Source: Aerophototrophica crusticola (GTDB lineage Bacteria; Pseudomonadota; Alphaproteobacteria; Azospirillales; Azospirillaceae). Taken from it: a stretch of DNA of 64,000 bases. The notes under the pieces are model-generated. The model ran no database searches and was not told where the DNA came from. It saw nothing but the letters and a program-made list of their open reading frames with translations. Within the stretch, counting starts at the first letter, position 1. Every line of letters starts with the position of its first letter. Location: contig MOEB01000008.1 of the NCBI GenBank assembly GCA_001939945.1, forward strand, positions 1-64,000, read 5' to 3'. The position numbers were made by a program, and so were the translations under genes. Below, piece after piece: positions 1 through 64,000 of the stretch.

Positions 1-184
1 CGGGGACGGGGCCCACGGCAGGGCCCCCCGCGCGGGGAACCCAGGGGGCCGCTCCGGGGCGCGAGACGCGCCCCACCCTGGCGCCGGCGCCGGCGCGCCC
101 TACCCATCCCCGGGCCGCCTTGGCGTCCCGGGGCACCTCCCGTATGCTGTGGCGCGAGGAACCACACGGCAGCCCCCACCCGAC

Positions 185-505
185 ATGGCCAAGACGACCA
201 CCAAGCGCCCGCCGCCCCCAGCCCGGATGCCGGACGCCCTGCCGATCGGGGCCGTCGGCCTCGGGAACCCCAGCCGCAACCTGTCGGTCGGCGGCGAGCG
301 CACCACGGTGCGCCTCAACGGGGCCTCGTGGCGGGCCTACCTGGCGATGTGCGAGGCGGAGGGCTGGAACCGGCACGAGGTGGCGGGCTGGGTGGCGTCC
401 AGCCTCCCTGACAACTATGCCCTGTCCGACGCGCTGCGGGCCGTCGTCCTCGCCTACTGGGCCCGGCGGGCGGGGCTCGACTTGCTGAAAGACGCCCCGA
501 CCTAG
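185..505 (+). CDS. Ribbon-helix-helix domain protein
   Basis: A 106-residue protein whose core (from RNLSVGGERTTVRL to the LSDALRAVVLAYW helix) has the pattern of the RHH_4-type ribbon-helix-helix family: a basic strand that would insert in DNA followed by two helices. Such proteins are usually small DNA-binding regulators. The N-terminal 25 residues are basic and proline-rich, probably disordered. An in-frame GTG at 149 would add 12 residues; neither start has a clear ribosome binding site, so ATG 185 is a choice, not a proof. The TAG stop lies inside the hairpin at 501-560. No neighbour lies close enough on the same strand to suggest an operon. The family assignment is from pattern only. 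Confidence 0.55.
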   Translation: MAKTTTKRPPPPARMPDALPIGAVGLGNPSRNLSVGGERTTVRLNGASWRAYLAMCEAEGWNRHEVAGWVASSLPDNYALSDALRAVVLAYWARRAGLDLLKDAPT

Positions 506-560
506 ATGCGGTATGGGGCCAGGCCGCTACCCGCAGGCCTGGCCCCATACCGCATCTAGG
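501..560. terminator. Perfect 25-bp inverted repeat with 10-nt loop
   Basis: Bases 501-525 are the exact reverse complement of 536-560, with a 10-base loop. The stop codon of the ribbon-helix-helix gene (503-505) is inside the left arm. There is no T-tract after the right arm, so it is not a textbook intrinsic terminator. It may act as a bidirectional terminator or a 3' mRNA-stabilising hairpin. Confidence 0.7.
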
Positions 561-817
561 TTCTGGCTTCGCCCCCTGGTAATCGTTACCCGACTACGTT
601 GTCGGGGCGCCAGATCCTTTTGCGAGATCGGTCGGTGCCCCGTGCGAGATGTCCGCTCACCTTTATCGAGGCCTGGAAGACCTCTCCGCAAACCGGTGAG
701 CGGCGTCGTGGTCGGCGCTCGCCAGGCCCGGCAGCTGGGTGCGCTGACCCCACGACCTCCGTCACACCGCTCACTATGCGAGGCATATGCATACTCATAT
801 GTCATCGTGGCTTGCCT
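561..817. other. Non-coding gap with paired CATATG boxes
   Basis: No convincing gene is seen. Two CATATG hexamers at 784-789 and 796-801 lie just past the 3' end of the HTH gene; they resemble, but do not match, the TATGCAT-type operator at 1137-1157. Confidence 0.4.
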
Positions 818-1138
818 CTAGCCGAGCAGCTTCTCGATCGCGGCAAGGAGGTCCGCCACATGCCGGAGCCGATGGTCGTTCCGTCCCGAGAGGCGCCCTA
901 CCAGCCGCCTGACCTCCTCGGCATCCTGGTCGAGTGGGCGGCCCGCCAGCCAAGCTCTTAGGGCCTTCGTCGCTTTTGGCCCAGGCGCGCGCCCGCCGCG
1001 CAGGATCTTGCTGAGGTGCCCCTGGGAGATGCCGGTTGCCGCTGCCAGCGCCGATTGGGTCGTGCCGCGGATCGTCATCTCGTCCACGACACGCTCGGCC
1101 AACGTTGGCTTTTTCGTTTTACCGGTGGGCATATTCAT
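818..1138 (-). CDS. XRE/HTH-type transcriptional regulator
   Basis: A 106-residue protein with a helix-turn-helix at about residues 26-50 (TQSALAAATGISQGHLSKIL), typical of the Cro/C1 fold, followed by a short helical tail (HLRHVADLLAAIEKLLG). It is divergent from the restriction-modification gene at 1204, and its start codon lies within the palindrome at 1137-1157. By inference it represses its own promoter and controls the neighbouring enzyme, as controller proteins of restriction systems do. ATG 1138 and ATG 1132 are both possible starts. The assignment to HTH is firm; the role as controller is inference from layout. Confidence 0.75.
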   Translation of the reverse strand: MNMPTGKTKKPTLAERVVDEMTIRGTTQSALAAATGISQGHLSKILRGGRAPGPKATKALRAWLAGRPLDQDAEEVRRLVGRLSGRNDHRLRHVADLLAAIEKLLG

Positions 1139-1157
1139 GCATAAATTAAATATGCAT
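1137..1157. promoter_or_regulatory. Palindromic operator between HTH gene and R-M gene
   Basis: ATGCATA at 1137-1143 and TATGCAT at 1151-1157 are perfect inverted arms around a 7-base all-A/T spacer. The site overlaps the first codon of the HTH gene and sits about 50 bases upstream of the R-M start, where a repressor would control both directions. Confidence 0.6.
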
Positions 1158-1203
1158 TCAGGGGTCGCGGCAAGCGGGATTCACGGCACATCAGGGGTAG
1201 CGT

Positions 1204-3876
1204 ATGACCAACGACGAAGAGCTGATCCGGCAGGGGTACCTCGTGGACGGCAGGCTCGCGGGCTCGCCCTACGGCGACTTCGAACGCTTTGAACTCGGCG
1301 ACACCTACGTGGAGACCCTGCACAAGGCGGGTCTCGCCTTCATCCCCCCCGGCTCGGTCAACTTCCCGTTCCGCCACTACCCGGCCCCGGCCAAGCCCCG
1401 CCGGGCGAAGCCGGACACCGTCTACGCGATCAGGGTGGGCAAGGACCTTGTGCCCAGGGCGGTGAAGGAAGCCAAGGGGTCCACGAGAATGCGGGAAGGC
1501 AAGGCGCTGCTGAAGGCTGCCGAGCAGGCCCTCTATTCGGCCGTGGCCCTGTCCTGCGACGTCGCCATCGTCAGCGACGGAAGCACGTGGAAGTACGTGG
1601 ACGTGCAGGCGTCCCTCCGCGCCGGCGATATCCGTTGGCACGACGAGGGGAGGGACCTCAGCGCCGCCGTCCTCGCGAACCTCGTGAACGGGGACGCGGG
1701 CGTCGTCAAGGACCCCCAGCCCCTGGCGGAAAGCGTATGGCAGACGATCTGGATGACGACGAAGGCGGAGCCGAAGGAATGCCTCCTGACCTTCGTAGAG
1801 ATGTTCATCCTGAAGTTCCTGTCCGACAACTTGGCGAAGCGCGACCTGCCTGACGCGCTCTCATTCTACGAGCTGGTGAAGGACCACCGGGAATTCGTGG
1901 ACACCCACGGCACCACGGAGATCGAGTATTACGTCGAGAAGGTCCGCCCGCGGATCAAGCAGCTGTTCCCGGACAACACGGTCGCGAAGGACGCCGCCAT
2001 CGGCCGGATCTTCGGGGTGTCGACCGTGGTGTCCAAGACCTCGGTGATCAACGGCTTCGCGTTCCTCAAGACCTCTGACCAGTCGTTGAAGTCGTTCAAC
2101 GACGCCTTTAAGGCGATCCTGAAGGCCTTCGACAGGTTCGGCCCGCTGACGAGGATTGACCCCGAGTTCAAGCTTAGGCTTTACGAGATGTTCCTGAAGA
2201 GGTCCATGCGCCAGCAGACCCTTGGGCAGTTCTTCACCCCGCGGAACATCGTGCGCCCGATGATCAGGATGGCGCGCCTCGACCTGCTTCCGGACGGTGC
2301 CGTCCTGCTCGACCCGGCTGCGGGCGTCGGCGGGTTTGTCCTCGAGCCGATGCTGCACACGGACGCGCTGCCGGGTAACATCCGCTTCGAGAAGGGCGCG
2401 CCCGTCAGGCGGGTGAGGACGATCGGGGTCGACGTGGACGCCAACACGCACATCCTTGCCAAGGCGAACATGCTGATCCACTTGGCGGAGCTCGTGCGCG
2501 ACCCCAAGACGACCCTCCCCGCGGTCAACCAGGCCATGGCGGAGACGTTCTTGCTGATGAACGGGAACCAGACGCTAGGCGCCCTGGAGCACCCGCCTCG
2601 CGACACGGTGGACGTAATCCTCACCAACCCCCCCTACGTGACCCGGGGAAGCAGCGTCTACAAGGACGCGATCGCGGCGACGACAGGGCTCCGCAACGGC
2701 GTCAGCCTGCGGACCCACTACGACAGGTGCGGCCTCGGGCTGGAGGCGCTGTTCCTGCGCTACGTCTCCGGCGCGCTCAGGCCGGGCGGTCGGGCCTTCG
2801 TCATCGTTCCCCTGGGCATGTTGAACCGGACGGAGCGCGGCCCGAAGGCCAGGATCCTGGAGGAGTGCAATGTCGTCGCATCAATCCAGCTTCCACCGAA
2901 CGCGTTTTTCAACACGTCCCAGAAGACGTGCGTCCTCGTCCTGGAGCGACGCCACACGACGGCGGATGAGCGTCCCAACGTGTTCTGCGCCGTTGCGCGC
3001 AGCATAGGCGAGACTCTGGACTACCTCCGCCTGCCCGACCCTAGCAACGACCTGGCCGACATCGCGGAAATGTTCGTGGCCCGCGAGGCCGGGGAGCCAG
3101 GGGCGGCGGAGGGCAGCCCGATCGTGAAGGTGGTGTCGGCCGACAAGTTCAGCGACGCGGACCGCTGGGACGTCGCCCGCTTCTGGTCCGACGAGGAGAA
3201 GGTGGCCCTCGGCCTCCAGGAGGACGCGGTGGCAAGGCTGGCCTTCGTCGAGGACGTGGAGAAGCGGATTGAGGGCATCTCCCGCGAGTTGAGGGCCGCG
3301 AAAAGGGAGCTGGCCGCCCTTGCCGGTGGCCCCACGAGGGCGGTCCGGCTTAGTGACGCGGCGGTGTTCGGCCTCCGGGCCGGCACCCGCCTCACGACCA
3401 TGGAGATCAGGGCCAACCCAGGGGACGTCCCTGTGTACAGCTGCTTCAGGGAGGCGGACATCGAGAAGGGCAGGGCGGACGAGGCATGGCTGCTCAGGAA
3501 GGGGGCTGTCGTCGAGCGCAGGCCGGTGGTCACCGTGAACGCGAACGGCGCGTCCGTGGGGCGGGTCTTCGTGCGCAGGACGCCCTGCGTGCTCACCGAC
3601 GACGTCATCATCCTCGACCTGAAGGATCGCCGCCTTAACCACGACTATGTGGCGGTCAAGCTCCGCGACGCCATCGCCGCCGGCGGGTACCTCTACGAGG
3701 CAAAGCTGTTCTCCAAGAGAACCCACGAACTCGAGGTCGAGGTGCCCGTGGGCCCTGACGGGAAATTCGACATGAAGCAGCAGAAGAGGATAGCGGCGGC
3801 GGCGGGCCGGCTCGACCAGTTGCGGCGCCAGCTGACGGAACTCGGCGAGACTGCGGCGGGCGTCAGGCTCGCGTAG
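1204..3876 (+). CDS. Single-chain restriction-modification enzyme (nuclease + N6-adenine methylase + specificity region)
   Basis: An 890-residue protein. Residues about 65-115 carry a PD-(D/E)xK-like pattern (P70-D71, then E89-A-K91) like the N-terminal nuclease of HsdR-type enzymes. A helical linker follows. The N6-adenine methylase core has the SAM-binding motif DPAAGVGGF at about 369-377 and the catalytic NPPY at 475-478, preceded by the QTLGQFFTPRNIV segment typical of HsdM-like enzymes. A coiled coil near 680-700 leads to a C-terminal half resembling a target-recognition domain. This order is that of type IIG (or fused type I) enzymes, in which one chain cuts, methylates and recognises DNA. 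ATG 1204 has AGGGG about nine bases upstream. Recognition sequence cannot be predicted. Confidence 0.85.
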   Translation: MTNDEELIRQGYLVDGRLAGSPYGDFERFELGDTYVETLHKAGLAFIPPGSVNFPFRHYPAPAKPRRAKPDTVYAIRVGKDLVPRAVKEAKGSTRMREGKALLKAAEQALYSAVALSCDVAIVSDGSTWKYVDVQASLRAGDIRWHDEGRDLSAAVLANLVNGDAGVVKDPQPLAESVWQTIWMTTKAEPKECLLTFVEMFILKFLSDNLAKRDLPDALSFYELVKDHREFVDTHGTTEIEYYVEKVRPRIKQLFPDNTVAKDAAIGRIFGVSTVVSKTSVINGFAFLKTSDQSLKSFNDAFKAILKAFDRFGPLTRIDPEFKLRLYEMFLKRSMRQQTLGQFFTPRNIVRPMIRMARLDLLPDGAVLLDPAAGVGGFVLEPMLHTDALPGNIRFEKGAPVRRVRTIGVDVDANTHILAKANMLIHLAELVRDPKTTLPAVNQAMAETFLLMNGNQTLGALEHPPRDTVDVILTNPPYVTRGSSVYKDAIAATTGLRNGVSLRTHYDRCGLGLEALFLRYVSGALRPGGRAFVIVPLGMLNRTERGPKARILEECNVVASIQLPPNAFFNTSQKTCVLVLERRHTTADERPNVFCAVARSIGETLDYLRLPDPSNDLADIAEMFVAREAGEPGAAEGSPIVKVVSADKFSDADRWDVARFWSDEEKVALGLQEDAVARLAFVEDVEKRIEGISRELRAAKRELAALAGGPTRAVRLSDAAVFGLRAGTRLTTMEIRANPGDVPVYSCFREADIEKGRADEAWLLRKGAVVERRPVVTVNANGASVGRVFVRRTPCVLTDDVIILDLKDRRLNHDYVAVKLRDAIAAGGYLYEAKLFSKRTHELEVEVPVGPDGKFDMKQQKRIAAAAGRLDQLRRQLTELGETAAGVRLA

Positions 3877-4187
3877 GCCGGCGGCGGCGCGGTCTGGCCC
3901 CGCCGCTCCCCCAAATCCCGGTGGTGGCAACCCTGCTGCCGCCTTGCGTGGTTGCACGCTGCAGCCGTGCATTTAGCCCATGCAGCCTTCGGTACGCGCC
4001 TCATATGCACGGAGCATCCCACACCCGCCCTCCGCGCGGGCGAGCACGCTGCCGGGGGGGCGCTGACCCGCCCGTGCGCCCGAGGACCAACGAAGCCGGG
4101 GCGCCGCGTCTGTTTTTGCGCTCGCCCGCGCGGCTTGGACGATGTCGACATCAAGGGCGCGGCTCGATCGCGCTCCGAGCGCGGCGG
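3877..4187. other. Non-coding gap
   Basis: No gene or RNA is recognised. A near-palindrome is centred at about 3962 (TGCACG at 3953-3958 and CGTGCA at 3966-3971). The segment lies between the 3' ends of the R-M gene and the truncated methyltransferase, so it is probably a recombination scar. Confidence 0.4.
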
Positions 4188-4400
4188 TCATGGGGGACGT
4201 ATCTTCAGCGGTATCCGCCGAGCGATCCTGATCCGCGGCTCACCGCGGTCTAGCTCAGGCCCGCGGCCGAGGCCCGGCCCGCCGGGAACCAGGTCGGCCA
4301 GGGCGGCGTGCGCTTCGGCGGCCGGCACCGACTCGTATCGCGCCGCCAGCGCCGCCGCCTCCCCGTAGTAGGCGGCCACCGTGTCCGGTACTCCGCTCAC
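4188..4400 (-). pseudogene. N-terminal fragment of a SAM-dependent methyltransferase
   Basis: From GTG 4400 the protein reads VPDTVAAYYGEAAALAARYE and then VPAAEAHAALADLVPGG. This is the usual opening of small class I methyltransferases, just before the SAM-binding glycine loop. The frame then departs from the family and stops, so the SAM-binding core is missing. The GTG overlaps the stop of the HNH gene upstream by four bases (GTGA), showing that the two were once an ordinary coupled pair. Truncation by a rearrangement in the gap to the left is the likely cause. Confidence 0.5.
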
Positions 4401-4795
4401 GCCGCCTTCCTGAATTGCTCGAAGCGCAAGGCCAAGCGGTCCCGGTCCGGGGCGTCCTGTGGCCGGGCCGGCGGGCACAGCATGGACAGGTGCAGGCGCT
4501 TAATGGCGTCGAGCGTCGGGCCGTCTTGCTGGGCCATCAACTTGTCCGAGACGTGAATGCGATGGTCCAGGTCGATGCCGACGAGGTGGGCGTCGAAGGC
4601 GGCGTGGTCAGCTTTGCTGAGCGGCAGGCCATTGCGCACCACCGGCTGCTCGAGCGCCTCGTCCGCGTCGGGCACGATGTGGGCGGCGTCCAGCAGCAGC
4701 GGCTCGGGCAGGCCGGACAGGGCGCAGCGGCCGCCAATCCCCAGACCACTAGGCACGGCCAGGACACGACATTGCGGGCCCAGGCCGCGCAGCAT
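4397..4795 (-). pseudogene. HNH endonuclease, C-terminal fragment
   Basis: The last 110 residues match the C-terminus of a common HNH restriction endonuclease family: CALSGLPEPLLLDAAHIVPD, then a NGLPLSKADHAAFD block, an IDLDHRIHVSD strand and an ALRFEQF tail. Family members usually carry a long N-terminal domain before the HNH. Here ATG 4795 gives only about 132 residues, and the preceding bases belong to the 3' end of the DUF6527 gene in another frame. It is therefore probably a truncated gene, although the HNH core is intact and could be expressed as the last cistron of the ubiquitin-like operon. It overlaps the methyltransferase start by four bases. Confidence 0.55.
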
Positions 4796-4812
4796 GGGCA
4801 AGGACCTGGCAG

Positions 4813-5193
4813 TCACCGCATGTCCGCCGATCGCTGCGGCTGGTCTTCCGGCCTCCCGCCCCGGCACCACTCGAAGACTCCGTTTTGGACCCAGAAATGG
4901 CAGCCGCAGCGGTTCGTCTGGTGGACGGACGGCTGCACAGTCGGGCGCATCCAGAAATCCAGGGCGACGGCCCATCGCGGGCGGCGTTGCGGGTTCAGGG
5001 ACAGCGAGATTGTGGCGCCGCAGCCGCCGGGGCACCTGAGGCAGGCCCACTTCTCTATCCCGCCGTCCCTTACCAGGGCCAACTCCCCGACGCGCACCTC
5101 GTCTTTCCCGGGGTGAGTGTCCCGCGGCACCGCGATCACGTCGAAACGCAGCACCCCGAGATGCCGCAGTAACCTGGCAATATAAATTCTCAT
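4813..5193 (-). CDS. DUF6527-family protein, ubiquitin-like operon accessory (BubE-like)
   Basis: A 126-residue protein with a CxxC-type cluster (WACLRCPGGCGATISLSL) and a second motif block (QPSVHQTNRCGCHFWV) that mark the DUF6527 family. From memory, DUF6527 proteins accompany bacterial ubiquitin-like conjugation operons and have been proposed to act as the peptidase that removes or processes the Ubl, with the PSV and CHFW blocks contributing active-site residues; this recall could not be checked. The gene begins four bases after the stop of the JAB-E1 gene, so it is co-transcribed. The last dozen residues after the FEWC segment look unrelated to the family and may be read-on sequence created when the HNH gene was truncated. 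Confidence 0.75.
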   Translation of the reverse strand: MRIYIARLLRHLGVLRFDVIAVPRDTHPGKDEVRVGELALVRDGGIEKWACLRCPGGCGATISLSLNPQRRPRWAVALDFWMRPTVQPSVHQTNRCGCHFWVQNGVFEWCRGGRPEDQPQRSADMR

Positions 5194-5197
5194 GTCA

Positions 5198-6610
5198 TCA
5201 CCCGATCATATCGAGGAACGGGTCGGTGTCACCGCGGCCCCAGACCGACGGTGTACCGCAGACAGGGCAGGCATCCGTTTGCCGGACGGCTAGGAAGCGG
5301 TCGTCGCGGACGTGGAAGCGACGCGTCCTTGTCGGGACCATGCCGGCTTCTCCGTGGAACCCCGTCAGCGCGGCCAGCATCTCGTTAACCGCGACGCTGG
5401 CCATCTCCGTGGTGAAGGTCACGACGGCCGGGGCCGGGTCACCGCTCCCGATGACGTAGGCCTCCGCCTTCCGACGCTGGAACTCCTCCGGGTCGGCCCG
5501 CTCGAGCGCCTCCTCGGCGGCCCGCCGCGGGTTCACCACGCCCCCGCAGATGAGGCAGGGCCGCCCCGGAGATAGGGTGGTCACGCGGCCGACGATGTCA
5601 TGGGCGTGCCCCACCCGCGCTGGCGCCATCCGGAGGCCCACGTCGATGACCGGGATGCCGTAGAAGTAGGCGAGCCGGTTCAGCAGTTGGCGCCCGGAGT
5701 GGTCGTCGGTGCAGCCGAAGACGAAGTCGCATGCCTTCAGCATGTCCCGCGCCAGGGCGTCCCCAACCCAGCCCTGGTGTGTCGCGACCTCCACCCCGAG
5801 CTCGGCGCCCAGAATTTCCCTGGCTAATACCTGGACCTTCGACAGGCCGGCAACCGCGTCGGCGCGCCGCGACCCGTGCAGCCGGTTCAGGTTGGTGGTG
5901 TCCACCACGTCCTTGTCGACCAGGAGGAGGCGGCCGATACCCAGGCGCGCCAACAGCATCGCGGTGGGGCTACCGGTCCCCCCGGCACCCACGACACCGA
6001 CGCGGAGCGACCGGACCATATCGTTGAATCCCGGGCCGAACAGACGCCCCTGGCGCTCAAGGTGGTCGTCCGGGTCACGCGGGTCCTGGCCCGCGCCCGG
6101 CCACCGCCGGAACCTGCCGCCAACGGCCTGCACCCAGGACATGTCGGCCGGGACGCCGCCGTCCGCGGGCCAGAGCCTCGCGCGCACCGAGCCGTCCCCC
6201 CCGAGCACCAGGCTAACCAAGCCCGCGGTGCCCTTGACGCGCGCGGTGCGCGCCAGCTCGGCCTCGTTCCGGTCATCCTGGGCGGAGAAGAAGGCGGTGC
6301 TCCCGGGATGCGTGTGGACCAGCGCGGGGACGAAGCCGCCGGCAACCGCGTCGGAAAGTAGGCGCATGTAGCCGCCGGTCCCCCAGGTCACGTGGTTGCC
6401 GGAGCTGCTGACCATCTCGCCGGGGTCGATGTCCCTCCAGGCGTGGGAAACCAGCCGGAGGCGCCTGCCCCCGCTCCAGGGGTCGGTGGTCACGGCCGCC
6501 TGCCCAAGGAGCATGTAGGCGGCGCGTTCCGCGCCGTTTCCGTCAGGCAGGAGGCGCTGGAGCCGCCCGGCATGCGGCTCCAGCAGGGTGAGGTCGAGCT
6601 GCGCCGCCAT
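5198..6610 (-). CDS. JAB-domain/ThiF-type E1 fusion
   Basis: A 470-residue protein starting at ATG 6610, with GAGGGGG just upstream. Residues about 1-150 are a JAB/JAMM metallopeptidase with the complete zinc signature HxHx7SxxD (H99, H101, S109, D112). Residues about 190-455 are a ThiF/E1 adenylating domain with the nucleotide loop GAGGTGS at 208-214 and two CxxC pairs (about 352/355 and 448/451) that would hold structural zinc. E1 enzymes adenylate a ubiquitin-like C-terminus; a fused JAB would trim or remove Ubl. In the crossover region where many E1s have their catalytic cysteine this protein reads AYVIGSGDPAPAVV, with no Cys. It overlaps the Ubl-E2 stop by one base. Part of a four-gene minus-strand operon. 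Confidence 0.85.
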   Translation of the reverse strand: MAAQLDLTLLEPHAGRLQRLLPDGNGAERAAYMLLGQAAVTTDPWSGGRRLRLVSHAWRDIDPGEMVSSSGNHVTWGTGGYMRLLSDAVAGGFVPALVHTHPGSTAFFSAQDDRNEAELARTARVKGTAGLVSLVLGGDGSVRARLWPADGGVPADMSWVQAVGGRFRRWPGAGQDPRDPDDHLERQGRLFGPGFNDMVRSLRVGVVGAGGTGSPTAMLLARLGIGRLLLVDKDVVDTTNLNRLHGSRRADAVAGLSKVQVLAREILGAELGVEVATHQGWVGDALARDMLKACDFVFGCTDDHSGRQLLNRLAYFYGIPVIDVGLRMAPARVGHAHDIVGRVTTLSPGRPCLICGGVVNPRRAAEEALERADPEEFQRRKAEAYVIGSGDPAPAVVTFTTEMASVAVNEMLAALTGFHGEAGMVPTRTRRFHVRDDRFLAVRQTDACPVCGTPSVWGRGDTDPFLDMIG

Positions 6611-7509
6611 CACTGCGCCCCCTCGATCGCGTGGCGGGCCCGCGCGATCATGGTGTGGAGCCCGTCCAGGCCCGGCCGCCACTCGGTGGAGTGGCGGGAC
6701 CAGCGCTGCCACGACTTGCCAACGAAGGGGTGCGGGACATCCGCCCGGCTCGGGTAGCGGCCCACGGCGGCCAGCTTCACCCAGGGCAAAGTGAAGAACA
6801 TGTCCGGGGGCACGTCCGGGTACCCGGGCGGGAGCAGGACCAGCACGTCGGCCTTGGCGCTGTCGTACTTGCCCTCCGGCAGCGGGATGTCCTTCAGAAC
6901 CACCCCGACCTGCCCGCCGTCCACGACCATCTCGTAGGCGATGCCGTGCCCGTCCAGGTACTCGCGGTCCCGGGACGGGAGGGGGCCGCGGCCCTCGGTC
7001 GTCTCCTTGATGACCGTGATGAACCGCTCGACCCCCGCCTTGGACAGGTCGACGGTGTCAGCCGGCCCGATCTCTAGGTCGTGGCCGCCGCGGACCTCCT
7101 GGTACAGGGAGTAGCCGGCCTGTATCCCTGCCAGCTCCCGCAGGACGGCCCCGGATATCACCGGTTTGCCCCAGGCGAGGTGGCGGTCATCCACCTTGAA
7201 CTTGTAGGCGCGGTCGGTGCGGAAGTGGATGAAGCGTTCCACGCCCCGGCCCCGGAGGTCGAACGGCTCGTCCGGACGCAGTTCCTCGAAGTCCCCGTTG
7301 GGCAGGATGGCGTAGAGGCTGAACTCGTCCGCCGGGCGAGCGCCGGCGGCCTCCAGGATCTGCCGGCCCAGGGGCACCGGGTCCGACAGCTCCGCCGACT
7401 TGAAGTTGAGCGTCTCGTCGCCGACCTGGATGCGGTAGGACGGCACCTTGGTGTTGCCCACGCCCTGGTCGTCGTTGCCGGGGCGGGCCTTGTCCGTGTC
7501 GTGGGACAT
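6610..7509 (-). CDS. Multi-ubiquitin-domain protein fused to Prok-E2 family E domain
   Basis: A 299-residue protein. Residues about 25-97 and 98-172 are two tandem ubiquitin-like beta-grasp repeats; each ends in a VERFI segment characteristic of the bacterial multiubiquitin family. Residues about 180-295 match the family E bacterial E2-like fold (LPPGYPDVPPDMFF, then WQRWSRHSTEWRPG). The whole protein contains no cysteine, so the E2 cannot form the usual thioester. ATG 7509 is chosen because GAGGAAAG lies eight bases upstream; an in-frame ATG at 7557 has no such site. The product and the downstream JAB-E1 would form a noncanonical conjugation pathway; the Ubl domains lack a free Gly-Gly tail because they are followed directly by the E2. 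Confidence 0.85.
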   Translation of the reverse strand: MSHDTDKARPGNDDQGVGNTKVPSYRIQVGDETLNFKSAELSDPVPLGRQILEAAGARPADEFSLYAILPNGDFEELRPDEPFDLRGRGVERFIHFRTDRAYKFKVDDRHLAWGKPVISGAVLRELAGIQAGYSLYQEVRGGHDLEIGPADTVDLSKAGVERFITVIKETTEGRGPLPSRDREYLDGHGIAYEMVVDGGQVGVVLKDIPLPEGKYDSAKADVLVLLPPGYPDVPPDMFFTLPWVKLAAVGRYPSRADVPHPFVGKSWQRWSRHSTEWRPGLDGLHTMIARARHAIEGAQ

Positions 7510-7597
7510 CGCGTCTTTCCTCTTCGTCTCGCCCCGGGCAAGCGCGCCACGGGGCATCCAAAGGGGTAATCGCGGCCACCCAGACTGTCCGGTAACC

Positions 7598-10500
7598 CTA
7601 TTTCGAGATTTTTTTCAGGGGCACCTCACCGGCCGGCACCGGCCCGCAGATGAAGAAGGAGGGGCAGCGCGGGCAGTCCCTGGACCTCTTGGCGGGGAAG
7701 CGGCCCTGGCGCATGGCATCGAGGGCTTCGCCGAGTTTGGCACGCCGGCTGTCCAGCACCCTCTGCGACATCTCCACGGGCGTCACGGTTCCGTCGGCCA
7801 AGTGCACCAGCTCCACCTTGGTCGGGCCGGGTTGCCGCTGGGCCGCCAACACAAGCATCGCGGCGAGGAGGTCGTCTCCGTCGCGGTGGTATCTGTGGCC
7901 TGTCCGGACCTTCCTCACGCTCCGCCCGCCCGAGGGCAGCAGGCGGATGTCGTCCAGGACCACCAGGATCTCGCCCCCGGGGACGGCCAGGCTCAGCTTG
8001 GCGGCTCCGGCGGCGTTCCCGGCCAGCGCCAAGGCCAGGTTCGACAAGAGCCCGAGGGCGATGGCGCGATACTCCGCCGAGTAGCCGTGGTCAGCCGGGC
8101 CATGGGTGGCCCAAACGCTGTCGAGCATGGCGGCCAAGGCATCCGCGTCCGGCGCTCCGCCTTGCGCGATGGCGTGGTCCACGACCTGCTGGACCGCGGA
8201 GTGCATCCGCATGAAGGGCGTCTCGGCCCGGCGCCCGCCCGTCTGCAGGACATGGGTATAGAGGAACCGCCTCGGGCATTTCTCGTACAGGCTCACCTGG
8301 CTGTCCGTGAGCGCCAACTGGACCCCCGGCCGGATGGGCACGGGTTCCTCGTCGCGCGGCCGCGGCACGACCACCCTCGGGTGGCAGGCCCGACGGGAAA
8401 GCGTGGAGCCGAGGTCATCGAGGTACCGCGACCCTGGCCACCGGACGCCACCCTTCTTCGTCGCCATGGAGTAGAGCAGCAGCCGGTCCCGCGCGCGCGA
8501 TAGCGCCACGAAGAACAGGGACTGCTGCTCCTCATCATGGCTGGCCCGCGCGACGTCCTCCCCGCTCCCCGAGGCGCCCTGCACCATGCCGTCAGGCGGC
8601 GGCACGCCGTCGGATTTGCCGTGGTGCCGCGGAAGCGAGCCCTGGTTCAAGCCCGGGATGTGCACGACGGGGAACTCGAGCCCCTTGCTGCCGTGGATGG
8701 TCATCAGCCGTACGGCGTCCATCCCCTGGGCCGCCTCCGGCAGCTGGCGCAGGTCCCGCTCGTCCGACAGCTGCAGGAGCTTTCGCACTCGTTCCAGCAG
8801 CCGGGCGGCGCGCGGCCCGTGTCCCAGGGGTTGGCCGCGGACGAAGTTCATGAACTGCCAGACGGCGATGCCCCGGAAACGCGACTGGACCGACGTCGAC
8901 CCCGCGATGCCGGCCGCCAGCCTCGTGCGGTCCAGCAGCACCCTCGCCAGGAAGTCCCAGGGGTCCGCCTCGGGCGAGGCGCCCTCGAACAGGGCGGCGG
9001 CGGCCCGCAGCCCAGGCGCCGGCGAGCCCGCCAGGCCGTCCAGCCAGGCCATGGGCCCGCCCCCCGTCCCGCGCAGGGGCGCCAGCACTGCCTCGACGTC
9101 GGGGAGGCCGGCCTCGAAGCCATCCATCGTGGCGGAGCGGAACAGGCCCGCGCCCCAGCCGTCGGCCAGCAGCGACACCAGGGTCAGGAGGTCCTTCACC
9201 TCGGGGCGCTCGAAGATGCTACCGAGGTAGAGGACGGGGATCCCCGATGCCTCGAGTCCGGCGGCCAGCCGGGATATCCGGTCGTTGCCGGCACAGATGA
9301 TGGCTTGGTCGCGGTAGGCGAAGCCCGCCGCGCGCATCTCCTCGACCGCCTCCACCAAGGCGGCTTCCTCGCTCCCCCCGGAGACCTCCCGGTACTCGGG
9401 CCGGTGCCCGCCGGCCCCCCTGTCCGCCTCGTAGGCGACGGGCGGCGACGCGCGCATCGCCACGTTCGCGAACTGCCCGAAGGCCGCCGTCACCTCCGAG
9501 CGCGACCGGTAGTTCACCAGGAGCCGGCCCGTGGCAGCCCCCGGGAAGTCGTCCCCGAAGAGGGCCATGTTGAAGGGCGACGCGCCGCGGAACCGGTACA
9601 CGGACTGGCGCGCGTCGCCCACGGCCCACAGGTTCTCGCCCGATCCGGCCAGGGCCCTCAGCAACTCCACGCTGGCGCGGTTGACGTCCTGGTACTCGTC
9701 CACCAGCAGGTGGCGGTGCCGGGCCCTCAGGGCGTCCCGCACGGCCGGGTCGGAGCCGCACAGCCTCGCCGGCAGCATCACCAGGTCGCCGAAATCCACG
9801 CACTTCCGTTCAGCCTTCAGGCGCTCGTACTCGCGGTAGACGATGCCCACCTCGCGGCTGCGGGCCGCCGCCTCCCGCGCCCCGTCGTCGTCGGCGGCAA
9901 CCCGCATGGCCTCCGCCAGCTCCAGGTACCGGCGCGGGCATGCCATCTCATCCTTGGCGCGGGAGATGGCGGCGAGGATGTCCAGGAGTTCCCGGGTCGG
10001 GTCCCACAGGTTCCTGAAGTGCTCCAGGCCGAGGCGGGGGAACTCCGCCTCCAGGAGCTCGACCGCCTCGGCCCTGTCAAGGAGGCGCGGGTTCGGCGGG
10101 AGGCCGAGGCGGTCGTGGAAGCGGCGCACCACGTCGAGGCCGAAGGCGTGGAACGTCCCGATCCAGATCGCGCCGGCCGCCTGCGGCCATTTCGCGGCGA
10201 TGCGCTCGGTCAGCTCGGCGGCGGCCTTGTTCGAGAAGGTGAGCACGATGATGGACGAAGGGTCCACCCCCGCGGCCAGCAGGTACCCCACCCTGGCGAC
10301 AAGGGTGTGGGTCTTGCCCGTGCCGGGCCCGGCCTCCAGCAGGTACGGCGTCCCCCGGTGCCTCGCCGCCGCCTCCTGCCCTTCGTTCAGCGCCCTCTCC
10401 TCCCGTGGCCGGGAGGGCGCGGGCGGGATCTCGGGCACGAGCAGGGCGTCCAGCAGCTGCGCCGCGACCACCGGGAAGCCGGCCCCGAGGCGCCCCGCGA

Positions 10501-10978
10501 TCTCCGTGGCGGTCAGACCCTCGCCGACGTGCAGGCGCCTGGCGACTGGCCGCGGCAGGAGGAACTCCCGCGCGAACAGGTCCATCTGGACCTCCCGGCG
10601 CTCCCTGGCGCCATAGTCGACCACGCGCTCGAGGCCCACGGGGGACGCCTCCGCCGGGCGGCCCGGGTCCGGGGAGACGGCGACGTAGCCCTCCTCCCCG
10701 CCCTCCAGCTCGACGTGCCCCAGCTCGTGGGCGACGAGGAACGCGTCGAGGAAGGGGTCGCCGGTTGCCTCATGGACGATCGCCAGCGCGCCGGGGTCAT
10801 ACAGCGCGCGTCCCCCGTGCAGGCGGACATCCCCCGGGGCCACCCTCGTCACCTCGATGTCGCGCCGTCGGGCCTCCGCCAGGACGAAGCCGTAGGGGTC
10901 GAAAGGGTCGGCACCCTGCGCGACCGCCGCCGCGTGCAGCGCCTCGGCTCGCCTCCTCGCGATCTCGATGGCGTTCAT
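7598..10978 (-). CDS. ImmA/IrrE peptidase - UvrD/Rep helicase - AddB-like nuclease fusion
   Basis: An 1126-residue three-part protein. An ImmA/IrrE-type zinc peptidase occupies about 1-150 (HELGH at 84-88). A UvrD/Rep superfamily 1 helicase follows, with Walker A GPGTGKT at 217-223, the DEYQD box, a QSVYRFRGA motif and the LMTIHGSKGLEF motif. The C-terminus is RecB/AddB-like: Cys 901, 1102, 1105 and 1111 have the spacing of the AddB iron-sulfur cluster (C, then CxxCx5C). In the nuclease motif (about 1000-1025) LDDIR is present but the usual DxK-T-G is KVRTG, so nuclease activity is doubtful. It starts two bases after the upstream gene. The architecture suggests a DNA-processing defence protein with a protease sensor; that role is inference. 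Confidence 0.8.
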   Translation of the reverse strand: MNAIEIARRRAEALHAAAVAQGADPFDPYGFVLAEARRRDIEVTRVAPGDVRLHGGRALYDPGALAIVHEATGDPFLDAFLVAHELGHVELEGGEEGYVAVSPDPGRPAEASPVGLERVVDYGARERREVQMDLFAREFLLPRPVARRLHVGEGLTATEIAGRLGAGFPVVAAQLLDALLVPEIPPAPSRPREERALNEGQEAAARHRGTPYLLEAGPGTGKTHTLVARVGYLLAAGVDPSSIIVLTFSNKAAAELTERIAAKWPQAAGAIWIGTFHAFGLDVVRRFHDRLGLPPNPRLLDRAEAVELLEAEFPRLGLEHFRNLWDPTRELLDILAAISRAKDEMACPRRYLELAEAMRVAADDDGAREAAARSREVGIVYREYERLKAERKCVDFGDLVMLPARLCGSDPAVRDALRARHRHLLVDEYQDVNRASVELLRALAGSGENLWAVGDARQSVYRFRGASPFNMALFGDDFPGAATGRLLVNYRSRSEVTAAFGQFANVAMRASPPVAYEADRGAGGHRPEYREVSGGSEEAALVEAVEEMRAAGFAYRDQAIICAGNDRISRLAAGLEASGIPVLYLGSIFERPEVKDLLTLVSLLADGWGAGLFRSATMDGFEAGLPDVEAVLAPLRGTGGGPMAWLDGLAGSPAPGLRAAAALFEGASPEADPWDFLARVLLDRTRLAAGIAGSTSVQSRFRGIAVWQFMNFVRGQPLGHGPRAARLLERVRKLLQLSDERDLRQLPEAAQGMDAVRLMTIHGSKGLEFPVVHIPGLNQGSLPRHHGKSDGVPPPDGMVQGASGSGEDVARASHDEEQQSLFFVALSRARDRLLLYSMATKKGGVRWPGSRYLDDLGSTLSRRACHPRVVVPRPRDEEPVPIRPGVQLALTDSQVSLYEKCPRRFLYTHVLQTGGRRAETPFMRMHSAVQQVVDHAIAQGGAPDADALAAMLDSVWATHGPADHGYSAEYRAIALGLLSNLALALAGNAAGAAKLSLAVPGGEILVVLDDIRLLPSGGRSVRKVRTGHRYHRDGDDLLAAMLVLAAQRQPGPTKVELVHLADGTVTPVEMSQRVLDSRRAKLGEALDAMRQGRFPAKRSRDCPRCPSFFICGPVPAGEVPLKKISK

Positions 10979-10980
10979 GG

Positions 10981-11562
10981 TCAGGCCGGGTCGTGGAGGA
11001 GCGCTTCCTTCCGCGCAACGGGCATCTCGGTATCCGCCACGAGTTGGGCGAAGGAGACCTGCTGTTGCGCGGACGGCTTGGACGCGGCCTTGAATGCGGC
11101 TTGCGCCGGCACCGCCGGCGGCATGCGCACGTACCCGTGGAGCGCCGCCAGGGCCACCCCCATCTTTTCCGCCAGCTGGCGCAGGAAGTGCCGGGGGTAT
11201 GTCGAGGGGGCCACCAGCCTGTCACGCACGGCTGCCAGGATCGTGCGGGGCACTTCCAGGTCGGCGGCCAGTTTCGCCAATGCCTTCCCTTGCAGCCTGG
11301 TGAAGACCTCTTCCGTGCCTTGCTGCCCGGGTGAGCACGCCATGAACCTCTCCCAGGCCGCGTCGGCCTTCGCCGGGTCGTCGGGAGTTGGATCGGGGGC
11401 TTCCAGGTCCACCTGCACGAGGCGTAGCTCATGGGCGAGGTCGAGCAGCTCGTGGGCGAGTTCGGGATGGCGTTCCATGTATGAACGGAGGGTACCCGGC
11501 CCGTGGTCGGGCTCGACGGCGAAGGCATACAGGATGTCGTCGGGCGTCTGCGTGCCGCTCAT
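10981..11562 (-). CDS. Unrecognised protein coupled to the sigma-like gene
   Basis: A 193-residue, mostly helical protein with no transmembrane segment or signal peptide. It opens with TPDDILYAFAVEP and continues with a helical block (YMERHPELAHELLDLAHELR) and a later helix-rich part (RTILAAVRDRLVAP, then FLRQLAEKMGVALAALHGYV) that could be a helix-turn-helix. ATG 11562 overlaps the stop of the sigma-like gene by four bases, and the stop is two bases before the ImmA-UvrD gene, so the three are translationally coupled. A partner or antagonist of the sigma-like protein is a reasonable guess from position only; I do not recognise the family. Confidence 0.6.
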   Translation of the reverse strand: MSGTQTPDDILYAFAVEPDHGPGTLRSYMERHPELAHELLDLAHELRLVQVDLEAPDPTPDDPAKADAAWERFMACSPGQQGTEEVFTRLQGKALAKLAADLEVPRTILAAVRDRLVAPSTYPRHFLRQLAEKMGVALAALHGYVRMPPAVPAQAAFKAASKPSAQQQVSFAQLVADTEMPVARKEALLHDPA

Positions 11563-12371
11563 GGCTTGCCCTTCCCGGTGAGCATCGCGGTTAACTTCTT
11601 GATCGCCCGGTCGCGCCGGTTCCAGACGGTCTTGGCCGAACATCCCAGGATCTTCACCATGCTCAGCTTTTCGGGGTCTTCCGACACGATGGGGATTTCG
11701 GCGAGCATCATGGTGATGACCTTTCTTTCGTCCGTTGGCAAAGAGTCAATCGCCAACGCGAGCATCTTCCGGTAACGCGGGGCCAGTATCTCGTCTTCAG
11801 GGGGCCTAAACAGGGCGGCAGCCTCCTCCACCTCCGCCGACGGCTCGGACGACTCCTCATCGCCCAAAGGGGCCGACGCTGCCTCCATCCTGAAGGCCTT
11901 GCGCTTGGCGGTGATGCGTAGGCGGCTGATGGCCTGCTCGAACCGGACCTCGAAGAAGTCGAGCCGGTCATCCCCGCCGTCGCGGTCCAGGCAGAGCAGC
12001 TCGTTGAAGCGGAAGAGCACCTCGTCCCGGACATCCTTGGCCAAGCGGTCTTCCGTGGCCTGACTACCCGAGCGTCCCTCCGCCCGGGGAAGCGCCCGGA
12101 GGACGCGGCCGCGCAGGAGGTCGAACAGCTTGCGGAACAGCCGGTCGTCGTTATCGAACTTGGTGCGCCTCAGCAGGTGCAGGAGGCACTCGGACGGGAG
12201 ATAGCCGGGGTGCCCCCGGTCGTTGATGGAAGCCCTCTCAAGCAACTCCTCCCGCGGCATCGCCAGGGCAACGTTGATGGACTGTTCTATCTCCGGGGGC
12301 CGTTCCATTGGCTCCCCATCTGCCGTCAATCTGCTCAGTCTGTCAGCCACGCCGCCCTCACCTGAAGCCAT
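11559..12371 (-). CDS. Sigma-70-like (ECF-type region 4) protein
   Basis: A 270-residue protein. Its C-terminal 65 residues match sigma-70 region 4: LALAIDSLPTDERKVITMML followed by the helix-turn-helix ILGCSAKTVWNRRDRAIKKL. The middle (an RDEVLFRFNELLCLD helix followed by FEVRFEQAISRLRI) could be a diverged region 2, but its core motif is not clear. An acidic, low-complexity linker separates the parts. ATG 12371 is taken as start; GTG/TTG alternatives and Met 12308 exist and no good ribosome site decides it. A sigma-like protein inside a defence operon would allow the cluster to direct its own transcription, or act as a DNA-binding sensor. This is inference. Confidence 0.65.
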   Translation of the reverse strand: MASGEGGVADRLSRLTADGEPMERPPEIEQSINVALAMPREELLERASINDRGHPGYLPSECLLHLLRRTKFDNDDRLFRKLFDLLRGRVLRALPRAEGRSGSQATEDRLAKDVRDEVLFRFNELLCLDRDGGDDRLDFFEVRFEQAISRLRITAKRKAFRMEAASAPLGDEESSEPSAEVEEAAALFRPPEDEILAPRYRKMLALAIDSLPTDERKVITMMLAEIPIVSEDPEKLSMVKILGCSAKTVWNRRDRAIKKLTAMLTGKGKP

Positions 12372-12463
12372 GTTTTGCGCCAAGTGCGATCCCCTTCAGT
12401 CCAAACCGAACGTTCGAGGGATGCTGAGATAGGCCAATCTCAAACCGTCATCCGCCTCCGCGT

Positions 12464-14692
12464 TCATTTCAGAAGCGACCCGGATTGGGATGCGCCAACC
12501 AACTTGGCGGCGACTTCCTTCACACTCTCAGGTTCGAGCCACCTGCTTGCGAAATCGGCACAGAGGAGTTCCTCGGTGAGGAAGCCGTCGAACTTGTAGG
12601 TAGCCTTGTTGGATACCATCGCCGCCAGTGCCATGGGGTCCGGGGGTGTGCCCAAGGCTATGTCGTGGAGGGCCTTCACGACCTGGGTTGGCAAGGCGTC
12701 GTTCACCTCTACGCCAATCTCGAACCTGAGCGTCTTGAAACCCCGCATTTTCAGAGCCAACGACAGGGTTTCCAATTTCTTTGCCCCCACCCAGGGAAGG
12801 AGCAGGACACGATCGCCCGCGGCAAGGATGCCGGTGTGGGACAGGCCCAGATCCTGGTAGGCCTGCCTGCCTTGATTGAAGAGATCAATCCCGGTCGGGT
12901 TCAGGACGCCAAGGGCCTTCCCGTCCTCATAGACGGCGCGCATCTCAGCCACGAGCCGGTCATGCATCCCCCCGCCGTCGCCGCCGCCGAAGCTCGGGGG
13001 CTTGCCCGCCCCTGCCGGCTCCACGGTGATTAGGCGTGCCGGGTTGTCCACCCCAAGCACCCGCCAGCGGCGCCCGGCGAAGACCACGTAACTGTCAGGG
13101 GCCAACGGGGTGTCCACCGGGACCGTGCCCAGGACGCGTCCCGCATGCGCGATCCGATACTCCTCCTGCGTCTCGAAGACCGCGAAGAAGCCGTAATGGT
13201 CGACGAGCCGCTCCCCTTCGCGCCCCAGCATCAAAAGGCCGTCTGGGCCCTGCTCGATGAGGGCGCGGCTCGGGTCTCCCATTGCCCTCAGCAGCGCCGC
13301 GAACAACTGCGGCGTCACCCCTTCGAAAGGCCCCGGGCCACACAGGCTGGAGTAGAGCCACCGTGCGGACGCGCCGCCGCGCTGGGCGATGAGGGCCAAG
13401 GCCTGGTGGAGGAGCGTGGACAAGTGCAGCGCGCGACGCTCCGGCGGCTCATACCATCGCTCGACCAGGAGGCGAACGGCGGCAACAGCCTGGAAGACGT
13501 CCGTGCGCAGGCGGTCGAAGGGATGGTCCCCCGCGTCCACCCCATCCTCCGGCACGTGGATGCGTAGGATGGCGGGCTGGCCCGGGCGGCGCCCGGACCG
13601 GCCCAGGCGTTGCCTCAACGAAGCGATCGAGCGGGGCGGGCCTATCTGCGCGACCGTCTCCACCGCGCCGATATCGATGCCGAGCTCCAAGGTGGTCGTA
13701 CAGACCACCGTGGTCGGCATCTGCCCATCGCGCAGGCGCTGCTCCACCTCCTCGCGGATGTCGCGGGAAAGGCTGCCGTGGTGCGGGAAGAATTCGTTCG
13801 GCAGCGACATGCCCTCGCACTGCGCCCGCAGGCGGTCCGCATAGAGCTCGACGTTGTTGCGGGAGCCGCCGAACACCAGGTTGTGGGCGCCCCGGAGCTT
13901 GAAGAGCTCCTTGGTGATCCTCTCCGTGACGCTTGGCGCCGACGGTGCGCCGTCTGGCACCGGTTCCGGAACGTAGGCCATCACCTTGATGCGGAGATCC
14001 TGGCCCCCACCCTCGGTGGCAACGACCACGACTCCCTCGGGATCATCGGGGCGCAGGTGGGCGGCCGCTGCCCGCATGTCGCCCAAGGTCGCGGAAAGAC
14101 CGACGCGTGGCACTCTTCGCCCGGTGAGCGCCTCCAAGCGGTTCAGCAGCGACACGAGCTGGACGCCGCGCTCCGATCCGATGAACGCATGGAACTCGTC
14201 GACCACCACATACCGCAGGTCCCCGAAAAGCTTGGGGATCTCCATGGACCTGCGGACCAACATGGCTTCAAGACTCTCGGGCGTGATCAGCACGATCCCG
14301 GACGGCTTCGAGCGGGCCTTCTGCTTTGCGGATGCCGAGACGTCCCCGTGCCACTTGTGGACGGGGATTTCCACGCGCTCGCAGAGCCCGTCCAGGCGGC
14401 GCCACTGGTCATTGATCAGCGCCTTGAGGGGGCTGACATACAGTGCCTTGAAGCCCGGCTTCGTCTCCTCGGCGATGGCGGACACCACCGGCAGGAACGC
14501 GGCCTCGGTCTTGCCGCCCGCCGTGGCGGCGGCAATGATGGTGTCCCCCTCCCGGTTAAGGATCGCCGGGATCGACTTGGCCTGGATCGGGCGGAGCTCC
14601 GGCCAACCCTGCTCATACACCCAGCGCTGGACGGCGGGGTGCAGGAGGGCGAACGCGTCGCGGCCCTCAGAGCTTGAAGGCAGCGAGCCCAT
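12464..14692 (-). CDS. sngC: Lhr/BrxHI-type DEAD/H helicase, Shango SngC-like
   Basis: A 742-residue superfamily 2 helicase. Motif I is ATAGGKT at 56-62, motif II is VDEFH near 160, motif III is SATL and motif VI is QRLGRSGR; the order and wording fit the Lhr/BrxHI branch. The C-terminal third is poorly conserved (an RRWRVLGVD strand typical of Lhr-like winged/barrel parts). ATG 14692 lies 26 bases inside the upstream ATPase gene, indicating translational coupling. With the ATPase and the TerB protein it forms the three-gene set reported as the anti-phage system Shango, and also resembles the BrxD/BrxHI pair of type 2 BREX; no PglX, PglZ or PglW is nearby, so a BREX system is not supported. 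Confidence 0.8.
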   Translation of the reverse strand: MGSLPSSSEGRDAFALLHPAVQRWVYEQGWPELRPIQAKSIPAILNREGDTIIAAATAGGKTEAAFLPVVSAIAEETKPGFKALYVSPLKALINDQWRRLDGLCERVEIPVHKWHGDVSASAKQKARSKPSGIVLITPESLEAMLVRRSMEIPKLFGDLRYVVVDEFHAFIGSERGVQLVSLLNRLEALTGRRVPRVGLSATLGDMRAAAAHLRPDDPEGVVVVATEGGGQDLRIKVMAYVPEPVPDGAPSAPSVTERITKELFKLRGAHNLVFGGSRNNVELYADRLRAQCEGMSLPNEFFPHHGSLSRDIREEVEQRLRDGQMPTTVVCTTTLELGIDIGAVETVAQIGPPRSIASLRQRLGRSGRRPGQPAILRIHVPEDGVDAGDHPFDRLRTDVFQAVAAVRLLVERWYEPPERRALHLSTLLHQALALIAQRGGASARWLYSSLCGPGPFEGVTPQLFAALLRAMGDPSRALIEQGPDGLLMLGREGERLVDHYGFFAVFETQEEYRIAHAGRVLGTVPVDTPLAPDSYVVFAGRRWRVLGVDNPARLITVEPAGAGKPPSFGGGDGGGMHDRLVAEMRAVYEDGKALGVLNPTGIDLFNQGRQAYQDLGLSHTGILAAGDRVLLLPWVGAKKLETLSLALKMRGFKTLRFEIGVEVNDALPTQVVKALHDIALGTPPDPMALAAMVSNKATYKFDGFLTEELLCADFASRWLEPESVKEVAAKLVGASQSGSLLK

Positions 14693-15971
14693 CGTCCCCG
14701 TCCACTTCGCCAGCAGCCAGATCGGGCTCTGGCGCGTCCGCCTGGACCGGCACCTCGCCGACCAGCGCGCGCCAGTCGGTCCCGGGGTTCTGCTCCAGCA
14801 CGGACAGCAGCTGCACCCAGGCCTTGACCGTGTTGCGGGGAGTTCGGAAGTAGCTGTCACCGACCCGTTTCTGGCAATGCTCCATGAAGGCCACCATCGC
14901 CTCGTCCGGCACGGCTTGCTTGGCGGGGTCCCCTCCCGCGAACACGTTGCGGATGTTCGACAGCAACACGAAGAGGTCCTCTCGCGTCAGGCTCTGCAGC
15001 CTGACGACCGGCCCCGACAGGTCGACCAAGCCGTCCTTGGCGAAGGCGTTCTCTGCAAGCCTCGACTGGAGCGCCTGGTAGCTGTACAGGCCACGACGCG
15101 TGTCCATCAGGAACTCGGGCGTGCCCGCCATCAGGAAGCCGAGGTTCGCGGCGCTGCCCTGGAGCACGTCGTTCAGCACCCGCAGGATCTGCTCATAGTT
15201 GGCGTTGCGGGCTTGGGAGCTCTGGAGCTTGTAGAGGTTCACCATCTCGTCGAGCACGACCATGAGCCCCGCATACCCGGCGAGGACCACGAACCGCGAC
15301 ATCAGCTTGAAGTGGTCGTACACGCTGTCGTCATCGACGATCGCCCGGACCCCCAGGGCGGCACGCGCCTCGGTCTTGGTGGTATACTCGCCACGCAGCC
15401 AACGGAGTGCTGCACCCTTGGTCGCCTCGTCGTCGTTCTCGCTCGCCTCGTAGTACCGGGTCAGGACGGTCGCGAAGTCGTACCCGCCCACGAGCTCCTG
15501 GATCGACGCCAGCTTCGCGTGGATCTCGGACTCCACCGAGCGGCCCCGTTCCTTGGCTTCCTTGGCCGCCTCGGTCACGAAACGCTCCACCACGCTGGGC
15601 AGCGCGCCGCCCTCGGGCTTCGTCCGGGTCGCCATGTTGCGCATGCACTCGGCATAGAGGCCGCGCGCCTGCCCACCAGTCGCATGCAGGCGACGGTCGG
15701 GCGCCAAGTCCCCGCCCACGACCACGAGGCGCTTCTCCATCGCGACGAGGCGCAGCAGGTTCACGAAGAACGTCTTGCCAGCCCCGTACTCGCCGATGAT
15801 GAACCGGATGCCGGCACCGCCGTCGGCGACCCGGTCTACGTCACGGACGATCGCCTCGATCTCGCGCGCACGGCCCACCTGGATGTGTCGCAAGCCCGAC
15901 TTGGGCACGACACCGGCGCTCAGCGCCTGGACGATGGTGTCGCGGTCACGGGGCCGGATCGTGGCGTTCAT
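14667..15971 (-). CDS. sngB: BrxD-type ATPase, Shango SngB-like
   Basis: A 434-residue P-loop ATPase of the DUF2791/BrxD family. Walker A is GEYGAGKT at 60-67, the Walker B-like strand is LMVVLDEMVNLY, and the opening segment HIQVGRAREI is typical. Length matches BrxD proteins (about 430 residues). Its ATG overlaps the stop of the TerB-domain gene by four bases and its own 3' end overlaps the helicase, so all three proteins are made in coupled fashion. In the Shango system the ATPase is essential together with the helicase; here the catalytic residues are intact. The last 30 residues are acidic and probably disordered. Confidence 0.82.
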   Translation of the reverse strand: MNATIRPRDRDTIVQALSAGVVPKSGLRHIQVGRAREIEAIVRDVDRVADGGAGIRFIIGEYGAGKTFFVNLLRLVAMEKRLVVVGGDLAPDRRLHATGGQARGLYAECMRNMATRTKPEGGALPSVVERFVTEAAKEAKERGRSVESEIHAKLASIQELVGGYDFATVLTRYYEASENDDEATKGAALRWLRGEYTTKTEARAALGVRAIVDDDSVYDHFKLMSRFVVLAGYAGLMVVLDEMVNLYKLQSSQARNANYEQILRVLNDVLQGSAANLGFLMAGTPEFLMDTRRGLYSYQALQSRLAENAFAKDGLVDLSGPVVRLQSLTREDLFVLLSNIRNVFAGGDPAKQAVPDEAMVAFMEHCQKRVGDSYFRTPRNTVKAWVQLLSVLEQNPGTDWRALVGEVPVQADAPEPDLAAGEVDGDDGLAAFKL

Positions 15972-18778
15972 TTGGTCGGGTCCTCAGCGGCGGTCTCAAA
16001 GGGAATAAGGTCCAGCATCACCGTGACGGTGCCACCGTCCTCGATGACCATGTCCCCCAGGGCTTCGAATGCCCAATCGTTGATCGTCTCTATGGCACCG
16101 TCGGCAAGCAACCCCTCGGCCTTGCAAAGAGCGACGAAATCGGTGCGTGGGAGCGTACCCCTGGCCGCGGCGGAACGCAAAAGTCGGGAGTGGGCAGCAT
16201 CCAGCCCTGGGTAGCTGTCAGACGACTTTCCGGCAGCAGCCGGTTCGACCTCGATGACGGGTGCCGGGGGCTGCGCGGCGGGGACGCGCTCCTCCGTCTC
16301 GTCCTCGAAGATGCCGGCGAGCAGGCCGGACACCCGTGCCGTGTCCTCGCGGATGCGTTTCAGGCGCTCCACGTCCAACGTGACCGTCGACGGGGCCGCG
16401 GGCCTCTCGACTGGTGCCGGCCGGGGGATCGGCTCACCGCCCACCTCCGGTGCCGCCTTCCTCACAAGCGGCGGCTCCTCGCCGCCCAATGCGTGCAGGT
16501 CTGAGAAGAGCGCCTTGGCATCCAGGCCGAGCAGGGTGTAGACGCGCTCCAGGAGCTTGATCTCGGCAGGCTCGATACGACCATCCGCGCCGGCGACGGA
16601 GATGGCGAACCGTGCCACCTCGGTCCGCCTTTCAGCGGACAAGCCATCAAAACGCGCTTTCACTGCCGAGAACTTCGGCGGGTTCCGCAGGAGGAGCATC
16701 AGGTGCGCCTCCAGCCTGAGCCGAGCGGCCTCGCCGAAGTGCAGCGCGTTGCCGACATGCTCCAGCAGGTGCTGCTCCTCGGCAGTCGAGACCTCCTCGT
16801 CGCCATGGACCAGAAGCGCCCCAAGGCCCAACAGCGACATCGCGGACGCGTAGTCGGCGGCCTGGTGGTCGACAGGCGCGCCGGCGACGGCGCGGAACAG
16901 CACGACCGGATCCTCCGGCTTCGGGACGGCCCCGCCGAACCGTGGGTCCGGCTCGATGCCGATGCCGCAGTGGCCGAGCGTCTCCGCCGCGGCTACCGCC
17001 TCCGACTTGGATGGCCGCTGCTTGGGGTCATCGATTGTGCCGAGCTTCAGGAAAACCTCGCCAGCCGTGGTGGCTGACATCCGCCCGGGCACCGCCTCCG
17101 CGATCCAGCGCTCCACTTCGGCGAGTGGTGCGGCCAGGACCTCCTCCCGGATCTCCGCCGGGACGAGGCGGACCGCGTCGACGCTGTTGCGGCCATCCGG
17201 GTTCTTACCCAGAAACCGGCTGAACGCGTCCAGGTCGTCCATGCAGCTCTCGGCGATGGGCAAGACCAGGTTCAGCGCCTTACGCGTCACGGTGACGTCC
17301 GGCATCCCGTCGAGGAACTCGGCCATGTCCACGGAGAACGTGCGGCTCGCGGCCTCGTAGCTGTGGCTCACCTTGCGGCGTGGCGCCTGGACCTGGATGC
17401 CCCCGGGGAACTGGGCGTCGAAGCGTTTCCGGAACAGTGCCACGAACTCCGCGAAGCACCGCTTCGCTGGGGTGCGAAGGCTCGTTTCCGGGTCACCGAG
17501 GTACCAGGCAAGCATCCAGTCGGCCGGGATCGGCTGGCCCTGAGAGACGAGGCGTCCCAGGCCGACCTTGACGGGCAGTGGCACCTCCCAGCAGGTGCTC
17601 GGCTCCAGGGTCGGCGCCGCTGTCGCGCCCTGGAGTACGGTCGCGGCCTCCAGGAACTTGCGGGCATAGCCGGAGAAGCTTCTGTTGTCGCCATAGACCG
17701 ATACCAGTCCCCTCACCTCCTCGATGAGCTCCGCCACCTCGTCCACCGCCCTGTCCACGAACAGGCGGCGCTCCAGGCCATAGAAGAACAGGAAGACGTG
17801 GCCGATGCCGTAGGATGGGTCACGGCGCCCGCCCGCATGCCAAGCCAAGTAGGCCCGCCGCGCCTCGGGAGAGGCAAACGCATAGGATGGCCAATACGGC
17901 AGCGACGTCCCCGTGCGGTCCGCGTTGGACGGCGCAACCGGCAGCGTCGCGTCGACGAGGCAATTCTCATTGCTGGATGACCGCGAAGCCGGGAGGCGCC
18001 GCCCGACATAGACCATCCCAGGGATGAGGAACCCGGCGATTTCCACGGCGTCACCCTTGCGCTTCCAAGCGCCGTTGACCGGCGGGGATGACACGTTCAC
18101 GGCCGTTGGCGTCTGGGCCAGCACGGGCTGCCATTGGCTCCTCGCCCCCGCTGCCCTCATGTGGACCTCCACCTCGCCCGGTGAGGGCGGGGGACCGGCT
18201 GGAGGCGTGGCAACCGTGCCCGGGTAGCGCCAGGTTGGTGTGGTGGCACCTGATGACCTGATCCTGTCGAACGGTTCGGTGTCCGACGCTCCGGCGTGGG
18301 GCCGGTTCTCAGTATCCGACATCGTCGGCTTCTTGCCCCCGTTTATGGCCGTCAGCCGCGCTGAGCGGCGGCGAAGGATAAGGATCGCCAAGCCTCCGAG
18401 CAGTGCCAGCCAAATCAGGCCGCCGATCCCGCCGGTTTCCGTGGTGGAAGGGGGCGCGGAAGGGAGCCTCTGCTCTTGCTGGGTTTCCTGCGGGCTGGCA
18501 GGGGACGGGGGAGCAAGGCGTTCGTCACGCGCAACAGCAATCGCCCTCGAGGTAGGGGCGTCAAGTTGGCCGGTCTCCGGCAACCCGTTGCGACGCTGGA
18601 AATCCTTGATGGCGGCCTGCGTCTTCGGGCCAGATTTGCCGTCCGGGACGCCTATGTCATGGCCGAGCGCCGCCAGTGCATCCTGTGCCTCACGTACCGA
18701 CATTTCGGCGGCAATGGCTGCCGGGCTGGTCAGGACCAGGAGAATCAAAGCGAATGGCACAAACACGCGCGACGACAT
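15968..18778 (-). CDS. sngA: Membrane-anchored TerB-domain protein with peptidoglycan-binding domain, Shango SngA-like
   Basis: A 936-residue protein starting at ATG 18778. Residues 1-24 are a signal peptide or first membrane helix; about 26-85 form a peptidoglycan-binding type 1 domain (LAALGHDIGVPDGKSGPKTQ, then a second repeat helix); a transmembrane helix lies at about 115-135 (GGLIWLALLGGLAILIL) followed by RRR, predicting a cytosolic remainder. The cytosolic part shows a TerB-N-type region (about 230-480), a TerB four-helix domain (about 640-760, with GADGRIEPAEIKLLERVYTL), and a TerB-C-like end. In Shango the TerB protein is the first component; a periplasmic wall-binding head would place it at the envelope. 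It is divergent from the Zorya-like genes. Confidence 0.8.
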   Translation of the reverse strand: MSSRVFVPFALILLVLTSPAAIAAEMSVREAQDALAALGHDIGVPDGKSGPKTQAAIKDFQRRNGLPETGQLDAPTSRAIAVARDERLAPPSPASPQETQQEQRLPSAPPSTTETGGIGGLIWLALLGGLAILILRRRSARLTAINGGKKPTMSDTENRPHAGASDTEPFDRIRSSGATTPTWRYPGTVATPPAGPPPSPGEVEVHMRAAGARSQWQPVLAQTPTAVNVSSPPVNGAWKRKGDAVEIAGFLIPGMVYVGRRLPASRSSSNENCLVDATLPVAPSNADRTGTSLPYWPSYAFASPEARRAYLAWHAGGRRDPSYGIGHVFLFFYGLERRLFVDRAVDEVAELIEEVRGLVSVYGDNRSFSGYARKFLEAATVLQGATAAPTLEPSTCWEVPLPVKVGLGRLVSQGQPIPADWMLAWYLGDPETSLRTPAKRCFAEFVALFRKRFDAQFPGGIQVQAPRRKVSHSYEAASRTFSVDMAEFLDGMPDVTVTRKALNLVLPIAESCMDDLDAFSRFLGKNPDGRNSVDAVRLVPAEIREEVLAAPLAEVERWIAEAVPGRMSATTAGEVFLKLGTIDDPKQRPSKSEAVAAAETLGHCGIGIEPDPRFGGAVPKPEDPVVLFRAVAGAPVDHQAADYASAMSLLGLGALLVHGDEEVSTAEEQHLLEHVGNALHFGEAARLRLEAHLMLLLRNPPKFSAVKARFDGLSAERRTEVARFAISVAGADGRIEPAEIKLLERVYTLLGLDAKALFSDLHALGGEEPPLVRKAAPEVGGEPIPRPAPVERPAAPSTVTLDVERLKRIREDTARVSGLLAGIFEDETEERVPAAQPPAPVIEVEPAAAGKSSDSYPGLDAAHSRLLRSAAARGTLPRTDFVALCKAEGLLADGAIETINDWAFEALGDMVIEDGGTVTVMLDLIPFETAAEDPTK

Positions 18779-19081
18779 TCCGGCATCCCCGACCCTCGAA
18801 TGCTCCTTTTGTCCCTGATCGTTCTAGACAGTGCAATTACGGATCGACAGTCTCGTGTGACCATCCCCTTCCCCATACCATCGTATGCTCGGCCCCCCGC
18901 GTTAGATGGCTTTCGAGCCACAGTGCCTCTGATTTTGCGTGGGTAGGCCATCCGGCCTTCCCGTTTACGGTCGCGCTTCAAGCTTCCGAGTCGCGTTCCA
19001 AGTGCGCTCCGGTATGATGCGGATCCACGCGAAAGGGTTATGCCCGCGTGTCTTCGCAATCATCATGCTGGTACCGGGAAG
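18779..19081. promoter_or_regulatory. Divergent intergenic region, Shango-like / Zorya-like genes
   Basis: A 303-base spacer between two divergent operons, with lower GC than its flanks, so it must hold both promoters. No clear sigma-70 boxes, palindrome or terminator could be assigned by eye. An alternative in-frame start for the plus-strand gene lies at 19040. Confidence 0.5.
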
Positions 19082-20815
19082 ATGAACGAAAGCCTGCTTT
19101 GGCGCGCCTACACCGCCGTGACCGCTGACCCAGTGAACGTCTTTTTCCTCGTAGTCACGGCGATCGTCCTCTTCGCCGCGCTCGCTGCGGCGCCTCGGGA
19201 TCACGATAGGCATCAGGCGTTCGCCCGCGCCGCGCCGGGCCTCCTGACCAGCCTCGGCGTGCTGGGTACCTTCGTCGGGATCTTCATCGGCCTCGTGGAT
19301 TTCGACGTGTCCAAGATCGACGACAGCGTCCCCAAGCTCCTCGCGGGGATGAAGATTGCTTTCGCCACCAGCATCCTCGGCATGGGAAGCGGCATCCTGG
19401 TGAAGCTCGTGCACCAGAGGTTCGCCCCGATGCCGAAGGAGGAGGCCAACGACGTCACCGGAAAGGACTTGGTACGCGGCCTCGCCGAGATTCGGGAGTC
19501 CGTCGACAAGGTCAGGACGTGCATCGCCGGCGACGCCGATGGGAGCATGGTCACCCAGGTCCAGAAGCTGCGGACGGCCGTCATGGACGGCAACCGTGAC
19601 ACCCTGGAGGAGCTCCGTACCTTCGGGCGCCAGCTGGCCGAGAACAATGCGAAGATGTTCATCGACGCGCTGCGCGAGACCATCCGGGACTTCAACGAGA
19701 AGCTGTCAGAACAGTTCGGGGAGAACTTCAAGGAGCTGAACGTCGCCGTTGGGCGCCTGCTGGAATGGCAGGAGCGCTACAAGGCGCATGTCGACATCGT
19801 CGAGGATCGCTTCAAGGCCGCCCTGGCGGGGATCGAGGCGAACCGCGCCGCGGTCGCTGAGATTGCCGACAAGGCCGCGTCCATCCCTGCCACGATGCAG
19901 GGTCTTGAACGCCTGCTCTCGGCGCTCGACGAGACCAACGGCGAGATACAACAGCGCCTGGAGGCGTTCGCCGCCATGCGCCAGCAAGCCCTCGAGGCGT
20001 TCCCGGTTATCGAGCAGCGGGTCCTGCAGCTCACCGACGGCTTCTCCGGCGTGGTCATGCGCAGCGTTGAAGCAACAGAGCGCTCCGTCGTCGCGCAGCA
20101 GGAACGCCTGGGTCAAGCCACCTCCGCCCTGGCGGGCGCGGTCGAGAAGAACATCGCGGACATCACGGCGTCCGTGGAAGCGCAGGAGAAGGCGCTGATG
20201 GGTGTGGCCCAAGGCTACGAGAAGCTGAGGGAGGACACCCAAACCGTCGTCATCACCGTGGGGACGGAGGTCGGCGCCGCGCTTGGCGGCATTAACGCCT
20301 CGCTGGTTGGCTTCGTTGAGGCACAGGAGGCCAACCTGCAGGAGATCACGGCGGCGACGACGCAGCACATCGGGTCCGTAGTCGAGCAGCAGAGACTCTG
20401 GAGCCAGGACATCCAGGCCGGCTTCGACAAGCTGAAGGACGAGACGGCGGAGATCATCGACCGGCTCGAAGGCGAGATGGAGCGCGCCTTCAAGCGGCTC
20501 GCGCTGGAGATGAAGAACGCCACAGATGCCCAGGCGGTCCAAATCCGCGACCTCGCCCAGCGCCAGTCCGAGGCCAATGCCATGCTGGTCGACGACATGC
20601 GCAAGCAGTTCTCCAGCTCCCTCAAGGAGACGGAGAAGCACCTTATCGACAGCGTGGCGACCTTTGATCGGGCCATGCAGGAAGAGATCACGCGTGTCAT
20701 GGAGACGATGGGCAGCCACCTCGCCTCGTTGTCCGGCAAGTTCGTGGACGACTACACGCCGCTGACGGACCGGCTGCGTGAAGTCGTCCGCATCGCTCAG
20801 AAGGTGGACGCGTGA
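19082..20815 (+). CDS. zorA: MotA/TolQ/ExbB-type channel protein with long coiled-coil tail, ZorA-like
   Basis: A 577-residue inner-membrane protein. Three hydrophobic helices (VNVFFLVVTAIVLFA; a segment with LLTSLGVLGTFVGIFIGL; a segment with IAFATSILGMGSGILVKL) have the MotA/ExbB wording. About 430 residues of heptad-rich coiled coil follow to the C-terminus. In Zorya, five ZorA subunits form a proton-driven channel around a ZorB dimer and the long tail projects into the cytoplasm as a signal rod. The start at 19082 is preferred because the first helix then lies at the N-terminus; 19040 would add 14 residues. The stop overlaps the ATG of the next gene (TGATG). Confidence 0.8.
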   Translation: MNESLLWRAYTAVTADPVNVFFLVVTAIVLFAALAAAPRDHDRHQAFARAAPGLLTSLGVLGTFVGIFIGLVDFDVSKIDDSVPKLLAGMKIAFATSILGMGSGILVKLVHQRFAPMPKEEANDVTGKDLVRGLAEIRESVDKVRTCIAGDADGSMVTQVQKLRTAVMDGNRDTLEELRTFGRQLAENNAKMFIDALRETIRDFNEKLSEQFGENFKELNVAVGRLLEWQERYKAHVDIVEDRFKAALAGIEANRAAVAEIADKAASIPATMQGLERLLSALDETNGEIQQRLEAFAAMRQQALEAFPVIEQRVLQLTDGFSGVVMRSVEATERSVVAQQERLGQATSALAGAVEKNIADITASVEAQEKALMGVAQGYEKLREDTQTVVITVGTEVGAALGGINASLVGFVEAQEANLQEITAATTQHIGSVVEQQRLWSQDIQAGFDKLKDETAEIIDRLEGEMERAFKRLALEMKNATDAQAVQIRDLAQRQSEANAMLVDDMRKQFSSSLKETEKHLIDSVATFDRAMQEEITRVMETMGSHLASLSGKFVDDYTPLTDRLREVVRIAQKVDA

Positions 20816-21522
20816 TGCTCGGTTTGTCGAGAAAGCGCCCCGGCAGCGAGGATGAGGAACACTGGATCAGCGTGTCGGACCTGATGTCCGGGCTGATGGT
20901 GATCTTCCTGTTCGTGGCGATCAGCTACATCCGCCCCGTGATCGAGCAGCGCGAGGTCGTCAGGGAGATCGCGGTCGCTTGGCAACAATCGGAGCTCAAG
21001 CTTTATGAGCGGCTCAACGCGGAGTTTTCAAAGGACCTCGCCAACTGGGGCGCCGAGATCGACAAGGAGACACTGTCGGTCCGGTTCAAGGCGCCCGAAA
21101 TCCTCTTCGACCAGGGCAAGGCCAACCTGCGGCCCCGCTTCGTCGAGATCCTCAACGACTTCTTCCCCCGCTATCTGACGGTACTCGCCGAGTTCCGGGA
21201 TGCGATCGACGAGGTCCGCATCGAAGGCCACACGTCGTCGGAGTGGACTGGCACCAACGACCCGCAGCTGGCCTATTTCCGGAACATGGCCCTGTCGCAG
21301 GAACGGACCCGGGCCGTGCTGGAGCACTGCCTAAGCCTGCCTGCCGTAGGCGCGGAGCGTGATTGGGCCCGGGAGCACATCACGGCGAACGGCCTCTCGT
21401 CCAGCAAACCCATACGGTCCGACGCCGGCGACGAGGATCGCGACCGGTCCCGACGCGTGGAGTTCCGGGTCAGGACGAATGCCAAGCAGCAGATCGTGCG
21501 CATCCTGGAGGCGGTCGAATGA
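20815..21522 (+). CDS. zorB: OmpA/MotB-family motor protein, ZorB-like
   Basis: A 235-residue protein with one N-terminal transmembrane helix carrying an aspartate at residue 22 (WISVSDLMSGLMVIFLFVAI), the position of the proton-binding Asp of MotB and ZorB. The periplasmic part (about 75-230) is an OmpA-like peptidoglycan-binding domain: a LFDQGKANLRPRF strand, the IEGHTSS motif, and an RSRRVEFRV end. With the upstream ZorA-like protein it would form a proton-driven stator anchored to the wall. A GTG at 20812 is an alternative start. It overlaps the upstream gene by one base and the downstream gene by four bases. Confidence 0.82.
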   Translation: MLGLSRKRPGSEDEEHWISVSDLMSGLMVIFLFVAISYIRPVIEQREVVREIAVAWQQSELKLYERLNAEFSKDLANWGAEIDKETLSVRFKAPEILFDQGKANLRPRFVEILNDFFPRYLTVLAEFRDAIDEVRIEGHTSSEWTGTNDPQLAYFRNMALSQERTRAVLEHCLSLPAVGAERDWAREHITANGLSSSKPIRSDAGDEDRDRSRRVEFRVRTNAKQQIVRILEAVE

Positions 21523-22373
21523 AACTGAACGTCAGCTTCGCTGATCTTCAGACCATGGTGCGGCGGATGGGGGCGCCTGAGGTCAGGTGGCGCGTTCGCG
21601 ACGGCCGCCTCGCGGACCCGGAGTTCCTGGAGCGGCTATACAAGGGCCTGGTCGTCGAACCCAAGGACGTTGACGTCGATGACGATGGCCTGTTCTCCGT
21701 TCGGGGCGAGCGTGTTCTCCTGTACATCAAGGAGACCAACCAGGACCGGCATACGCTCCTGTACGACACAGAGAACGCCAAGCGTTTTCATGTGGCTGAC
21801 TGCTCCACCTTGGAGGCCATGCGAAGGCAAGGCCACTTCAACATGCGCTATGTCGTGACCACGAAGACGACTGGCATGTTTCCGGTCTTCGCCACCAACC
21901 ACATGACCGGGGCTATCGACGAGATCGAGGCTCCCCTGAAGGTCTGCCGGTCCTGCCTGTTGAAGATCAGGTACAAGGGTTATGGCGGGCTGAACCACGC
22001 CAAGAAGCGGGACGTCTGGCTCGCCTTCGACGTCGGGGCCTTCCTCTGGGACAACCCCACCAAGTTCCGCTCCAGGCCGCTCCACACTGACCGGACAGCC
22101 CCCATGCCCGGGTCGGCGCCCGACTGGCTGGACGTTGTGGATCGCTATCGCAGGTTCCGGCAATGGGCATGCGACGACTGCGGCGTGTCCCTCAAGGGAC
22201 ACCACCAACTGCTCCACGTCCGCCCACTTGACGGCAACCGGAGGAATACAAGCTTGCACAACCTATCAGGCACCTGCGCGGTTTGCGCACCCTCGCCGCT
22301 GCCCGACCGGGTGTTTTCGGCAGCGGAGCGCGCTTTGGCAGAAAAGCTCAGGACCGATCAGAAGATCAGGTGA
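21519..22373 (+). CDS. HNH-like zinc protein, third gene of the Zorya-like operon
   Basis: A 284-residue protein whose ATG overlaps the ZorB-like stop (ATGA). The C-terminal part has an HNH-like layout: CDDC, then HHQLLHVRPLDGN, then NTSLHNLSG and CAVC, with a second CxxC (VCRSCLLK) in the middle of the protein. The N-terminal half (MKLNVSFADLQTMVRRMGAP) is not recognised. In type II Zorya, zorA and zorB are followed by zorE, a small HNH-type nuclease, so this is the likely effector position. The DNA-cleaving activity is inferred from the motif pattern; the first His of the motif is within an unusual LLHVRPLD setting and may have diverged. Confidence 0.65.
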   Translation: MKLNVSFADLQTMVRRMGAPEVRWRVRDGRLADPEFLERLYKGLVVEPKDVDVDDDGLFSVRGERVLLYIKETNQDRHTLLYDTENAKRFHVADCSTLEAMRRQGHFNMRYVVTTKTTGMFPVFATNHMTGAIDEIEAPLKVCRSCLLKIRYKGYGGLNHAKKRDVWLAFDVGAFLWDNPTKFRSRPLHTDRTAPMPGSAPDWLDVVDRYRRFRQWACDDCGVSLKGHHQLLHVRPLDGNRRNTSLHNLSGTCAVCAPSPLPDRVFSAAERALAEKLRTDQKIR

Positions 22374-22646
22374 ACTTCGCTGCCCCACGGCCGGTGCCAA
22401 ACGCAGTGTCGACAGCCATTCAGCTTCAGTATGCATGGCCTGGGACAGTTCTTTCCTGCGTGAGGAGGCCTCCCTTGATGACCGCTCATCGCCCCCCAAT
22501 CGAAAGAAGTTATTCTGTGCAAGTTTTTGAAAAGCGGCTTTGCGGGCGTTTCGGGGAGTGGACAGAATGCCGCTCAGGGGTTAAAGCCGTTGCCGCGGTC
22601 CCGCCTCGCCCTGGAGCCGATCTTCACCCGTGGTGCTAGTTCGCCA
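22374..22646. other. Convergent intergenic region
   Basis: Between the 3' ends of the Zorya-like operon and hxsA. No gene and no clear terminator stem were found by eye. Confidence 0.4.
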
Positions 22647-23324
22647 TCAAGCTATGCCCAACCTGGCGAGCGTCGCGTTGTCCATGGCGCCTGACTGGGG
22701 AAGACCTTCCACGGCCTGGAAGGCGCGCAGGGCGGCCCTCGTCCCTGGGCCCACCTTCCCGTCGATCGCGCCCTTGTAGTAGCCGAGCCGGAGCAGCTCC
22801 AGCTGCACCCGCATTGTCATCGTGATGGCCTCCGACTGGGGTGCCGGCTCCACAGCCCCCGGCGGACGTTTGGCCGTTGATGACGCGCGCGGCACCGCCC
22901 GGGGAGTTGATGGCGGCGGGACATACGCCGTGGCCGGTGGGGCAGGCGCGGGGGTGTAGACAGTGGCTGGCGGCGACGTGGTCGTCGAGTTGGAGCCTCC
23001 GCTGGAACCACTGCTGCTGCCAGCACCATAGCCGCCATACCCCCCATACCCGCCGCCGCCGGAGGAGGAATAGTGGGAGCGGTGGCTGGAGTGGCTGCGG
23101 TGGCTCGAATGGCTGCGGTGGCCAATGAAAATCTCCGGCCCCTCGACCCTGTTCGGCATCCGGAATGTCAGCGGCTCCTTGCGGAGGTCCAGCGGCGAGG
23201 CCGACGGCATCGTCGCCGCGTCGGCCTGTCCTGGTGTCCAAGCGCTCCCGACGAGGGCAGCGGCCGGCAGTGCCCAGCCGCTGACCGTTTCCAAAAGCCA
23301 GCCCCACCCCTTCTTACCCGCCAT
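22647..23324 (-). CDS. hxsA: His-Xaa-Ser repeat protein HxsA (maturation substrate)
   Basis: A 225-residue protein. The N-terminus (residues 8-35) is a hydrophobic signal segment. Residues 69-84 are six His-Xaa-Ser triplets (H69 to H84, period three), followed by a Gly/Tyr/Ser-rich tract and a Pro-rich tract. Residues about 160-222 form a peptidoglycan-binding type 1 domain (LRLGYYKGAIDGKVGPGTR). This is the HxsA family, taken to be the substrate modified by the two radical-SAM enzymes encoded upstream. ATG 23324 is chosen because a run of G's ending five bases upstream can act as ribosome site; ATG 23336 is in frame. It overlaps hxsC. Confidence 0.9.
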   Translation of the reverse strand: MAGKKGWGWLLETVSGWALPAAALVGSAWTPGQADAATMPSASPLDLRKEPLTFRMPNRVEGPEIFIGHRSHSSHRSHSSHRSHYSSSGGGGYGGYGGYGAGSSSGSSGGSNSTTTSPPATVYTPAPAPPATAYVPPPSTPRAVPRASSTAKRPPGAVEPAPQSEAITMTMRVQLELLRLGYYKGAIDGKVGPGTRAALRAFQAVEGLPQSGAMDNATLARLGIA

Positions 23325-24492
23325 GATGCCCCCCATTAACCGGCTTGATGCCGCGGCTCCGCCATCCCTCGCCCGCCGAAGCGAAGAAGCCGCAGCAGCG
23401 TCCCCGCACGTCGCAGCCGCCACAAGCGGGGGCAAAGGTGTTCTTCCAATCCGATATGCTCTGCTGCGCCAACGGCCATGCGGCCCGGGGCAACACGCAG
23501 AGCGGGACGTTGTAGATCGACGTCCGGATGCCCCGGTCGTGTAGGTGGAATGCCGCGTCCACGAGGTCGCTGGCATAATCCAGCGGGTCCAGCCAGAGCT
23601 GGTCGCGGTTCACTTTGGCGTAGCCCATGGGCTCGAGGCCCATCAGAGCCACGTGGTCCACGAATGGCATGTTCCGCCAGACGAACTCCGCGAACGGCTT
23701 GAGCCGTGGGACGGTCAGGGCATGCAGGACCATGCGGATCTCGACGCGGTGCCCCGCCTCCGCAAGATTGTAGATGCCCTGGACGGCCTGGTCGAACCCA
23801 CCTTCGGCCTGGACCACGTGGTCATGCCTCCAAGACACGTCGGAATACAAGGGCACGGCCCAGACGGTGCGCCCCACCCCGGGTGCCGCCCAACGGAGGG
23901 CACCCGGGTCGGCGAAAGTCCGCCCGTTCGTCAGGATGTGGAGGCCGGTCGACGGGAGGTGGGTGGCGACGGCCCCGATCACCTCTCGGAGGCCGTCGCC
24001 AAGCAAGGTGGGCTCCCCGCCGGACATGCCGAGCCACGGGAGATCACGGTCGAGCAGCGGCACGAGCTCCAGCATCTCGCGGACGCGCCAACCGTCGTTG
24101 TCGTCCCGCGGGGGCTGGCTGCACATCAGGCAACGGCTGTTGCACCGCTCGGTGGCGAACAGGGTGTTGGCGTTGGCCCCCCTGCGGAAGAGGTTCGAAA
24201 CCATCCCCGTCCCGGGCCGGACCCTGACCACGTCGCCCGGCGCCACCACGGCCCCATCCCGGAGGGAATGGACGTGCACTGGCACGGCGTGCCGCTCGAC
24301 CGGTCCATCCGTGACGATACCAGCGAACCCGGCCGCGCCCAGGGCCGTGGCGTCCACCTCGGGGCCGTCCCTGAGGTCGACCGCGACCTTGCCCGGCGGA
24401 TAGGCGCCCGACAGCGCCTCAGCGATGCCGAGCACCTTGAGCAGGGCCGGCACGGGTGCCGCGACGATTCCATGGGTGTGGAGTGGGAGCAT
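23314..24492 (-). CDS. hxsC: His-Xaa-Ser system radical SAM maturase HxsC
   Basis: A 392-residue radical-SAM enzyme with the Cx3Cx2C cluster CNSRCLMC at about 117-124, the GGEPTLLGDG motif, and a C-terminal cysteine set (CGGCDVRGRCCG) that could bind an auxiliary iron-sulfur cluster. It is thought to modify the HxS repeats of HxsA together with HxsB; the chemistry in this organism is not known. ATG 24492 overlaps the hxsB stop (TGATG). The order D-B-C-A on the minus strand is that of the known His-Xaa-Ser operons. Confidence 0.9.
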   Translation of the reverse strand: MLPLHTHGIVAAPVPALLKVLGIAEALSGAYPPGKVAVDLRDGPEVDATALGAAGFAGIVTDGPVERHAVPVHVHSLRDGAVVAPGDVVRVRPGTGMVSNLFRRGANANTLFATERCNSRCLMCSQPPRDDNDGWRVREMLELVPLLDRDLPWLGMSGGEPTLLGDGLREVIGAVATHLPSTGLHILTNGRTFADPGALRWAAPGVGRTVWAVPLYSDVSWRHDHVVQAEGGFDQAVQGIYNLAEAGHRVEIRMVLHALTVPRLKPFAEFVWRNMPFVDHVALMGLEPMGYAKVNRDQLWLDPLDYASDLVDAAFHLHDRGIRTSIYNVPLCVLPRAAWPLAQQSISDWKNTFAPACGGCDVRGRCCGFFASAGEGWRSRGIKPVNGGHHGG

Positions 24493-25994
24493 CAGCAGGC
24501 GCCCCCGGCCAAGCTGTCCCGGTCCTGGTGCGTCACCCAGGACAGGAATGTCCGCATCGTCCCCGGGTCTCCATCCGCCAGGTAGTCGAAGAGCATCTGG
24601 AAGATGCCGGTGTGCTTGGCGCAGTGTGCGCTGGTCGGTCGGTGCCCCACGGGATCGCCTTGCGTCGCCAGGGCATGGACCGGGTCCGCACCGCAGTAGG
24701 GGAGGAAGGCGCAGTCCGCGCAGCCCGGCAGGGCTTCGGCCACCCCGGCGCCCAGGATAGTCGCCATCGCGTCGGAGCCGGCGAGTTCCTGCCACGGTTG
24801 GTGGACCGAGCCGAGGCGGAAGGTCGTGTCCCCCATCTCGGCCAGCATGCGCCCCTCATCGCTGGCGTACACCGAGCCGTCGTAATTGTAGACCAGGACG
24901 CCCAGGCCAGCGCCGGCCGGCGATCGCAGGTCCACGTACCCCGTGGGGAACGGGGAGAGGATGTGGGTCAGAAGGATGGCGGCATAAGCCTCGTCGATGC
25001 GCGTGCCTTCCCTGTTGAGCCGAAGGATGTGGGCGAACGCCCGGCGATAGAAGGCCAGGAAGTCGGCCGTGCCATAGCCGATCCTGCGTTCCGCGCGCAC
25101 GGCGAAGCCGTAGGGGCTCAGCGGACGCAGGAACACCGAGCGGAAGCTGTTCTCAACATAATGGTCGACGATGGCTTCGGGGTGGTCGAGGGAGCGTCGG
25201 GTCAGCGTCGTCAGGGCCGCGACCTGGGCGTCCCCGAGCCACTCGCGGGCGAGCGCGATCCCTGCAAGCGTGCGGGCATGGCCGTCCCTGCCGGGGGTAG
25301 GCCGATTGGCGTCATGGAGCCACGCGGGCCCGTCCAGGGAGGTGGACAGCTTGAAGCCGTGCTGGCGGAAGAAGGCCAGCATGCCGGCGTCCAGCTGGTG
25401 CAGGGTGGAGGTGACGACAAAGCTGACGTCCCGCTTCTCCGCCTGGTTCCTCTCCAGGACGAGGTCGGTCACCTGCCGGATGCGGTCGAACGCCAGCAGG
25501 GGCTCGCCGCCCTGGAACTCCACCGTGAGCGCGGGGGATGCCACCTCGAACATACGGTCCACTGCAGCCCGCGCCGTCGCCGGGGACATGTCGTAGCGCG
25601 ACTTGTCCGGACTCTGCCGGGAGACCTGGCAGTAGGCGCAAGAATGGTCGCAGCGTAGGCTGGTGACGAACAGGTGCAGCGCCGGGCCGCCGCGCAGGGC
25701 GGATTTTCGGGTCCGGTACTTCGCCGCCAGCATCCTGGTGACGGCACCGGGGTTCCCCTCAGCCAGGAAGTGCCGCGACGCCAATTCGTCATAAGCCGGC
25801 GCGCCGCGGTCTAACGTTCCCGCGACGAGCGCCCGAAGGTCGGCGTCGGCGACGAAGGCGAACTCGCCGACCTCGTTCGTCAGGAGCACCTCCTGCCTGC
25901 CCGGCAGCCGGGCGAAGCGGAATGGCATCAGGGCATATCCGGGTGTCACCGGCCTGAAAGCTGCCATCTCTTTGAAGGCAATGCGCTCACCCAT
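24492..25994 (-). CDS. hxsB: His-Xaa-Ser system radical SAM maturase HxsB
   Basis: A 500-residue radical-SAM protein with the Cx3Cx2C cluster CDHSCAYC near residue 115, the FQGGEPLLAF motif, and a SPASM-like C-terminal half whose Cys residues lie in ALPGCADCAFLPYCGAD and in a later SAHC. Such proteins modify ribosomal peptides. An upstream GTG at 26003 would add three residues; ATG 25994 is used and overlaps the hxsD stop by eight bases. It ends with a Cys, as expected for the last auxiliary-cluster ligand in this family. It would act on HxsA with HxsC. Confidence 0.9.
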   Translation of the reverse strand: MGERIAFKEMAAFRPVTPGYALMPFRFARLPGRQEVLLTNEVGEFAFVADADLRALVAGTLDRGAPAYDELASRHFLAEGNPGAVTRMLAAKYRTRKSALRGGPALHLFVTSLRCDHSCAYCQVSRQSPDKSRYDMSPATARAAVDRMFEVASPALTVEFQGGEPLLAFDRIRQVTDLVLERNQAEKRDVSFVVTSTLHQLDAGMLAFFRQHGFKLSTSLDGPAWLHDANRPTPGRDGHARTLAGIALAREWLGDAQVAALTTLTRRSLDHPEAIVDHYVENSFRSVFLRPLSPYGFAVRAERRIGYGTADFLAFYRRAFAHILRLNREGTRIDEAYAAILLTHILSPFPTGYVDLRSPAGAGLGVLVYNYDGSVYASDEGRMLAEMGDTTFRLGSVHQPWQELAGSDAMATILGAGVAEALPGCADCAFLPYCGADPVHALATQGDPVGHRPTSAHCAKHTGIFQMLFDYLADGDPGTMRTFLSWVTHQDRDSLAGGAC

Positions 25995-26286
25995 GGCGGC
26001 CACGGGCCTCGGCCAAGGCCGCCGAGACGATCACGTCCCGTACCACCCGGGTCCGCTCCGCGATCGCATGCCGGAGTTGGAAATCCCCGAGCAGGAGGAG
26101 GAACTCCCGCTCCAGCTGGGCGGGATCCGTGGCACCGAGGGGCAGGAGGCGGACACGTGTCACATCCGCGTCCCCGGTGACGTGCGCGGCTGCCCGATCC
26201 TGGATGGCGTAGATGGCCGCGTCGACCGCAGCCCTTGCATAGCCGCGGACGTCCAATTCGGGATGATTGCCCGGAAGCGACCCCAT
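25987..26286 (-). CDS. hxsD: His-Xaa-Ser system protein HxsD
   Basis: A 99-residue protein (AAVDAAIYAIQDRAAAHV, then an REFLLLLGDFQLRHAI segment) matching HxsD, the small soluble partner of unknown function in the His-Xaa-Ser system. It is the first cistron of the operon; an AAGGG about ten bases upstream of ATG 26286 fits a ribosome site. The 194 bases before it, up to the SDR-like gene on the same strand, probably hold the operon promoter. Confidence 0.85.
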   Translation of the reverse strand: MGSLPGNHPELDVRGYARAAVDAAIYAIQDRAAAHVTGDADVTRVRLLPLGATDPAQLEREFLLLLGDFQLRHAIAERTRVVRDVIVSAALAEARGRHG

Positions 26287-26480
26287 GACCGCTATACCCT
26301 TAGGAAATAAGCCATATGGGGTATGATTGTCTCATTCAGGGCGTGCAGGCAAGACCCTATCGTAACTGGGGGAATGTGCGGTCGGTATCCGTATCAGCGG
26401 CCATCAGCATCAAGGCGTGCAGGAGCCCCCAAACTCTGTAAGCGATGTCCAAATTCCACGGCGGTGCAGTTTGGTCCTTG

Positions 26481-27176
26481 CTAAGCGGCACCCTTGGCCC
26501 GGTGGCGCTGAGCCAAGTTGATCTCGGTTGCGACGGCATGCCGGGACAGGCTGAGGGCCAGGTCGATCGCGGCGACCAGGTCGGGCATCGGGATCGGCAC
26601 CTGCGGACAAAACCTCCCGGCCGCGATGTCGTCCTCGACCTCGCTCGTCGCCACGTTACCCGGGTTGATGACCGTGACCGCCAGCTCCGGCAACTCGTGA
26701 CGCAACGCCTGTGCCGCGCCCCGCAGCCCATACTTGGAGGCGGAGTTTGCCACCTCACGGCTCGCCCCGTTCTCCAGCCCCGAGAGTGAGCCCACGAGGA
26801 CGCAGCGGGGGTCGTCGGAGCGTCGGAGTGCCGGCAGCAGGCCATGCACAAGCTTGATTGGGGCGACTAGGTTAACGGCGACCACCCGGTCCACCTCATC
26901 CCTCGGCGCGGAGGCGAAGTCATAGCCGTTGGTGAACGCCCCGGCCTCCCACGTGCCCCCCAGGTAGAGCAACGCGTCGATGCGCTCGCCTGACAGGCGG
27001 CGGACCACCGCCTCGACGCCGCCGCCGGTCGCCAGGTCGGCCTCGACCCACTGCCCGTGCGGGGAGCGCGAACGCGAGACGCACCATAGCGGCTCGGCCT
27101 TATGGGCCATCTGCCCGGCAACAGCCAACCCGATCCCACGGCTGCCGCCGACCAGAGGGACAGACCTCGTCATCAT
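26481..27176 (-). CDS. SDR-fold protein with an altered catalytic Tyr
   Basis: A 231-residue short-chain dehydrogenase/reductase-fold protein. The cofactor loop GGSRGIG is near residue 10, and the LVGSLSG strand supplies the usual catalytic Ser, but the YxxxK motif reads NSASK: the catalytic tyrosine is asparagine. It may have lost reductase activity or belong to a subgroup with other chemistry. The ATG at 27176 has GGAGG five bases upstream. It lies on the same strand as the hxs operon, 194 bases before hxsD. Its substrate is unknown. Confidence 0.75.
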   Translation of the reverse strand: MMTRSVPLVGGSRGIGLAVAGQMAHKAEPLWCVSRSRSPHGQWVEADLATGGGVEAVVRRLSGERIDALLYLGGTWEAGAFTNGYDFASAPRDEVDRVVAVNLVAPIKLVHGLLPALRRSDDPRCVLVGSLSGLENGASREVANSASKYGLRGAAQALRHELPELAVTVINPGNVATSEVEDDIAAGRFCPQVPIPMPDLVAAIDLALSLSRHAVATEINLAQRHRAKGAA

Positions 27177-27221
27177 CGCGCCTCCAGAAAGTCCCAGGGC
27201 AGGGGCCCATCCGAGCGGGTC

Positions 27222-28615
27222 ACGGGGTGTCCGCCCGCCAGCATGTTGGGCACGTGGTGAGCCAGCCCTTGGGCTCGACCTTGTTCAGCTTGCAGGTTTC
27301 CACGAGTGAGGCAATGACAACCCAATGCTCGCCGGGAATGACGCTCGCGGCGAACAACGCACTCTTCCTGTCCAATGCCAAGGGGCGGATGCAACGCCCC
27401 ACAGTGTCGCTGTCGATCCCCGGGCGGCCGTCGTCCAGGTGGGGCGCCAGCCCCTCCCAGCGCTTGAGGGTGTAGCGGATCGTGGTGGCCAGGGTGGGCT
27501 TGCCGAAGACGGGGGCCGGCTGCGTTTCCAGTCAGGACCACATGCCGGCGGCGAGGGGTGCGGCCTCGGCCTGCCGCGCGGTCTGGCGCCCCCGCCGCGA
27601 CGAGGGTGGTGCTGCCAGCCGCTAATCCGCAGGAACCCATTCGGGCATGTACCCAGCAGAATGCCAGGCGCATGCCACTCGCCACCGCGACCCGGTTGTC
27701 GCTGGCGTAGCCGTCCACCCGGGGCACGCCCCCGTAACCCTGCTAGGTGCTCGGCCGGCCGCTCGACCTTGCGGTCGGGCGCGTGGACGTAGGCGACGGC
27801 CGGCGGCTCCGGCCCATGCCAGGGCCTGTCTTCCCAAGCGTAGGCCCAGAGTTGGCCGGTCTGGGTCCGGCCTCGCCCCGGGCACAGGGGCCGTGGGGTC
27901 GTCGGTGAACAGCTTGGCCGACGACCACAGGCCGGCGAACAACCTCCGGTGCAGGGAGCCCAGGTACCACGCCGCTTGCCCCACCTTGGCGGACCAGGTG
28001 GGGCGGTCCAGCGCCACGCGTTGGGGCAAGGGCCTGGGTATGCCAGCAGGGCGGCAAGTGGTCGGCGTCCTTGGAGATCAGGGCGTGGGCAATGAGAGCC
28101 TCGGTGGGCAGCCCGTCCTCTACCACCCATGCCGGGGCCGGCGCTTGTGACACACTCTCCTGGCAGGCGCGGCAGGCGTACTTTGGCCGCCGGGTCACCG
28201 GCACCCGCAGCCAAGGCGGCACGATGTCGAGGCGCCGGGACACGTCCTCGCCATTGGGTGCAGCGTGCCCCCGCAGCACGGGCAGAGCTTGTCGGCGATG
28301 TCGACGACGACCTCCTCGTGCGGTAGGTGCCGGGGCAGGTTGCCCTGGTTAATCTGGCTGCACGCCGTATTCCCGGCGGGCGCAGCCGGCACCCGGCGCC
28401 GGCCCCTGCCTGGCTTCCGGCGCGGCCACGGCCTGCTTCAGGTCCCCCGGTGCCAGCGACGGCTAGTCGGCAGCCGGGCGCTCGGAGGGCCGGCCGAACC
28501 GGTGCCGCCGGGGCTCCCGGATGATTTGGCGCAATCGGGCGACTTCGCGCTCCGCCAGCAGCAGGACGCACAGCGCGATGGCGTCAGTGGGCAGGTTGTG
28601 GGGTGGGGTGGTCAT
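27222..28615 (-). mobile_element. Decayed IS66-family transposase (tnpC remnant)
   Basis: Pieces of one IS66 TnpC are found in order on the minus strand but in different frames. They are an N-terminal piece ending EVARLRQIIREPRRHRFG (about 28,470-28,615), the zinc-binding block CPCCGGTLHPMARTC (about 28,250-28,290), the KYACRACQESVSQAP and GLPTEALIAHALISKDADH blocks (about 28,060-28,190), and the C-terminal piece RKSALFAASVIPGEHWVVIA to the stop (27,222-27,402). Several frameshifts separate them, so no active transposase is made. No terminal inverted repeats or companion tnpA/tnpB were found. It marks past transposition between the hxs region and the genes to the right. Confidence 0.8.
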
Positions 28616-28810
28616 GTGGGCCATCACCCAAGTGGAGCGGTGCCTAGACTTTTTATCCTCGCAACACGCCACCCGCACCTAATCCATCCTCGCCTAGGCT
28701 TTCCAAGGCGAGCTGGTTGCCCAGGGTTCGGCGTGAAAGCCGGCGTCCGTCCACTTGGAACTCATCCGGGAAGAGGTGGGGAGGCGCCTAGGTGGGGACG
28801 CGGCCGGTGC

Positions 28811-30271
28811 TTACCCTCCTCCACTCTCCCGGCGGCGGACGACGAATGTGCGCAAGGCGCGCCATAACGTAGGGTACTGCGGGTCACTGGGATCCACGCC
28901 ATGCTCTAACTTCCAGGCCGCCACGGTCATGGTCACGCCGAACCGCGTCGTCAGGCTACTTAGGACACGCTTAACCCCGGTATGATCGACGGGTTGCCCC
29001 TCTCCGTCCCACTGCTTGAGCGCTTCAAACTTGGGCAGTAGGAAGGCCGCCGCGAACGCCCGAGCGCGCTGTTCCAGCATAGTCGGAGTCCGACCATTGA
29101 GGACCTCGACGGCACTCATCATGCTGTCACGATCAAGCAGCAGATGGCAAAGCTCATGCGCGGCCGTCACCCGCCCCTGCCCCGAATTGCGCAGGGACGC
29201 CTTTGTCATTTTCAGCCGATTCGCCTTGCTATTAAAGAGAACGGCGGGCCCATGCTTTGGGCCCCAGCACGCCACGGCATCCACATCCGGGTTGAATACA
29301 TCTTCCCGGATCGACACGCCGGCCTGCTCCAAGATCGCGAAAGGGTCGGCTTTCTGATCCTTGGATATGTTCAACATGTCACGGAAATATTCAGCAGCCA
29401 GAACTCCTTGCTCATAGGGTAGGGCGGCGTCGCAACCGTCCATGCGGGACGTTAAATCAGCCGTCCACTGGTCGAGCGTCGTGTAATCCCCTTTGGACGT
29501 GCTAAGGACGGCCCGGAGGATTGTAGCAATAGAGTCCGAAGGAAGGGTCGCCGCCATCCTGGCAGCCACTTTCACCTCTGTCTCCAGCGCAGCCTCAAAG
29601 ACGTTGTCGTTCGCCGCAAGCAGGCCCTCCTGAAGCAGCGTGTCCATGACCGCATCATCAAGGCGCGTCGAGAGCGACAGGAGGCGACGGGGATCACCCT
29701 GGTTCCGGCCTTGCCATGCACTTAGCAGCCGATCCCACTTGCGCCCACCCTTCTGCCTCAGTCGATCCGCGATCAAGTCACCGATTTTCGCCAAAGCTTC
29801 TACGACAGTATTAAACGCCACTCGTATGCATTGTGAACCATTGTCGATCACAAAGGTATTATATTCTCGCACAATCCAGAACGGAGCAAGCTGGTAAATA
29901 CCGGAAAACGCATTAGACAGGTCATGACATTTCTCGAATGATATGATCTTGTCTTGCAAATCCACCATATAGCTTTCGGGCTGACCACTCCATTGGGCTC
30001 TGGCGCTTTCCCAGATATCTGAGGGCTGGCTGGGTTGATCAGTAACAGGATAGCCCTGCTCAACGAGCAGGCGCTTCCAGTGTCGTACAAGGTGGGCGAG
30101 GAACTGGTCGGCATACCATTCCATCGGCCCACCATCCGGGGCGTCCGTCGGCGCTGGCCAGAACTGGGTGCCGTCAAGCAGCGCGCGCATCCGCGCCATG
30201 GTCACGACGGGTTCGCCATCGATGGAGTCGATCCATTCGATCGTGAATCGGAAGTCCGCGGTCATGCTCAT
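28811..30271 (-). CDS. ImmA/IrrE-type metallopeptidase
   Basis: A 486-residue protein with the zinc motif HELCH at 372-376 within a segment reading VTAAHELCHLLL, followed by FAAAFLLPK, both typical of the ImmA/IrrE domain. The first 330 residues have no recognised domain and may be a sensor or partner region. ATG 30271 overlaps the stop of the upstream gene by four bases, so the two are coupled. ImmA-type peptidases usually cleave a phage or mobile-element repressor, or act as toxin/antitoxin regulators. Base composition is visibly less GC-rich than in the flanking genes, which suggests recent transfer. Confidence 0.75.
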   Translation of the reverse strand: MSMTADFRFTIEWIDSIDGEPVVTMARMRALLDGTQFWPAPTDAPDGGPMEWYADQFLAHLVRHWKRLLVEQGYPVTDQPSQPSDIWESARAQWSGQPESYMVDLQDKIISFEKCHDLSNAFSGIYQLAPFWIVREYNTFVIDNGSQCIRVAFNTVVEALAKIGDLIADRLRQKGGRKWDRLLSAWQGRNQGDPRRLLSLSTRLDDAVMDTLLQEGLLAANDNVFEAALETEVKVAARMAATLPSDSIATILRAVLSTSKGDYTTLDQWTADLTSRMDGCDAALPYEQGVLAAEYFRDMLNISKDQKADPFAILEQAGVSIREDVFNPDVDAVACWGPKHGPAVLFNSKANRLKMTKASLRNSGQGRVTAAHELCHLLLDRDSMMSAVEVLNGRTPTMLEQRARAFAAAFLLPKFEALKQWDGEGQPVDHTGVKRVLSSLTTRFGVTMTVAAWKLEHGVDPSDPQYPTLWRALRTFVVRRRESGGG

Positions 30272-30840
30272 GGCCGTCGGCCCCCCTGCGTTGTCAGATG
30301 CTCTTTTTCCCATCGCCTGAACTCTGTCGCGTGCCCTTCAAGCTCGGCACGGGCCCGAAGCTTCTCAATCAATCTCGGACTCAATCTACCTTCATAGGGA
30401 TAGGCATGCCATGTGACCCCATGGTCACTCGATTTCGCCTCGTATACCGCACCTTTGTGGACGGCGTACAGGTCTCCCGGACCGTCACCGTCACCGTCAC
30501 CGTCACTGGGGTCGGGCCATTGGATCGCATTATCCAGCAACCGATTGATCGTTCCGATATCGATGTTGTTCGGGCATTTCCCGATAGGCTTTTTCGGGTT
30601 GTCGTGCTCATGGACGATGACTGGAAAGGACTCCCGCCCGACATGCTTATGACGCCCTTCGCCCTTGTCGTAAACCCGGGCATCGGTGTCATTTGCCTGG
30701 CTTTCTGGTTCCTCCGCTTGGCTGGCCTTCCCGGCATTCCTATGCGGCTCAGGAACCTTGGGCGGAACAACGTTCGCGCTCCGATCTGCCATCCGCTGAC
30801 CAGCCCGCTGCCCTTTGCCACTCTTCTTTTGAGATCCCAT
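30268..30840 (-). CDS. Unrecognised protein paired with the ImmA peptidase
   Basis: A 190-residue protein. The first 70 residues are basic and low complexity (QKKSGKGQRAGQRM); a later part (DNPKKPIGKCPNNIDIGTIN and AVYEAKSSDHGVTWHAYPYE) looks folded. A run of DG dipeptides lies between these folded parts, encoded by a short tandem repeat. I do not recognise the family. It is translationally coupled to the ImmA gene and shares its lower GC, so the pair may be a toxin and antitoxin module or a repressor and peptidase pair; this is a guess from layout. ATG 30840 is used; a GTG 15 bases upstream is in frame. Confidence 0.5.
   Translation of the reverse strand: MGSQKKSGKGQRAGQRMADRSANVVPPKVPEPHRNAGKASQAEEPESQANDTDARVYDKGEGRHKHVGRESFPVIVHEHDNPKKPIGKCPNNIDIGTINRLLDNAIQWPDPSDGDGDGDGPGDLYAVHKGAVYEAKSSDHGVTWHAYPYEGRLSPRLIEKLRARAELEGHATEFRRWEKEHLTTQGGRRP
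30481..30506. repeat. Short tandem repeat, (ACCGTC)n inside coding sequence
   Basis: Four copies of the 6-base unit ACCGTC plus a partial copy run from 30481 to 30506. On the coding strand they encode a short Asp-Gly repeat. A change in copy number keeps frame, since the unit is six bases. Confidence 0.75.
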
Positions 30841-31064
30841 CGTCCATAGAACCACAACGCTAAAGCCTCATGCACCTTATCCTGATGCTCGAAGGAAGCA
30901 AAACTTTGTTTGCACTTTTGGGTTACTCACAACAGAAAATGGGGTTTGCCGAAACCTGGGTAACGGTGTGATGCGCACCTCTATCCGGCCCAGCATCTCC
31001 GGCCTGCGCGGGGCAAAGGAGATGATGCATTCTCAGTTGCGCTAGGACATGGGTGCAACTTGGC

Positions 31065-31330
31065 CGGCCGACCAGGCAGCCGGACCGGGACCAGCATCAG
31101 GGTATCCGGCGGTGCGTCATCCGGCTCGGCCTCGGCCGCCACCTGGGCCCTCGCGGCCTCCAGGTCGAGGGGCCTAGGCAGGGTGTCCCGGTCCCCGGCC
31201 AACAGGGCCAGGTGTGCCTCCGGCCCGCCGGAGGCATCGCGCAGGGCCTTCCCAGGCGTGTGGCCCGCGGGGATGCGGCCCGGGACGTCCGGGAACGTCA
31301 CGGGCCCGGGGTCCCCATCCCCGGACGGGG
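31065..31330 (-). pseudogene. HicB-like antitoxin remnant
   Basis: The frame reads VTFPDVPGRIPAGHTPGKAL, then a LLAGDRDTLPRPLDLEAA block and a DTLMLVPVRLPGRPA block. Together these are the order of a HicB-like antitoxin domain, which binds the HicA mRNA interferase. No HicA partner lies next to it, and the usual N-terminal strand and start codon are not seen, so it is probably a broken relic. The frame continues upstream into the end of the tail-collar gene without a clear start. Confidence 0.55.
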
Positions 31331-31359
31331 CATGGGGGGGCGGGGTAGGCGGTTCTCGG

Positions 31360-33975
31360 TCAGGTGAGGGTGAAGCCAAGCGGGGTATTCCCATGGAACA
31401 GCCCTATCTGTTCCAGCCGCACCACCGCGCCGGGCTCGGCCCGTGACCAGACCGCCCGTCCGTCCTGGCCGACCAGCGCCAGCGTGCCGTCGGTTCCCAA
31501 GCTCAAGCCGCGGATCCGGGTTCCGGGAGACCCGACCGACCAGGCCACCGCGCCGGAACGGCTTACCAACACGGCGCGCCCGTCCTGCAGGACCTCCAGC
31601 CGGGAGCCGTCCCCGGTCCAGAGCATGTCCCCGGGAGCCAGGCCCTGGCCTGGATGGAGCTGGTTGGGGGTGTGCGGCCCCGACGACCAGAGCCTGCCCC
31701 TCGCGGCCGATTCCACGACGAGGGTGCCGTCATCCGTGACGGTCAGGTAGTTGCCCGGCGAGGTCCCCGGCAGGCCCGCCGTCCCCGAGCGCCATGCAAC
31801 CCCGCCACCCTCCTCAAGGAGGACCAGTTCACCATCCTCTCGCATGTGCAGCGCTTCCATGTTGGGCGTCGGCAGGCCTGTCTGCCATACCTGCGTGCCG
31901 TTCTTGGCGACCAGCACCAGGTTGCCGTCCGCCCGCAAGGTCAGGCCCCAGGCGTCGTTCGCCGACCATAGCGTCTGCCCCCACCCAAGCCGCCGGCCCG
32001 CCGCCAGCCGTCCCGCCTGGGCCGCGGCCCCAGCCGACCAGGCCACGAAAGGCTGCACCCATGGGGAGCGTCGGCACTCTACCAGGAACTCGCCGTCATC
32101 CCGGAGGACGCAGGCCGCGGGGATCCGCCCGTCGAGGTCCGGCAGCGGCGCCGTCCAGAGCCGGCTTCCGTCCGACCCGTGGAGGACCAAGCCCTGGTCG
32201 GCCTCAAACACCAGCCGCTCGCCCCCCCGGATGCCCGGCGCGGCGGTCCAAAGCCGCTCGGACCCGTCGGCGCTCCACAGGCCCAGCCCGCCGTCGACGG
32301 CAAGCCCGAGGACGAATCGCCCATCCCGCGAGCGAAGGGCCTGGCCCGCCCACAAGGTCTCGCCACGATTGAGGCGGTTGCCATCCGCGTCGCGGTCATG
32401 CCGGGGCTGCGGGGAGGACTGGCCGTGCGCGCGTGCGCTCCAGCGGACCTTGCGGCCTTCATCGGTCAGTCGGGTCAGGACGACGTCCTCGTCCTCGGTC
32501 ACCTGCAGCAGGGCGTGCGCCGGTTCGCCATCGGCTTGGCCGGCCCGGGTGCGCCAAAGCACCCGTCCGGCCCTGGTGGCGAGCTCCAGGTTGCCGTCGG
32601 CGGCGAAGGCCAGCCGGTCGGCGTCGGCGATGCCACCGCGCCAGACGACGGTGCCGTTGCGCCGCCGCACCTCGACATGGCCGTCGGCGCCGATCCCGAT
32701 CGCGTAGTCGCCGTGGCGAAGACTGGCGAAATCCTCGCCGAGCCGAAGGACCCGGCTGCCCGGCCCCAGCCAGCCCTTGCTCGAGAGGATTTCCTCCTCG
32801 ATGCGGGTCAGGTCTGCCAAGTCGGGCGGCGTTGCCCGCCAGGCCTCGCGGCCGTCGCCCGCGACGACGAGGCGGCCATCGCTGTCGAACGCCAGGTAGG
32901 CTTGCGTGTCGGGCGGGGCGGCTTGGCCGGATGTCCAGAGGGTCTTGCCCGCGTCGTCCACTAGGACAAGGTCGCCGCCCGCACGGAATTGCAGCGTGGT
33001 GCCGCCGCCCGAGCCCGCAGCCCAGACCAGGTCGCCGTCGGCGCGGCGGATGACAGCCCGGCCCTCGTCGACCGTCAGGAAGTGGGTTCCGTTATCGGAA
33101 TACAGCCGGGTGCCGGGCGGCAAGGTGAAAGGCCGATGGCTGAGCGCGGGCGGCAAGGCCCCCGCGACACAGATATGGTAACGCTGCGGCATGCCGACGT
33201 CCGCGCCGGCCCAGGCAGCATCCGGCGCCTCGCGGAGATCTGGCAGCTTGAAAGTCCCTTCGGCAGCGTTCCCGCCATAACGCGTGCCGATGATGTCGAA
33301 CAGCGGGTCCCATTGCTTGTCGCGAGATAGGCTCCGCCCGTCGCAGGGCAACCAACCGGCTGGATCGAATTCATAAGGGAACGGGCGGATCTCGCCGAAC
33401 AGGTCGCAGGTTCCCTCGCCCGGATCAAACTGGGCAGGCTGCTTGCCCTCGACGCAGATGATGTGGTCGAGCGCGGCCCCCCTTGGGGCCGGCCCCCGAC
33501 CGCGCAGGTCGGGCAGGGCGAACGTGTGCACGCCGTCCCCGCCGAACTTGGTCCCGATCAGGGCGAACAAACCCGGGTAGCGTCGGATCTCCAGGTGGCG
33601 GCCTTCGCAGTACAGCCAGCCCCGCGGCAGCCGCGGGCCGGGGTAGAAGCGGATCTCGCCCAGGATGGCCTCCACCTGCCCGGGAAGCGCATAGGTGACG
33701 GAGGTCGTGTCGAGCCGATGGGGGAACGCCGTATCGCGGGCTGCGATCGCCACCGTCAGCGACGGTCTGCCGGCCACGTCCCGCGGCGTCACCCAAGGGC
33801 CGAGGTCCGGCAGGGTGAAATGCTGGTTGCGGTAGTCGGCGCTGAGGCCCCGGCCGATCAGGGAGAACAGTGCCAGATGATCCTGCAATGAAATCTTTTT
33901 GCCGTCGCAGGGCTCCCACCCCCGCGGTAGGGATCCGTGGGCAAAGATCCCGATCGTCCCCAGATACCGTTCCAT
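31360..33975 (-). CDS. Triple tail-collar and bulb-lectin repeat protein
   Basis: An 871-residue protein. Three phage tail-collar-like domains lie at about 5-58, 105-160 and 195-250, each with a GW-C-G core and ending in LPDL (LPRGWEPCDGK; LPRGWLYCEGR; AGWLPCDGR). Residues about 285-870 are repeated bulb-type (mannose-binding) lectin modules with the strand pattern LRADGNLVLVAKNGTQVWQT. There is no signal peptide. Tail-collar domains occur in phage tail fibres and in microcystin-dependent-type extracellular proteins; B-lectins bind sugars. The joined layout suggests a secreted or particle-tip glycan-binding protein. No other phage structural genes lie nearby. ATG 33975 follows a GGGAGTA ribosome site. 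Confidence 0.75.
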   Translation of the reverse strand: MERYLGTIGIFAHGSLPRGWEPCDGKKISLQDHLALFSLIGRGLSADYRNQHFTLPDLGPWVTPRDVAGRPSLTVAIAARDTAFPHRLDTTSVTYALPGQVEAILGEIRFYPGPRLPRGWLYCEGRHLEIRRYPGLFALIGTKFGGDGVHTFALPDLRGRGPAPRGAALDHIICVEGKQPAQFDPGEGTCDLFGEIRPFPYEFDPAGWLPCDGRSLSRDKQWDPLFDIIGTRYGGNAAEGTFKLPDLREAPDAAWAGADVGMPQRYHICVAGALPPALSHRPFTLPPGTRLYSDNGTHFLTVDEGRAVIRRADGDLVWAAGSGGGTTLQFRAGGDLVLVDDAGKTLWTSGQAAPPDTQAYLAFDSDGRLVVAGDGREAWRATPPDLADLTRIEEEILSSKGWLGPGSRVLRLGEDFASLRHGDYAIGIGADGHVEVRRRNGTVVWRGGIADADRLAFAADGNLELATRAGRVLWRTRAGQADGEPAHALLQVTEDEDVVLTRLTDEGRKVRWSARAHGQSSPQPRHDRDADGNRLNRGETLWAGQALRSRDGRFVLGLAVDGGLGLWSADGSERLWTAAPGIRGGERLVFEADQGLVLHGSDGSRLWTAPLPDLDGRIPAACVLRDDGEFLVECRRSPWVQPFVAWSAGAAAQAGRLAAGRRLGWGQTLWSANDAWGLTLRADGNLVLVAKNGTQVWQTGLPTPNMEALHMREDGELVLLEEGGGVAWRSGTAGLPGTSPGNYLTVTDDGTLVVESAARGRLWSSGPHTPNQLHPGQGLAPGDMLWTGDGSRLEVLQDGRAVLVSRSGAVAWSVGSPGTRIRGLSLGTDGTLALVGQDGRAVWSRAEPGAVVRLEQIGLFHGNTPLGFTLT

Positions 33976-34572
33976 GCCCTACTCCCTTCGGCGACGCACC
34001 GGGCGCCTCGGCGGTCGCCTTTCGCAGTGTGCTGCCGCTCCTGACGTCGCGCAAGACCGACGATCCGCGTGTTTCGCGCCGCGTCGGGGCAGGCCACCTG
34101 CAGAATGTCCCGCACATCCCCGAACGCGCTTTTGCGTGACGCCTCCACCGGTTCCGCGCTCGGGCCCCTCGAGTCAGGCCCACAAACTGGCATTTCCCAG
34201 GCAGGCGGCCCAACACCCCACTCAGCTCTCGGTCCAGGTTCGCGTCCATGCTTGCAGCACCGAGGCTCCTGGGAGGTGCGACGTCCTAAGCCGGTGCCAG
34301 TGGCGTAACGCGTTTTCACTTTATGTCGATTATAACGGGCGCGTTTTCACCTTATGCCATTTCATTTTTCAACTTTTGGCACACCTTCTGTGGCCAAACC
34401 CTTGAAGAAGCTATCAGTGCGTTTTCCTTTTATGCCGTACCCGACAGCCAGGACAAACCGGCCGTACTGTCCCACTCCTTGCAACAATCTGTTTGGTTCT
34501 TGATGGATTGTGCGAACGGGGTACAGGCGGCATCTCTAGCCCAGCACCGCAACCCATCCCGGAGCCACACCC
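33976..34572. other. Non-coding segment with AT-rich patch
   Basis: No gene is supported. The right part (34,300-34,560) is clearly more AT-rich than the surroundings and holds three direct repeats (34309-34440). The yceI promoter should be in the last 120 bases. Confidence 0.5.
34309..34440. repeat. Three imperfect direct repeats, possible solo IS end
   Basis: Near-copies of GCGTTTTCACTTTATGTCG start at about 34310, 34341 and 34419, spaced 30 and 78 bases. Several short terminal repeats near an end are typical of IS21-type elements, but no transposase lies here and the assignment is from recall only. They sit at the boundary between the accessory and core regions. Confidence 0.4.
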
Positions 34573-35181
34573 ATGAACCGCCTCGCCGCCTACGCCCTTG
34601 CCGGCGCCCTGTCCCTCACCGCCTTCCCGGCCATGGCCCAGATGTCCACCGACCCTGCCCAGGTGCAGCCCGGCGCCTATGTCCTGGATAAGAGCCACGC
34701 CAAGGTGCTGTGGGCGGTCAGCCATTTCGGCTTCTCCACCTATTATGGGGAGTTCACGTCCTTCGACGCCAAGCTGACCCTGGACCCCAAGGCCCCCGCC
34801 AAGAGCAGCCTGGACGTGACCATCGACATCCCCAGCGTCTCCACCAACGACGCCAAGCTGGACGCCCACCTGAAGGCGCCGGACTTCTTCAATGCCGAGA
34901 AGTTCCCCAAGGCCACCTTCAAGTCCACCAAGGTGGAGCCGACCGGCCCCACCAAGGCCAAGGTCACCGGCGACCTGACCCTGCTGGGCGTGACCAAGCC
35001 GGTCACCCTGGACGTGACCTTCAACGGCGCCGGCGTCGGCCCGGTCAGCAAGAAGGTCACCACCGGCTTCAGCGCCGAGGGCACGGTGAAGCGCACCGAG
35101 TTCGGCATGAACACCTATGCGCCCTATATCGGTGACGAGGTGAAGCTGATCATCAGCGGTGAGTTCAACAAGGCCGAGTGA
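34573..35181 (+). CDS. YceI family protein
   Basis: A 202-residue periplasmic protein with a signal peptide (MNRLAAYALAGALSLTAFPA, cut after AMA). The mature part begins with PGAYVLDKSHAKVLWAVSHF, the opening of the YceI beta-barrel lipocalin-like fold, which binds long isoprenoid or polyprenyl molecules. YceI genes often stand with cytochrome b561 genes; the next gene is one. Followed by a 61-base gap, so the two may be co-transcribed. Confidence 0.92.
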   Translation: MNRLAAYALAGALSLTAFPAMAQMSTDPAQVQPGAYVLDKSHAKVLWAVSHFGFSTYYGEFTSFDAKLTLDPKAPAKSSLDVTIDIPSVSTNDAKLDAHLKAPDFFNAEKFPKATFKSTKVEPTGPTKAKVTGDLTLLGVTKPVTLDVTFNGAGVGPVSKKVTTGFSAEGTVKRTEFGMNTYAPYIGDEVKLIISGEFNKAE

Positions 35182-35242
35182 CGCCGGCCACGGGCCGCGG
35201 GGTCCCCTCTCCCGCGGCCCGGTTCGGACACCGGAGGACGCC

Positions 35243-35821
35243 ATGCCCGCCCCGCCGCGCTATTCCGCCGTCGCCATCCTGTTGCACTGGGCCATCGCCC
35301 TGCTGGTGCTGGCCCTTGTGGGCCTGGGCCTCTACATGACCAGCCTGCCGCCCGGCAGCGCCGCCCAGTTCAGCCTTTACCAGTGGCACAAGTCGCTGGG
35401 CATCACCGTGCTGCTGTTGACCCTGGCCCGCATCGCCTGGCGCCTGTCCCACCCGGTGCCTGCACTGCCCGCGACCCTGAAGCCATGGGAGCGCCTGGCC
35501 GCCCGCGGCACCCATGTCGGCCTTTACGCCCTGATGCTGGCCATCCCGCTGACCGGCTGGGCCCTGGTGTCCGCCAGCCCCTGGAACCTGCCCACCATCC
35601 TTTACGGCGTGATCCCCTGGCCGCATCTGCCTGTGCTGTCCACCCTGGAGGACAAGGCGGGGGCGGAGGCAGTGCTGGAGCAGGTCCATGGTCTGCTGGC
35701 CTGGTCGGCCGTTGCCCTGGTGGCGCTGCATGTCGCCGCCGCCCTGAAGCACCATTTCATCCTGAAGGACGACGTGCTGGCCCGCATGCTGCCCGGCCGC
35801 CGCCGTGGAGAGCCAGCATGA
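35243..35821 (+). CDS. Cytochrome b561 family protein
   Basis: A 192-residue inner-membrane protein with four hydrophobic helices and heme-ligand histidines at the expected places: H in AILLHWAIA, H in SLYQWHKSLG, H in LEQVHGLLAW and H in ALKHHF. This is the bacterial cytochrome b561 family, thought to move electrons between membrane quinone and periplasmic partners or superoxide. ATG 35243 has GGAGGA seven bases upstream. The stop overlaps the ATG of the second YceI gene (ATGA), so the pair works together; the role is unproved. Confidence 0.93.
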   Translation: MPAPPRYSAVAILLHWAIALLVLALVGLGLYMTSLPPGSAAQFSLYQWHKSLGITVLLLTLARIAWRLSHPVPALPATLKPWERLAARGTHVGLYALMLAIPLTGWALVSASPWNLPTILYGVIPWPHLPVLSTLEDKAGAEAVLEQVHGLLAWSAVALVALHVAAALKHHFILKDDVLARMLPGRRRGEPA

Positions 35822-36378
35822 GCCGCCTCGCCTCTTTCGCCCTGGTTGCCGCCTTCCTGCTGCCCACCTCTGTCCTCGCCGCCAGCTGGACCGTGGACCC
35901 GTCCAGCAGCCGCCTGGGCTTCGCTGGCAAGCAGGGGGGCACCGCCTTCGAGGGACGGTTCAAGTCCTGGTCCGCCACCATCGACTTCGACCCGGCGGCA
36001 CCGGAATCCGGCAAGGCCGTGGTCACCATCGACATGGCCAGCGCCAGCACCGGCGACCCGCAGAAGGACGGGGCCCTGCCCCAGCCCGAATGGTTCAACG
36101 CCGCCAAGACCCCCCAGGCCCGGTTCGAGGCCACGAGCTTCCGACCCAAGGGCGGCAACGCGTATGAGGCGGTGGGCACCCTGACCATCCGGGACGTGTC
36201 CAAGCCGGTGGTCCTGCCCTTCACCCTGGACATCCAGGGCGACACCGCCAAGGCGAAGGGCAAACTGGACCTGATCCGCACCGATTACGGCGTCGGCCAG
36301 GGCCCCTGGGCCAGCGGCCAGGCCGTGGCCCTGGAGGTGTCGGTGGTCATCGACCTGACGGCGAAGCGGGGTGGGTAG
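35818..36378 (+). CDS. YceI family protein (second copy)
   Basis: A 186-residue protein with a signal peptide (MSRLASFALVAAFLLPTSVL) and a YceI beta-barrel opening ASWTVDPSSSRLGFAGKQGG. It has diverged strongly from the first YceI copy but keeps the same fold order. Translationally coupled to the cytochrome b561 gene by a four-base overlap. Confidence 0.9.
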   Translation: MSRLASFALVAAFLLPTSVLAASWTVDPSSSRLGFAGKQGGTAFEGRFKSWSATIDFDPAAPESGKAVVTIDMASASTGDPQKDGALPQPEWFNAAKTPQARFEATSFRPKGGNAYEAVGTLTIRDVSKPVVLPFTLDIQGDTAKAKGKLDLIRTDYGVGQGPWASGQAVALEVSVVIDLTAKRGG

Positions 36379-36508
36379 CCCATCCCGGCATGGCCGCATG
36401 TATTCACGCACGGCGACTTGGTGGCCGGCCCCGCGCGACAGCGGCGCACGGGGCCTGTTGGGGTGAATAGCTTTCGAAGCGACACCCTTGCCAAGGACCA
36501 GGTGCCCC

Positions 36509-36847
36509 ATGGCCACCAGCGACAAGAACCAGCCCCCCGTCCCCACCGAGATCCCGGCGGAGGACCTTCGCCGCAAGGCGCATGACGGGCAGGGCTCCGC
36601 CACCGGCAGCGGCGCCGCCAACCCGGTTCCGCGGACCCCGGCCGAAAACCCCAAGGAGGGCGGCGGCCAGGCCGGCGGCGCGGGCGCGGCCCCCAGCGGT
36701 ATCACATCCACCCACCAACCTGGCGGCATGAAGCCGGCCGGCGGCCCCACGGGGGGCCTGGGCAGCCTCGGTTCCGGCGGCGGGTCCACCGGCCCGGGCG
36801 GCGGCAGCCCGGACGCCACGCCGGGGCGCGGGACGGAGGGGCGCTGA
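36509..36847 (+). CDS. Small Gly/Pro-rich hypothetical protein
   Basis: A 112-residue low-complexity protein rich in Gly, Pro, Ala and Ser (MATSDKNQPPVPTEIPAEDL at the start), predicted disordered. No signal peptide or membrane segment. It ends four bases before the DUF1003 gene, so the two are probably co-transcribed. No function is known to me; it could be an artefact of GC-rich reading, but the coupling favours a real gene. Confidence 0.55.
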   Translation: MATSDKNQPPVPTEIPAEDLRRKAHDGQGSATGSGAANPVPRTPAENPKEGGGQAGGAGAAPSGITSTHQPGGMKPAGGPTGGLGSLGSGGGSTGPGGGSPDATPGRGTEGR

Positions 36848-36850
36848 AGC

Positions 36851-37420
36851 ATGGCGATAGCCCAGCGGAAGGACCAACCCCGATTCGACAGCCCCACGAC
36901 CCCGCCGGCCCACCCGCCCGGCCTGACCTCCACCCTGGAGCGCAACATCCAGGCCCTGAACCGCCGCCGGGCGGAGGAGCAGCGACAAGCCAGCACGCAG
37001 GAACGCATCGCCGACGGCATCACCCGCTTCGCCGGCAGCATGGTGTTCGTCTATCTGCACATGGCGCTGTTCGGGGGCTGGATCGTCGCCAATCTGGGCT
37101 GGGTCCCGGGCATCAGACCCTGGGACCCGTCCTTCGTGGTGCTGGCCATGTTCGCGTCGGTGGAGGCCATCTTCCTGTCCACCTTCGTGCTGATCAGCCA
37201 GAACCGCATGGCCGCCGTGGCGGACAAGCGCGCCGACCTGGACCTCCAGGTCAGCCTGCTGGCCGAGCATGAGGTGACCCGGCTGGTCACCATGGTCTCC
37301 GCCATCGCCGACCGGCTGGACGTGGAGACGGACATCGACCACGAGCTGCCGGAACTGGAACGCAACGTCGCCCCCTGCGCCGTGCTGGACAGGATCGAGA
37401 CGACAAGCCAGGACAAGTGA
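36851..37420 (+). CDS. DUF1003 membrane protein
   Basis: A 189-residue protein with a soluble N-terminal part and two transmembrane helices (FVYLHMALFGGWIVANLGWV; FVVLAMFASVEAIFLSTFVL) followed by the SQNRMAAVADKRADLDLQ segment that defines DUF1003. The C-terminal helix is soluble. Members are small inner-membrane proteins of unknown function, often near cation or stress genes. Confidence 0.88.
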   Translation: MAIAQRKDQPRFDSPTTPPAHPPGLTSTLERNIQALNRRRAEEQRQASTQERIADGITRFAGSMVFVYLHMALFGGWIVANLGWVPGIRPWDPSFVVLAMFASVEAIFLSTFVLISQNRMAAVADKRADLDLQVSLLAEHEVTRLVTMVSAIADRLDVETDIDHELPELERNVAPCAVLDRIETTSQDK

Positions 37421-37423
37421 CCC

Positions 37424-37789
37424 TCAGCCGCCCAGCAACGTCTTCAACCGTTCGATCACCACGCCGGGGTCCACGGGCTTGTCCAGCAGGGCCGTGGGTG
37501 CCGTGGCGCGCTCCACGAAGGGCAGCACCTCCGGCGCGTAGCCGGTGACGAACAGCACGGGCAGGGCGGGTCGCAGGGCACGCAGCTTTTCCACCATCTG
37601 GCCGCCGGTGGCCCCAGGCATGCGCCAGTCCGCCACCACCACGTCGGCAGAGTCGGTGATGAAGCGGTCGAAGCCATCCTCGGCGTCATGGGCCAGGGTC
37701 ACCTTGTACCCCTTGCGCTGCAGGAAAGACCGCAGCGCCATCGCGGCAAGAACCTCGTCATCGACCACCAGCACATGCTTCATCGGCAC
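37424..37789 (-). CDS. Single-domain response regulator
   Basis: A 121-residue receiver domain with acidic pocket D10/D11, phospho-acceptor D54 (VVVADWRMPG) and the conserved Lys near 104 (LLDKPVDPG). There is no output domain; such stand-alone receivers (FixJ/CheY-type) act by binding partners or as phosphate sinks. Convergent with the DUF1003 gene, three bases apart at the stops. Confidence 0.92.
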   Translation of the reverse strand: MPMKHVLVVDDEVLAAMALRSFLQRKGYKVTLAHDAEDGFDRFITDSADVVVADWRMPGATGGQMVEKLRALRPALPVLFVTGYAPEVLPFVERATAPTALLDKPVDPGVVIERLKTLLGG

Positions 37790-37923
37790 GTCCCCGGGGC
37801 GGGATGCCCCTGGCGGCGGATTTTACAGGCCCGCAGCCGTGGTAGGGAACGGCGTGAGGGGGGTGGTGGGTCCACCTGGGATCACGCCACCCATGCTTTA
37901 ACGGCGGGTGCTGCGGCGCAATA

Positions 37924-38205
37924 TTACCCCTGCCCCTTGCACTCCACCTCCTCCTTGCTTTCACCGTCCCGCTTCCATTCGCGGACGACCTTGCAGCCCC
38001 GGTCCCAGAACTCCTCCTTGCCCTCGCCCCGGCCGGCATGGCGGCGGTCGGGCCTGCACTCGGTCACCTGCTTGAAGCCGCCGTCGGACTTCCATTCCCG
38101 CTCCACCCGGCAGCCATCCTCATGGGTGACCTCCTTGCGGTCGTCAGCCATCCCCGCGCCCGTCGCCAGCACCAGCGCGACCGCCCCTGCCCAAGCCAGC
38201 CTCAT
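37924..38205 (-). CDS. Small secreted protein with repeated Cys-Val-rich module
   Basis: A 93-residue protein with a signal peptide (MRLAWAGAVALVLATGAGMA) and two similar units, DGCRVEREWKSDGGFKQV and RGCKVVREWKRDGESKEE, each with one Cys preceding an RxWK core and a second Cys about 18 residues later. ATG 38205 is preferred because GGGAGGGG lies just upstream. Function unknown; probably periplasmic with two disulfides. Confidence 0.7.
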   Translation of the reverse strand: MRLAWAGAVALVLATGAGMADDRKEVTHEDGCRVEREWKSDGGFKQVTECRPDRRHAGRGEGKEEFWDRGCKVVREWKRDGESKEEVECKGQG

Positions 38206-38290
38206 CATCCCCTCCCGTCCACCGGATCCTGTGCACAGCGAACCAACGGATCGGGGCGACCATGGGGCAGGGACGGGGCCGCCGCTTGAC

Positions 38291-38304
38291 TCCAGTATAT
38301 TGGA
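38291..38304. promoter_or_regulatory. Palindromic operator upstream of the XRE-cupin gene
   Basis: TCCAGTATATTGGA is a near-perfect palindrome (one mismatched pair) placed 17 bases before the ATG at 38321. It is a likely binding site for the regulator encoded just downstream. Confidence 0.5.
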
Positions 38305-38320
38305 CAGGCATTCTACGATC

Positions 38321-38926
38321 ATGGAACTGAGCCCGACCGACATCGACGCCCGCCTGTCCGCCCGGCTGAAGGATCTGCGGCAGGAGCGGGGGCTGACCCT
38401 GGACGCGCTGGCCCAGCGGGCCGGCGTCAGCCGCTCCATGATCTCCCTGATCGAGCGGGGGGAGAGCAGCCCCACCGCCAGCGTGCTGGACCGGCTGGCC
38501 GCCGGCCTGGGCGTGACCCTCGCCTCCCTGTTCGCGGAGCGGGGGCGGGCAGAGGCCTCCCCCATTTGCCGGCGGGCGGACCAGGCGCAATGGCGCGACC
38601 CCGGCACGGGCTATGTCCGTCGCAACCTGTCGCCGCCCGGCTACCCCTCGCCGCTGGAGCTGGTGGAGGTGGTGTTCCCCCCTGGCGCCCGCGTGGCCTA
38701 TGACGGCGGCCCCCGTGCTGCGGCCGTGCAGCAGCAGGTGTATGTGCTGGAAGGGGCCATCACCCTGACCGTCGGCCCCGACACCCACACCCTGGCGACG
38801 GGCGACTGCCTGGCCATGCGGCTGGACCAGCCGGTCAGCTTCCACAACCCCGGCGACCAGCCGGCCCGCTATCTGGTTGCTCTGGCGACCGAAGGGGCTT
38901 GGGCGGGGGCCAACACCAAGCGCTGA
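38321..38926 (+). CDS. XRE-type regulator with cupin domain
   Basis: A 201-residue protein. A helix-turn-helix is at about 25-60 (LDALAQRAGVSRSMISLIER), and a C-terminal cupin barrel at about 110-190 (VYVLEGAITLTVGPD; CLAMRLDQPVSFHNPG). Such proteins regulate nearby small-molecule or amino-acid metabolism, with the cupin sensing a ligand. Next gene, a GNAT acetyltransferase, starts 15 bases after its stop and is probably co-transcribed and regulated. Confidence 0.9.
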   Translation: MELSPTDIDARLSARLKDLRQERGLTLDALAQRAGVSRSMISLIERGESSPTASVLDRLAAGLGVTLASLFAERGRAEASPICRRADQAQWRDPGTGYVRRNLSPPGYPSPLELVEVVFPPGARVAYDGGPRAAAVQQQVYVLEGAITLTVGPDTHTLATGDCLAMRLDQPVSFHNPGDQPARYLVALATEGAWAGANTKR

Positions 38927-38941
38927 AGGAGCCCTTGCCCC

Positions 38942-39463
38942 ATGCCCACCATCCGTGCCCTGACCGAGGCCGAGGCCGTCGAGCACCAGGCCGCCCTGTG
39001 CGACATCCTGATGGACTGCGTGGCGGGCGGTGCCTCCGTCAGCTTCATGGACCCCTTGCCCCCGGCGAAGGCCGCGGGCTTCTGGGCCGGGGTGGCGGCC
39101 AGCGTCGGCCGGGGGGAGCGGGTGCTGCTGGTGGCGGAGGACCCGCGGGGTGACGGGCTGCTGGGCACGGTGCAGGTGGTGCTGGACCAGCCGGAGAACC
39201 AGCCGCACCGGGGCGACGTCTCCAAGATGCTGGTCCACCGCCGGGCCCGCCGCCAGGGCGTGGGTGCCGCCCTGATGCAGGCGGCGGAGGACGCGGCCCG
39301 GGCCGCCGGCAAGACCCTGCTGGTCCTGGACACCGCCTCCGACGACGCGGAGCGGCTGTACGAGCGGGCGGGCTGGCACCGGGTGGGCGTGATCCCCGGC
39401 TATGCGCTGCTGCCGGACGGCCGCCCCTGCGACACGACGTATTTTTACAAGGTGCTGGGGTAG
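38942..39463 (+). CDS. GNAT family N-acetyltransferase
   Basis: A 173-residue acetyltransferase with the acetyl-CoA loop RRARRQGVGAALMQAAED near residue 100 and the C-terminal strand YERAGWHRVGVIPGYAL. These enzymes acetylate amines of small molecules or proteins; the substrate is unknown. The gene follows the XRE-cupin regulator directly, a common layout for antibiotic- or polyamine-type acetyltransferases. Confidence 0.9.
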   Translation: MPTIRALTEAEAVEHQAALCDILMDCVAGGASVSFMDPLPPAKAAGFWAGVAASVGRGERVLLVAEDPRGDGLLGTVQVVLDQPENQPHRGDVSKMLVHRRARRQGVGAALMQAAEDAARAAGKTLLVLDTASDDAERLYERAGWHRVGVIPGYALLPDGRPCDTTYFYKVLG

Positions 39464-39511
39464 CTGGCCGACTCCCCCTCTCCCCGCCGGGAAGAGGGGA
39501 AAAGCGGTTAG

Positions 39512-39540
39512 AGCGTGTTTACGCTGGCCGTAAACACGCT
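39512..39540. terminator. 12-bp inverted repeat after the GNAT gene
   Basis: AGCGTGTTTACG at 39512-39523 pairs perfectly with 39529-39540 around a five-base loop. It lies about 50 bases after the GNAT stop. No T-tract follows. Such an AGCGTGTTTA-type hairpin may also be an interspersed repeat. Confidence 0.5.
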
Positions 39541-39624
39541 ACGGCGGCGACTGCCGCCGCGCGGGCCCATGCCCGCGTAAGCCAAGCCGCGGATGCGGCG
39601 CCGGCGACTGAGGAACACGAAGGG

Positions 39625-39660
39625 CTAGACCCGTTTCCAGTCTGGGAGAAACGGGTCTAG
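39625..39660. terminator. 13-bp inverted repeat overlapping the transporter stop
   Basis: CTAGACCCGTTTC at 39625-39637 pairs perfectly with 39648-39660 around a 10-base loop. The TAG stop of the minus-strand transporter lies inside the right arm. Probably a terminator for this gene. Confidence 0.6.
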
Positions 39661-40595
39661 CGCGGCTTCTCCGACGGGGTCAGGGTCAGCACGGCGATGC
39701 CCAGGGCGATCAGCGTGGCACCCAGGGCCAGCCCTGTCGGCGGCGCCTCCCCCAGCAGCAGCACGGCCACGGGCACCGCCACCACCGCGCCGACCGAACC
39801 CAGGAGGCTCAGGTACACCGGCCCGCCCCGCTTCTGCAGCACGAAGAACAGCAGGTATTGCAGGGCGAAGACCCCGGTCTGCGCCAGGACCAGTAGCAGG
39901 GGCGCCGGCCGGCCCAGCGGCACCGCCACCGGCAGGCCCGCCAAGGGCGCGAAGCCCAGCAACAGGGCCGCGGCGGCCAGCAGCATGCCGGGCGCCAGGG
40001 CGTCGGGCCGGGCGCCCGGGGGCCAGCGCAGGGTGCGGTACAGGTTGCCCATGGCCAGGAACACCGGCCCCAGCAGCGTCAGCGCCACCCAATGGGCCGA
40101 GGTGTCCGGCGCGTTGAACTTGGGGATGGCGATGGCCGCCGCCCCGGCCAGGGCCAGCACCACCCCGGCGGCCCGCCCGGCCTTCAGCCGCTCCAGCCGC
40201 AGCAGCACGGCGCCCACATAGGTCAGCAGGGGCGGGATGGCGATGGTCAGGGCCACGAACCCGGCGCCGACATGGGGGATGGCGGAGAAGAACACCAGGT
40301 TCGGCGCCGCCACGCTGACCAGGGCGGCCAGGACGAAATACTCCAATGTCCACCGGTCCAGCCGTGGCAGCGCCCCCCGCGCCGCGGCCACCGCCAGCAG
40401 GATCAGCCCCGACCCCAGCACGGACCAGAGCAGGAACGGCAGCGCCGCCAACCCCGCCCCCACCGCCAGCTTGGCCAGGGTGGTTGACAGGCCCAGCAAG
40501 GCGCCGGTCACCAGCAGGATCAGCAGCGGCACCCACCGGTCCGGTTTGGGAGCCGCCGCCACGGCACCCTTGCCCGCGCCCACATCCACCGCCAT
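39657..40595 (-). CDS. EamA/DMT-superfamily transporter
   Basis: A 312-residue membrane protein with ten hydrophobic helices and two EamA-type halves (LLGLSTTLAKLAVGAGLAAL in the first; LLFFVLQKRGGPVYLSLLGS in the second). Such exporters move drugs, amino acids or metabolites. Start ATG 40595 is chosen because the extended frame upstream overlaps the divergent MarR gene. Divergent from a MarR-type gene with an operator between them, so it is probably repressed by that regulator. Confidence 0.9.
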   Translation of the reverse strand: MAVDVGAGKGAVAAAPKPDRWVPLLILLVTGALLGLSTTLAKLAVGAGLAALPFLLWSVLGSGLILLAVAAARGALPRLDRWTLEYFVLAALVSVAAPNLVFFSAIPHVGAGFVALTIAIPPLLTYVGAVLLRLERLKAGRAAGVVLALAGAAAIAIPKFNAPDTSAHWVALTLLGPVFLAMGNLYRTLRWPPGARPDALAPGMLLAAAALLLGFAPLAGLPVAVPLGRPAPLLLVLAQTGVFALQYLLFFVLQKRGGPVYLSLLGSVGAVVAVPVAVLLLGEAPPTGLALGATLIALGIAVLTLTPSEKPR

Positions 40596-40616
40596 GATGA
40601 TTGTCTCACTGCAAAG

Positions 40617-40634
40617 TATCTTAGTATTAAGATA
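40617..40634. promoter_or_regulatory. MarR operator palindrome
   Basis: TATCTTA at 40617-40623 and TAAGATA at 40628-40634 form a perfect inverted repeat around GTAT, in the 49-base gap between the divergent transporter and MarR genes. Confidence 0.75.
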
Positions 40635-40644
40635 AGAGCGGGAC

Positions 40645-41142
40645 ATGGACAGGGCAAGCCGGGCAATCGCGGAATGGCATCGGGAACGGCCAGAGCTGGA
40701 CGGTCGCCCCATGGCCCTGCTGGGCCGGTTGGGGGAGGCGGCGCAGCGGGTCGCCCAGGACCACCTGAAGCCCTTCTTCGCCGCGCACGGCCTGCAATCC
40801 GGCGACTTCGACGTGCTCGCCACCCTGCGCCGGTCCGGCCCGCCCTTCGCCCTGACGCCCACCGCCCTCTATGGCGCCACCATGGTCACGTCCGGTGCCA
40901 TGACGGGGCGGGTGGACAGGCTTGAGCGGATGGGATGGGTCGCCCGGTCCCCCGACCCGGCCGACCGCCGCGGCACCCTGGTGGGCCTTACGCCGGAGGG
41001 GTTGGCCCTGATCGACCGGATCATGCCCCTGCACGTGGAGAATGAGCGCCGCATCCTGTCCGGCCTGAGCCAGGCGGAACAAGACGCCCTGTCCGCCCTG
41101 CTCGGCAAGCTGATCGCCACGTTGCCGGGCGAAGGTCCCTAG
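40645..41142 (+). CDS. MarR family transcriptional regulator
   Basis: A 165-residue winged-helix protein with the MarR order: an LGRLGEAAQRVAQDHL helix, a GLQSGDFDVLATLRRSGPPF helix-strand part and a RVDRLERMGWVARSPDPADR wing, the last being the family hallmark. Dimeric repressors of this family respond to small aromatic or oxidant ligands. Its likely target is the divergent transporter via the palindrome at 40617-40634. The stop TAG is within the four-base palindrome CTAG shared with the stop of the next, convergent gene. Confidence 0.93.
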   Translation: MDRASRAIAEWHRERPELDGRPMALLGRLGEAAQRVAQDHLKPFFAAHGLQSGDFDVLATLRRSGPPFALTPTALYGATMVTSGAMTGRVDRLERMGWVARSPDPADRRGTLVGLTPEGLALIDRIMPLHVENERRILSGLSQAEQDALSALLGKLIATLPGEGP

Positions 41143-42470
41143 ACCCCGAACGGCCACGTCTCCAGCGCCCCCGCCCCGTGTTCGTCAGCCAGGGGCGTCA
41201 CGGGGGTGGTCTCGGCGAACCAGAGCCAATGGTCGAACTGGCGGGACAGCTCGGCCGTGAAATAATGGCTCTGCCGTTCCGTGTCCGGGCGGTAGATCAC
41301 GCCGATGGCCCGTTCCAGCCGCGGCGCATGCAGGGCGGCGACGGCTTCCGGGTTCACGGCCGGGCTGAGGTCCAGGTGGAACCGGTCATGGCCCGTATGG
41401 GCGCAAATCCCCTCGTAGCTGTCATCCCGGGCCGGGTTGATGGGGATGAAGCGCACCGGCCCGTCCCAATCGTCCGCCGCCGCCACGGTTCCCCGGTCGG
41501 TGCCGAAGCCCACCAGCCGTACCGCCCCCTCCCCGAACCGCTCCCGGCAGAGCTGGCCGACATTGACCTGCCCGCCCCGGCCCATCTGCGTGGCGCGGCA
41601 GTCGCCCAGGTGGCTGTTGTGGGCCCAGACCACGGCCTTGGCCCCGGGCCCACGGGCGGCCAGCACCTGGGCCAGAGTCTCCACCATGTGGGTGTCGCGC
41701 AGGTTCCAGCTCTCCTCGCCATAGTCGTACATGGCGCGGTAATAGCGCTCGGCCGACGCCACCAGCCGGGCGTTGGCCTGGGCGTCCACGAAGGCGTCCG
41801 GGTCGCGGGCCATGTAGTCCAGCCGCTTGGACAGCAGGTCCTTCAGCGTGTCCAGCACCGCCTGCTCGCAGGGTGGCGCCCCCCGCCGCATCGCCACCAT
41901 GCCATAGGCCGCCGGCTCCTCCTGGAAGGGCGTCAGGCAGCCATAGCGCCGCTTGGCCGCGGCGGCGGCCTCCGGGTCCACCCGTTGAAGGTAGTCCAGC
42001 ACCGCGCGGATGGAGCCGCCAAGGCTGTACAGGTCCAGGCCGTAGACCCCCACCCGTTTGCCCGGCTCCGCCACGCCCTCATTGTGGCCGCGCAGCCAGC
42101 GGATGAAGCTTTCCACCTCCCGGTTCCGCCACATCCAGGTGGGGAAGCGCTGGAAGGGTGGCTCCCCGTCCCCGTCGCCTTCACGCAGGCGGACGAAGCG
42201 GTCGATGCGGGCGGCGTCCGGCCAGTCCGCCTCCGCCGCCACGATGGTGAAGCCGTGCCGCTCGACCAGGTGCCGGGTCAGCGCCGCCCGGCAATGGTAG
42301 AACTCCGCCGTCCCGTGGGTCGCCTCCCCCAGGCAGACCACGTCCGCCGCCGCAAGGCTGTCCGCCAGCCGGGCGAGCACCGGGTCCGCCATGCCCCCGA
42401 ACGGCACCGCCGCCGCGGATACCAGATCCACCAACCCCTCGTCCGGGGCCACCGCCTGCCCATACCGCAT
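41139..42470 (-). CDS. Erythromycin-esterase-like protein
   Basis: A 443-residue protein of the EreA/EreB-like family: LGEATHGTAEFYHCRAALTR near residue 45, an EADWPDA block, and a VVWAHNSHLGD block with the family's His residues. Erythromycin esterases open macrolide lactones, but most chromosomal members have unknown substrates. ATG 42470 has GGGGGAAGGG upstream; an upstream ATG 42509 is in frame but adds a His-rich stretch with no family match. It shares a CTAG with the convergent MarR gene. Confidence 0.85.
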   Translation of the reverse strand: MRYGQAVAPDEGLVDLVSAAAVPFGGMADPVLARLADSLAAADVVCLGEATHGTAEFYHCRAALTRHLVERHGFTIVAAEADWPDAARIDRFVRLREGDGDGEPPFQRFPTWMWRNREVESFIRWLRGHNEGVAEPGKRVGVYGLDLYSLGGSIRAVLDYLQRVDPEAAAAAKRRYGCLTPFQEEPAAYGMVAMRRGAPPCEQAVLDTLKDLLSKRLDYMARDPDAFVDAQANARLVASAERYYRAMYDYGEESWNLRDTHMVETLAQVLAARGPGAKAVVWAHNSHLGDCRATQMGRGGQVNVGQLCRERFGEGAVRLVGFGTDRGTVAAADDWDGPVRFIPINPARDDSYEGICAHTGHDRFHLDLSPAVNPEAVAALHAPRLERAIGVIYRPDTERQSHYFTAELSRQFDHWLWFAETTPVTPLADEHGAGALETWPFGV

Positions 42471-42532
42471 CGCCCTTCCCCCATCGCGATGGTGATGGTG
42501 GGGGAACAAGGGGGTTCACCCGGAGTCGCGGG

Positions 42533-46552
<4,020 letters not shown>

Positions 46553-46679
46553 CGGCCGGGGGCGGTCTCGATCACGTGGGACGGCCTTGGCGCCCCGGGA
46601 CGTCTTACACCGTCCGGCCTATGCATGCGAAGGTAATCATCGGGACCTAGGTAACCGGTTGGCGCGGGTCGGCCCCGGT

Positions 46680-47102
46680 TCAGCCGTGCAGGGACAGGCC
46701 CTTGGTGGCCTTGTCCACCGCCTTCCTGGGGCCACGCAGGGCCAGCCCCACCAGGTCCATGTCCTCCGGGTCCTCCGCGGCGAAGACGGCGCGGTTGGCG
46801 GCGTCGTGGCCCGTGGCGAACATGGCGCGGACATAGGCGGCCATGCCCAACCCCCGGGCGATGCCCTGCCGCCGGGCGGCCTGCAATCCCGCCCCGTCCG
46901 CGGCGAAGACAAGCATGGGCTGGCCCAGCATGCGGCCATAAACCTGCCCGGCCGCGTCCCGGTAGGGCTCGCCCAAAGCGTCGGGTGCCGCGGCGGCGAT
47001 GCCAGTGGCCAGGAAGGCGGTGACGTTGAGCTTCTGCCAAGTGGCCAAATCGGCGCGCACGATGATGGCGACCTTGGTGTCGAACTGGGGGGTATCGGAC
47101 AT
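46680..47102 (-). CDS. DUF2000 family protein
   Basis: A 140-residue protein with the DUF2000 order: KVAIIVRADLATWQKLNVTA, a GEPYRDAAGQVYGRMLGQPM block and a FAADGAGLQAAR block. Members bind pyridoxal-like or peptide substrates in a PTH2-like fold; function is not known. ATG 47102 follows AGGAGGAG. The gene lies directly downstream of the AraC gene on the same strand and may be its target. Confidence 0.85.
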   Translation of the reverse strand: MSDTPQFDTKVAIIVRADLATWQKLNVTAFLATGIAAAAPDALGEPYRDAAGQVYGRMLGQPMLVFAADGAGLQAARRQGIARGLGMAAYVRAMFATGHDAANRAVFAAEDPEDMDLVGLALRGPRKAVDKATKGLSLHG

Positions 47103-47146
47103 GGGCGGCTCCTCCTTCCCGCCCACCCTGCCAAGGCCGGGGTGCC

Positions 47147-48010
47147 CTAGTCTGGAACGTCCGTGCACATCCGGCGATAGGCGGCCGGGGTCATGCGGTA
47201 GGCCCGCCGGAACCACCGGCCCAGGTGGCTCTGGTCGGCGAAGCCCACCTCCGCCGCCACCGCGGCGGGCGCCATGCCCGTGGCCAGCAGGGCCCTGGCC
47301 GCCCTCAGCCGCAGCCGGACCATGTAGGCATGCGGGGACAGGCCCACGGCCTGCCGGAAGCGGCGGTTCAGCCGGAACCTGTCGGTGCCGGCCGCCGCGG
47401 CCAGCTCGTCCATGCCCACATCCTCCGCCATCCGGGCGTGCAACAGGTCGCGCGCCCGGGCCACGTCGGCGGGTTGGCGGACCGGCCGGGCCTGGGGCGG
47501 GTGCCGGGCCACCCCCGCCAGCCGCACCACCAGCCCGTCCAACGCCAGGTCGCGGGCCAGCCGCCCCTCACCCCCGTGCAAGGCCCCGAATGCCGCCGTG
47601 ATGGCCGTCGCCAGGCCCGGGTCCCGGTCCAGGGTGCGGCGGAAGCCCAGGCTCCCCTGCCCCGGCCGCCCCTCCGCCAACTGCCCCATCCGCCCCGCCA
47701 GCCAGGGCTGGGGCAGGTAGAGCATGCTGTAGGTGAAACCGTCGGGGGACGGGGCATGGCCGTCATGGACCTCCCCCGGCTCGATCAGGATGACGTTGCC
47801 GGGGGTGCTGGTGTGCAGTTCCCGGCGGCAGCGGAAGCGCTGGACCCCCTGCTCCGTGACCCCGACCAGCACGTCGTCATGGTCGTGGGGGTCGTAGGCA
47901 TGGCCCTTGAAGTGGGCGCGGATGGTCTCGATCCCGGTTTCCCGGTCATGGCGGGCGGACAGCCAGTGGTCAGCCGCGCCGCCCGTTCCCTGGTTATGCG
48001 CGCCGCCCAT
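47147..48010 (-). CDS. AraC family regulator
   Basis: A 287-residue protein with an N-terminal cupin-like ligand domain (a GVTEQGVQRFRCRRELH strand) and two C-terminal helix-turn-helices at about 180-285 (VGMDELAAAAGTDRFRLNRR; EVGFADQSHLGRWFRRAYRM). The second hallmark is present. Neighbouring DUF2000 gene begins 45 bases after its stop, so it may be the regulated partner. Confidence 0.92.
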   Translation of the reverse strand: MGGAHNQGTGGAADHWLSARHDRETGIETIRAHFKGHAYDPHDHDDVLVGVTEQGVQRFRCRRELHTSTPGNVILIEPGEVHDGHAPSPDGFTYSMLYLPQPWLAGRMGQLAEGRPGQGSLGFRRTLDRDPGLATAITAAFGALHGGEGRLARDLALDGLVVRLAGVARHPPQARPVRQPADVARARDLLHARMAEDVGMDELAAAAGTDRFRLNRRFRQAVGLSPHAYMVRLRLRAARALLATGMAPAAVAAEVGFADQSHLGRWFRRAYRMTPAAYRRMCTDVPD

Positions 48011-48101
48011 GGTCCCCCGCCGGCCCGGACCGGGGCACCCCGGCCCCCCATGGGCGGCAGGATATCCGGCCTTGGGGGACCTTGCCAGGACGGCCCGGCC
48101 C

Positions 48102-50117
48102 TCAGGCCGCGCGGACGGCGCTGAGGAACCTGTCCACCTCGGTGGTCAGCACCTCCGCGTCCCTGGCCAGCTCGGCGGAGGCGGCGACCACCTGGGTGGC
48201 GGCGTTGCCGGCCTCCCCCGCCGCCTCGCTGACGCCGGTGATGTTGCGGGTCACGTCCTGGGTGCCGGTGGACGCCTGCTCCACGTTCCGGGCGATCTCG
48301 CGGGTGGCGGCCTGCTGCTCCTCCACCGCCGCAGCGATGGCGTAGCTGGACTCGTTCACCCGGGCGACGCGGCGGACGATCTCCTCGATGGCTTGCACCG
48401 CATCATGGGTGTTGGCCTGCACCGCCTCGATCTGGCGGCTGATGTCCTCCGTCGCCTTGGCGGTCTGGGTTGCCAGGGCCTTCACCTCGCTGGCCACCAC
48501 GGCGAAGCCGCGCCCCGCCTCGCCCGCCCGCGCCGCCTCGATGGTGGCGTTCAGGGCCAGCAGGTTGGTCTGGGCGGCGATGTCGCTGATCAGGGTGACG
48601 ATGGTGGTGATCTGCCCGGCGGTGGCGGACATGCCCTGCACCATCTCGTGGGTGTGGCGGGCCTGTTCGGCCGTCTCGTGGATGGTGGCGGTGGTCGCCT
48701 CCACCTGGGTGGCGATCTCGTGGCTGGAGGCGGCGAGCTGCTCGGCGGCAGAGGCGACCGTCTGCACGTTGGCCGCCGCCTGGTGGGACGCCGCGGCCAC
48801 GGCGCTGGCCTGCCGGCTGGTCTGCTCGGACACGGCGGACATAGACTGGGCGGTGGCCGTCATCTCCGTGGCGGCGGAGGAGACGCTGCGCACCACATGG
48901 CCGACGCTCTCCTCGAAGCTCCGGGCCAGGGCCTCCATGGCGGCCCGCTTCTCCGCCGCGGCGCGGCGTTCCGCCTCCTTCTGCTCGGCCTCCAGGCGGC
49001 GCACCCGCAGGGCGTTCTCCTTGAACACCTCCACCGCCGCGGCCATGGCGCCGATCTCGTCCCGGTAGGCGCGGGCGGGAACCTCCGTCTCCAGGTTCCC
49101 CTCGGCCAGCCCGCCCATCGCCTTGGTCATGGCGGTGACCGGCCGGGTGATGCCCAGGGCGGTCACCGCCGCCGCCGCGGCACCCAGGACCATGGCCAAC
49201 ACGGACAGGAGCATGGAGCGGGTCTCGCTGGACACCAGCACCGCCACCGACTGCGCCTCGATCTGGGCGGCGCGGGCCACCATCTCCTCCGCCAGGGCGG
49301 CGCTGCCGTCGCCGAACTGCTTGCCCATGGCGGACATGCGCTTGATCAGCTCCGCCGTCTCGATGGACAGTTGCCGGATCCCGGCGAAGGCTTGGCGGTA
49401 CTGGCCGGACAGGGCCTTCGTCTCCGCCGCCAGGGCCTTGCGCTGCGGGTTCTGCAGCCGCGCCTCCAGGGCGGCGGCGCGGGTGATGAAGGCATCGCTG
49501 AAGCCGTCCACCTGGGCAGCGGTCTCCTGCGTGGGCACGGACAGGAAGCGCACGGCCGCCAGCCGCGCCCGCATCAGGGTTTCCTGTGCCTGGCCGGCCA
49601 GGGCGGCGGTCTCCGAGTCCCCGTCGGCCAGGGCCGTCTCGACGATCCGGGCCAGGTTGTCGGTGGCGGCGGGGCCCAGCTTGAAGATGCCGTCATTCAC
49701 CAGCCCCTCACGCTTCCTGGAATTGTCCACCAGGGTGGTGAGGTCGGCCCTGTAGCGTTCCACCAACTGGGCCAGTTCCCCCAGCTTGGCCTGGCGGCCG
49801 GGGTCGCGCACGCGGGCCTGCAGGGCTGCCAGTTCGGCCTGGATCTCGGTGGCGAGCGCCGCCGCCTGGGCCGCCGCCTCCGGGTCGGCGAAGTTGATGT
49901 AGCTCAGCACCGCCCGGCGCATGGCGCTGACGTTGCTGTCCACCTGCAACACGTCCCGCGCGTTGCCGGAGACGCGTCCATATTCGTTGAAGCCGGCATG
50001 CACTTCCCGCCCGGACATCCAGGACGTGGCGGCCAACAGGGCCAGGAAGGCCAGGACCAGGCCGAAACCGACATAGATGCGCGTCGCGACCTTCAGCCGT
50101 GACATCATCTCGAACAT
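48102..50117 (-). CDS. Methyl-accepting chemotaxis protein
   Basis: A 671-residue chemoreceptor. One transmembrane helix at about 13-33; a periplasmic helical region with no recognised Cache fold at about 34-300; a second helix near 310 ([20 protein letters not shown]); a HAMP domain to about 370 ([20 protein letters not shown]); and a signalling domain with the hairpin tip [20 protein letters not shown], then [20 protein letters not shown]. It controls the flagellar motor through CheA. The start at 50117 or 50105 differs by four residues. Confidence 0.95.
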
Positions 50118-50415
50118 GGGACGCCCCCTCGGCAGGCGGCGTTCACCCGCCGCGTAACATGGTTAATAAAAAGTAAAGGTTCATCAAGTCTTCACAATCG
50201 TGGCCGGAGTCTACCGACATACGATGTAATGACTGAACTGGAGGGGACGCTACCCGGTTTTGTCTTGGTGTCTCTTGATCTAAATCATTCCGTCGGCACA
50301 TTGCTAAACCTTATGAGTAACCCGGTCGGGACGCCGTGGCTTACGCCGCCGTCCCCACCGTGCGGGCCCTCCCCGGGCCTGCCGGATGCCTGCCTTGCCC
50401 TGACCGGGAGTTTCC
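50118..50415. other. Intergenic region upstream of phaC
   Basis: Holds an AT-richer patch (50,160-50,300) between the divergent chemoreceptor and PHA synthase genes, so it should contain both promoters. No terminator or small gene is seen. Confidence 0.5.
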
Positions 50416-52125
50416 ATGCCCACCGACAAGTCCACCGCCGCGAACGACGGCCTGTCCGCCCTGGACGGTTTCTGGCGCTCCATGCTGGCCGGCGCCACCC
50501 AGGGCCTGTCCCCGGTCGCCACGGCGAAGGCCTGGCTGGACTGGGCGTCCAACCTTTCCATGTCCCCCGGCCACCAGGCCCGGCTGGCCCTGGCCGCGGC
50601 GGAGGCATCCGCCACCGTGGCCAGCCGCGCCCTGGTCCCCGCGGCCAAGCATGGCACCGGCGACCGCCGCTTCCCCGACGCCCATTGGGGCCGCTTCCCC
50701 TTCAGCCTGCTGAGCGAGGGCTTCCTGGCCACCGAGCGCTGGTGGGACCTAGCGGCGGAGATGCCGGGCGCCAGCCGCCGCTCCAACCAGCTGGTCCGCT
50801 TCAGCGTGCAGCAGTTCCTGCAGACGCTGAGCCCGGCCCATTGGCCCGCCACCAACCCGGAATTCCTGTCCCGCACGTGGGAGGAGCGCGGCGCGAACCT
50901 GGCCCGCGGCCTGGACCTGCTGGCCAAGGACACGGCCCGCCAGCTGGCCCACGCCCAGGCGGAGACCGGCTTCAAGGTGGGGGAGAACCTGGCCGTCACA
51001 CCGGGCCAGGTGGTCTTCCGCAACGAGCTGCTGGAGCTGATCCAGTACAGCCCGACGACCGACACGGTCCGGCCGGAGCCGGTGCTGATCGTCCCGGCCT
51101 GGATCATGAAGTACTACATCCTGGACCTGCGGCCGGAGAACAGCCTGGTCCGCTACCTGGTCAGCCAGGGCCACACGGTCTACGCCATCTCCTGGCGGAA
51201 CCCGACCCAGGCGCAGGCCAAGGTCGGCTTCGACGATTACCGCCGCGACGGCGTGATGGCAGCACTTGACGCCATCACCGCCATCCAGCCGGGGGCGAGG
51301 GTGCATGCCGCCGGCTACTGCCTGGGCGGCACGCTGCTGACCGTGGCCGCCGCGGCCATGGCCCGGGACGGGGACGAGCGGCTGGCCAGCATGACCCTGC
51401 TGGCCGCCCAGTCCGACTTCACCGAGGCGGGCGAGCTGCTGACCTTCATCGACGATGACGAGGTCGCCTGGCTGGACAACCTGATGACCGCCGAGGGCGG
51501 CGTGCTGGACGGCAGCCGCATGGGCGGCGCCTTCCAGCTGCTGCGGGCGGAAGACCTGCTCTGGTCGCCCCTGCTGAAGCGCTACCTGATGGGGGAGGAG
51601 GACCAGTCCAATGACCTGATGGCCTGGAACGCCGACCAGACCCGCATGCCCCACCGCATGCACAGCGAGTACCTGAAGGGCATGTTCCTGCGCAACGACC
51701 TGGCCCAGGGCCGCTTCAAGGCGGGTGGACGCCCGGTGGCGGTGTCGGACATCCAGGTGCCGGTCTTCGCCGTGGGCACCGTGAAGGACCACGTGGCCCC
51801 CTGGGTCTCCGTCCACAAGATCCACCTGCTGGCCCGGACGGAGGTCACCTTCTGCCTGACCGCCGGCGGCCACAACGCCGGCATCGTCAGCGAGCCCGGC
51901 CACGCCCGCCGCTCCTACCAGCTGCTGGCCCGCCCCGAGGGCGGCCGCTACCTGCCCCCGGACGAGTGGGCCGCCAAGGCGCCGAAGCTGGAAGGGTCCT
52001 GGTGGACCGCCTGGGCCCAGTGGCTGGACGCCCGCTCCGGCCAGCCGGTCCCGCCCCCGTCCCTGGGCTGTGAGGCCCTTCCCCCCCTCTGCCCGGCCCC
52101 GGGCACCTATGTCCACCAGCACTGA
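50416..52125 (+). CDS. phaC: Class I poly(3-hydroxyalkanoate) synthase
   Basis: A 569-residue enzyme that polymerises hydroxyacyl-CoA into PHA granules. The lipase-like box is GYCLGG with catalytic Cys 302; the N-terminal PhaC segment is followed by the VLIVPAWIMKYYILDLRPEN strand typical of class I enzymes, and the catalytic His sits in LTAGGHNAG. Length fits class I (about 560-600). The ATG at 50416 is an easy start. It opens an operon that continues with the MaoC-phosphotransacetylase fusion, acetate kinase and FabI, linking PHA production with acetyl-phosphate and fatty-acid metabolism. Confidence 0.95.
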   Translation: MPTDKSTAANDGLSALDGFWRSMLAGATQGLSPVATAKAWLDWASNLSMSPGHQARLALAAAEASATVASRALVPAAKHGTGDRRFPDAHWGRFPFSLLSEGFLATERWWDLAAEMPGASRRSNQLVRFSVQQFLQTLSPAHWPATNPEFLSRTWEERGANLARGLDLLAKDTARQLAHAQAETGFKVGENLAVTPGQVVFRNELLELIQYSPTTDTVRPEPVLIVPAWIMKYYILDLRPENSLVRYLVSQGHTVYAISWRNPTQAQAKVGFDDYRRDGVMAALDAITAIQPGARVHAAGYCLGGTLLTVAAAAMARDGDERLASMTLLAAQSDFTEAGELLTFIDDDEVAWLDNLMTAEGGVLDGSRMGGAFQLLRAEDLLWSPLLKRYLMGEEDQSNDLMAWNADQTRMPHRMHSEYLKGMFLRNDLAQGRFKAGGRPVAVSDIQVPVFAVGTVKDHVAPWVSVHKIHLLARTEVTFCLTAGGHNAGIVSEPGHARRSYQLLARPEGGRYLPPDEWAAKAPKLEGSWWTAWAQWLDARSGQPVPPPSLGCEALPPLCPAPGTYVHQH

Positions 52126-52137
52126 AGGCCGCAAACC

Positions 52138-53565
52138 ATGGACACCATCGCCCCCATCGCCCCCGCCGCGGCCACGGACAGCGACATGATCGAGAACGTC
52201 ACCTATGACGAGATGACGGTCGGCCAGTCCGCCAGCCTGGTGCGTGAGGTCACGGCCGCGGACATCGAGCTGTTCGCCACCGTCTCCGGCGACATCAACC
52301 CGGCCCACCTGGACAAGGAGTATGCCGACGGCAGCATGTTCCACGGCGTCATCGCCCACGGCATGCTCAGCGGCTCCCTCTTCTCCACCGTGCTGGGCAC
52401 CCAGTTGCCCGGCCCGGGCACCATCTATCTGGGCCAGGAGCTGTCCTTCCGCCGCCCGGTGAAGCCGGGCGACCGGGTCACCGCCACCGTGACGGTGCGG
52501 GAGAAGCAGGACGACAAGAAGCGCGTCGTCCTGGACTGCCACTGCACCAACCAGGACGGCAAGGAGGTCATCTCCGGCGTCGCCACCGTCATCGCCCCGA
52601 CGGAGAAGGTCAGCCGCCACCGCATGGCCCTGCCGGAGGTGCGCATGATCCGGCATGACGCCTGCGCCAAGCTGCTGGAGAAGTGCGAGGCCCTGCCGCC
52701 CCAGCCCACGGCCATCGTCCACCCCTGCGACCGCGACAGCCTGCAGGGCGCCCTGGACGCCGCCCATGCCGGCCTGATCCGCCCGGTGCTGATCGCCCCC
52801 GCCGCCAAGCTGCGCGCCGTGGCGGCGGAGAACGGCTTCGACATCAGCGGGTACGAGGTGGTGGACGTGGAGCACAGCCACGCCGCCGCGTCGAAGGCCG
52901 TCGCCCTGGCCCGCGCCGGCGAGGTGGCGGCCATCATGAAGGGCAGCCTGCACACGGACGAGCTGATGGGCGAGGTGGTCCGCAAGGACGGCGGCCTGCG
53001 CACGGCCCGCCGGGTCAGCCACGCCTATGTCATGAGCGTCCCCACCTACCACAAGACGCTGATCGTCACCGACGCGGCCATCAACATCGAGCCGGACCTG
53101 GCCGCCAAGGTGGACATCGTCCAGAACGCCATCGACCTGGCCCGGGTGCTCGGGGTGGACGTGCCCAAGGTCGCCATACTGGCGGCAGTGGAGACGGTGA
53201 ATCCCCGCATGCAGTCCACCCTGGACGCCGCCGCCCTGTGCAAGATGGCCGACCGCGGCCAGATCGCCGGCGGCCTGCTGGACGGCCCGCTGGCCTTCGA
53301 CAACGCCATCAGCAAGGTGGCCGCCAAGGTCAAGAAGATCACCAGCCCCGTGGCCGGCGACCCGGACATCCTGCTGGTCCCGGACCTGGAGTCCGGCAAC
53401 ATGCTGGCCAAGCAGCTGTCCTTCCTGGCGTCGGCCGACGCGGCCGGCATCGTGCTGGGCGCCCGGGTGCCCATCGTGCTGACCAGCCGGGCGGACAGCG
53501 TCCAGACCCGCCTCGCCTCCTGCGCGGTCATGGCCCTGGTGGCCGCCGCCACCCGGCGCGGCTGA
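52138..53565 (+). CDS. Bifunctional enoyl-CoA hydratase (MaoC) / phosphate acetyltransferase
   Basis: A 475-residue two-domain protein. The first 150 residues are a MaoC-type hot-dog hydratase (FATVSGDINPAHLDKEYADG; FHGVIAHGMLSGSLFSTVLG); about 160-475 are a phosphate acetyl/butyryltransferase (VAILAAVETVNPRMQSTLDA; IVLGARVPIVLTSRADSVQT). The hydratase makes hydroxyacyl-CoA for PHA synthase or the beta-oxidation side, and the transferase links acetyl-CoA and acetyl-phosphate with the acetate kinase next door. Twelve bases separate it from phaC. Confidence 0.93.
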   Translation: MDTIAPIAPAAATDSDMIENVTYDEMTVGQSASLVREVTAADIELFATVSGDINPAHLDKEYADGSMFHGVIAHGMLSGSLFSTVLGTQLPGPGTIYLGQELSFRRPVKPGDRVTATVTVREKQDDKKRVVLDCHCTNQDGKEVISGVATVIAPTEKVSRHRMALPEVRMIRHDACAKLLEKCEALPPQPTAIVHPCDRDSLQGALDAAHAGLIRPVLIAPAAKLRAVAAENGFDISGYEVVDVEHSHAAASKAVALARAGEVAAIMKGSLHTDELMGEVVRKDGGLRTARRVSHAYVMSVPTYHKTLIVTDAAINIEPDLAAKVDIVQNAIDLARVLGVDVPKVAILAAVETVNPRMQSTLDAAALCKMADRGQIAGGLLDGPLAFDNAISKVAAKVKKITSPVAGDPDILLVPDLESGNMLAKQLSFLASADAAGIVLGARVPIVLTSRADSVQTRLASCAVMALVAAATRRG

Positions 53566-53576
53566 GGGGGGGCACC

Positions 53577-54788
53577 ATGTCCGACGCCATCCTGACCATC
53601 AACGCCGGCTCCTCCTCCTGCAAGTTCGAGGTCTTCCACGTGGCGGGCGGCGTGCCGGAGATGACCCTGCGGGGCCAGATCTCCGGCATCGGCACCAACC
53701 CCGTGCTGACCGCCAAGGACGACCACGGCACCTTCATGGCCGAGCAGTCCTATGACGCCGGCACCAGCCAGTCGGCCCTGATGCGCGACCTGCTGGCCTG
53801 GATCGAGGACCACCTCGGCGGTGACCATTTGGTTGCCGCCGGGCACCGGGTGGTGCATGGCGGCCGCCGCTTCTTCGCCCCGGTGAAGGTGGACGGTGCG
53901 GTCCTGGCGGAGCTGGAGGCCCTGGTGCCCCTGGCCCCGCTGCACCAGCCGCACAACCTGTCCGCCATCCGCGCCCTGGCGGAGGCGCACCCCGGCCTGC
54001 CGCAGGTGGCCTGCTTCGACACCGCCTTCCACAAGGACCATGACGACGCGGCCAGCCGCTTCGCCCTGCCGCGGGAGCTGCACGAGTCGGGCATCCGCCG
54101 CTACGGCTTCCACGGCCTGTCCTATGCCTATGTCAGCCGGGAGCTGGCAAGGCTTGCGCCGGAAGTGGCCAGCGGCAAGGTCGTCGCCTGCCACCTGGGC
54201 AGCGGCGCCAGCCTCTGCGCCATGGAGAACGGGGTCAGCGTCGACAGCACCATGGGCTTCACCGCCCTGGACGGGCTGCCCATGGGGACCCGCTGCGGCG
54301 CCCTGGACGCCGGGGTGGTGCTGCACCTGATGCAGGCCCACGGCATGGACGCCAAGGGTCTGGAGACCCTGCTTTACAAGAAGTCCGGCCTGCTGGGCGT
54401 CTCCGGCGTCAGCAACGACTGGCGCGACCTGGAGCTGTCCGACAAGCCCGAGGCCCGCCAGGCCATGGACCTGTTCGTGCACCGGGTGGTGCAGAACATC
54501 GGCGCCCTGGCCGCCACCCTGGGCGGGCTGGACGGCCTCGTCTTCACCGCCGGCATCGGCGAGCGGTCCGCCCGGCTGCGGGCGGAGGTCTGCCGCCGCC
54601 TGTCCTGGATGGGCGTCGTCCTCTGCCCCAGCGCCAACGACCGCCACGGGCCCTGCATCACCCGGCCCCACAGCCGCGTTCCCGTCTGGGTCATCCCGAC
54701 CGACGAGGAGCGGATGATCGCCCTCGACACGCTGGCGGTGCTGTCGCCGCCGGCCACCACGAAACCCTCGCTGGAACTCGCATCATGA
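53577..54788 (+). CDS. ackA: Acetate/propionate kinase
   Basis: A 403-residue kinase with the hallmark TINAGSSSCKFEVF at the start, the ACFDTAFH segment, the YGFHGLSYAYVSRELA motif and the ATP site HLGSGASLCAMENG. It phosphorylates acetate or propionate with ATP, and with the transferase upstream forms the Ack-Pta path. ATG 53577 follows GAGGGGGG. Its stop overlaps the fabI start (ATGA). Confidence 0.96.
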   Translation: MSDAILTINAGSSSCKFEVFHVAGGVPEMTLRGQISGIGTNPVLTAKDDHGTFMAEQSYDAGTSQSALMRDLLAWIEDHLGGDHLVAAGHRVVHGGRRFFAPVKVDGAVLAELEALVPLAPLHQPHNLSAIRALAEAHPGLPQVACFDTAFHKDHDDAASRFALPRELHESGIRRYGFHGLSYAYVSRELARLAPEVASGKVVACHLGSGASLCAMENGVSVDSTMGFTALDGLPMGTRCGALDAGVVLHLMQAHGMDAKGLETLLYKKSGLLGVSGVSNDWRDLELSDKPEARQAMDLFVHRVVQNIGALAATLGGLDGLVFTAGIGERSARLRAEVCRRLSWMGVVLCPSANDRHGPCITRPHSRVPVWVIPTDEERMIALDTLAVLSPPATTKPSLELAS

Positions 54789-55561
54789 CCGAACTGTCCC
54801 TCGACCTGCGCGGCAAGCGCGGCCTCGTCATCGGCATCGCCAACGGCGCTTCCATCGCCTATGGCTGCGCCCGGGCATTCCGCCGGCTGGGCGCCGACCT
54901 GGCCGTCACCTACCTGAACGAGAAGGCCAAGCCCCACGTGGAGCCCCTGGCCCGGGAGCTGGGCGCCGACCTGTTCCTGCCGCTGGACGTGTCCCAGCCC
55001 GGGCAGATGGAGGCGGTGTTCGAAGCCATCCAACAGAAATGGGGCAAGCTGGACTTCGCCCTGCACTCCATCGCCTTCGCCCCCATGGCCGACCTGCACG
55101 GCCGGGTGGTGGACTGCTCTGCCGAGGGGTTCGGCAAGGCCATGGACATCTCCTGCCATTCCTTCATCCGCATGGCCAAGCTGGCCGAGCCGCTGATGAC
55201 CGACGGCGGCACCCTGTTCACCATGAGCTATTTCGGTGCCCACAAGGTGGTGCCGCACTACAACGTCATGGGCCCGGTGAAGGCCGCGCTGGAGGCCAGC
55301 GCCCGCTACATGGCGGCGGAGCTGGGGCCCAAGGGCATCCGCGTCCACTCCATCTCCCCCGGGCCGCTGAAGACCCGCGCCGCCAGCGGCATTGACCATT
55401 TCGACGAGCTGATGGCCCGCGTGGAGGCGGAGGCCCCCGCCCACCGGCTGGTGGATATCGACGACATCGGCCTGACCACCGCCCTGCTGGCCACCGACGC
55501 CGGCCGTCTGGTGACGGGCTCCACGACCTACGTGGACGGCGGCTACCACATCATGGGGTGA
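54785..55561 (+). CDS. fabI: Enoyl-ACP reductase FabI
   Basis: A 258-residue SDR-type reductase of type II fatty-acid synthesis: cofactor segment GLVIGIANGASIAYGCARAF, then the SIAFAPM strand and the catalytic Tyr-x6-Lys (HYNVMGPVKAALE). It is the trans-2-enoyl-ACP reductase, probably NADH-dependent. Coupled with ackA. In this class of alphaproteobacteria the phaC-pta-ackA-fabI order is common, so this is a normal operon. Confidence 0.95.
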   Translation: MTELSLDLRGKRGLVIGIANGASIAYGCARAFRRLGADLAVTYLNEKAKPHVEPLARELGADLFLPLDVSQPGQMEAVFEAIQQKWGKLDFALHSIAFAPMADLHGRVVDCSAEGFGKAMDISCHSFIRMAKLAEPLMTDGGTLFTMSYFGAHKVVPHYNVMGPVKAALEASARYMAAELGPKGIRVHSISPGPLKTRAASGIDHFDELMARVEAEAPAHRLVDIDDIGLTTALLATDAGRLVTGSTTYVDGGYHIMG

Positions 55562-55572
55562 GGTGAAGGATC

Positions 55573-56025
55573 ATGGAAACCCACGGCCACGGCGGGACCC
55601 TGCCCGTCCCGGACTATGCCGCCATCCGCGAACGGGCCCTGGCCGCCACGGGGCGTTCGCGCCGCGACACCGGCACCAGGACCAAGGACCGCGCCACGCG
55701 GGAGGCGGAGCTTGCCATCCTGCGGGCCGAGCGGCTGGCGGAAGGGGACATCCGGCACAAGCTGTACGGCATCGGCGACGCCGCGGACCGTGGGGAGTTC
55801 CAGCTCCTGCTCCACCGCTTCCCCAGCGACCTCTGCCTGGACCAGGGCCGCGCCCTGAACAACCAGGAGGAAGGCTGGCCCGACACCCTGGCCGGCATCC
55901 CGGCCCAGCTCTACGCCTACTGGCAGGAGAACCTGGAGGGGCTGGGCTACGGCATCACGGCCTATGTCCTGGAGTACCCGGAGGGCATGCCGGGCGACGC
56001 GGGGATGTTCCTGACCTGGCGGTGA
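55573..56025 (+). CDS. Conserved hypothetical protein downstream of fabI
   Basis: A 150-residue soluble protein, METHGHGGTLPVPDYAAIRE at the start, with a helical middle and a C-terminal strand part (YGITAYVLEYPEGMPG). No family recognised. It starts 11 bases after fabI and has no promoter of its own in sight, so it is the last gene of the operon. Confidence 0.65.
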   Translation: METHGHGGTLPVPDYAAIRERALAATGRSRRDTGTRTKDRATREAELAILRAERLAEGDIRHKLYGIGDAADRGEFQLLLHRFPSDLCLDQGRALNNQEEGWPDTLAGIPAQLYAYWQENLEGLGYGITAYVLEYPEGMPGDAGMFLTWR

Positions 56026-56061
56026 CCCGGCTGGCCTAACCCGGGAGGAAGTGGTAGACGC

Positions 56062-56583
56062 ATGTGTCCGCGATCAACGAGCGGTAGCGTGTTCTACTCA
56101 ACCCTGACCACCGATCCCCTGGAGTTCAAGCTGTTCCGTGAGGGACGAGCCTGCAACGTGCTGGTCCATGTGGGTCATGATCTTGCGGAAGGCTGGAACT
56201 GGTTCGTGTCCGTTGGCCTCGACACCATGGCCGGCGGCGACTTGGAGTACTATTTCGTCCTGCTGCGGGTGGACGCGGAGACAGGCGAGGTGACCCCTTA
56301 CCGGTCTGGGCGGGAAGTCAGGGCCGCCATCCCGCCAGGGGAGCGGAAGGCCATCCGTGCCACCATCCTGCAAGCCACCCAATTCTTGCTGGGTCATGCC
56401 CGGCCTCCACGCGTTTACCGGGTCACCTATGACGTGGACCCGCCTGACCGCGCCCTTGAGAAGCATCACGCCATCAGCCAAGTCTTCGAGGAGTGTGGCT
56501 ATGCCGTGGCGACCGCGGATGCCGTCTACGGCCAACGCTTCTGGTGGATGGAGTTGCGGACGCCGAGTCCGTTGACGACGTAG
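56062..56583 (+). CDS. Hypothetical protein
   Basis: A 173-residue protein with strand-rich wording (FYSTLTTDPLEFKLFREGRA, and a YYFVLLRVDAETGEVTPYR segment). No signal peptide, membrane helix or known family. The base use is less GC-biased than in its neighbours. The role is unknown. Confidence 0.6.
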   Translation: MCPRSTSGSVFYSTLTTDPLEFKLFREGRACNVLVHVGHDLAEGWNWFVSVGLDTMAGGDLEYYFVLLRVDAETGEVTPYRSGREVRAAIPPGERKAIRATILQATQFLLGHARPPRVYRVTYDVDPPDRALEKHHAISQVFEECGYAVATADAVYGQRFWWMELRTPSPLTT

Positions 56584-56599
56584 GTAAAGGCGTGTTTCG

Positions 56600-56785
56600 A
56601 TGTCTGGAATTACGGAGAGTGCCATGCCGGACCGTGACACCCAGGAGCGGGTGATCGAGGAGACCGAGGAACGGGTGCAGTCCTACCTGGACCGGTGGAT
56701 GGCCAACCCCGCGTTCCGCGCGGCTCTTCACGCCCACGACGAGGAGGTCCGACCGACCCCGCGCAAGGTTGCCGGCACGCGCTGA
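56600..56785 (+). CDS. Small hypothetical protein
   Basis: A 61-residue protein (an [20 protein letters not shown] segment) predicted to be a helical, charged peptide. It starts 17 bases after the previous stop and may be co-transcribed. ATG 56600 or ATG 56624. No family recognised; could be non-coding. Confidence 0.4.
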
Positions 56786-56939
56786 CCACACGAGCCGTAC
56801 CCGCGGAGCACCCCGCCCCACCGGTATCATCCCGCACCAAAGCACTTCCCCCCACGCATACCGGGGTTACGTTGCACCCCCGCCCCCAGCCGCCCCATCT
56901 GTCACGGGACGAACCCGCCCGCAGGTGAAAGGCACGCCC

Positions 56940-57944
56940 ATGGTCCCCCTGTCCATCCTCGACCTCTGCCCGGTGCCGGAGGGTGCGGATGCCGCGCAGG
57001 CGTTCCGCAATACCCTGGACCTCGCGCAGCATGCGGAGCGCTGGGGTTACCGGCGCTTCTGGCTGGCGGAGCACCACAACATGGCCGGTGTGGCCAGCGC
57101 CGCCACGGCGGTGGTCATCGGCCACGTGGCCGCGGGCACGAGGACGATCCGCGTGGGTGCCGGCGGCGTGATGCTGCCCAACCACGCGCCCCTGGTGGTG
57201 GCGGAGCAGTTCGGCACCCTGGCCTCCCTCTTCCCCGGCCGCATCGATCTCGGCCTGGGCCGCGCCCCCGGCACGGACCAGCGCACCGCCTGGGCCCTGC
57301 GCCGCAACCTCCAGTCCGACGCTGACGACTTCCCCAACGACGTGGCGGAGCTGCTGGCCTATTTCGCGCCGGAACAGCCCGGCCAGCCCGTGCGCGCCGT
57401 CCCCGGCGCGGGGCTTGACGTGCCGGTCTGGCTGCTGGGCTCCAGCCTGTTCAGCGCAAGGCTGGCGGCGAAGCTGGGCCTGCCCTTCGCCTTCGCCAGC
57501 CACTTCGCCCCGCACCACCTGATGGACGCGCTGGCGCTCTACCGGCGGGAGTTCCAGCCGTCCGACCACCTGCCCAAGCCCCACGCCATGGTCGGCCTGA
57601 ACGTCTTCGCGGCGGAGACGGACGCCGAGGCACGGCGCCTGTTCAGCTCCGCCCAGCAGCAGTTCGTGGCCCTGCGCCGCGGCAACCCCGGCAAGCTGCC
57701 CCCGCCCGTGGACAGCATGGAGGGCCGCTGGACGGAGATGGAGCGTGCCGGCGTGGCCCAGGCGCTGGCCTGCTCCGCCGTCGGGTCGCCGGAGACCGTC
57801 AAGCGCGGCGTGGAGACCTTCCTGGAACTGACCGGCGCGGACGAGGTCATGGCCACCGCCCAGATCCACGACCATGCCGCCCGCGTCCGCTCCTTCGGCA
57901 TCCTGGCGGACCTGTTCCCCGCCGCCATGCCCGCGGCAGCCTGA
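56940..57944 (+). CDS. Luciferase-like monooxygenase (LLM class, MsnO8-type)
   Basis: A 334-residue flavin-dependent monooxygenase-like TIM barrel with the family's markers: [20 protein letters not shown], a [20 protein letters not shown] block and [15 protein letters not shown]. Such enzymes oxidise small organic molecules with reduced flavin; the substrate is unknown. ATG 56940 follows a weak AAAGG. Upstream is a small unrelated gene; downstream a convergent small gene. Confidence 0.88.
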
Positions 57945-57951
57945 CCGTCGG

Positions 57952-58185
57952 TCACGCGGCCTCCGCCGATGCCGCCGGCGCCCTGCCCGTGGCCGCCCCG
58001 GCCAGGATGGCGGCACGGTCCGGGGCGGCATCGGCCAGGGATTGCAGCCAGTCCGCCACCTGCCGGCGGGTCAGGGGCCGTTGCAGCAACAGGTCCCGCG
58101 CATCCTCCAGCGCCGCCAGGTAGCCGGCCAGGAACGGGCCGGCCAACACCATCATGTCCACGTCCCAGACCTGGTCCCTCGGCAT
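57952..58185 (-). CDS. Small hypothetical protein
   Basis: A 77-residue, Ala-rich, helical protein (MVLAGPFLAGYLAALEDARD, then RQVADWLQSLADAAPDR). No family recognised. It may be co-transcribed with the upstream dioxygenase-like gene; it ends 8 bases from the convergent luciferase-like gene. Confidence 0.5.
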   Translation of the reverse strand: MPRDQVWDVDMMVLAGPFLAGYLAALEDARDLLLQRPLTRRQVADWLQSLADAAPDRAAILAGAATGRAPAASAEAA

Positions 58186-58221
58186 GGCCCCGCCCCCGTT
58201 CCTTGAGAACCGCCCTTCCCC

Positions 58222-59196
58222 TCAGCGAACCCCCACGTCGGGGGCGCCATAGGGTCCGCGCCCGCCCTTCGGCCGGGTGACCCCATACTCCACCTCCAGC
58301 ATCAGCCGGGCGCCTTCCCGCACCAGCGTGCCCCTGTGCAGGCCGAACGGGTCCTCGGCGAAGCCCGTCCCGGCCGGGCCGGTCACGGTCAGGATGTCCG
58401 CGCTGGGGAAGGCCCTGCGCACGGCCCCCTCGCCGCAGCCCTTGAAGGGGGAGAGCTGCATGGCCAGGGGCCGCCGCCGGTGGCTGTAGCGCACGAACTC
58501 ATGCGCGCCGTTCGCCGCCGTCGTGTCGGTCAGGTAGAAGAAGACCTTCAGCGCCCGCCAGTCATCCAGGTCGTAGTGGAACATCTGGGCAAAGCCGGCC
58601 CGACGCGCCTCGGGCAGTGCCGTGCCGGTGAAGCTCCACCACATCCGGACCCGCCGCAGCCAGGGGACCGGCACGCCCAGATAGGCCGCGGCCAGTGCCC
58701 GCAGCCCGGGGTCTGCCGCTACCCGCCGCGCCATGGGGATGTCGCCCACCGTCTCCAGGTAATCCCCCACCACGTAAGGGGAGCAGGCGCCCAGGCCCTG
58801 CCGCGCCGCCGCGTCCAGCGGCTTGGCCCGGTCGGCGTCGCCCCAGCAGGGCATCGCCTCCGCCGCGGCCAGCAGTTCCGCCAGGACCTGGGCCGGCAGG
58901 GCAAGGCCCCGCACGATCCCCTGCCCCCGCAGGTCCGCCAGGGCCTTCGGAAGGTCCAGCCCCGGGAACAGCGTCGCCGGCACGGTCCCCGCCAGCGCTG
59001 CCGGGCGGCGCAGGCGGCCGGCCAGGGCGCGCAGGGGCATCAGCCGGCCCAGGGTGAACAGGGGCAGCCAGCCCGGCTCTTCCAGGGCGCGGCGCAGGTG
59101 GGTGCGGGCGCGGCGGCGCAGGCGCAACAGGGGCGGCGGCGGCCGGTCGGCGACAACCGTCCCCGCTGCCGGGCCGGCCGGCAGGATATCGGGCAT
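58222..59196 (-). CDS. Phytanoyl-CoA dioxygenase-like protein
   Basis: A 324-residue protein whose second half has the Fe(II)/2-oxoglutarate oxygenase layout of the PhyH family: iron ligands H and D in the QMFHYDLDDW segment, a KVFFYLTDTTAANG strand, then an EDPFGLHRGTLV segment with the third ligand His and an R that could bind 2-oxoglutarate. The N-terminal half has no recognised domain. Substrate unknown. ATG 59196 is used because it is the first Met with family-like sequence; upstream in-frame Met residues lie in an unrelated Arg-rich stretch. Confidence 0.6.
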   Translation of the reverse strand: MPDILPAGPAAGTVVADRPPPPLLRLRRRARTHLRRALEEPGWLPLFTLGRLMPLRALAGRLRRPAALAGTVPATLFPGLDLPKALADLRGQGIVRGLALPAQVLAELLAAAEAMPCWGDADRAKPLDAAARQGLGACSPYVVGDYLETVGDIPMARRVAADPGLRALAAAYLGVPVPWLRRVRMWWSFTGTALPEARRAGFAQMFHYDLDDWRALKVFFYLTDTTAANGAHEFVRYSHRRRPLAMQLSPFKGCGEGAVRRAFPSADILTVTGPAGTGFAEDPFGLHRGTLVREGARLMLEVEYGVTRPKGGRGPYGAPDVGVR

Positions 59197-59399
59197 GAGG
59201 GGTGTCCGGGATCGTGGAAGCAACCGCATTCTGCCTGGGGTCATCACGCCCGATACGGCGCGCAACCGGCAGGATGCCTACGCCGAACCTCATAGGGACT
59301 GGCGATGCCGCGGCACTTCCGGAAAAAGCGCTGGCGCAACCGTGGGATGCCGTCAGAGAAGAACAAGCTCTGCCCACCCCCTCTTCGGGCGGGAATGGC

Positions 59400-61304
59400 T
59401 CAAGCGTCCACCCGACCCGAGATGGCATCGATCCGCGCCCGGAAGGCCATGCCCAGCAGCAGGGCCATCCGGTCCAGGCAGGCCACCTGCTCCGGCGTCC
59501 AGCCCTCCTGCCCGCCACAGCGCTCGCAGGACAGCACCGCCACCGGCTGGCCGCCGGCAGCCACCACCATGTCCAGCTTGGTGGCGATGCCCGTGGGGGC
59601 CAGGTAGCTGGCCAGGGAACCCTCGCCCCCGGCCAGTTCCACCCGCCGGTCCCGGCGCAGGGCCTGGAAATAGCCGGGTGCCCCGGCCGCGGTCACCACC
59701 ATGCCGCTTTCGAAACGGTCGCTGCGGCTGTCATACAGGCACTCGGCGTTCAGGGCCTGCCCGTCCAGGCTGAAGAACCAGACGCCGGCCCGGGTGGCGC
59801 CGGTGGCCTCCACCAGGTCCCGGCATGCGGCGCGGAACAGCGGGTCCAGGTCGGACGGGTCGGCGCGGAGGGCGGCCAGGGCCACCCGCGACCGGTGCAT
59901 CAGCGTCTCTGGCCGCCCGTCGGCCGGCAGCGGCAGGGCGGGCAGCAGCAGCAGGGCGCGCCCGCCCCCCTGCGGCCGGTTGGACAGGTGCAGGCTGCCG
60001 CCCATCCGGCGGGCCAGCCGCAAAGCCAGGGCCACGCCCACGCCCAGCCGACCGTCCCCATCCTGCGGCATCCCGTCGGACAGGGGGCCGGCGGCCTGCT
60101 CCAGCACCGAAGCGGGGAAACCCGGGCCGTCGTCGGTCACGCAGACCTCCACCATGCCGTTCAGCCCATTGGCCGCCACCCCCACGCGACCGCCCGGCGG
60201 GGAATGGCGCGCAGCATTGTCCAGCAGCATGTGCAGCACCTGACGGAAGGCCGCCGCGTTGGCCACGAGCGTCAGGTCGGCGGAGGCAGCGGTGGGAACC
60301 CAGGCCAGGCGCTTGCCCTGGTAACGGTCGGACAGCCGACGGATGGCGCGCCGCACCTCCGCGTCCGGGTCGACGCTTTCCGGCGGCGCGCCGGCAGGGG
60401 CGGAGCCCAGCTGGGCGGAAGCACGGATGTCCTCCAGCACTTCCAGCAACTGCCGCCCGGCCAGGCCGATGTCGCGGGCGAAGTCCCGCACCGTGTCGGG
60501 ATGGTTGGCCACCCCGCCGCGCAGCACCTCGGCGAAGCCGATGATGGTGTCCAAGGGGGAGCGCAGCTCATGCCCCACGCTGTCCAGGAACTGGTGCCGG
60601 GCATGGTCCAGGGCGCGGGCGTTGAGCCGGGCCGCCTCCAGGGCCGCCTCCGCCTCCTTCCAGGCGGTGATGTCGATAGCGACACCCACGAAGCGGTCGC
60701 GCCGCCGGGTCCTGCCCACCCGCACCAGGACCTAACGGGCCTGGCCACCCAGGCGCAGCCGAAGCTGCCGCTCGAACGGCACCGGCCCATCCGCCGCGGC
60801 GAAGGTCGCCCAGGCCGGCAGGCAGGTCGCCAGGTCCTCCGGCAGCACCAAGTCCCGCCAGCCCAGCCTGGCGGCGTGGTCCGGGTCCATGCCCGCCGCC
60901 TTGCGGCCCACGGACAGGAAGGTCAGCCAGCCGTCGGCCCGAACCTCGAACAGGCTCATGGGTGCCATGCCGACGAAGGCGCGGAATCGGGCGTCCATCT
61001 CTCGCGCGGCCCGTGCCTCCCGCGCCACCCGCCCGGCCATGGCCCGGGCCAGCAGGAACACCAGGCCGGTGGAGACCACCAGCCACCCCGCCCCCTTCCA
61101 GGCCTGCAGCGTCGCCAGCGCCTCCTTCGACCCTGCCAACGCCAGCACCGCCCGGTCGGACAGCGCCAGCCAGAGGGCCAGCAGCAGGGCATAGCCCCCC
61201 GCAACCCAGAGGGCCGCCCCCAGGGGCGAGCCCCCGGGGGAAAGCCGCGAGCGGTTCCCCGGGACGGGGGTGGCCAGGCGCTCGGCAAGGGTAGCGACGC
61301 TCAT
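59400..61304 (-). pseudogene. PAS-histidine kinase-GAF gene broken by an in-frame amber codon
   Basis: Reading one frame from ATG 61304 (GGAGAG upstream) to 59400 gives 635 codons with a single TAG at codon 191 (60732-60734). The first part has two transmembrane helices (residues about 35-95) and a PAS domain. After the stop the frame continues with the PAS C-terminal cap (FVGVAIDITAWKEAEAAL), a HisKA (SVGHELRSPLDTIIGF), an ATPase domain (VTDDGPGFPASV) and a C-terminal GAF domain. The TAG stands where PAS domains often have Trp (R-W-V), so a TGG to TAG change is the simplest explanation. Without readthrough the kinase is lost. A sequencing error is the alternative. Confidence 0.75.
60732..60734 (-). 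other. In-frame amber stop (TAG) within the PAS-kinase gene
   Basis: The only stop in a 635-codon frame. The preceding codons read GGQAR and the following ones VLVRVGR, which join as a normal PAS strand if the stop was Trp. Confidence 0.8.
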
Positions 61305-61335
61305 CACGCTCTCCAACGCGGCAGGAGAAGGGAGG

Positions 61336-63033
61336 TCAGCCCTGGCGGATGCGGGCCAGGAACTGGTCGATCTCCCGGGCCAGGAAGCCTGCCTGGCGGT
61401 TCAGCTCGGCCGAGGCGGACAGCACGTCGCCCGAGGCGGCACCCGCGTCCTGGGAGGCCTGGCGGACGCCGGCCATGGCACCGTTGACCTCCGCCACGCC
61501 GTCGGCGGTGCGCTGGGCGTTGCCGGCGATCTCCCGCGTGGCGGCGGACTGCTGCTCCACCGCCGCGGCGATGGCGGAGGCCGCGGCGCTGACGGTGGAG
61601 ATGCTGGTGCGGATGCGGGCCATGGCGGCCACCGCCTCCTGCGTCACGGACTGCATCTGGCCCACCTGCTGGGAGATCTCCTCCGTGGCCTTGGCCGTCT
61701 GGTTGGCCAGGCCCTTCACCTCGCTGGCGACCACGGCGAAGCCCTTGCCGGCCTCCCCCGCCCGTGCCGCCTCGATGGTGGCGTTCAGGGCCAGCAGGTT
61801 GGTCTGGCTGGCGATGGTCTGGATCAGGCTGACGATGCCGCCGATGCGGCCCGCCGCCTCCGCCAGCCCCTCGACGGTCTGGCCGGTGGCCTCCACCTCC
61901 GCCACGGCGGTGCGGGTCATGCGGTCGCTCTCGTCCACCTGCCGGGTGATCTCCTGGATGGCGGAGGAAAGCTGCCCGGCGGCGGCGGCCACGGTGGACA
62001 CCCCCTCCGACGCGCCGCCCGCCGCGGCGGTGACGGCGTTGGCCTGGGCGGCGCTCTCCTCGGCGATGGCGGCCATGGACTGGGCGCTGGCCTCCAACTC
62101 CGTGGCGGCGCTGCCCACCCCGTCCACGATGCCCTTCACGCTCGCCTCGAAGGCCCCGGCCATGGCCAGCACGGCAGCCCGGCGGTCCAGCTCCGCCTGC
62201 TCCTTCGCCCGCAACTGCTCCTGCTCCAGGGCGGCCATGCGCAGCTGGGCGGCGCGGAACTGGTCCAGCGAGCGGGCCATGGCGCCGATCTCGTCCCGGA
62301 AGTCGGCATGGGGCACCTCGACCGACAGGTCGCCGCCGGACAGGCCGGCCATGGCGCCCTGGATGTTGCGCAGGGGCCGGGTCAGGCTGCTGCCGATGAT
62401 GAAGGCGATGGCCAGGCTGGCCACGGCCAGGCCGACGATCAGGGCGATGAACACCCGGGCCTGCTCCCGGAACGCCGCCTCCAGGTCGTCCACATAGACA
62501 CCGGACGCGATGACCCAGCCCCAGGGCTCGAACATCTTGCCGAAGGCGATCTTGTCGAACACGGGCCCCTGCGGGTCCGCGGGCTTCGGCCAGGCATAGC
62601 GGGCGAAGCCGGGCTCCGGCAGCAGGGCCTGGCGGACGATCTCCTGGATCACCATCACGCCGTTGCGGTCCTTGATGCCGGAGCCGTCGGCCCCTTCCAG
62701 CTTGGCGTTCACCCCGTGGAAGGCGTTGCGGTGCTCCCGCGTCCAGGCGAAGACATACTCGTTCCCGGCGAAGCGCACGGCCCGCAGGGCCTGCTTGGCC
62801 TGCTCCTGCGCCTCGGCGTCGGTCATCTCCCCCGCCTGGGCACGGGCGTGGTAGCGGGCGGCCACCGACCAGGACGACTCCACCACATAGCGCACCGCCT
62901 CCATGCGCTGCTCATACAGCGCGTCGCGGATGAAGCCCGCGGCGATGGCCGCCAGCACCGCCATGGACAGAAGGCCCAGCCCCGCGATGGCCCAGACACG
63001 GGCCGCGATGGACACCCGGTCGATCCTGATCAT
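61336..63033 (-). CDS. Methyl-accepting chemotaxis protein with single Cache domain
   Basis: A 565-residue chemoreceptor. Transmembrane helix at about 13-33; a periplasmic single Cache (sCache_2) domain at about 40-190 with a [18 protein letters not shown] strand and the [15 protein letters not shown] end; a second helix near 200-225 ([20 protein letters not shown]); HAMP; and a signalling domain with tip [20 protein letters not shown]. sCache_2 receptors usually sense organic acids. GGAGGGG precedes ATG 63033. Confidence 0.95.
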
Positions 63034-63255
63034 GCACCCCTCCCCACCAAGCGCCCCGGACCGGGGCCAAGGATTTCCATGGGGCAGGAGATACCACCGG
63101 GGCCGGTATGGGATGGATCGCCCAGGGGTTCAGCGGGCGTGTGCTGAAGTATGCCGGGGTATGGGGGCGGTATGGGGTCGGGGGCATACCGGCGGGCCGG
63201 CGGGGAGCGTCCGCGCCGAACGGCCCCGCACCATCGCCTCGCCCGTCACGTCAAC
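63034..63255. other. Gap with GTATGGG-type repeats
   Basis: Between the chemoreceptor start and the last kinase stop. Several GTATGGG or GTATGCC words occur at 63,107-63,187 in a G-rich patch; no gene is seen. Confidence 0.4.
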
Positions 63256-64000
63256 TCACCCCACCCGCTCCCCCGCCAGCCTCGCCAGGGTCGCCGCCAG
63301 TTCCCGCACCTTCACCGGCTTCGTATGGAACGCGTCCGCCCCGCCGGCGAGCGCCCCCGCCTCGTCCAGGCGCTCGCTGTAGCCGGTGTAGAGGATGCAG
63401 GGCAGGTCCGGGCGGATCGCCTTCAGGCGGGCGATCAGGGCCATGCCCGTGGCGCCCGGCATGGTCTGGTCGGTGATGACCGCATCGAAGGCGTGGGCGT
63501 CCTCCTCGAACACCTCGGCCGCCTCCTCCGCGTTCTCGCAGACGGCCACCTCCAGGCCCAGGCGGCCCAGCCCCTCCAGCAGCATGTCGCCCATCTCCGT
63601 CTCGTCATCGACGACGAGCACGCGCAGGCCCCCCAACCCGGCCGGGCAGCCCTGGGCCGTGTCGGCCACCGCGGCCGTGGCCGTACCCCCGGCGGGGAGG
63701 CAGACCTGGAACAGGGTGCCCTCCCCTTCCATGGATGCCAGCGCCAGCCCGCCGCCATGGGCCTTGACGATGGCATGGACGGTGGCGAGGCCCAGGCCCG
63801 TGCCCTTCAGGTCCTTGGTGGTGAAGAATGGCTCGAAGACGGTGGCGAGCTTGTCCGGCGCGATGCCCTGGCCGCTGTCCCGCACCTCGAAGCAGACCAG
63901 CGGCACCCCCGGCTCCGCCACCAGGGCGCGGTAGCTGGGCCAGCCGGTGGCGGCCCCCGCCTCCCCGCATTGCTCGAACCGGCCGGCGGTCAGGCGGATG
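63256..64000 (-). CDS. Hybrid sensor kinase, C-terminal part (runs off the window)
   Basis: The frame is open to the right edge (about 248 codons visible); the start lies outside. Visible are the end of an ATPase domain (DSGQGIAPDKLATVFEPFFT; TGLGLATVHAIVKAHGGGL) and a C-terminal receiver with acidic residues LVVDDE, phospho-acceptor D in AVITDQTMPG, and the Lys in HTKPVKV. It is a hybrid histidine kinase of unknown signal. Confidence 0.9.
   Translation of the reverse strand, partial: IRLTAGRFEQCGEAGAATGWPSYRALVAEPGVPLVCFEVRDSGQGIAPDKLATVFEPFFTTKDLKGTGLGLATVHAIVKAHGGGLALASMEGEGTLFQVCLPAGGTATAAVADTAQGCPAGLGGLRVLVVDDETEMGDMLLEGLGRLGLEVAVCENAEEAAEVFEEDAHAFDAVITDQTMPGATGMALIARLKAIRPDLPCILYTGYSERLDEAGALAGGADAFHTKPVKVRELAATLARLAGERVG

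Follow-up and report, generated by a model that had tools for sequence, protein, structure and literature searches.

A Bub operon with a fused Ubl–E2 protein, no conserved catalytic cysteine and a predicted processing site at the Ubl–E2 junction

Introduction

Several bacterial modules of the defence type combine a ubiquitin-like protein (Ubl) with an E1, an E2 and a JAB peptidase, among them the Bil pathway and Cap2/Cap3 of type II CBASS. Bil and Cap2/Cap3 are described as using a catalytic Cys in both the E1 and the E2. The operon described as type 6e comprises a polyUbl, a Cys-less E2/RWD-like domain, a JAB–E1 and a small Cys-rich protein; the polyUbl and the E2 are fused in some species, and the E2 was judged to be inactive (Iyer et al. 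2006, PMC1779556). Of the bacterial ubiquitination-like (Bub) operons 544 have been counted, and protection against phage by Bub has yet to be demonstrated (PMC13373217). Citrobacter Bub (PDB 9ea4, 9ea5, 9ea8, 9eae and 9eav; Ye et al. 2026, doi 10.1038/s41594-025-01696-1, cited in PMC13373217) has a Ubl, a Cys-less E2 and a JAB–E1 fusion, as does the locus described here. CapH and CapP are reported as controllers of Bub and CBASS operons; CapP is a peptidase that, once activated by ssDNA, cleaves the HTH repressor CapH (as cited in PMC13373217).

Here we analyse a locus in a 64,000-nucleotide stretch of DNA from Aerophototrophica crusticola (the window). It is a Bub operon at positions 4813–7509, and it belongs to a clade with fused BubA and BubB, distant from the structurally solved Citrobacter one.

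Results and discussion

Gene content and family assignment

Three genes, all on the minus strand, occupy 4813–7509. Their Pfam domains agree with a preliminary description that had placed Ubl–E2, JAB–E1 and DUF6527 proteins in this span; the check proposed there spoke of four genes, one more than the span holds. The first gene (6610..7509, −) encodes a 299-residue protein, Ubl1–Ubl2–E2-like, that is free of Cys as had been noted. It carries two Multi_ubiq domains (PF14452, E 5.6e-37, over the Pfam cut-off) and Prok-E2_E (PF14462, E 4.6e-46). Ubl1 covers about residues 25–100 (7210..7437, −), in the PF14452 stretch and with matches to multi-ubiquitin structures; Ubl2, the domain expected to be activated, covers about residues 101–173 (6991..7209, −). 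The E2-like domain (6613..6981, −) contains the motif QRWSRH. The stop codon of this gene overlaps the ATG of the next in the sequence TGATG. The second gene (5198..6610, −) encodes an N-terminal JAB/JAMM peptidase and a ThiF-type E1 in one chain (Prok-JAB, PF14464, E 6e-7; ThiF, PF00899, E 4e-37). After a gap of four bases comes the DUF6527 gene (4813..5193, −; PF20137, E 1.5e-22); the JAB–E1 fusion and its neighbour had both been read correctly. An ORF with an HNH_2 match (4397–5050, −; 4.6e-10) overlaps the DUF6527 gene in its upstream part; it may be a remnant, or else a gene whose start lies further on.

We assign the operon to Bub because sequence matches in the PDB, fold matches and the type 6e gene set agree. 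A PDB sequence search matched the JAB–E1 protein to 'Citrobacter BubCD' (E 4e-33, residues 16–419), the E2 domain to 'Citrobacter BubB' (E 4e-10) and the Ubl domains to multi-ubiquitin proteins. In the predicted model, the E2 domain matches 9eae_C (BubCD(D104A)–BubB) with Z 20.4 and rmsd 1.3 over 122 residues, and Ubl2 matches 9ea8_B (BubA(155–229) bound to BubCD) with Z 10.8 over 73 residues. NCBIfam and PADLOC contain no specific model for the operon's proteins. The DUF6527 protein occupies the position of BubE, and the gene names of Bub are used below. The preliminary reading as a ubiquitin-like conjugation operon is thus borne out by the match to Bub and type 6e, but its implied novelty is not, both having been described already.

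In the Serratia homologue of Citrobacter Bub, BubA and BubB again form a single chain whose junction carries a Gly, and a short DUF6527-like gene comes after them, as here. There are also differences. The Serratia JAB–E1 is 26% identical to ours, and our E2 domain shares 26% of aligned residues with Citrobacter BubB. Citrobacter Bub has three Ubls, whereas here there are two; the Citrobacter-type junction reads VNNG rather than TTEG; and two regulators stand upstream of the Serratia locus, where our locus has a sigma-like/regulator/M78–helicase cassette. In species genomes, 341 stretches encode an E2 relative and tblastn against plasmids returned 179 records, a signal far above chance. Wherever the contig allows, the gene set is the same in the 93 loci that we parsed and aligned (80 from species genomes, 12 from plasmids, and the window).

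Absence of a conserved catalytic cysteine

In the alignment of 93 E2 rows, Cys never exceeds about a third of the rows in any column; Q92, R93, W94, S95, R96, H97, W101 and D106 (numbered within the domain) are all but invariant. The E1 crossover segment of the window, AYVIGSGDPAPAVV (5420..5461, −), lacks Cys as previously reported, and the loop has no conserved Cys across the same rows. The nucleotide motifs of the E1 are kept (G208–S214, D232, N240–R243, K258 and D302), as are its CxxC pairs across relatives. In contrast to Bil and Cap2-type systems, there is thus no conserved Cys at the catalytic places of either enzyme. Since this holds over about 90 operons, it is neither a sequencing error nor a local oddity. 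A misread or lost Cys in the window can be set aside, the relatives being likewise without one; the preliminary description had itself named a mis-sequenced conserved Cys as the case against its reading, and the 93 rows contain none. To judge from the alignment, Cys-free chemistry is a trait of the whole family, which is widespread and mobile.

A Ser or other residue had been proposed to replace the missing Cys. The absence of Cys is genuine. S389, the loop Ser of the window's E1, makes a weak candidate for that role, as relatives do not conserve it. Y385 and P394 of the E1 are invariant, and T400 and T401 are present in 87 and 85 of 88 rows, respectively. Both Thr residues are missing from the Citrobacter-like Serratia protein, and no hydroxyl residue of the loop is invariant across both this clade and the solved one. 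The conserved candidates for a replacing nucleophile, should there be one, are E1 Thr400 and Thr401 and E2 Ser95.

The junction between the Ubl and E2-like domains

The Ubl had been noted to have no free C-terminal Gly-Gly, its way of becoming a substrate being unclear. That it lacks a usable C-terminus is not supported: TTEG (residues 170–173; 6991..7002, −), with an invariant Gly, sits at the junction with the E2-like domain, where it may serve as a latent Ubl C-terminus. About a third of the relatives encode BubA and BubB in two genes. Among the 29 stand-alone BubA proteins whose end could be read, TTEG is the very C-terminus in 24, and in five it is followed by one to eight extra residues (GAE, AA, L, SDGSPSHS and NHGSPSHS). 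Gly173 falls at the position where these stand-alone relatives end. At readable fused junctions P1 is always Gly, P2 is Glu in 57 of 62, and P3 and P4 are Thr in 60 and 61; P1′ varies among relatives, the window reading TTEG|RG. One junction (L066) reads STEG, and the Serratia IncHI2 relative has a fused protein with VNNG|EE. Junctions were located near the E2 by a pattern (TTEG, TVEG, TTAG, TVAG or VNNG) that required the final Gly; the invariance of this residue therefore rests also on direct viewing of every junction. In one Pseudomonas locus (L038, sp. MWU16-30317), whose kin are fused, a break in the Ubl reading frame ahead of the junction puts BubA and BubB in separate frames.

In the Citrobacter PDB chains, BubA ends at the junction Gly and BubB starts at or next to the following residue (it is numbered 239–360 in 9eae). 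The AlphaFold model of the 299-residue protein has a single internal stretch with pLDDT below 50, residues 170–174 (TTEGR); elsewhere such values occur at the N-terminus only. A search of the genome found no other Multi_ubiq protein and no other DUF6527 protein. A second, free Ubl supplying the tag was thereby rejected, and the tag would have to be cut out of the fusion. The Ubl–E2 fusion is predicted to be a precursor that is cleaved after Gly173. Such a conserved processing site would explain the fused Ubl, and the prediction is directly testable.

Candidate peptidases and proposed mechanism

Apart from the JAB-less Sphingomonas rows, one masked row and one truncated row, every operon retains the JAMM residues E28, H99, H101, S109 and D112. 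The three Sphingomonas operons without a JAB domain all have a ready-made TTEG end. We considered naming the maturation protease from the loss of JAMM against the occurrence of stand-alone Ubls, and abandoned this because one JAB-less clade is too few. In BubE, D79, S89 and H99 are kept in 89 of 89 rows. None of its Cys residues (C51, C54, C58, C96, C98 and C110) is kept in every row, which argues against an obligatory Zn finger; the small protein of type 6e, in contrast, was called a Zn finger (PMC1779556). The D79/S89/H99 pattern would suit a Ser-His-Asp enzyme. By sequence BubE has no relative in the PDB, and no fold match to its model was convincing (the highest Z among chains re-aligned by structure was 2.8). 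Operons with a ready-made TTEG end still keep both JAMM and BubE, so at least one of the two must do something else as well, taking off the tag being the simplest possibility.

We consider it very probable that the locus is a Bub operon of the fused BubA–BubB clade, and propose that it works in the following way. A peptidase of the operon, putatively the JAMM domain of BubCD or BubE, would cut after Gly173 (TTEG|RG), freeing the di-Ubl BubA and the E2-like BubB. Gly173 of Ubl2 would then be adenylated by BubCD, in which the E1 motifs are present, and the Ubl would pass to its target without a Cys thioester, with BubB as co-factor. For this transfer we favour, at about an even chance, a hydroxyl (oxyester) intermediate, with BubB Ser95 and E1 Thr400/Thr401 as candidates; direct attack on the adenylate would be the alternative. 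Ye et al. have reportedly described oxyester intermediates, and also BubE as having peptidase activity of the serine type; of the proposals made here, only the leaning towards the hydroxyl route draws on this. JAMM and/or BubE may also take the tag off, and the upstream cassette, by analogy with CapH and CapP, probably turns the operon on upon DNA damage or invasion. The residues to mutate can now be named (G173, JAMM D112, BubE S89 and H99, E2 S95, and E1 T400 and T401), and their clade is remote from that of the solved structures.

Other accounts of the operon can be given. The E2-like domain could be a dead, RWD-like Ubl binder and the fusion a scaffold or filament within a non-covalent machine that conjugates nothing; the E2 of type 6e was called inactive (Iyer et al. 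2006, PMC1779556), and filaments are formed by multi-ubiquitin proteins according to PDB titles. We think this unlikely, since the operon retains a JAMM peptidase and the TTEG end as well as the adenylation motifs of the E1, a combination that is well explained only by C-terminal transfer chemistry. Equally, the Ubl–E2 protein might never be cut but act as one working chain, TTEG being a flexible linker inherited from split ancestors. Fused forms are indeed many and clustered on the tree, and fusion may itself be useful. An idle linker would drift, however, whereas fused proteins keep TTEG almost invariant ahead of variable residues; with the published Citrobacter chains also split at the equivalent Gly, an uncut fusion appears very improbable.

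The ThiF-like character of the E1 and its Zn-type CxxC pairs also bring to mind sulfur carriage, with a ThiS/MoaD-like protein and a ThiF/MoeB-like activator handling sulfur rather than tagging protein. This we can hardly credit: the three genes contain no rhodanese domain, the modifier end is not Gly-Gly (the junction being TTEG), the E1 falls below every NCBIfam ThiF/MoeB cut-off, and its closest full-length solved relative is BubCD.

The upstream cassette

Directly upstream of the Bub genes lies a gene (7598..10978, −) in which Pfam recognises an M78 (CapP-like) peptidase, a UvrD helicase and a PD-(D/E)XK nuclease. It is preceded by the gene of a 193-residue regulator-like protein (10981..11562, −), which is kept together with the helicase and belongs to no family recognised by Pfam. 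The sigma-region-4-like gene (11559..12383, −; weak PF08281) overlaps the latter by four bases and is the first of the presumed operon, which probably extends upstream as far as 12383. Relatives of the sigma-like protein are found in the same place at five other loci (L104, L112, L113, L114 and L118). Of 62 fused operons, 46 have the M78–UvrD–PD-(D/E)XK gene as a neighbour, as does 1 of 28 split operons; because contigs are short, these counts are lower bounds. One branch of the E1 tree (100/99) gathers 50 rows, and 47 of these have the helicase. Bub operons are thereby linked to a helicase/peptidase cassette.

The M78 part of the helicase protein matches PADLOC capP (E 1e-7), and it is on account of this resemblance that the cassette may reasonably be viewed as a DNA-damage gate, by analogy. 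As with CapH and CapP, an M78 peptidase and a small regulator-like gene stand beside a Bub operon; unlike CapP, the M78 domain here is the N-terminus of a UvrD helicase/nuclease, and a sigma-like gene is present in addition.

Starting from the helicase, five of five loci (plasmids L112–L115 and one genome of the same family) adjoin a Ubl module. Four are of an E2-less kind, with DUF6791–E1 and DUF6527 where scanned or annotated; L114 has a weak ubiquitin match, DUF7665, JAB and ThiF at 10448–13265. E2-less loci stand behind the same cassette in L094–L097, L112, L113, L115 and L118. Their E1 carries DUF6791 in place of JAB and their DUF6527 protein is longer. The polyUbl has T(I/V)QS, not a Gly, at its end in L094–L097 and L118, and TDKS in L112. 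We suggest tentatively, with somewhat more doubt than confidence, that the cassette is a dedicated sensor of DNA damage or invading DNA controlling at least three Ubl modules: the fused-BubAB Bub operon, the E2-less polyUbl/DUF6791–E1/DUF6527 module and the Ubl/DUF7665/JAB/ThiF module. If this is so, DNA processing is coupled to protein tagging. The helicase/peptidase cassette is not mentioned in PMC13373217, and a sensor common to several kinds of Ubl module may be the less known part of the system.

Genomic surroundings

The operon sits inside an anti-phage defence island. It adjoins three genes that match Shango (12464–18778, −; SngC 2.5e-261, SngB 3e-178, SngA 3e-87), and Zorya type II (ZorA, ZorB and ZorE) lies nearby at 19040–22373 (+). 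The E2 family was found in none of 39 other related genomes searched, as expected of a mobile defence module. The window also encodes an 890-residue N-6 DNA methylase (1204–3876, +) with weak likeness to type I MTases and MAD2. Another protein with an M78 peptidase domain (28811–30313, −) carries it at the C-terminus and resembles RmrA/CapP. At 31360–33975 (−), one protein combines three phage tail collar domains with a B-lectin match.
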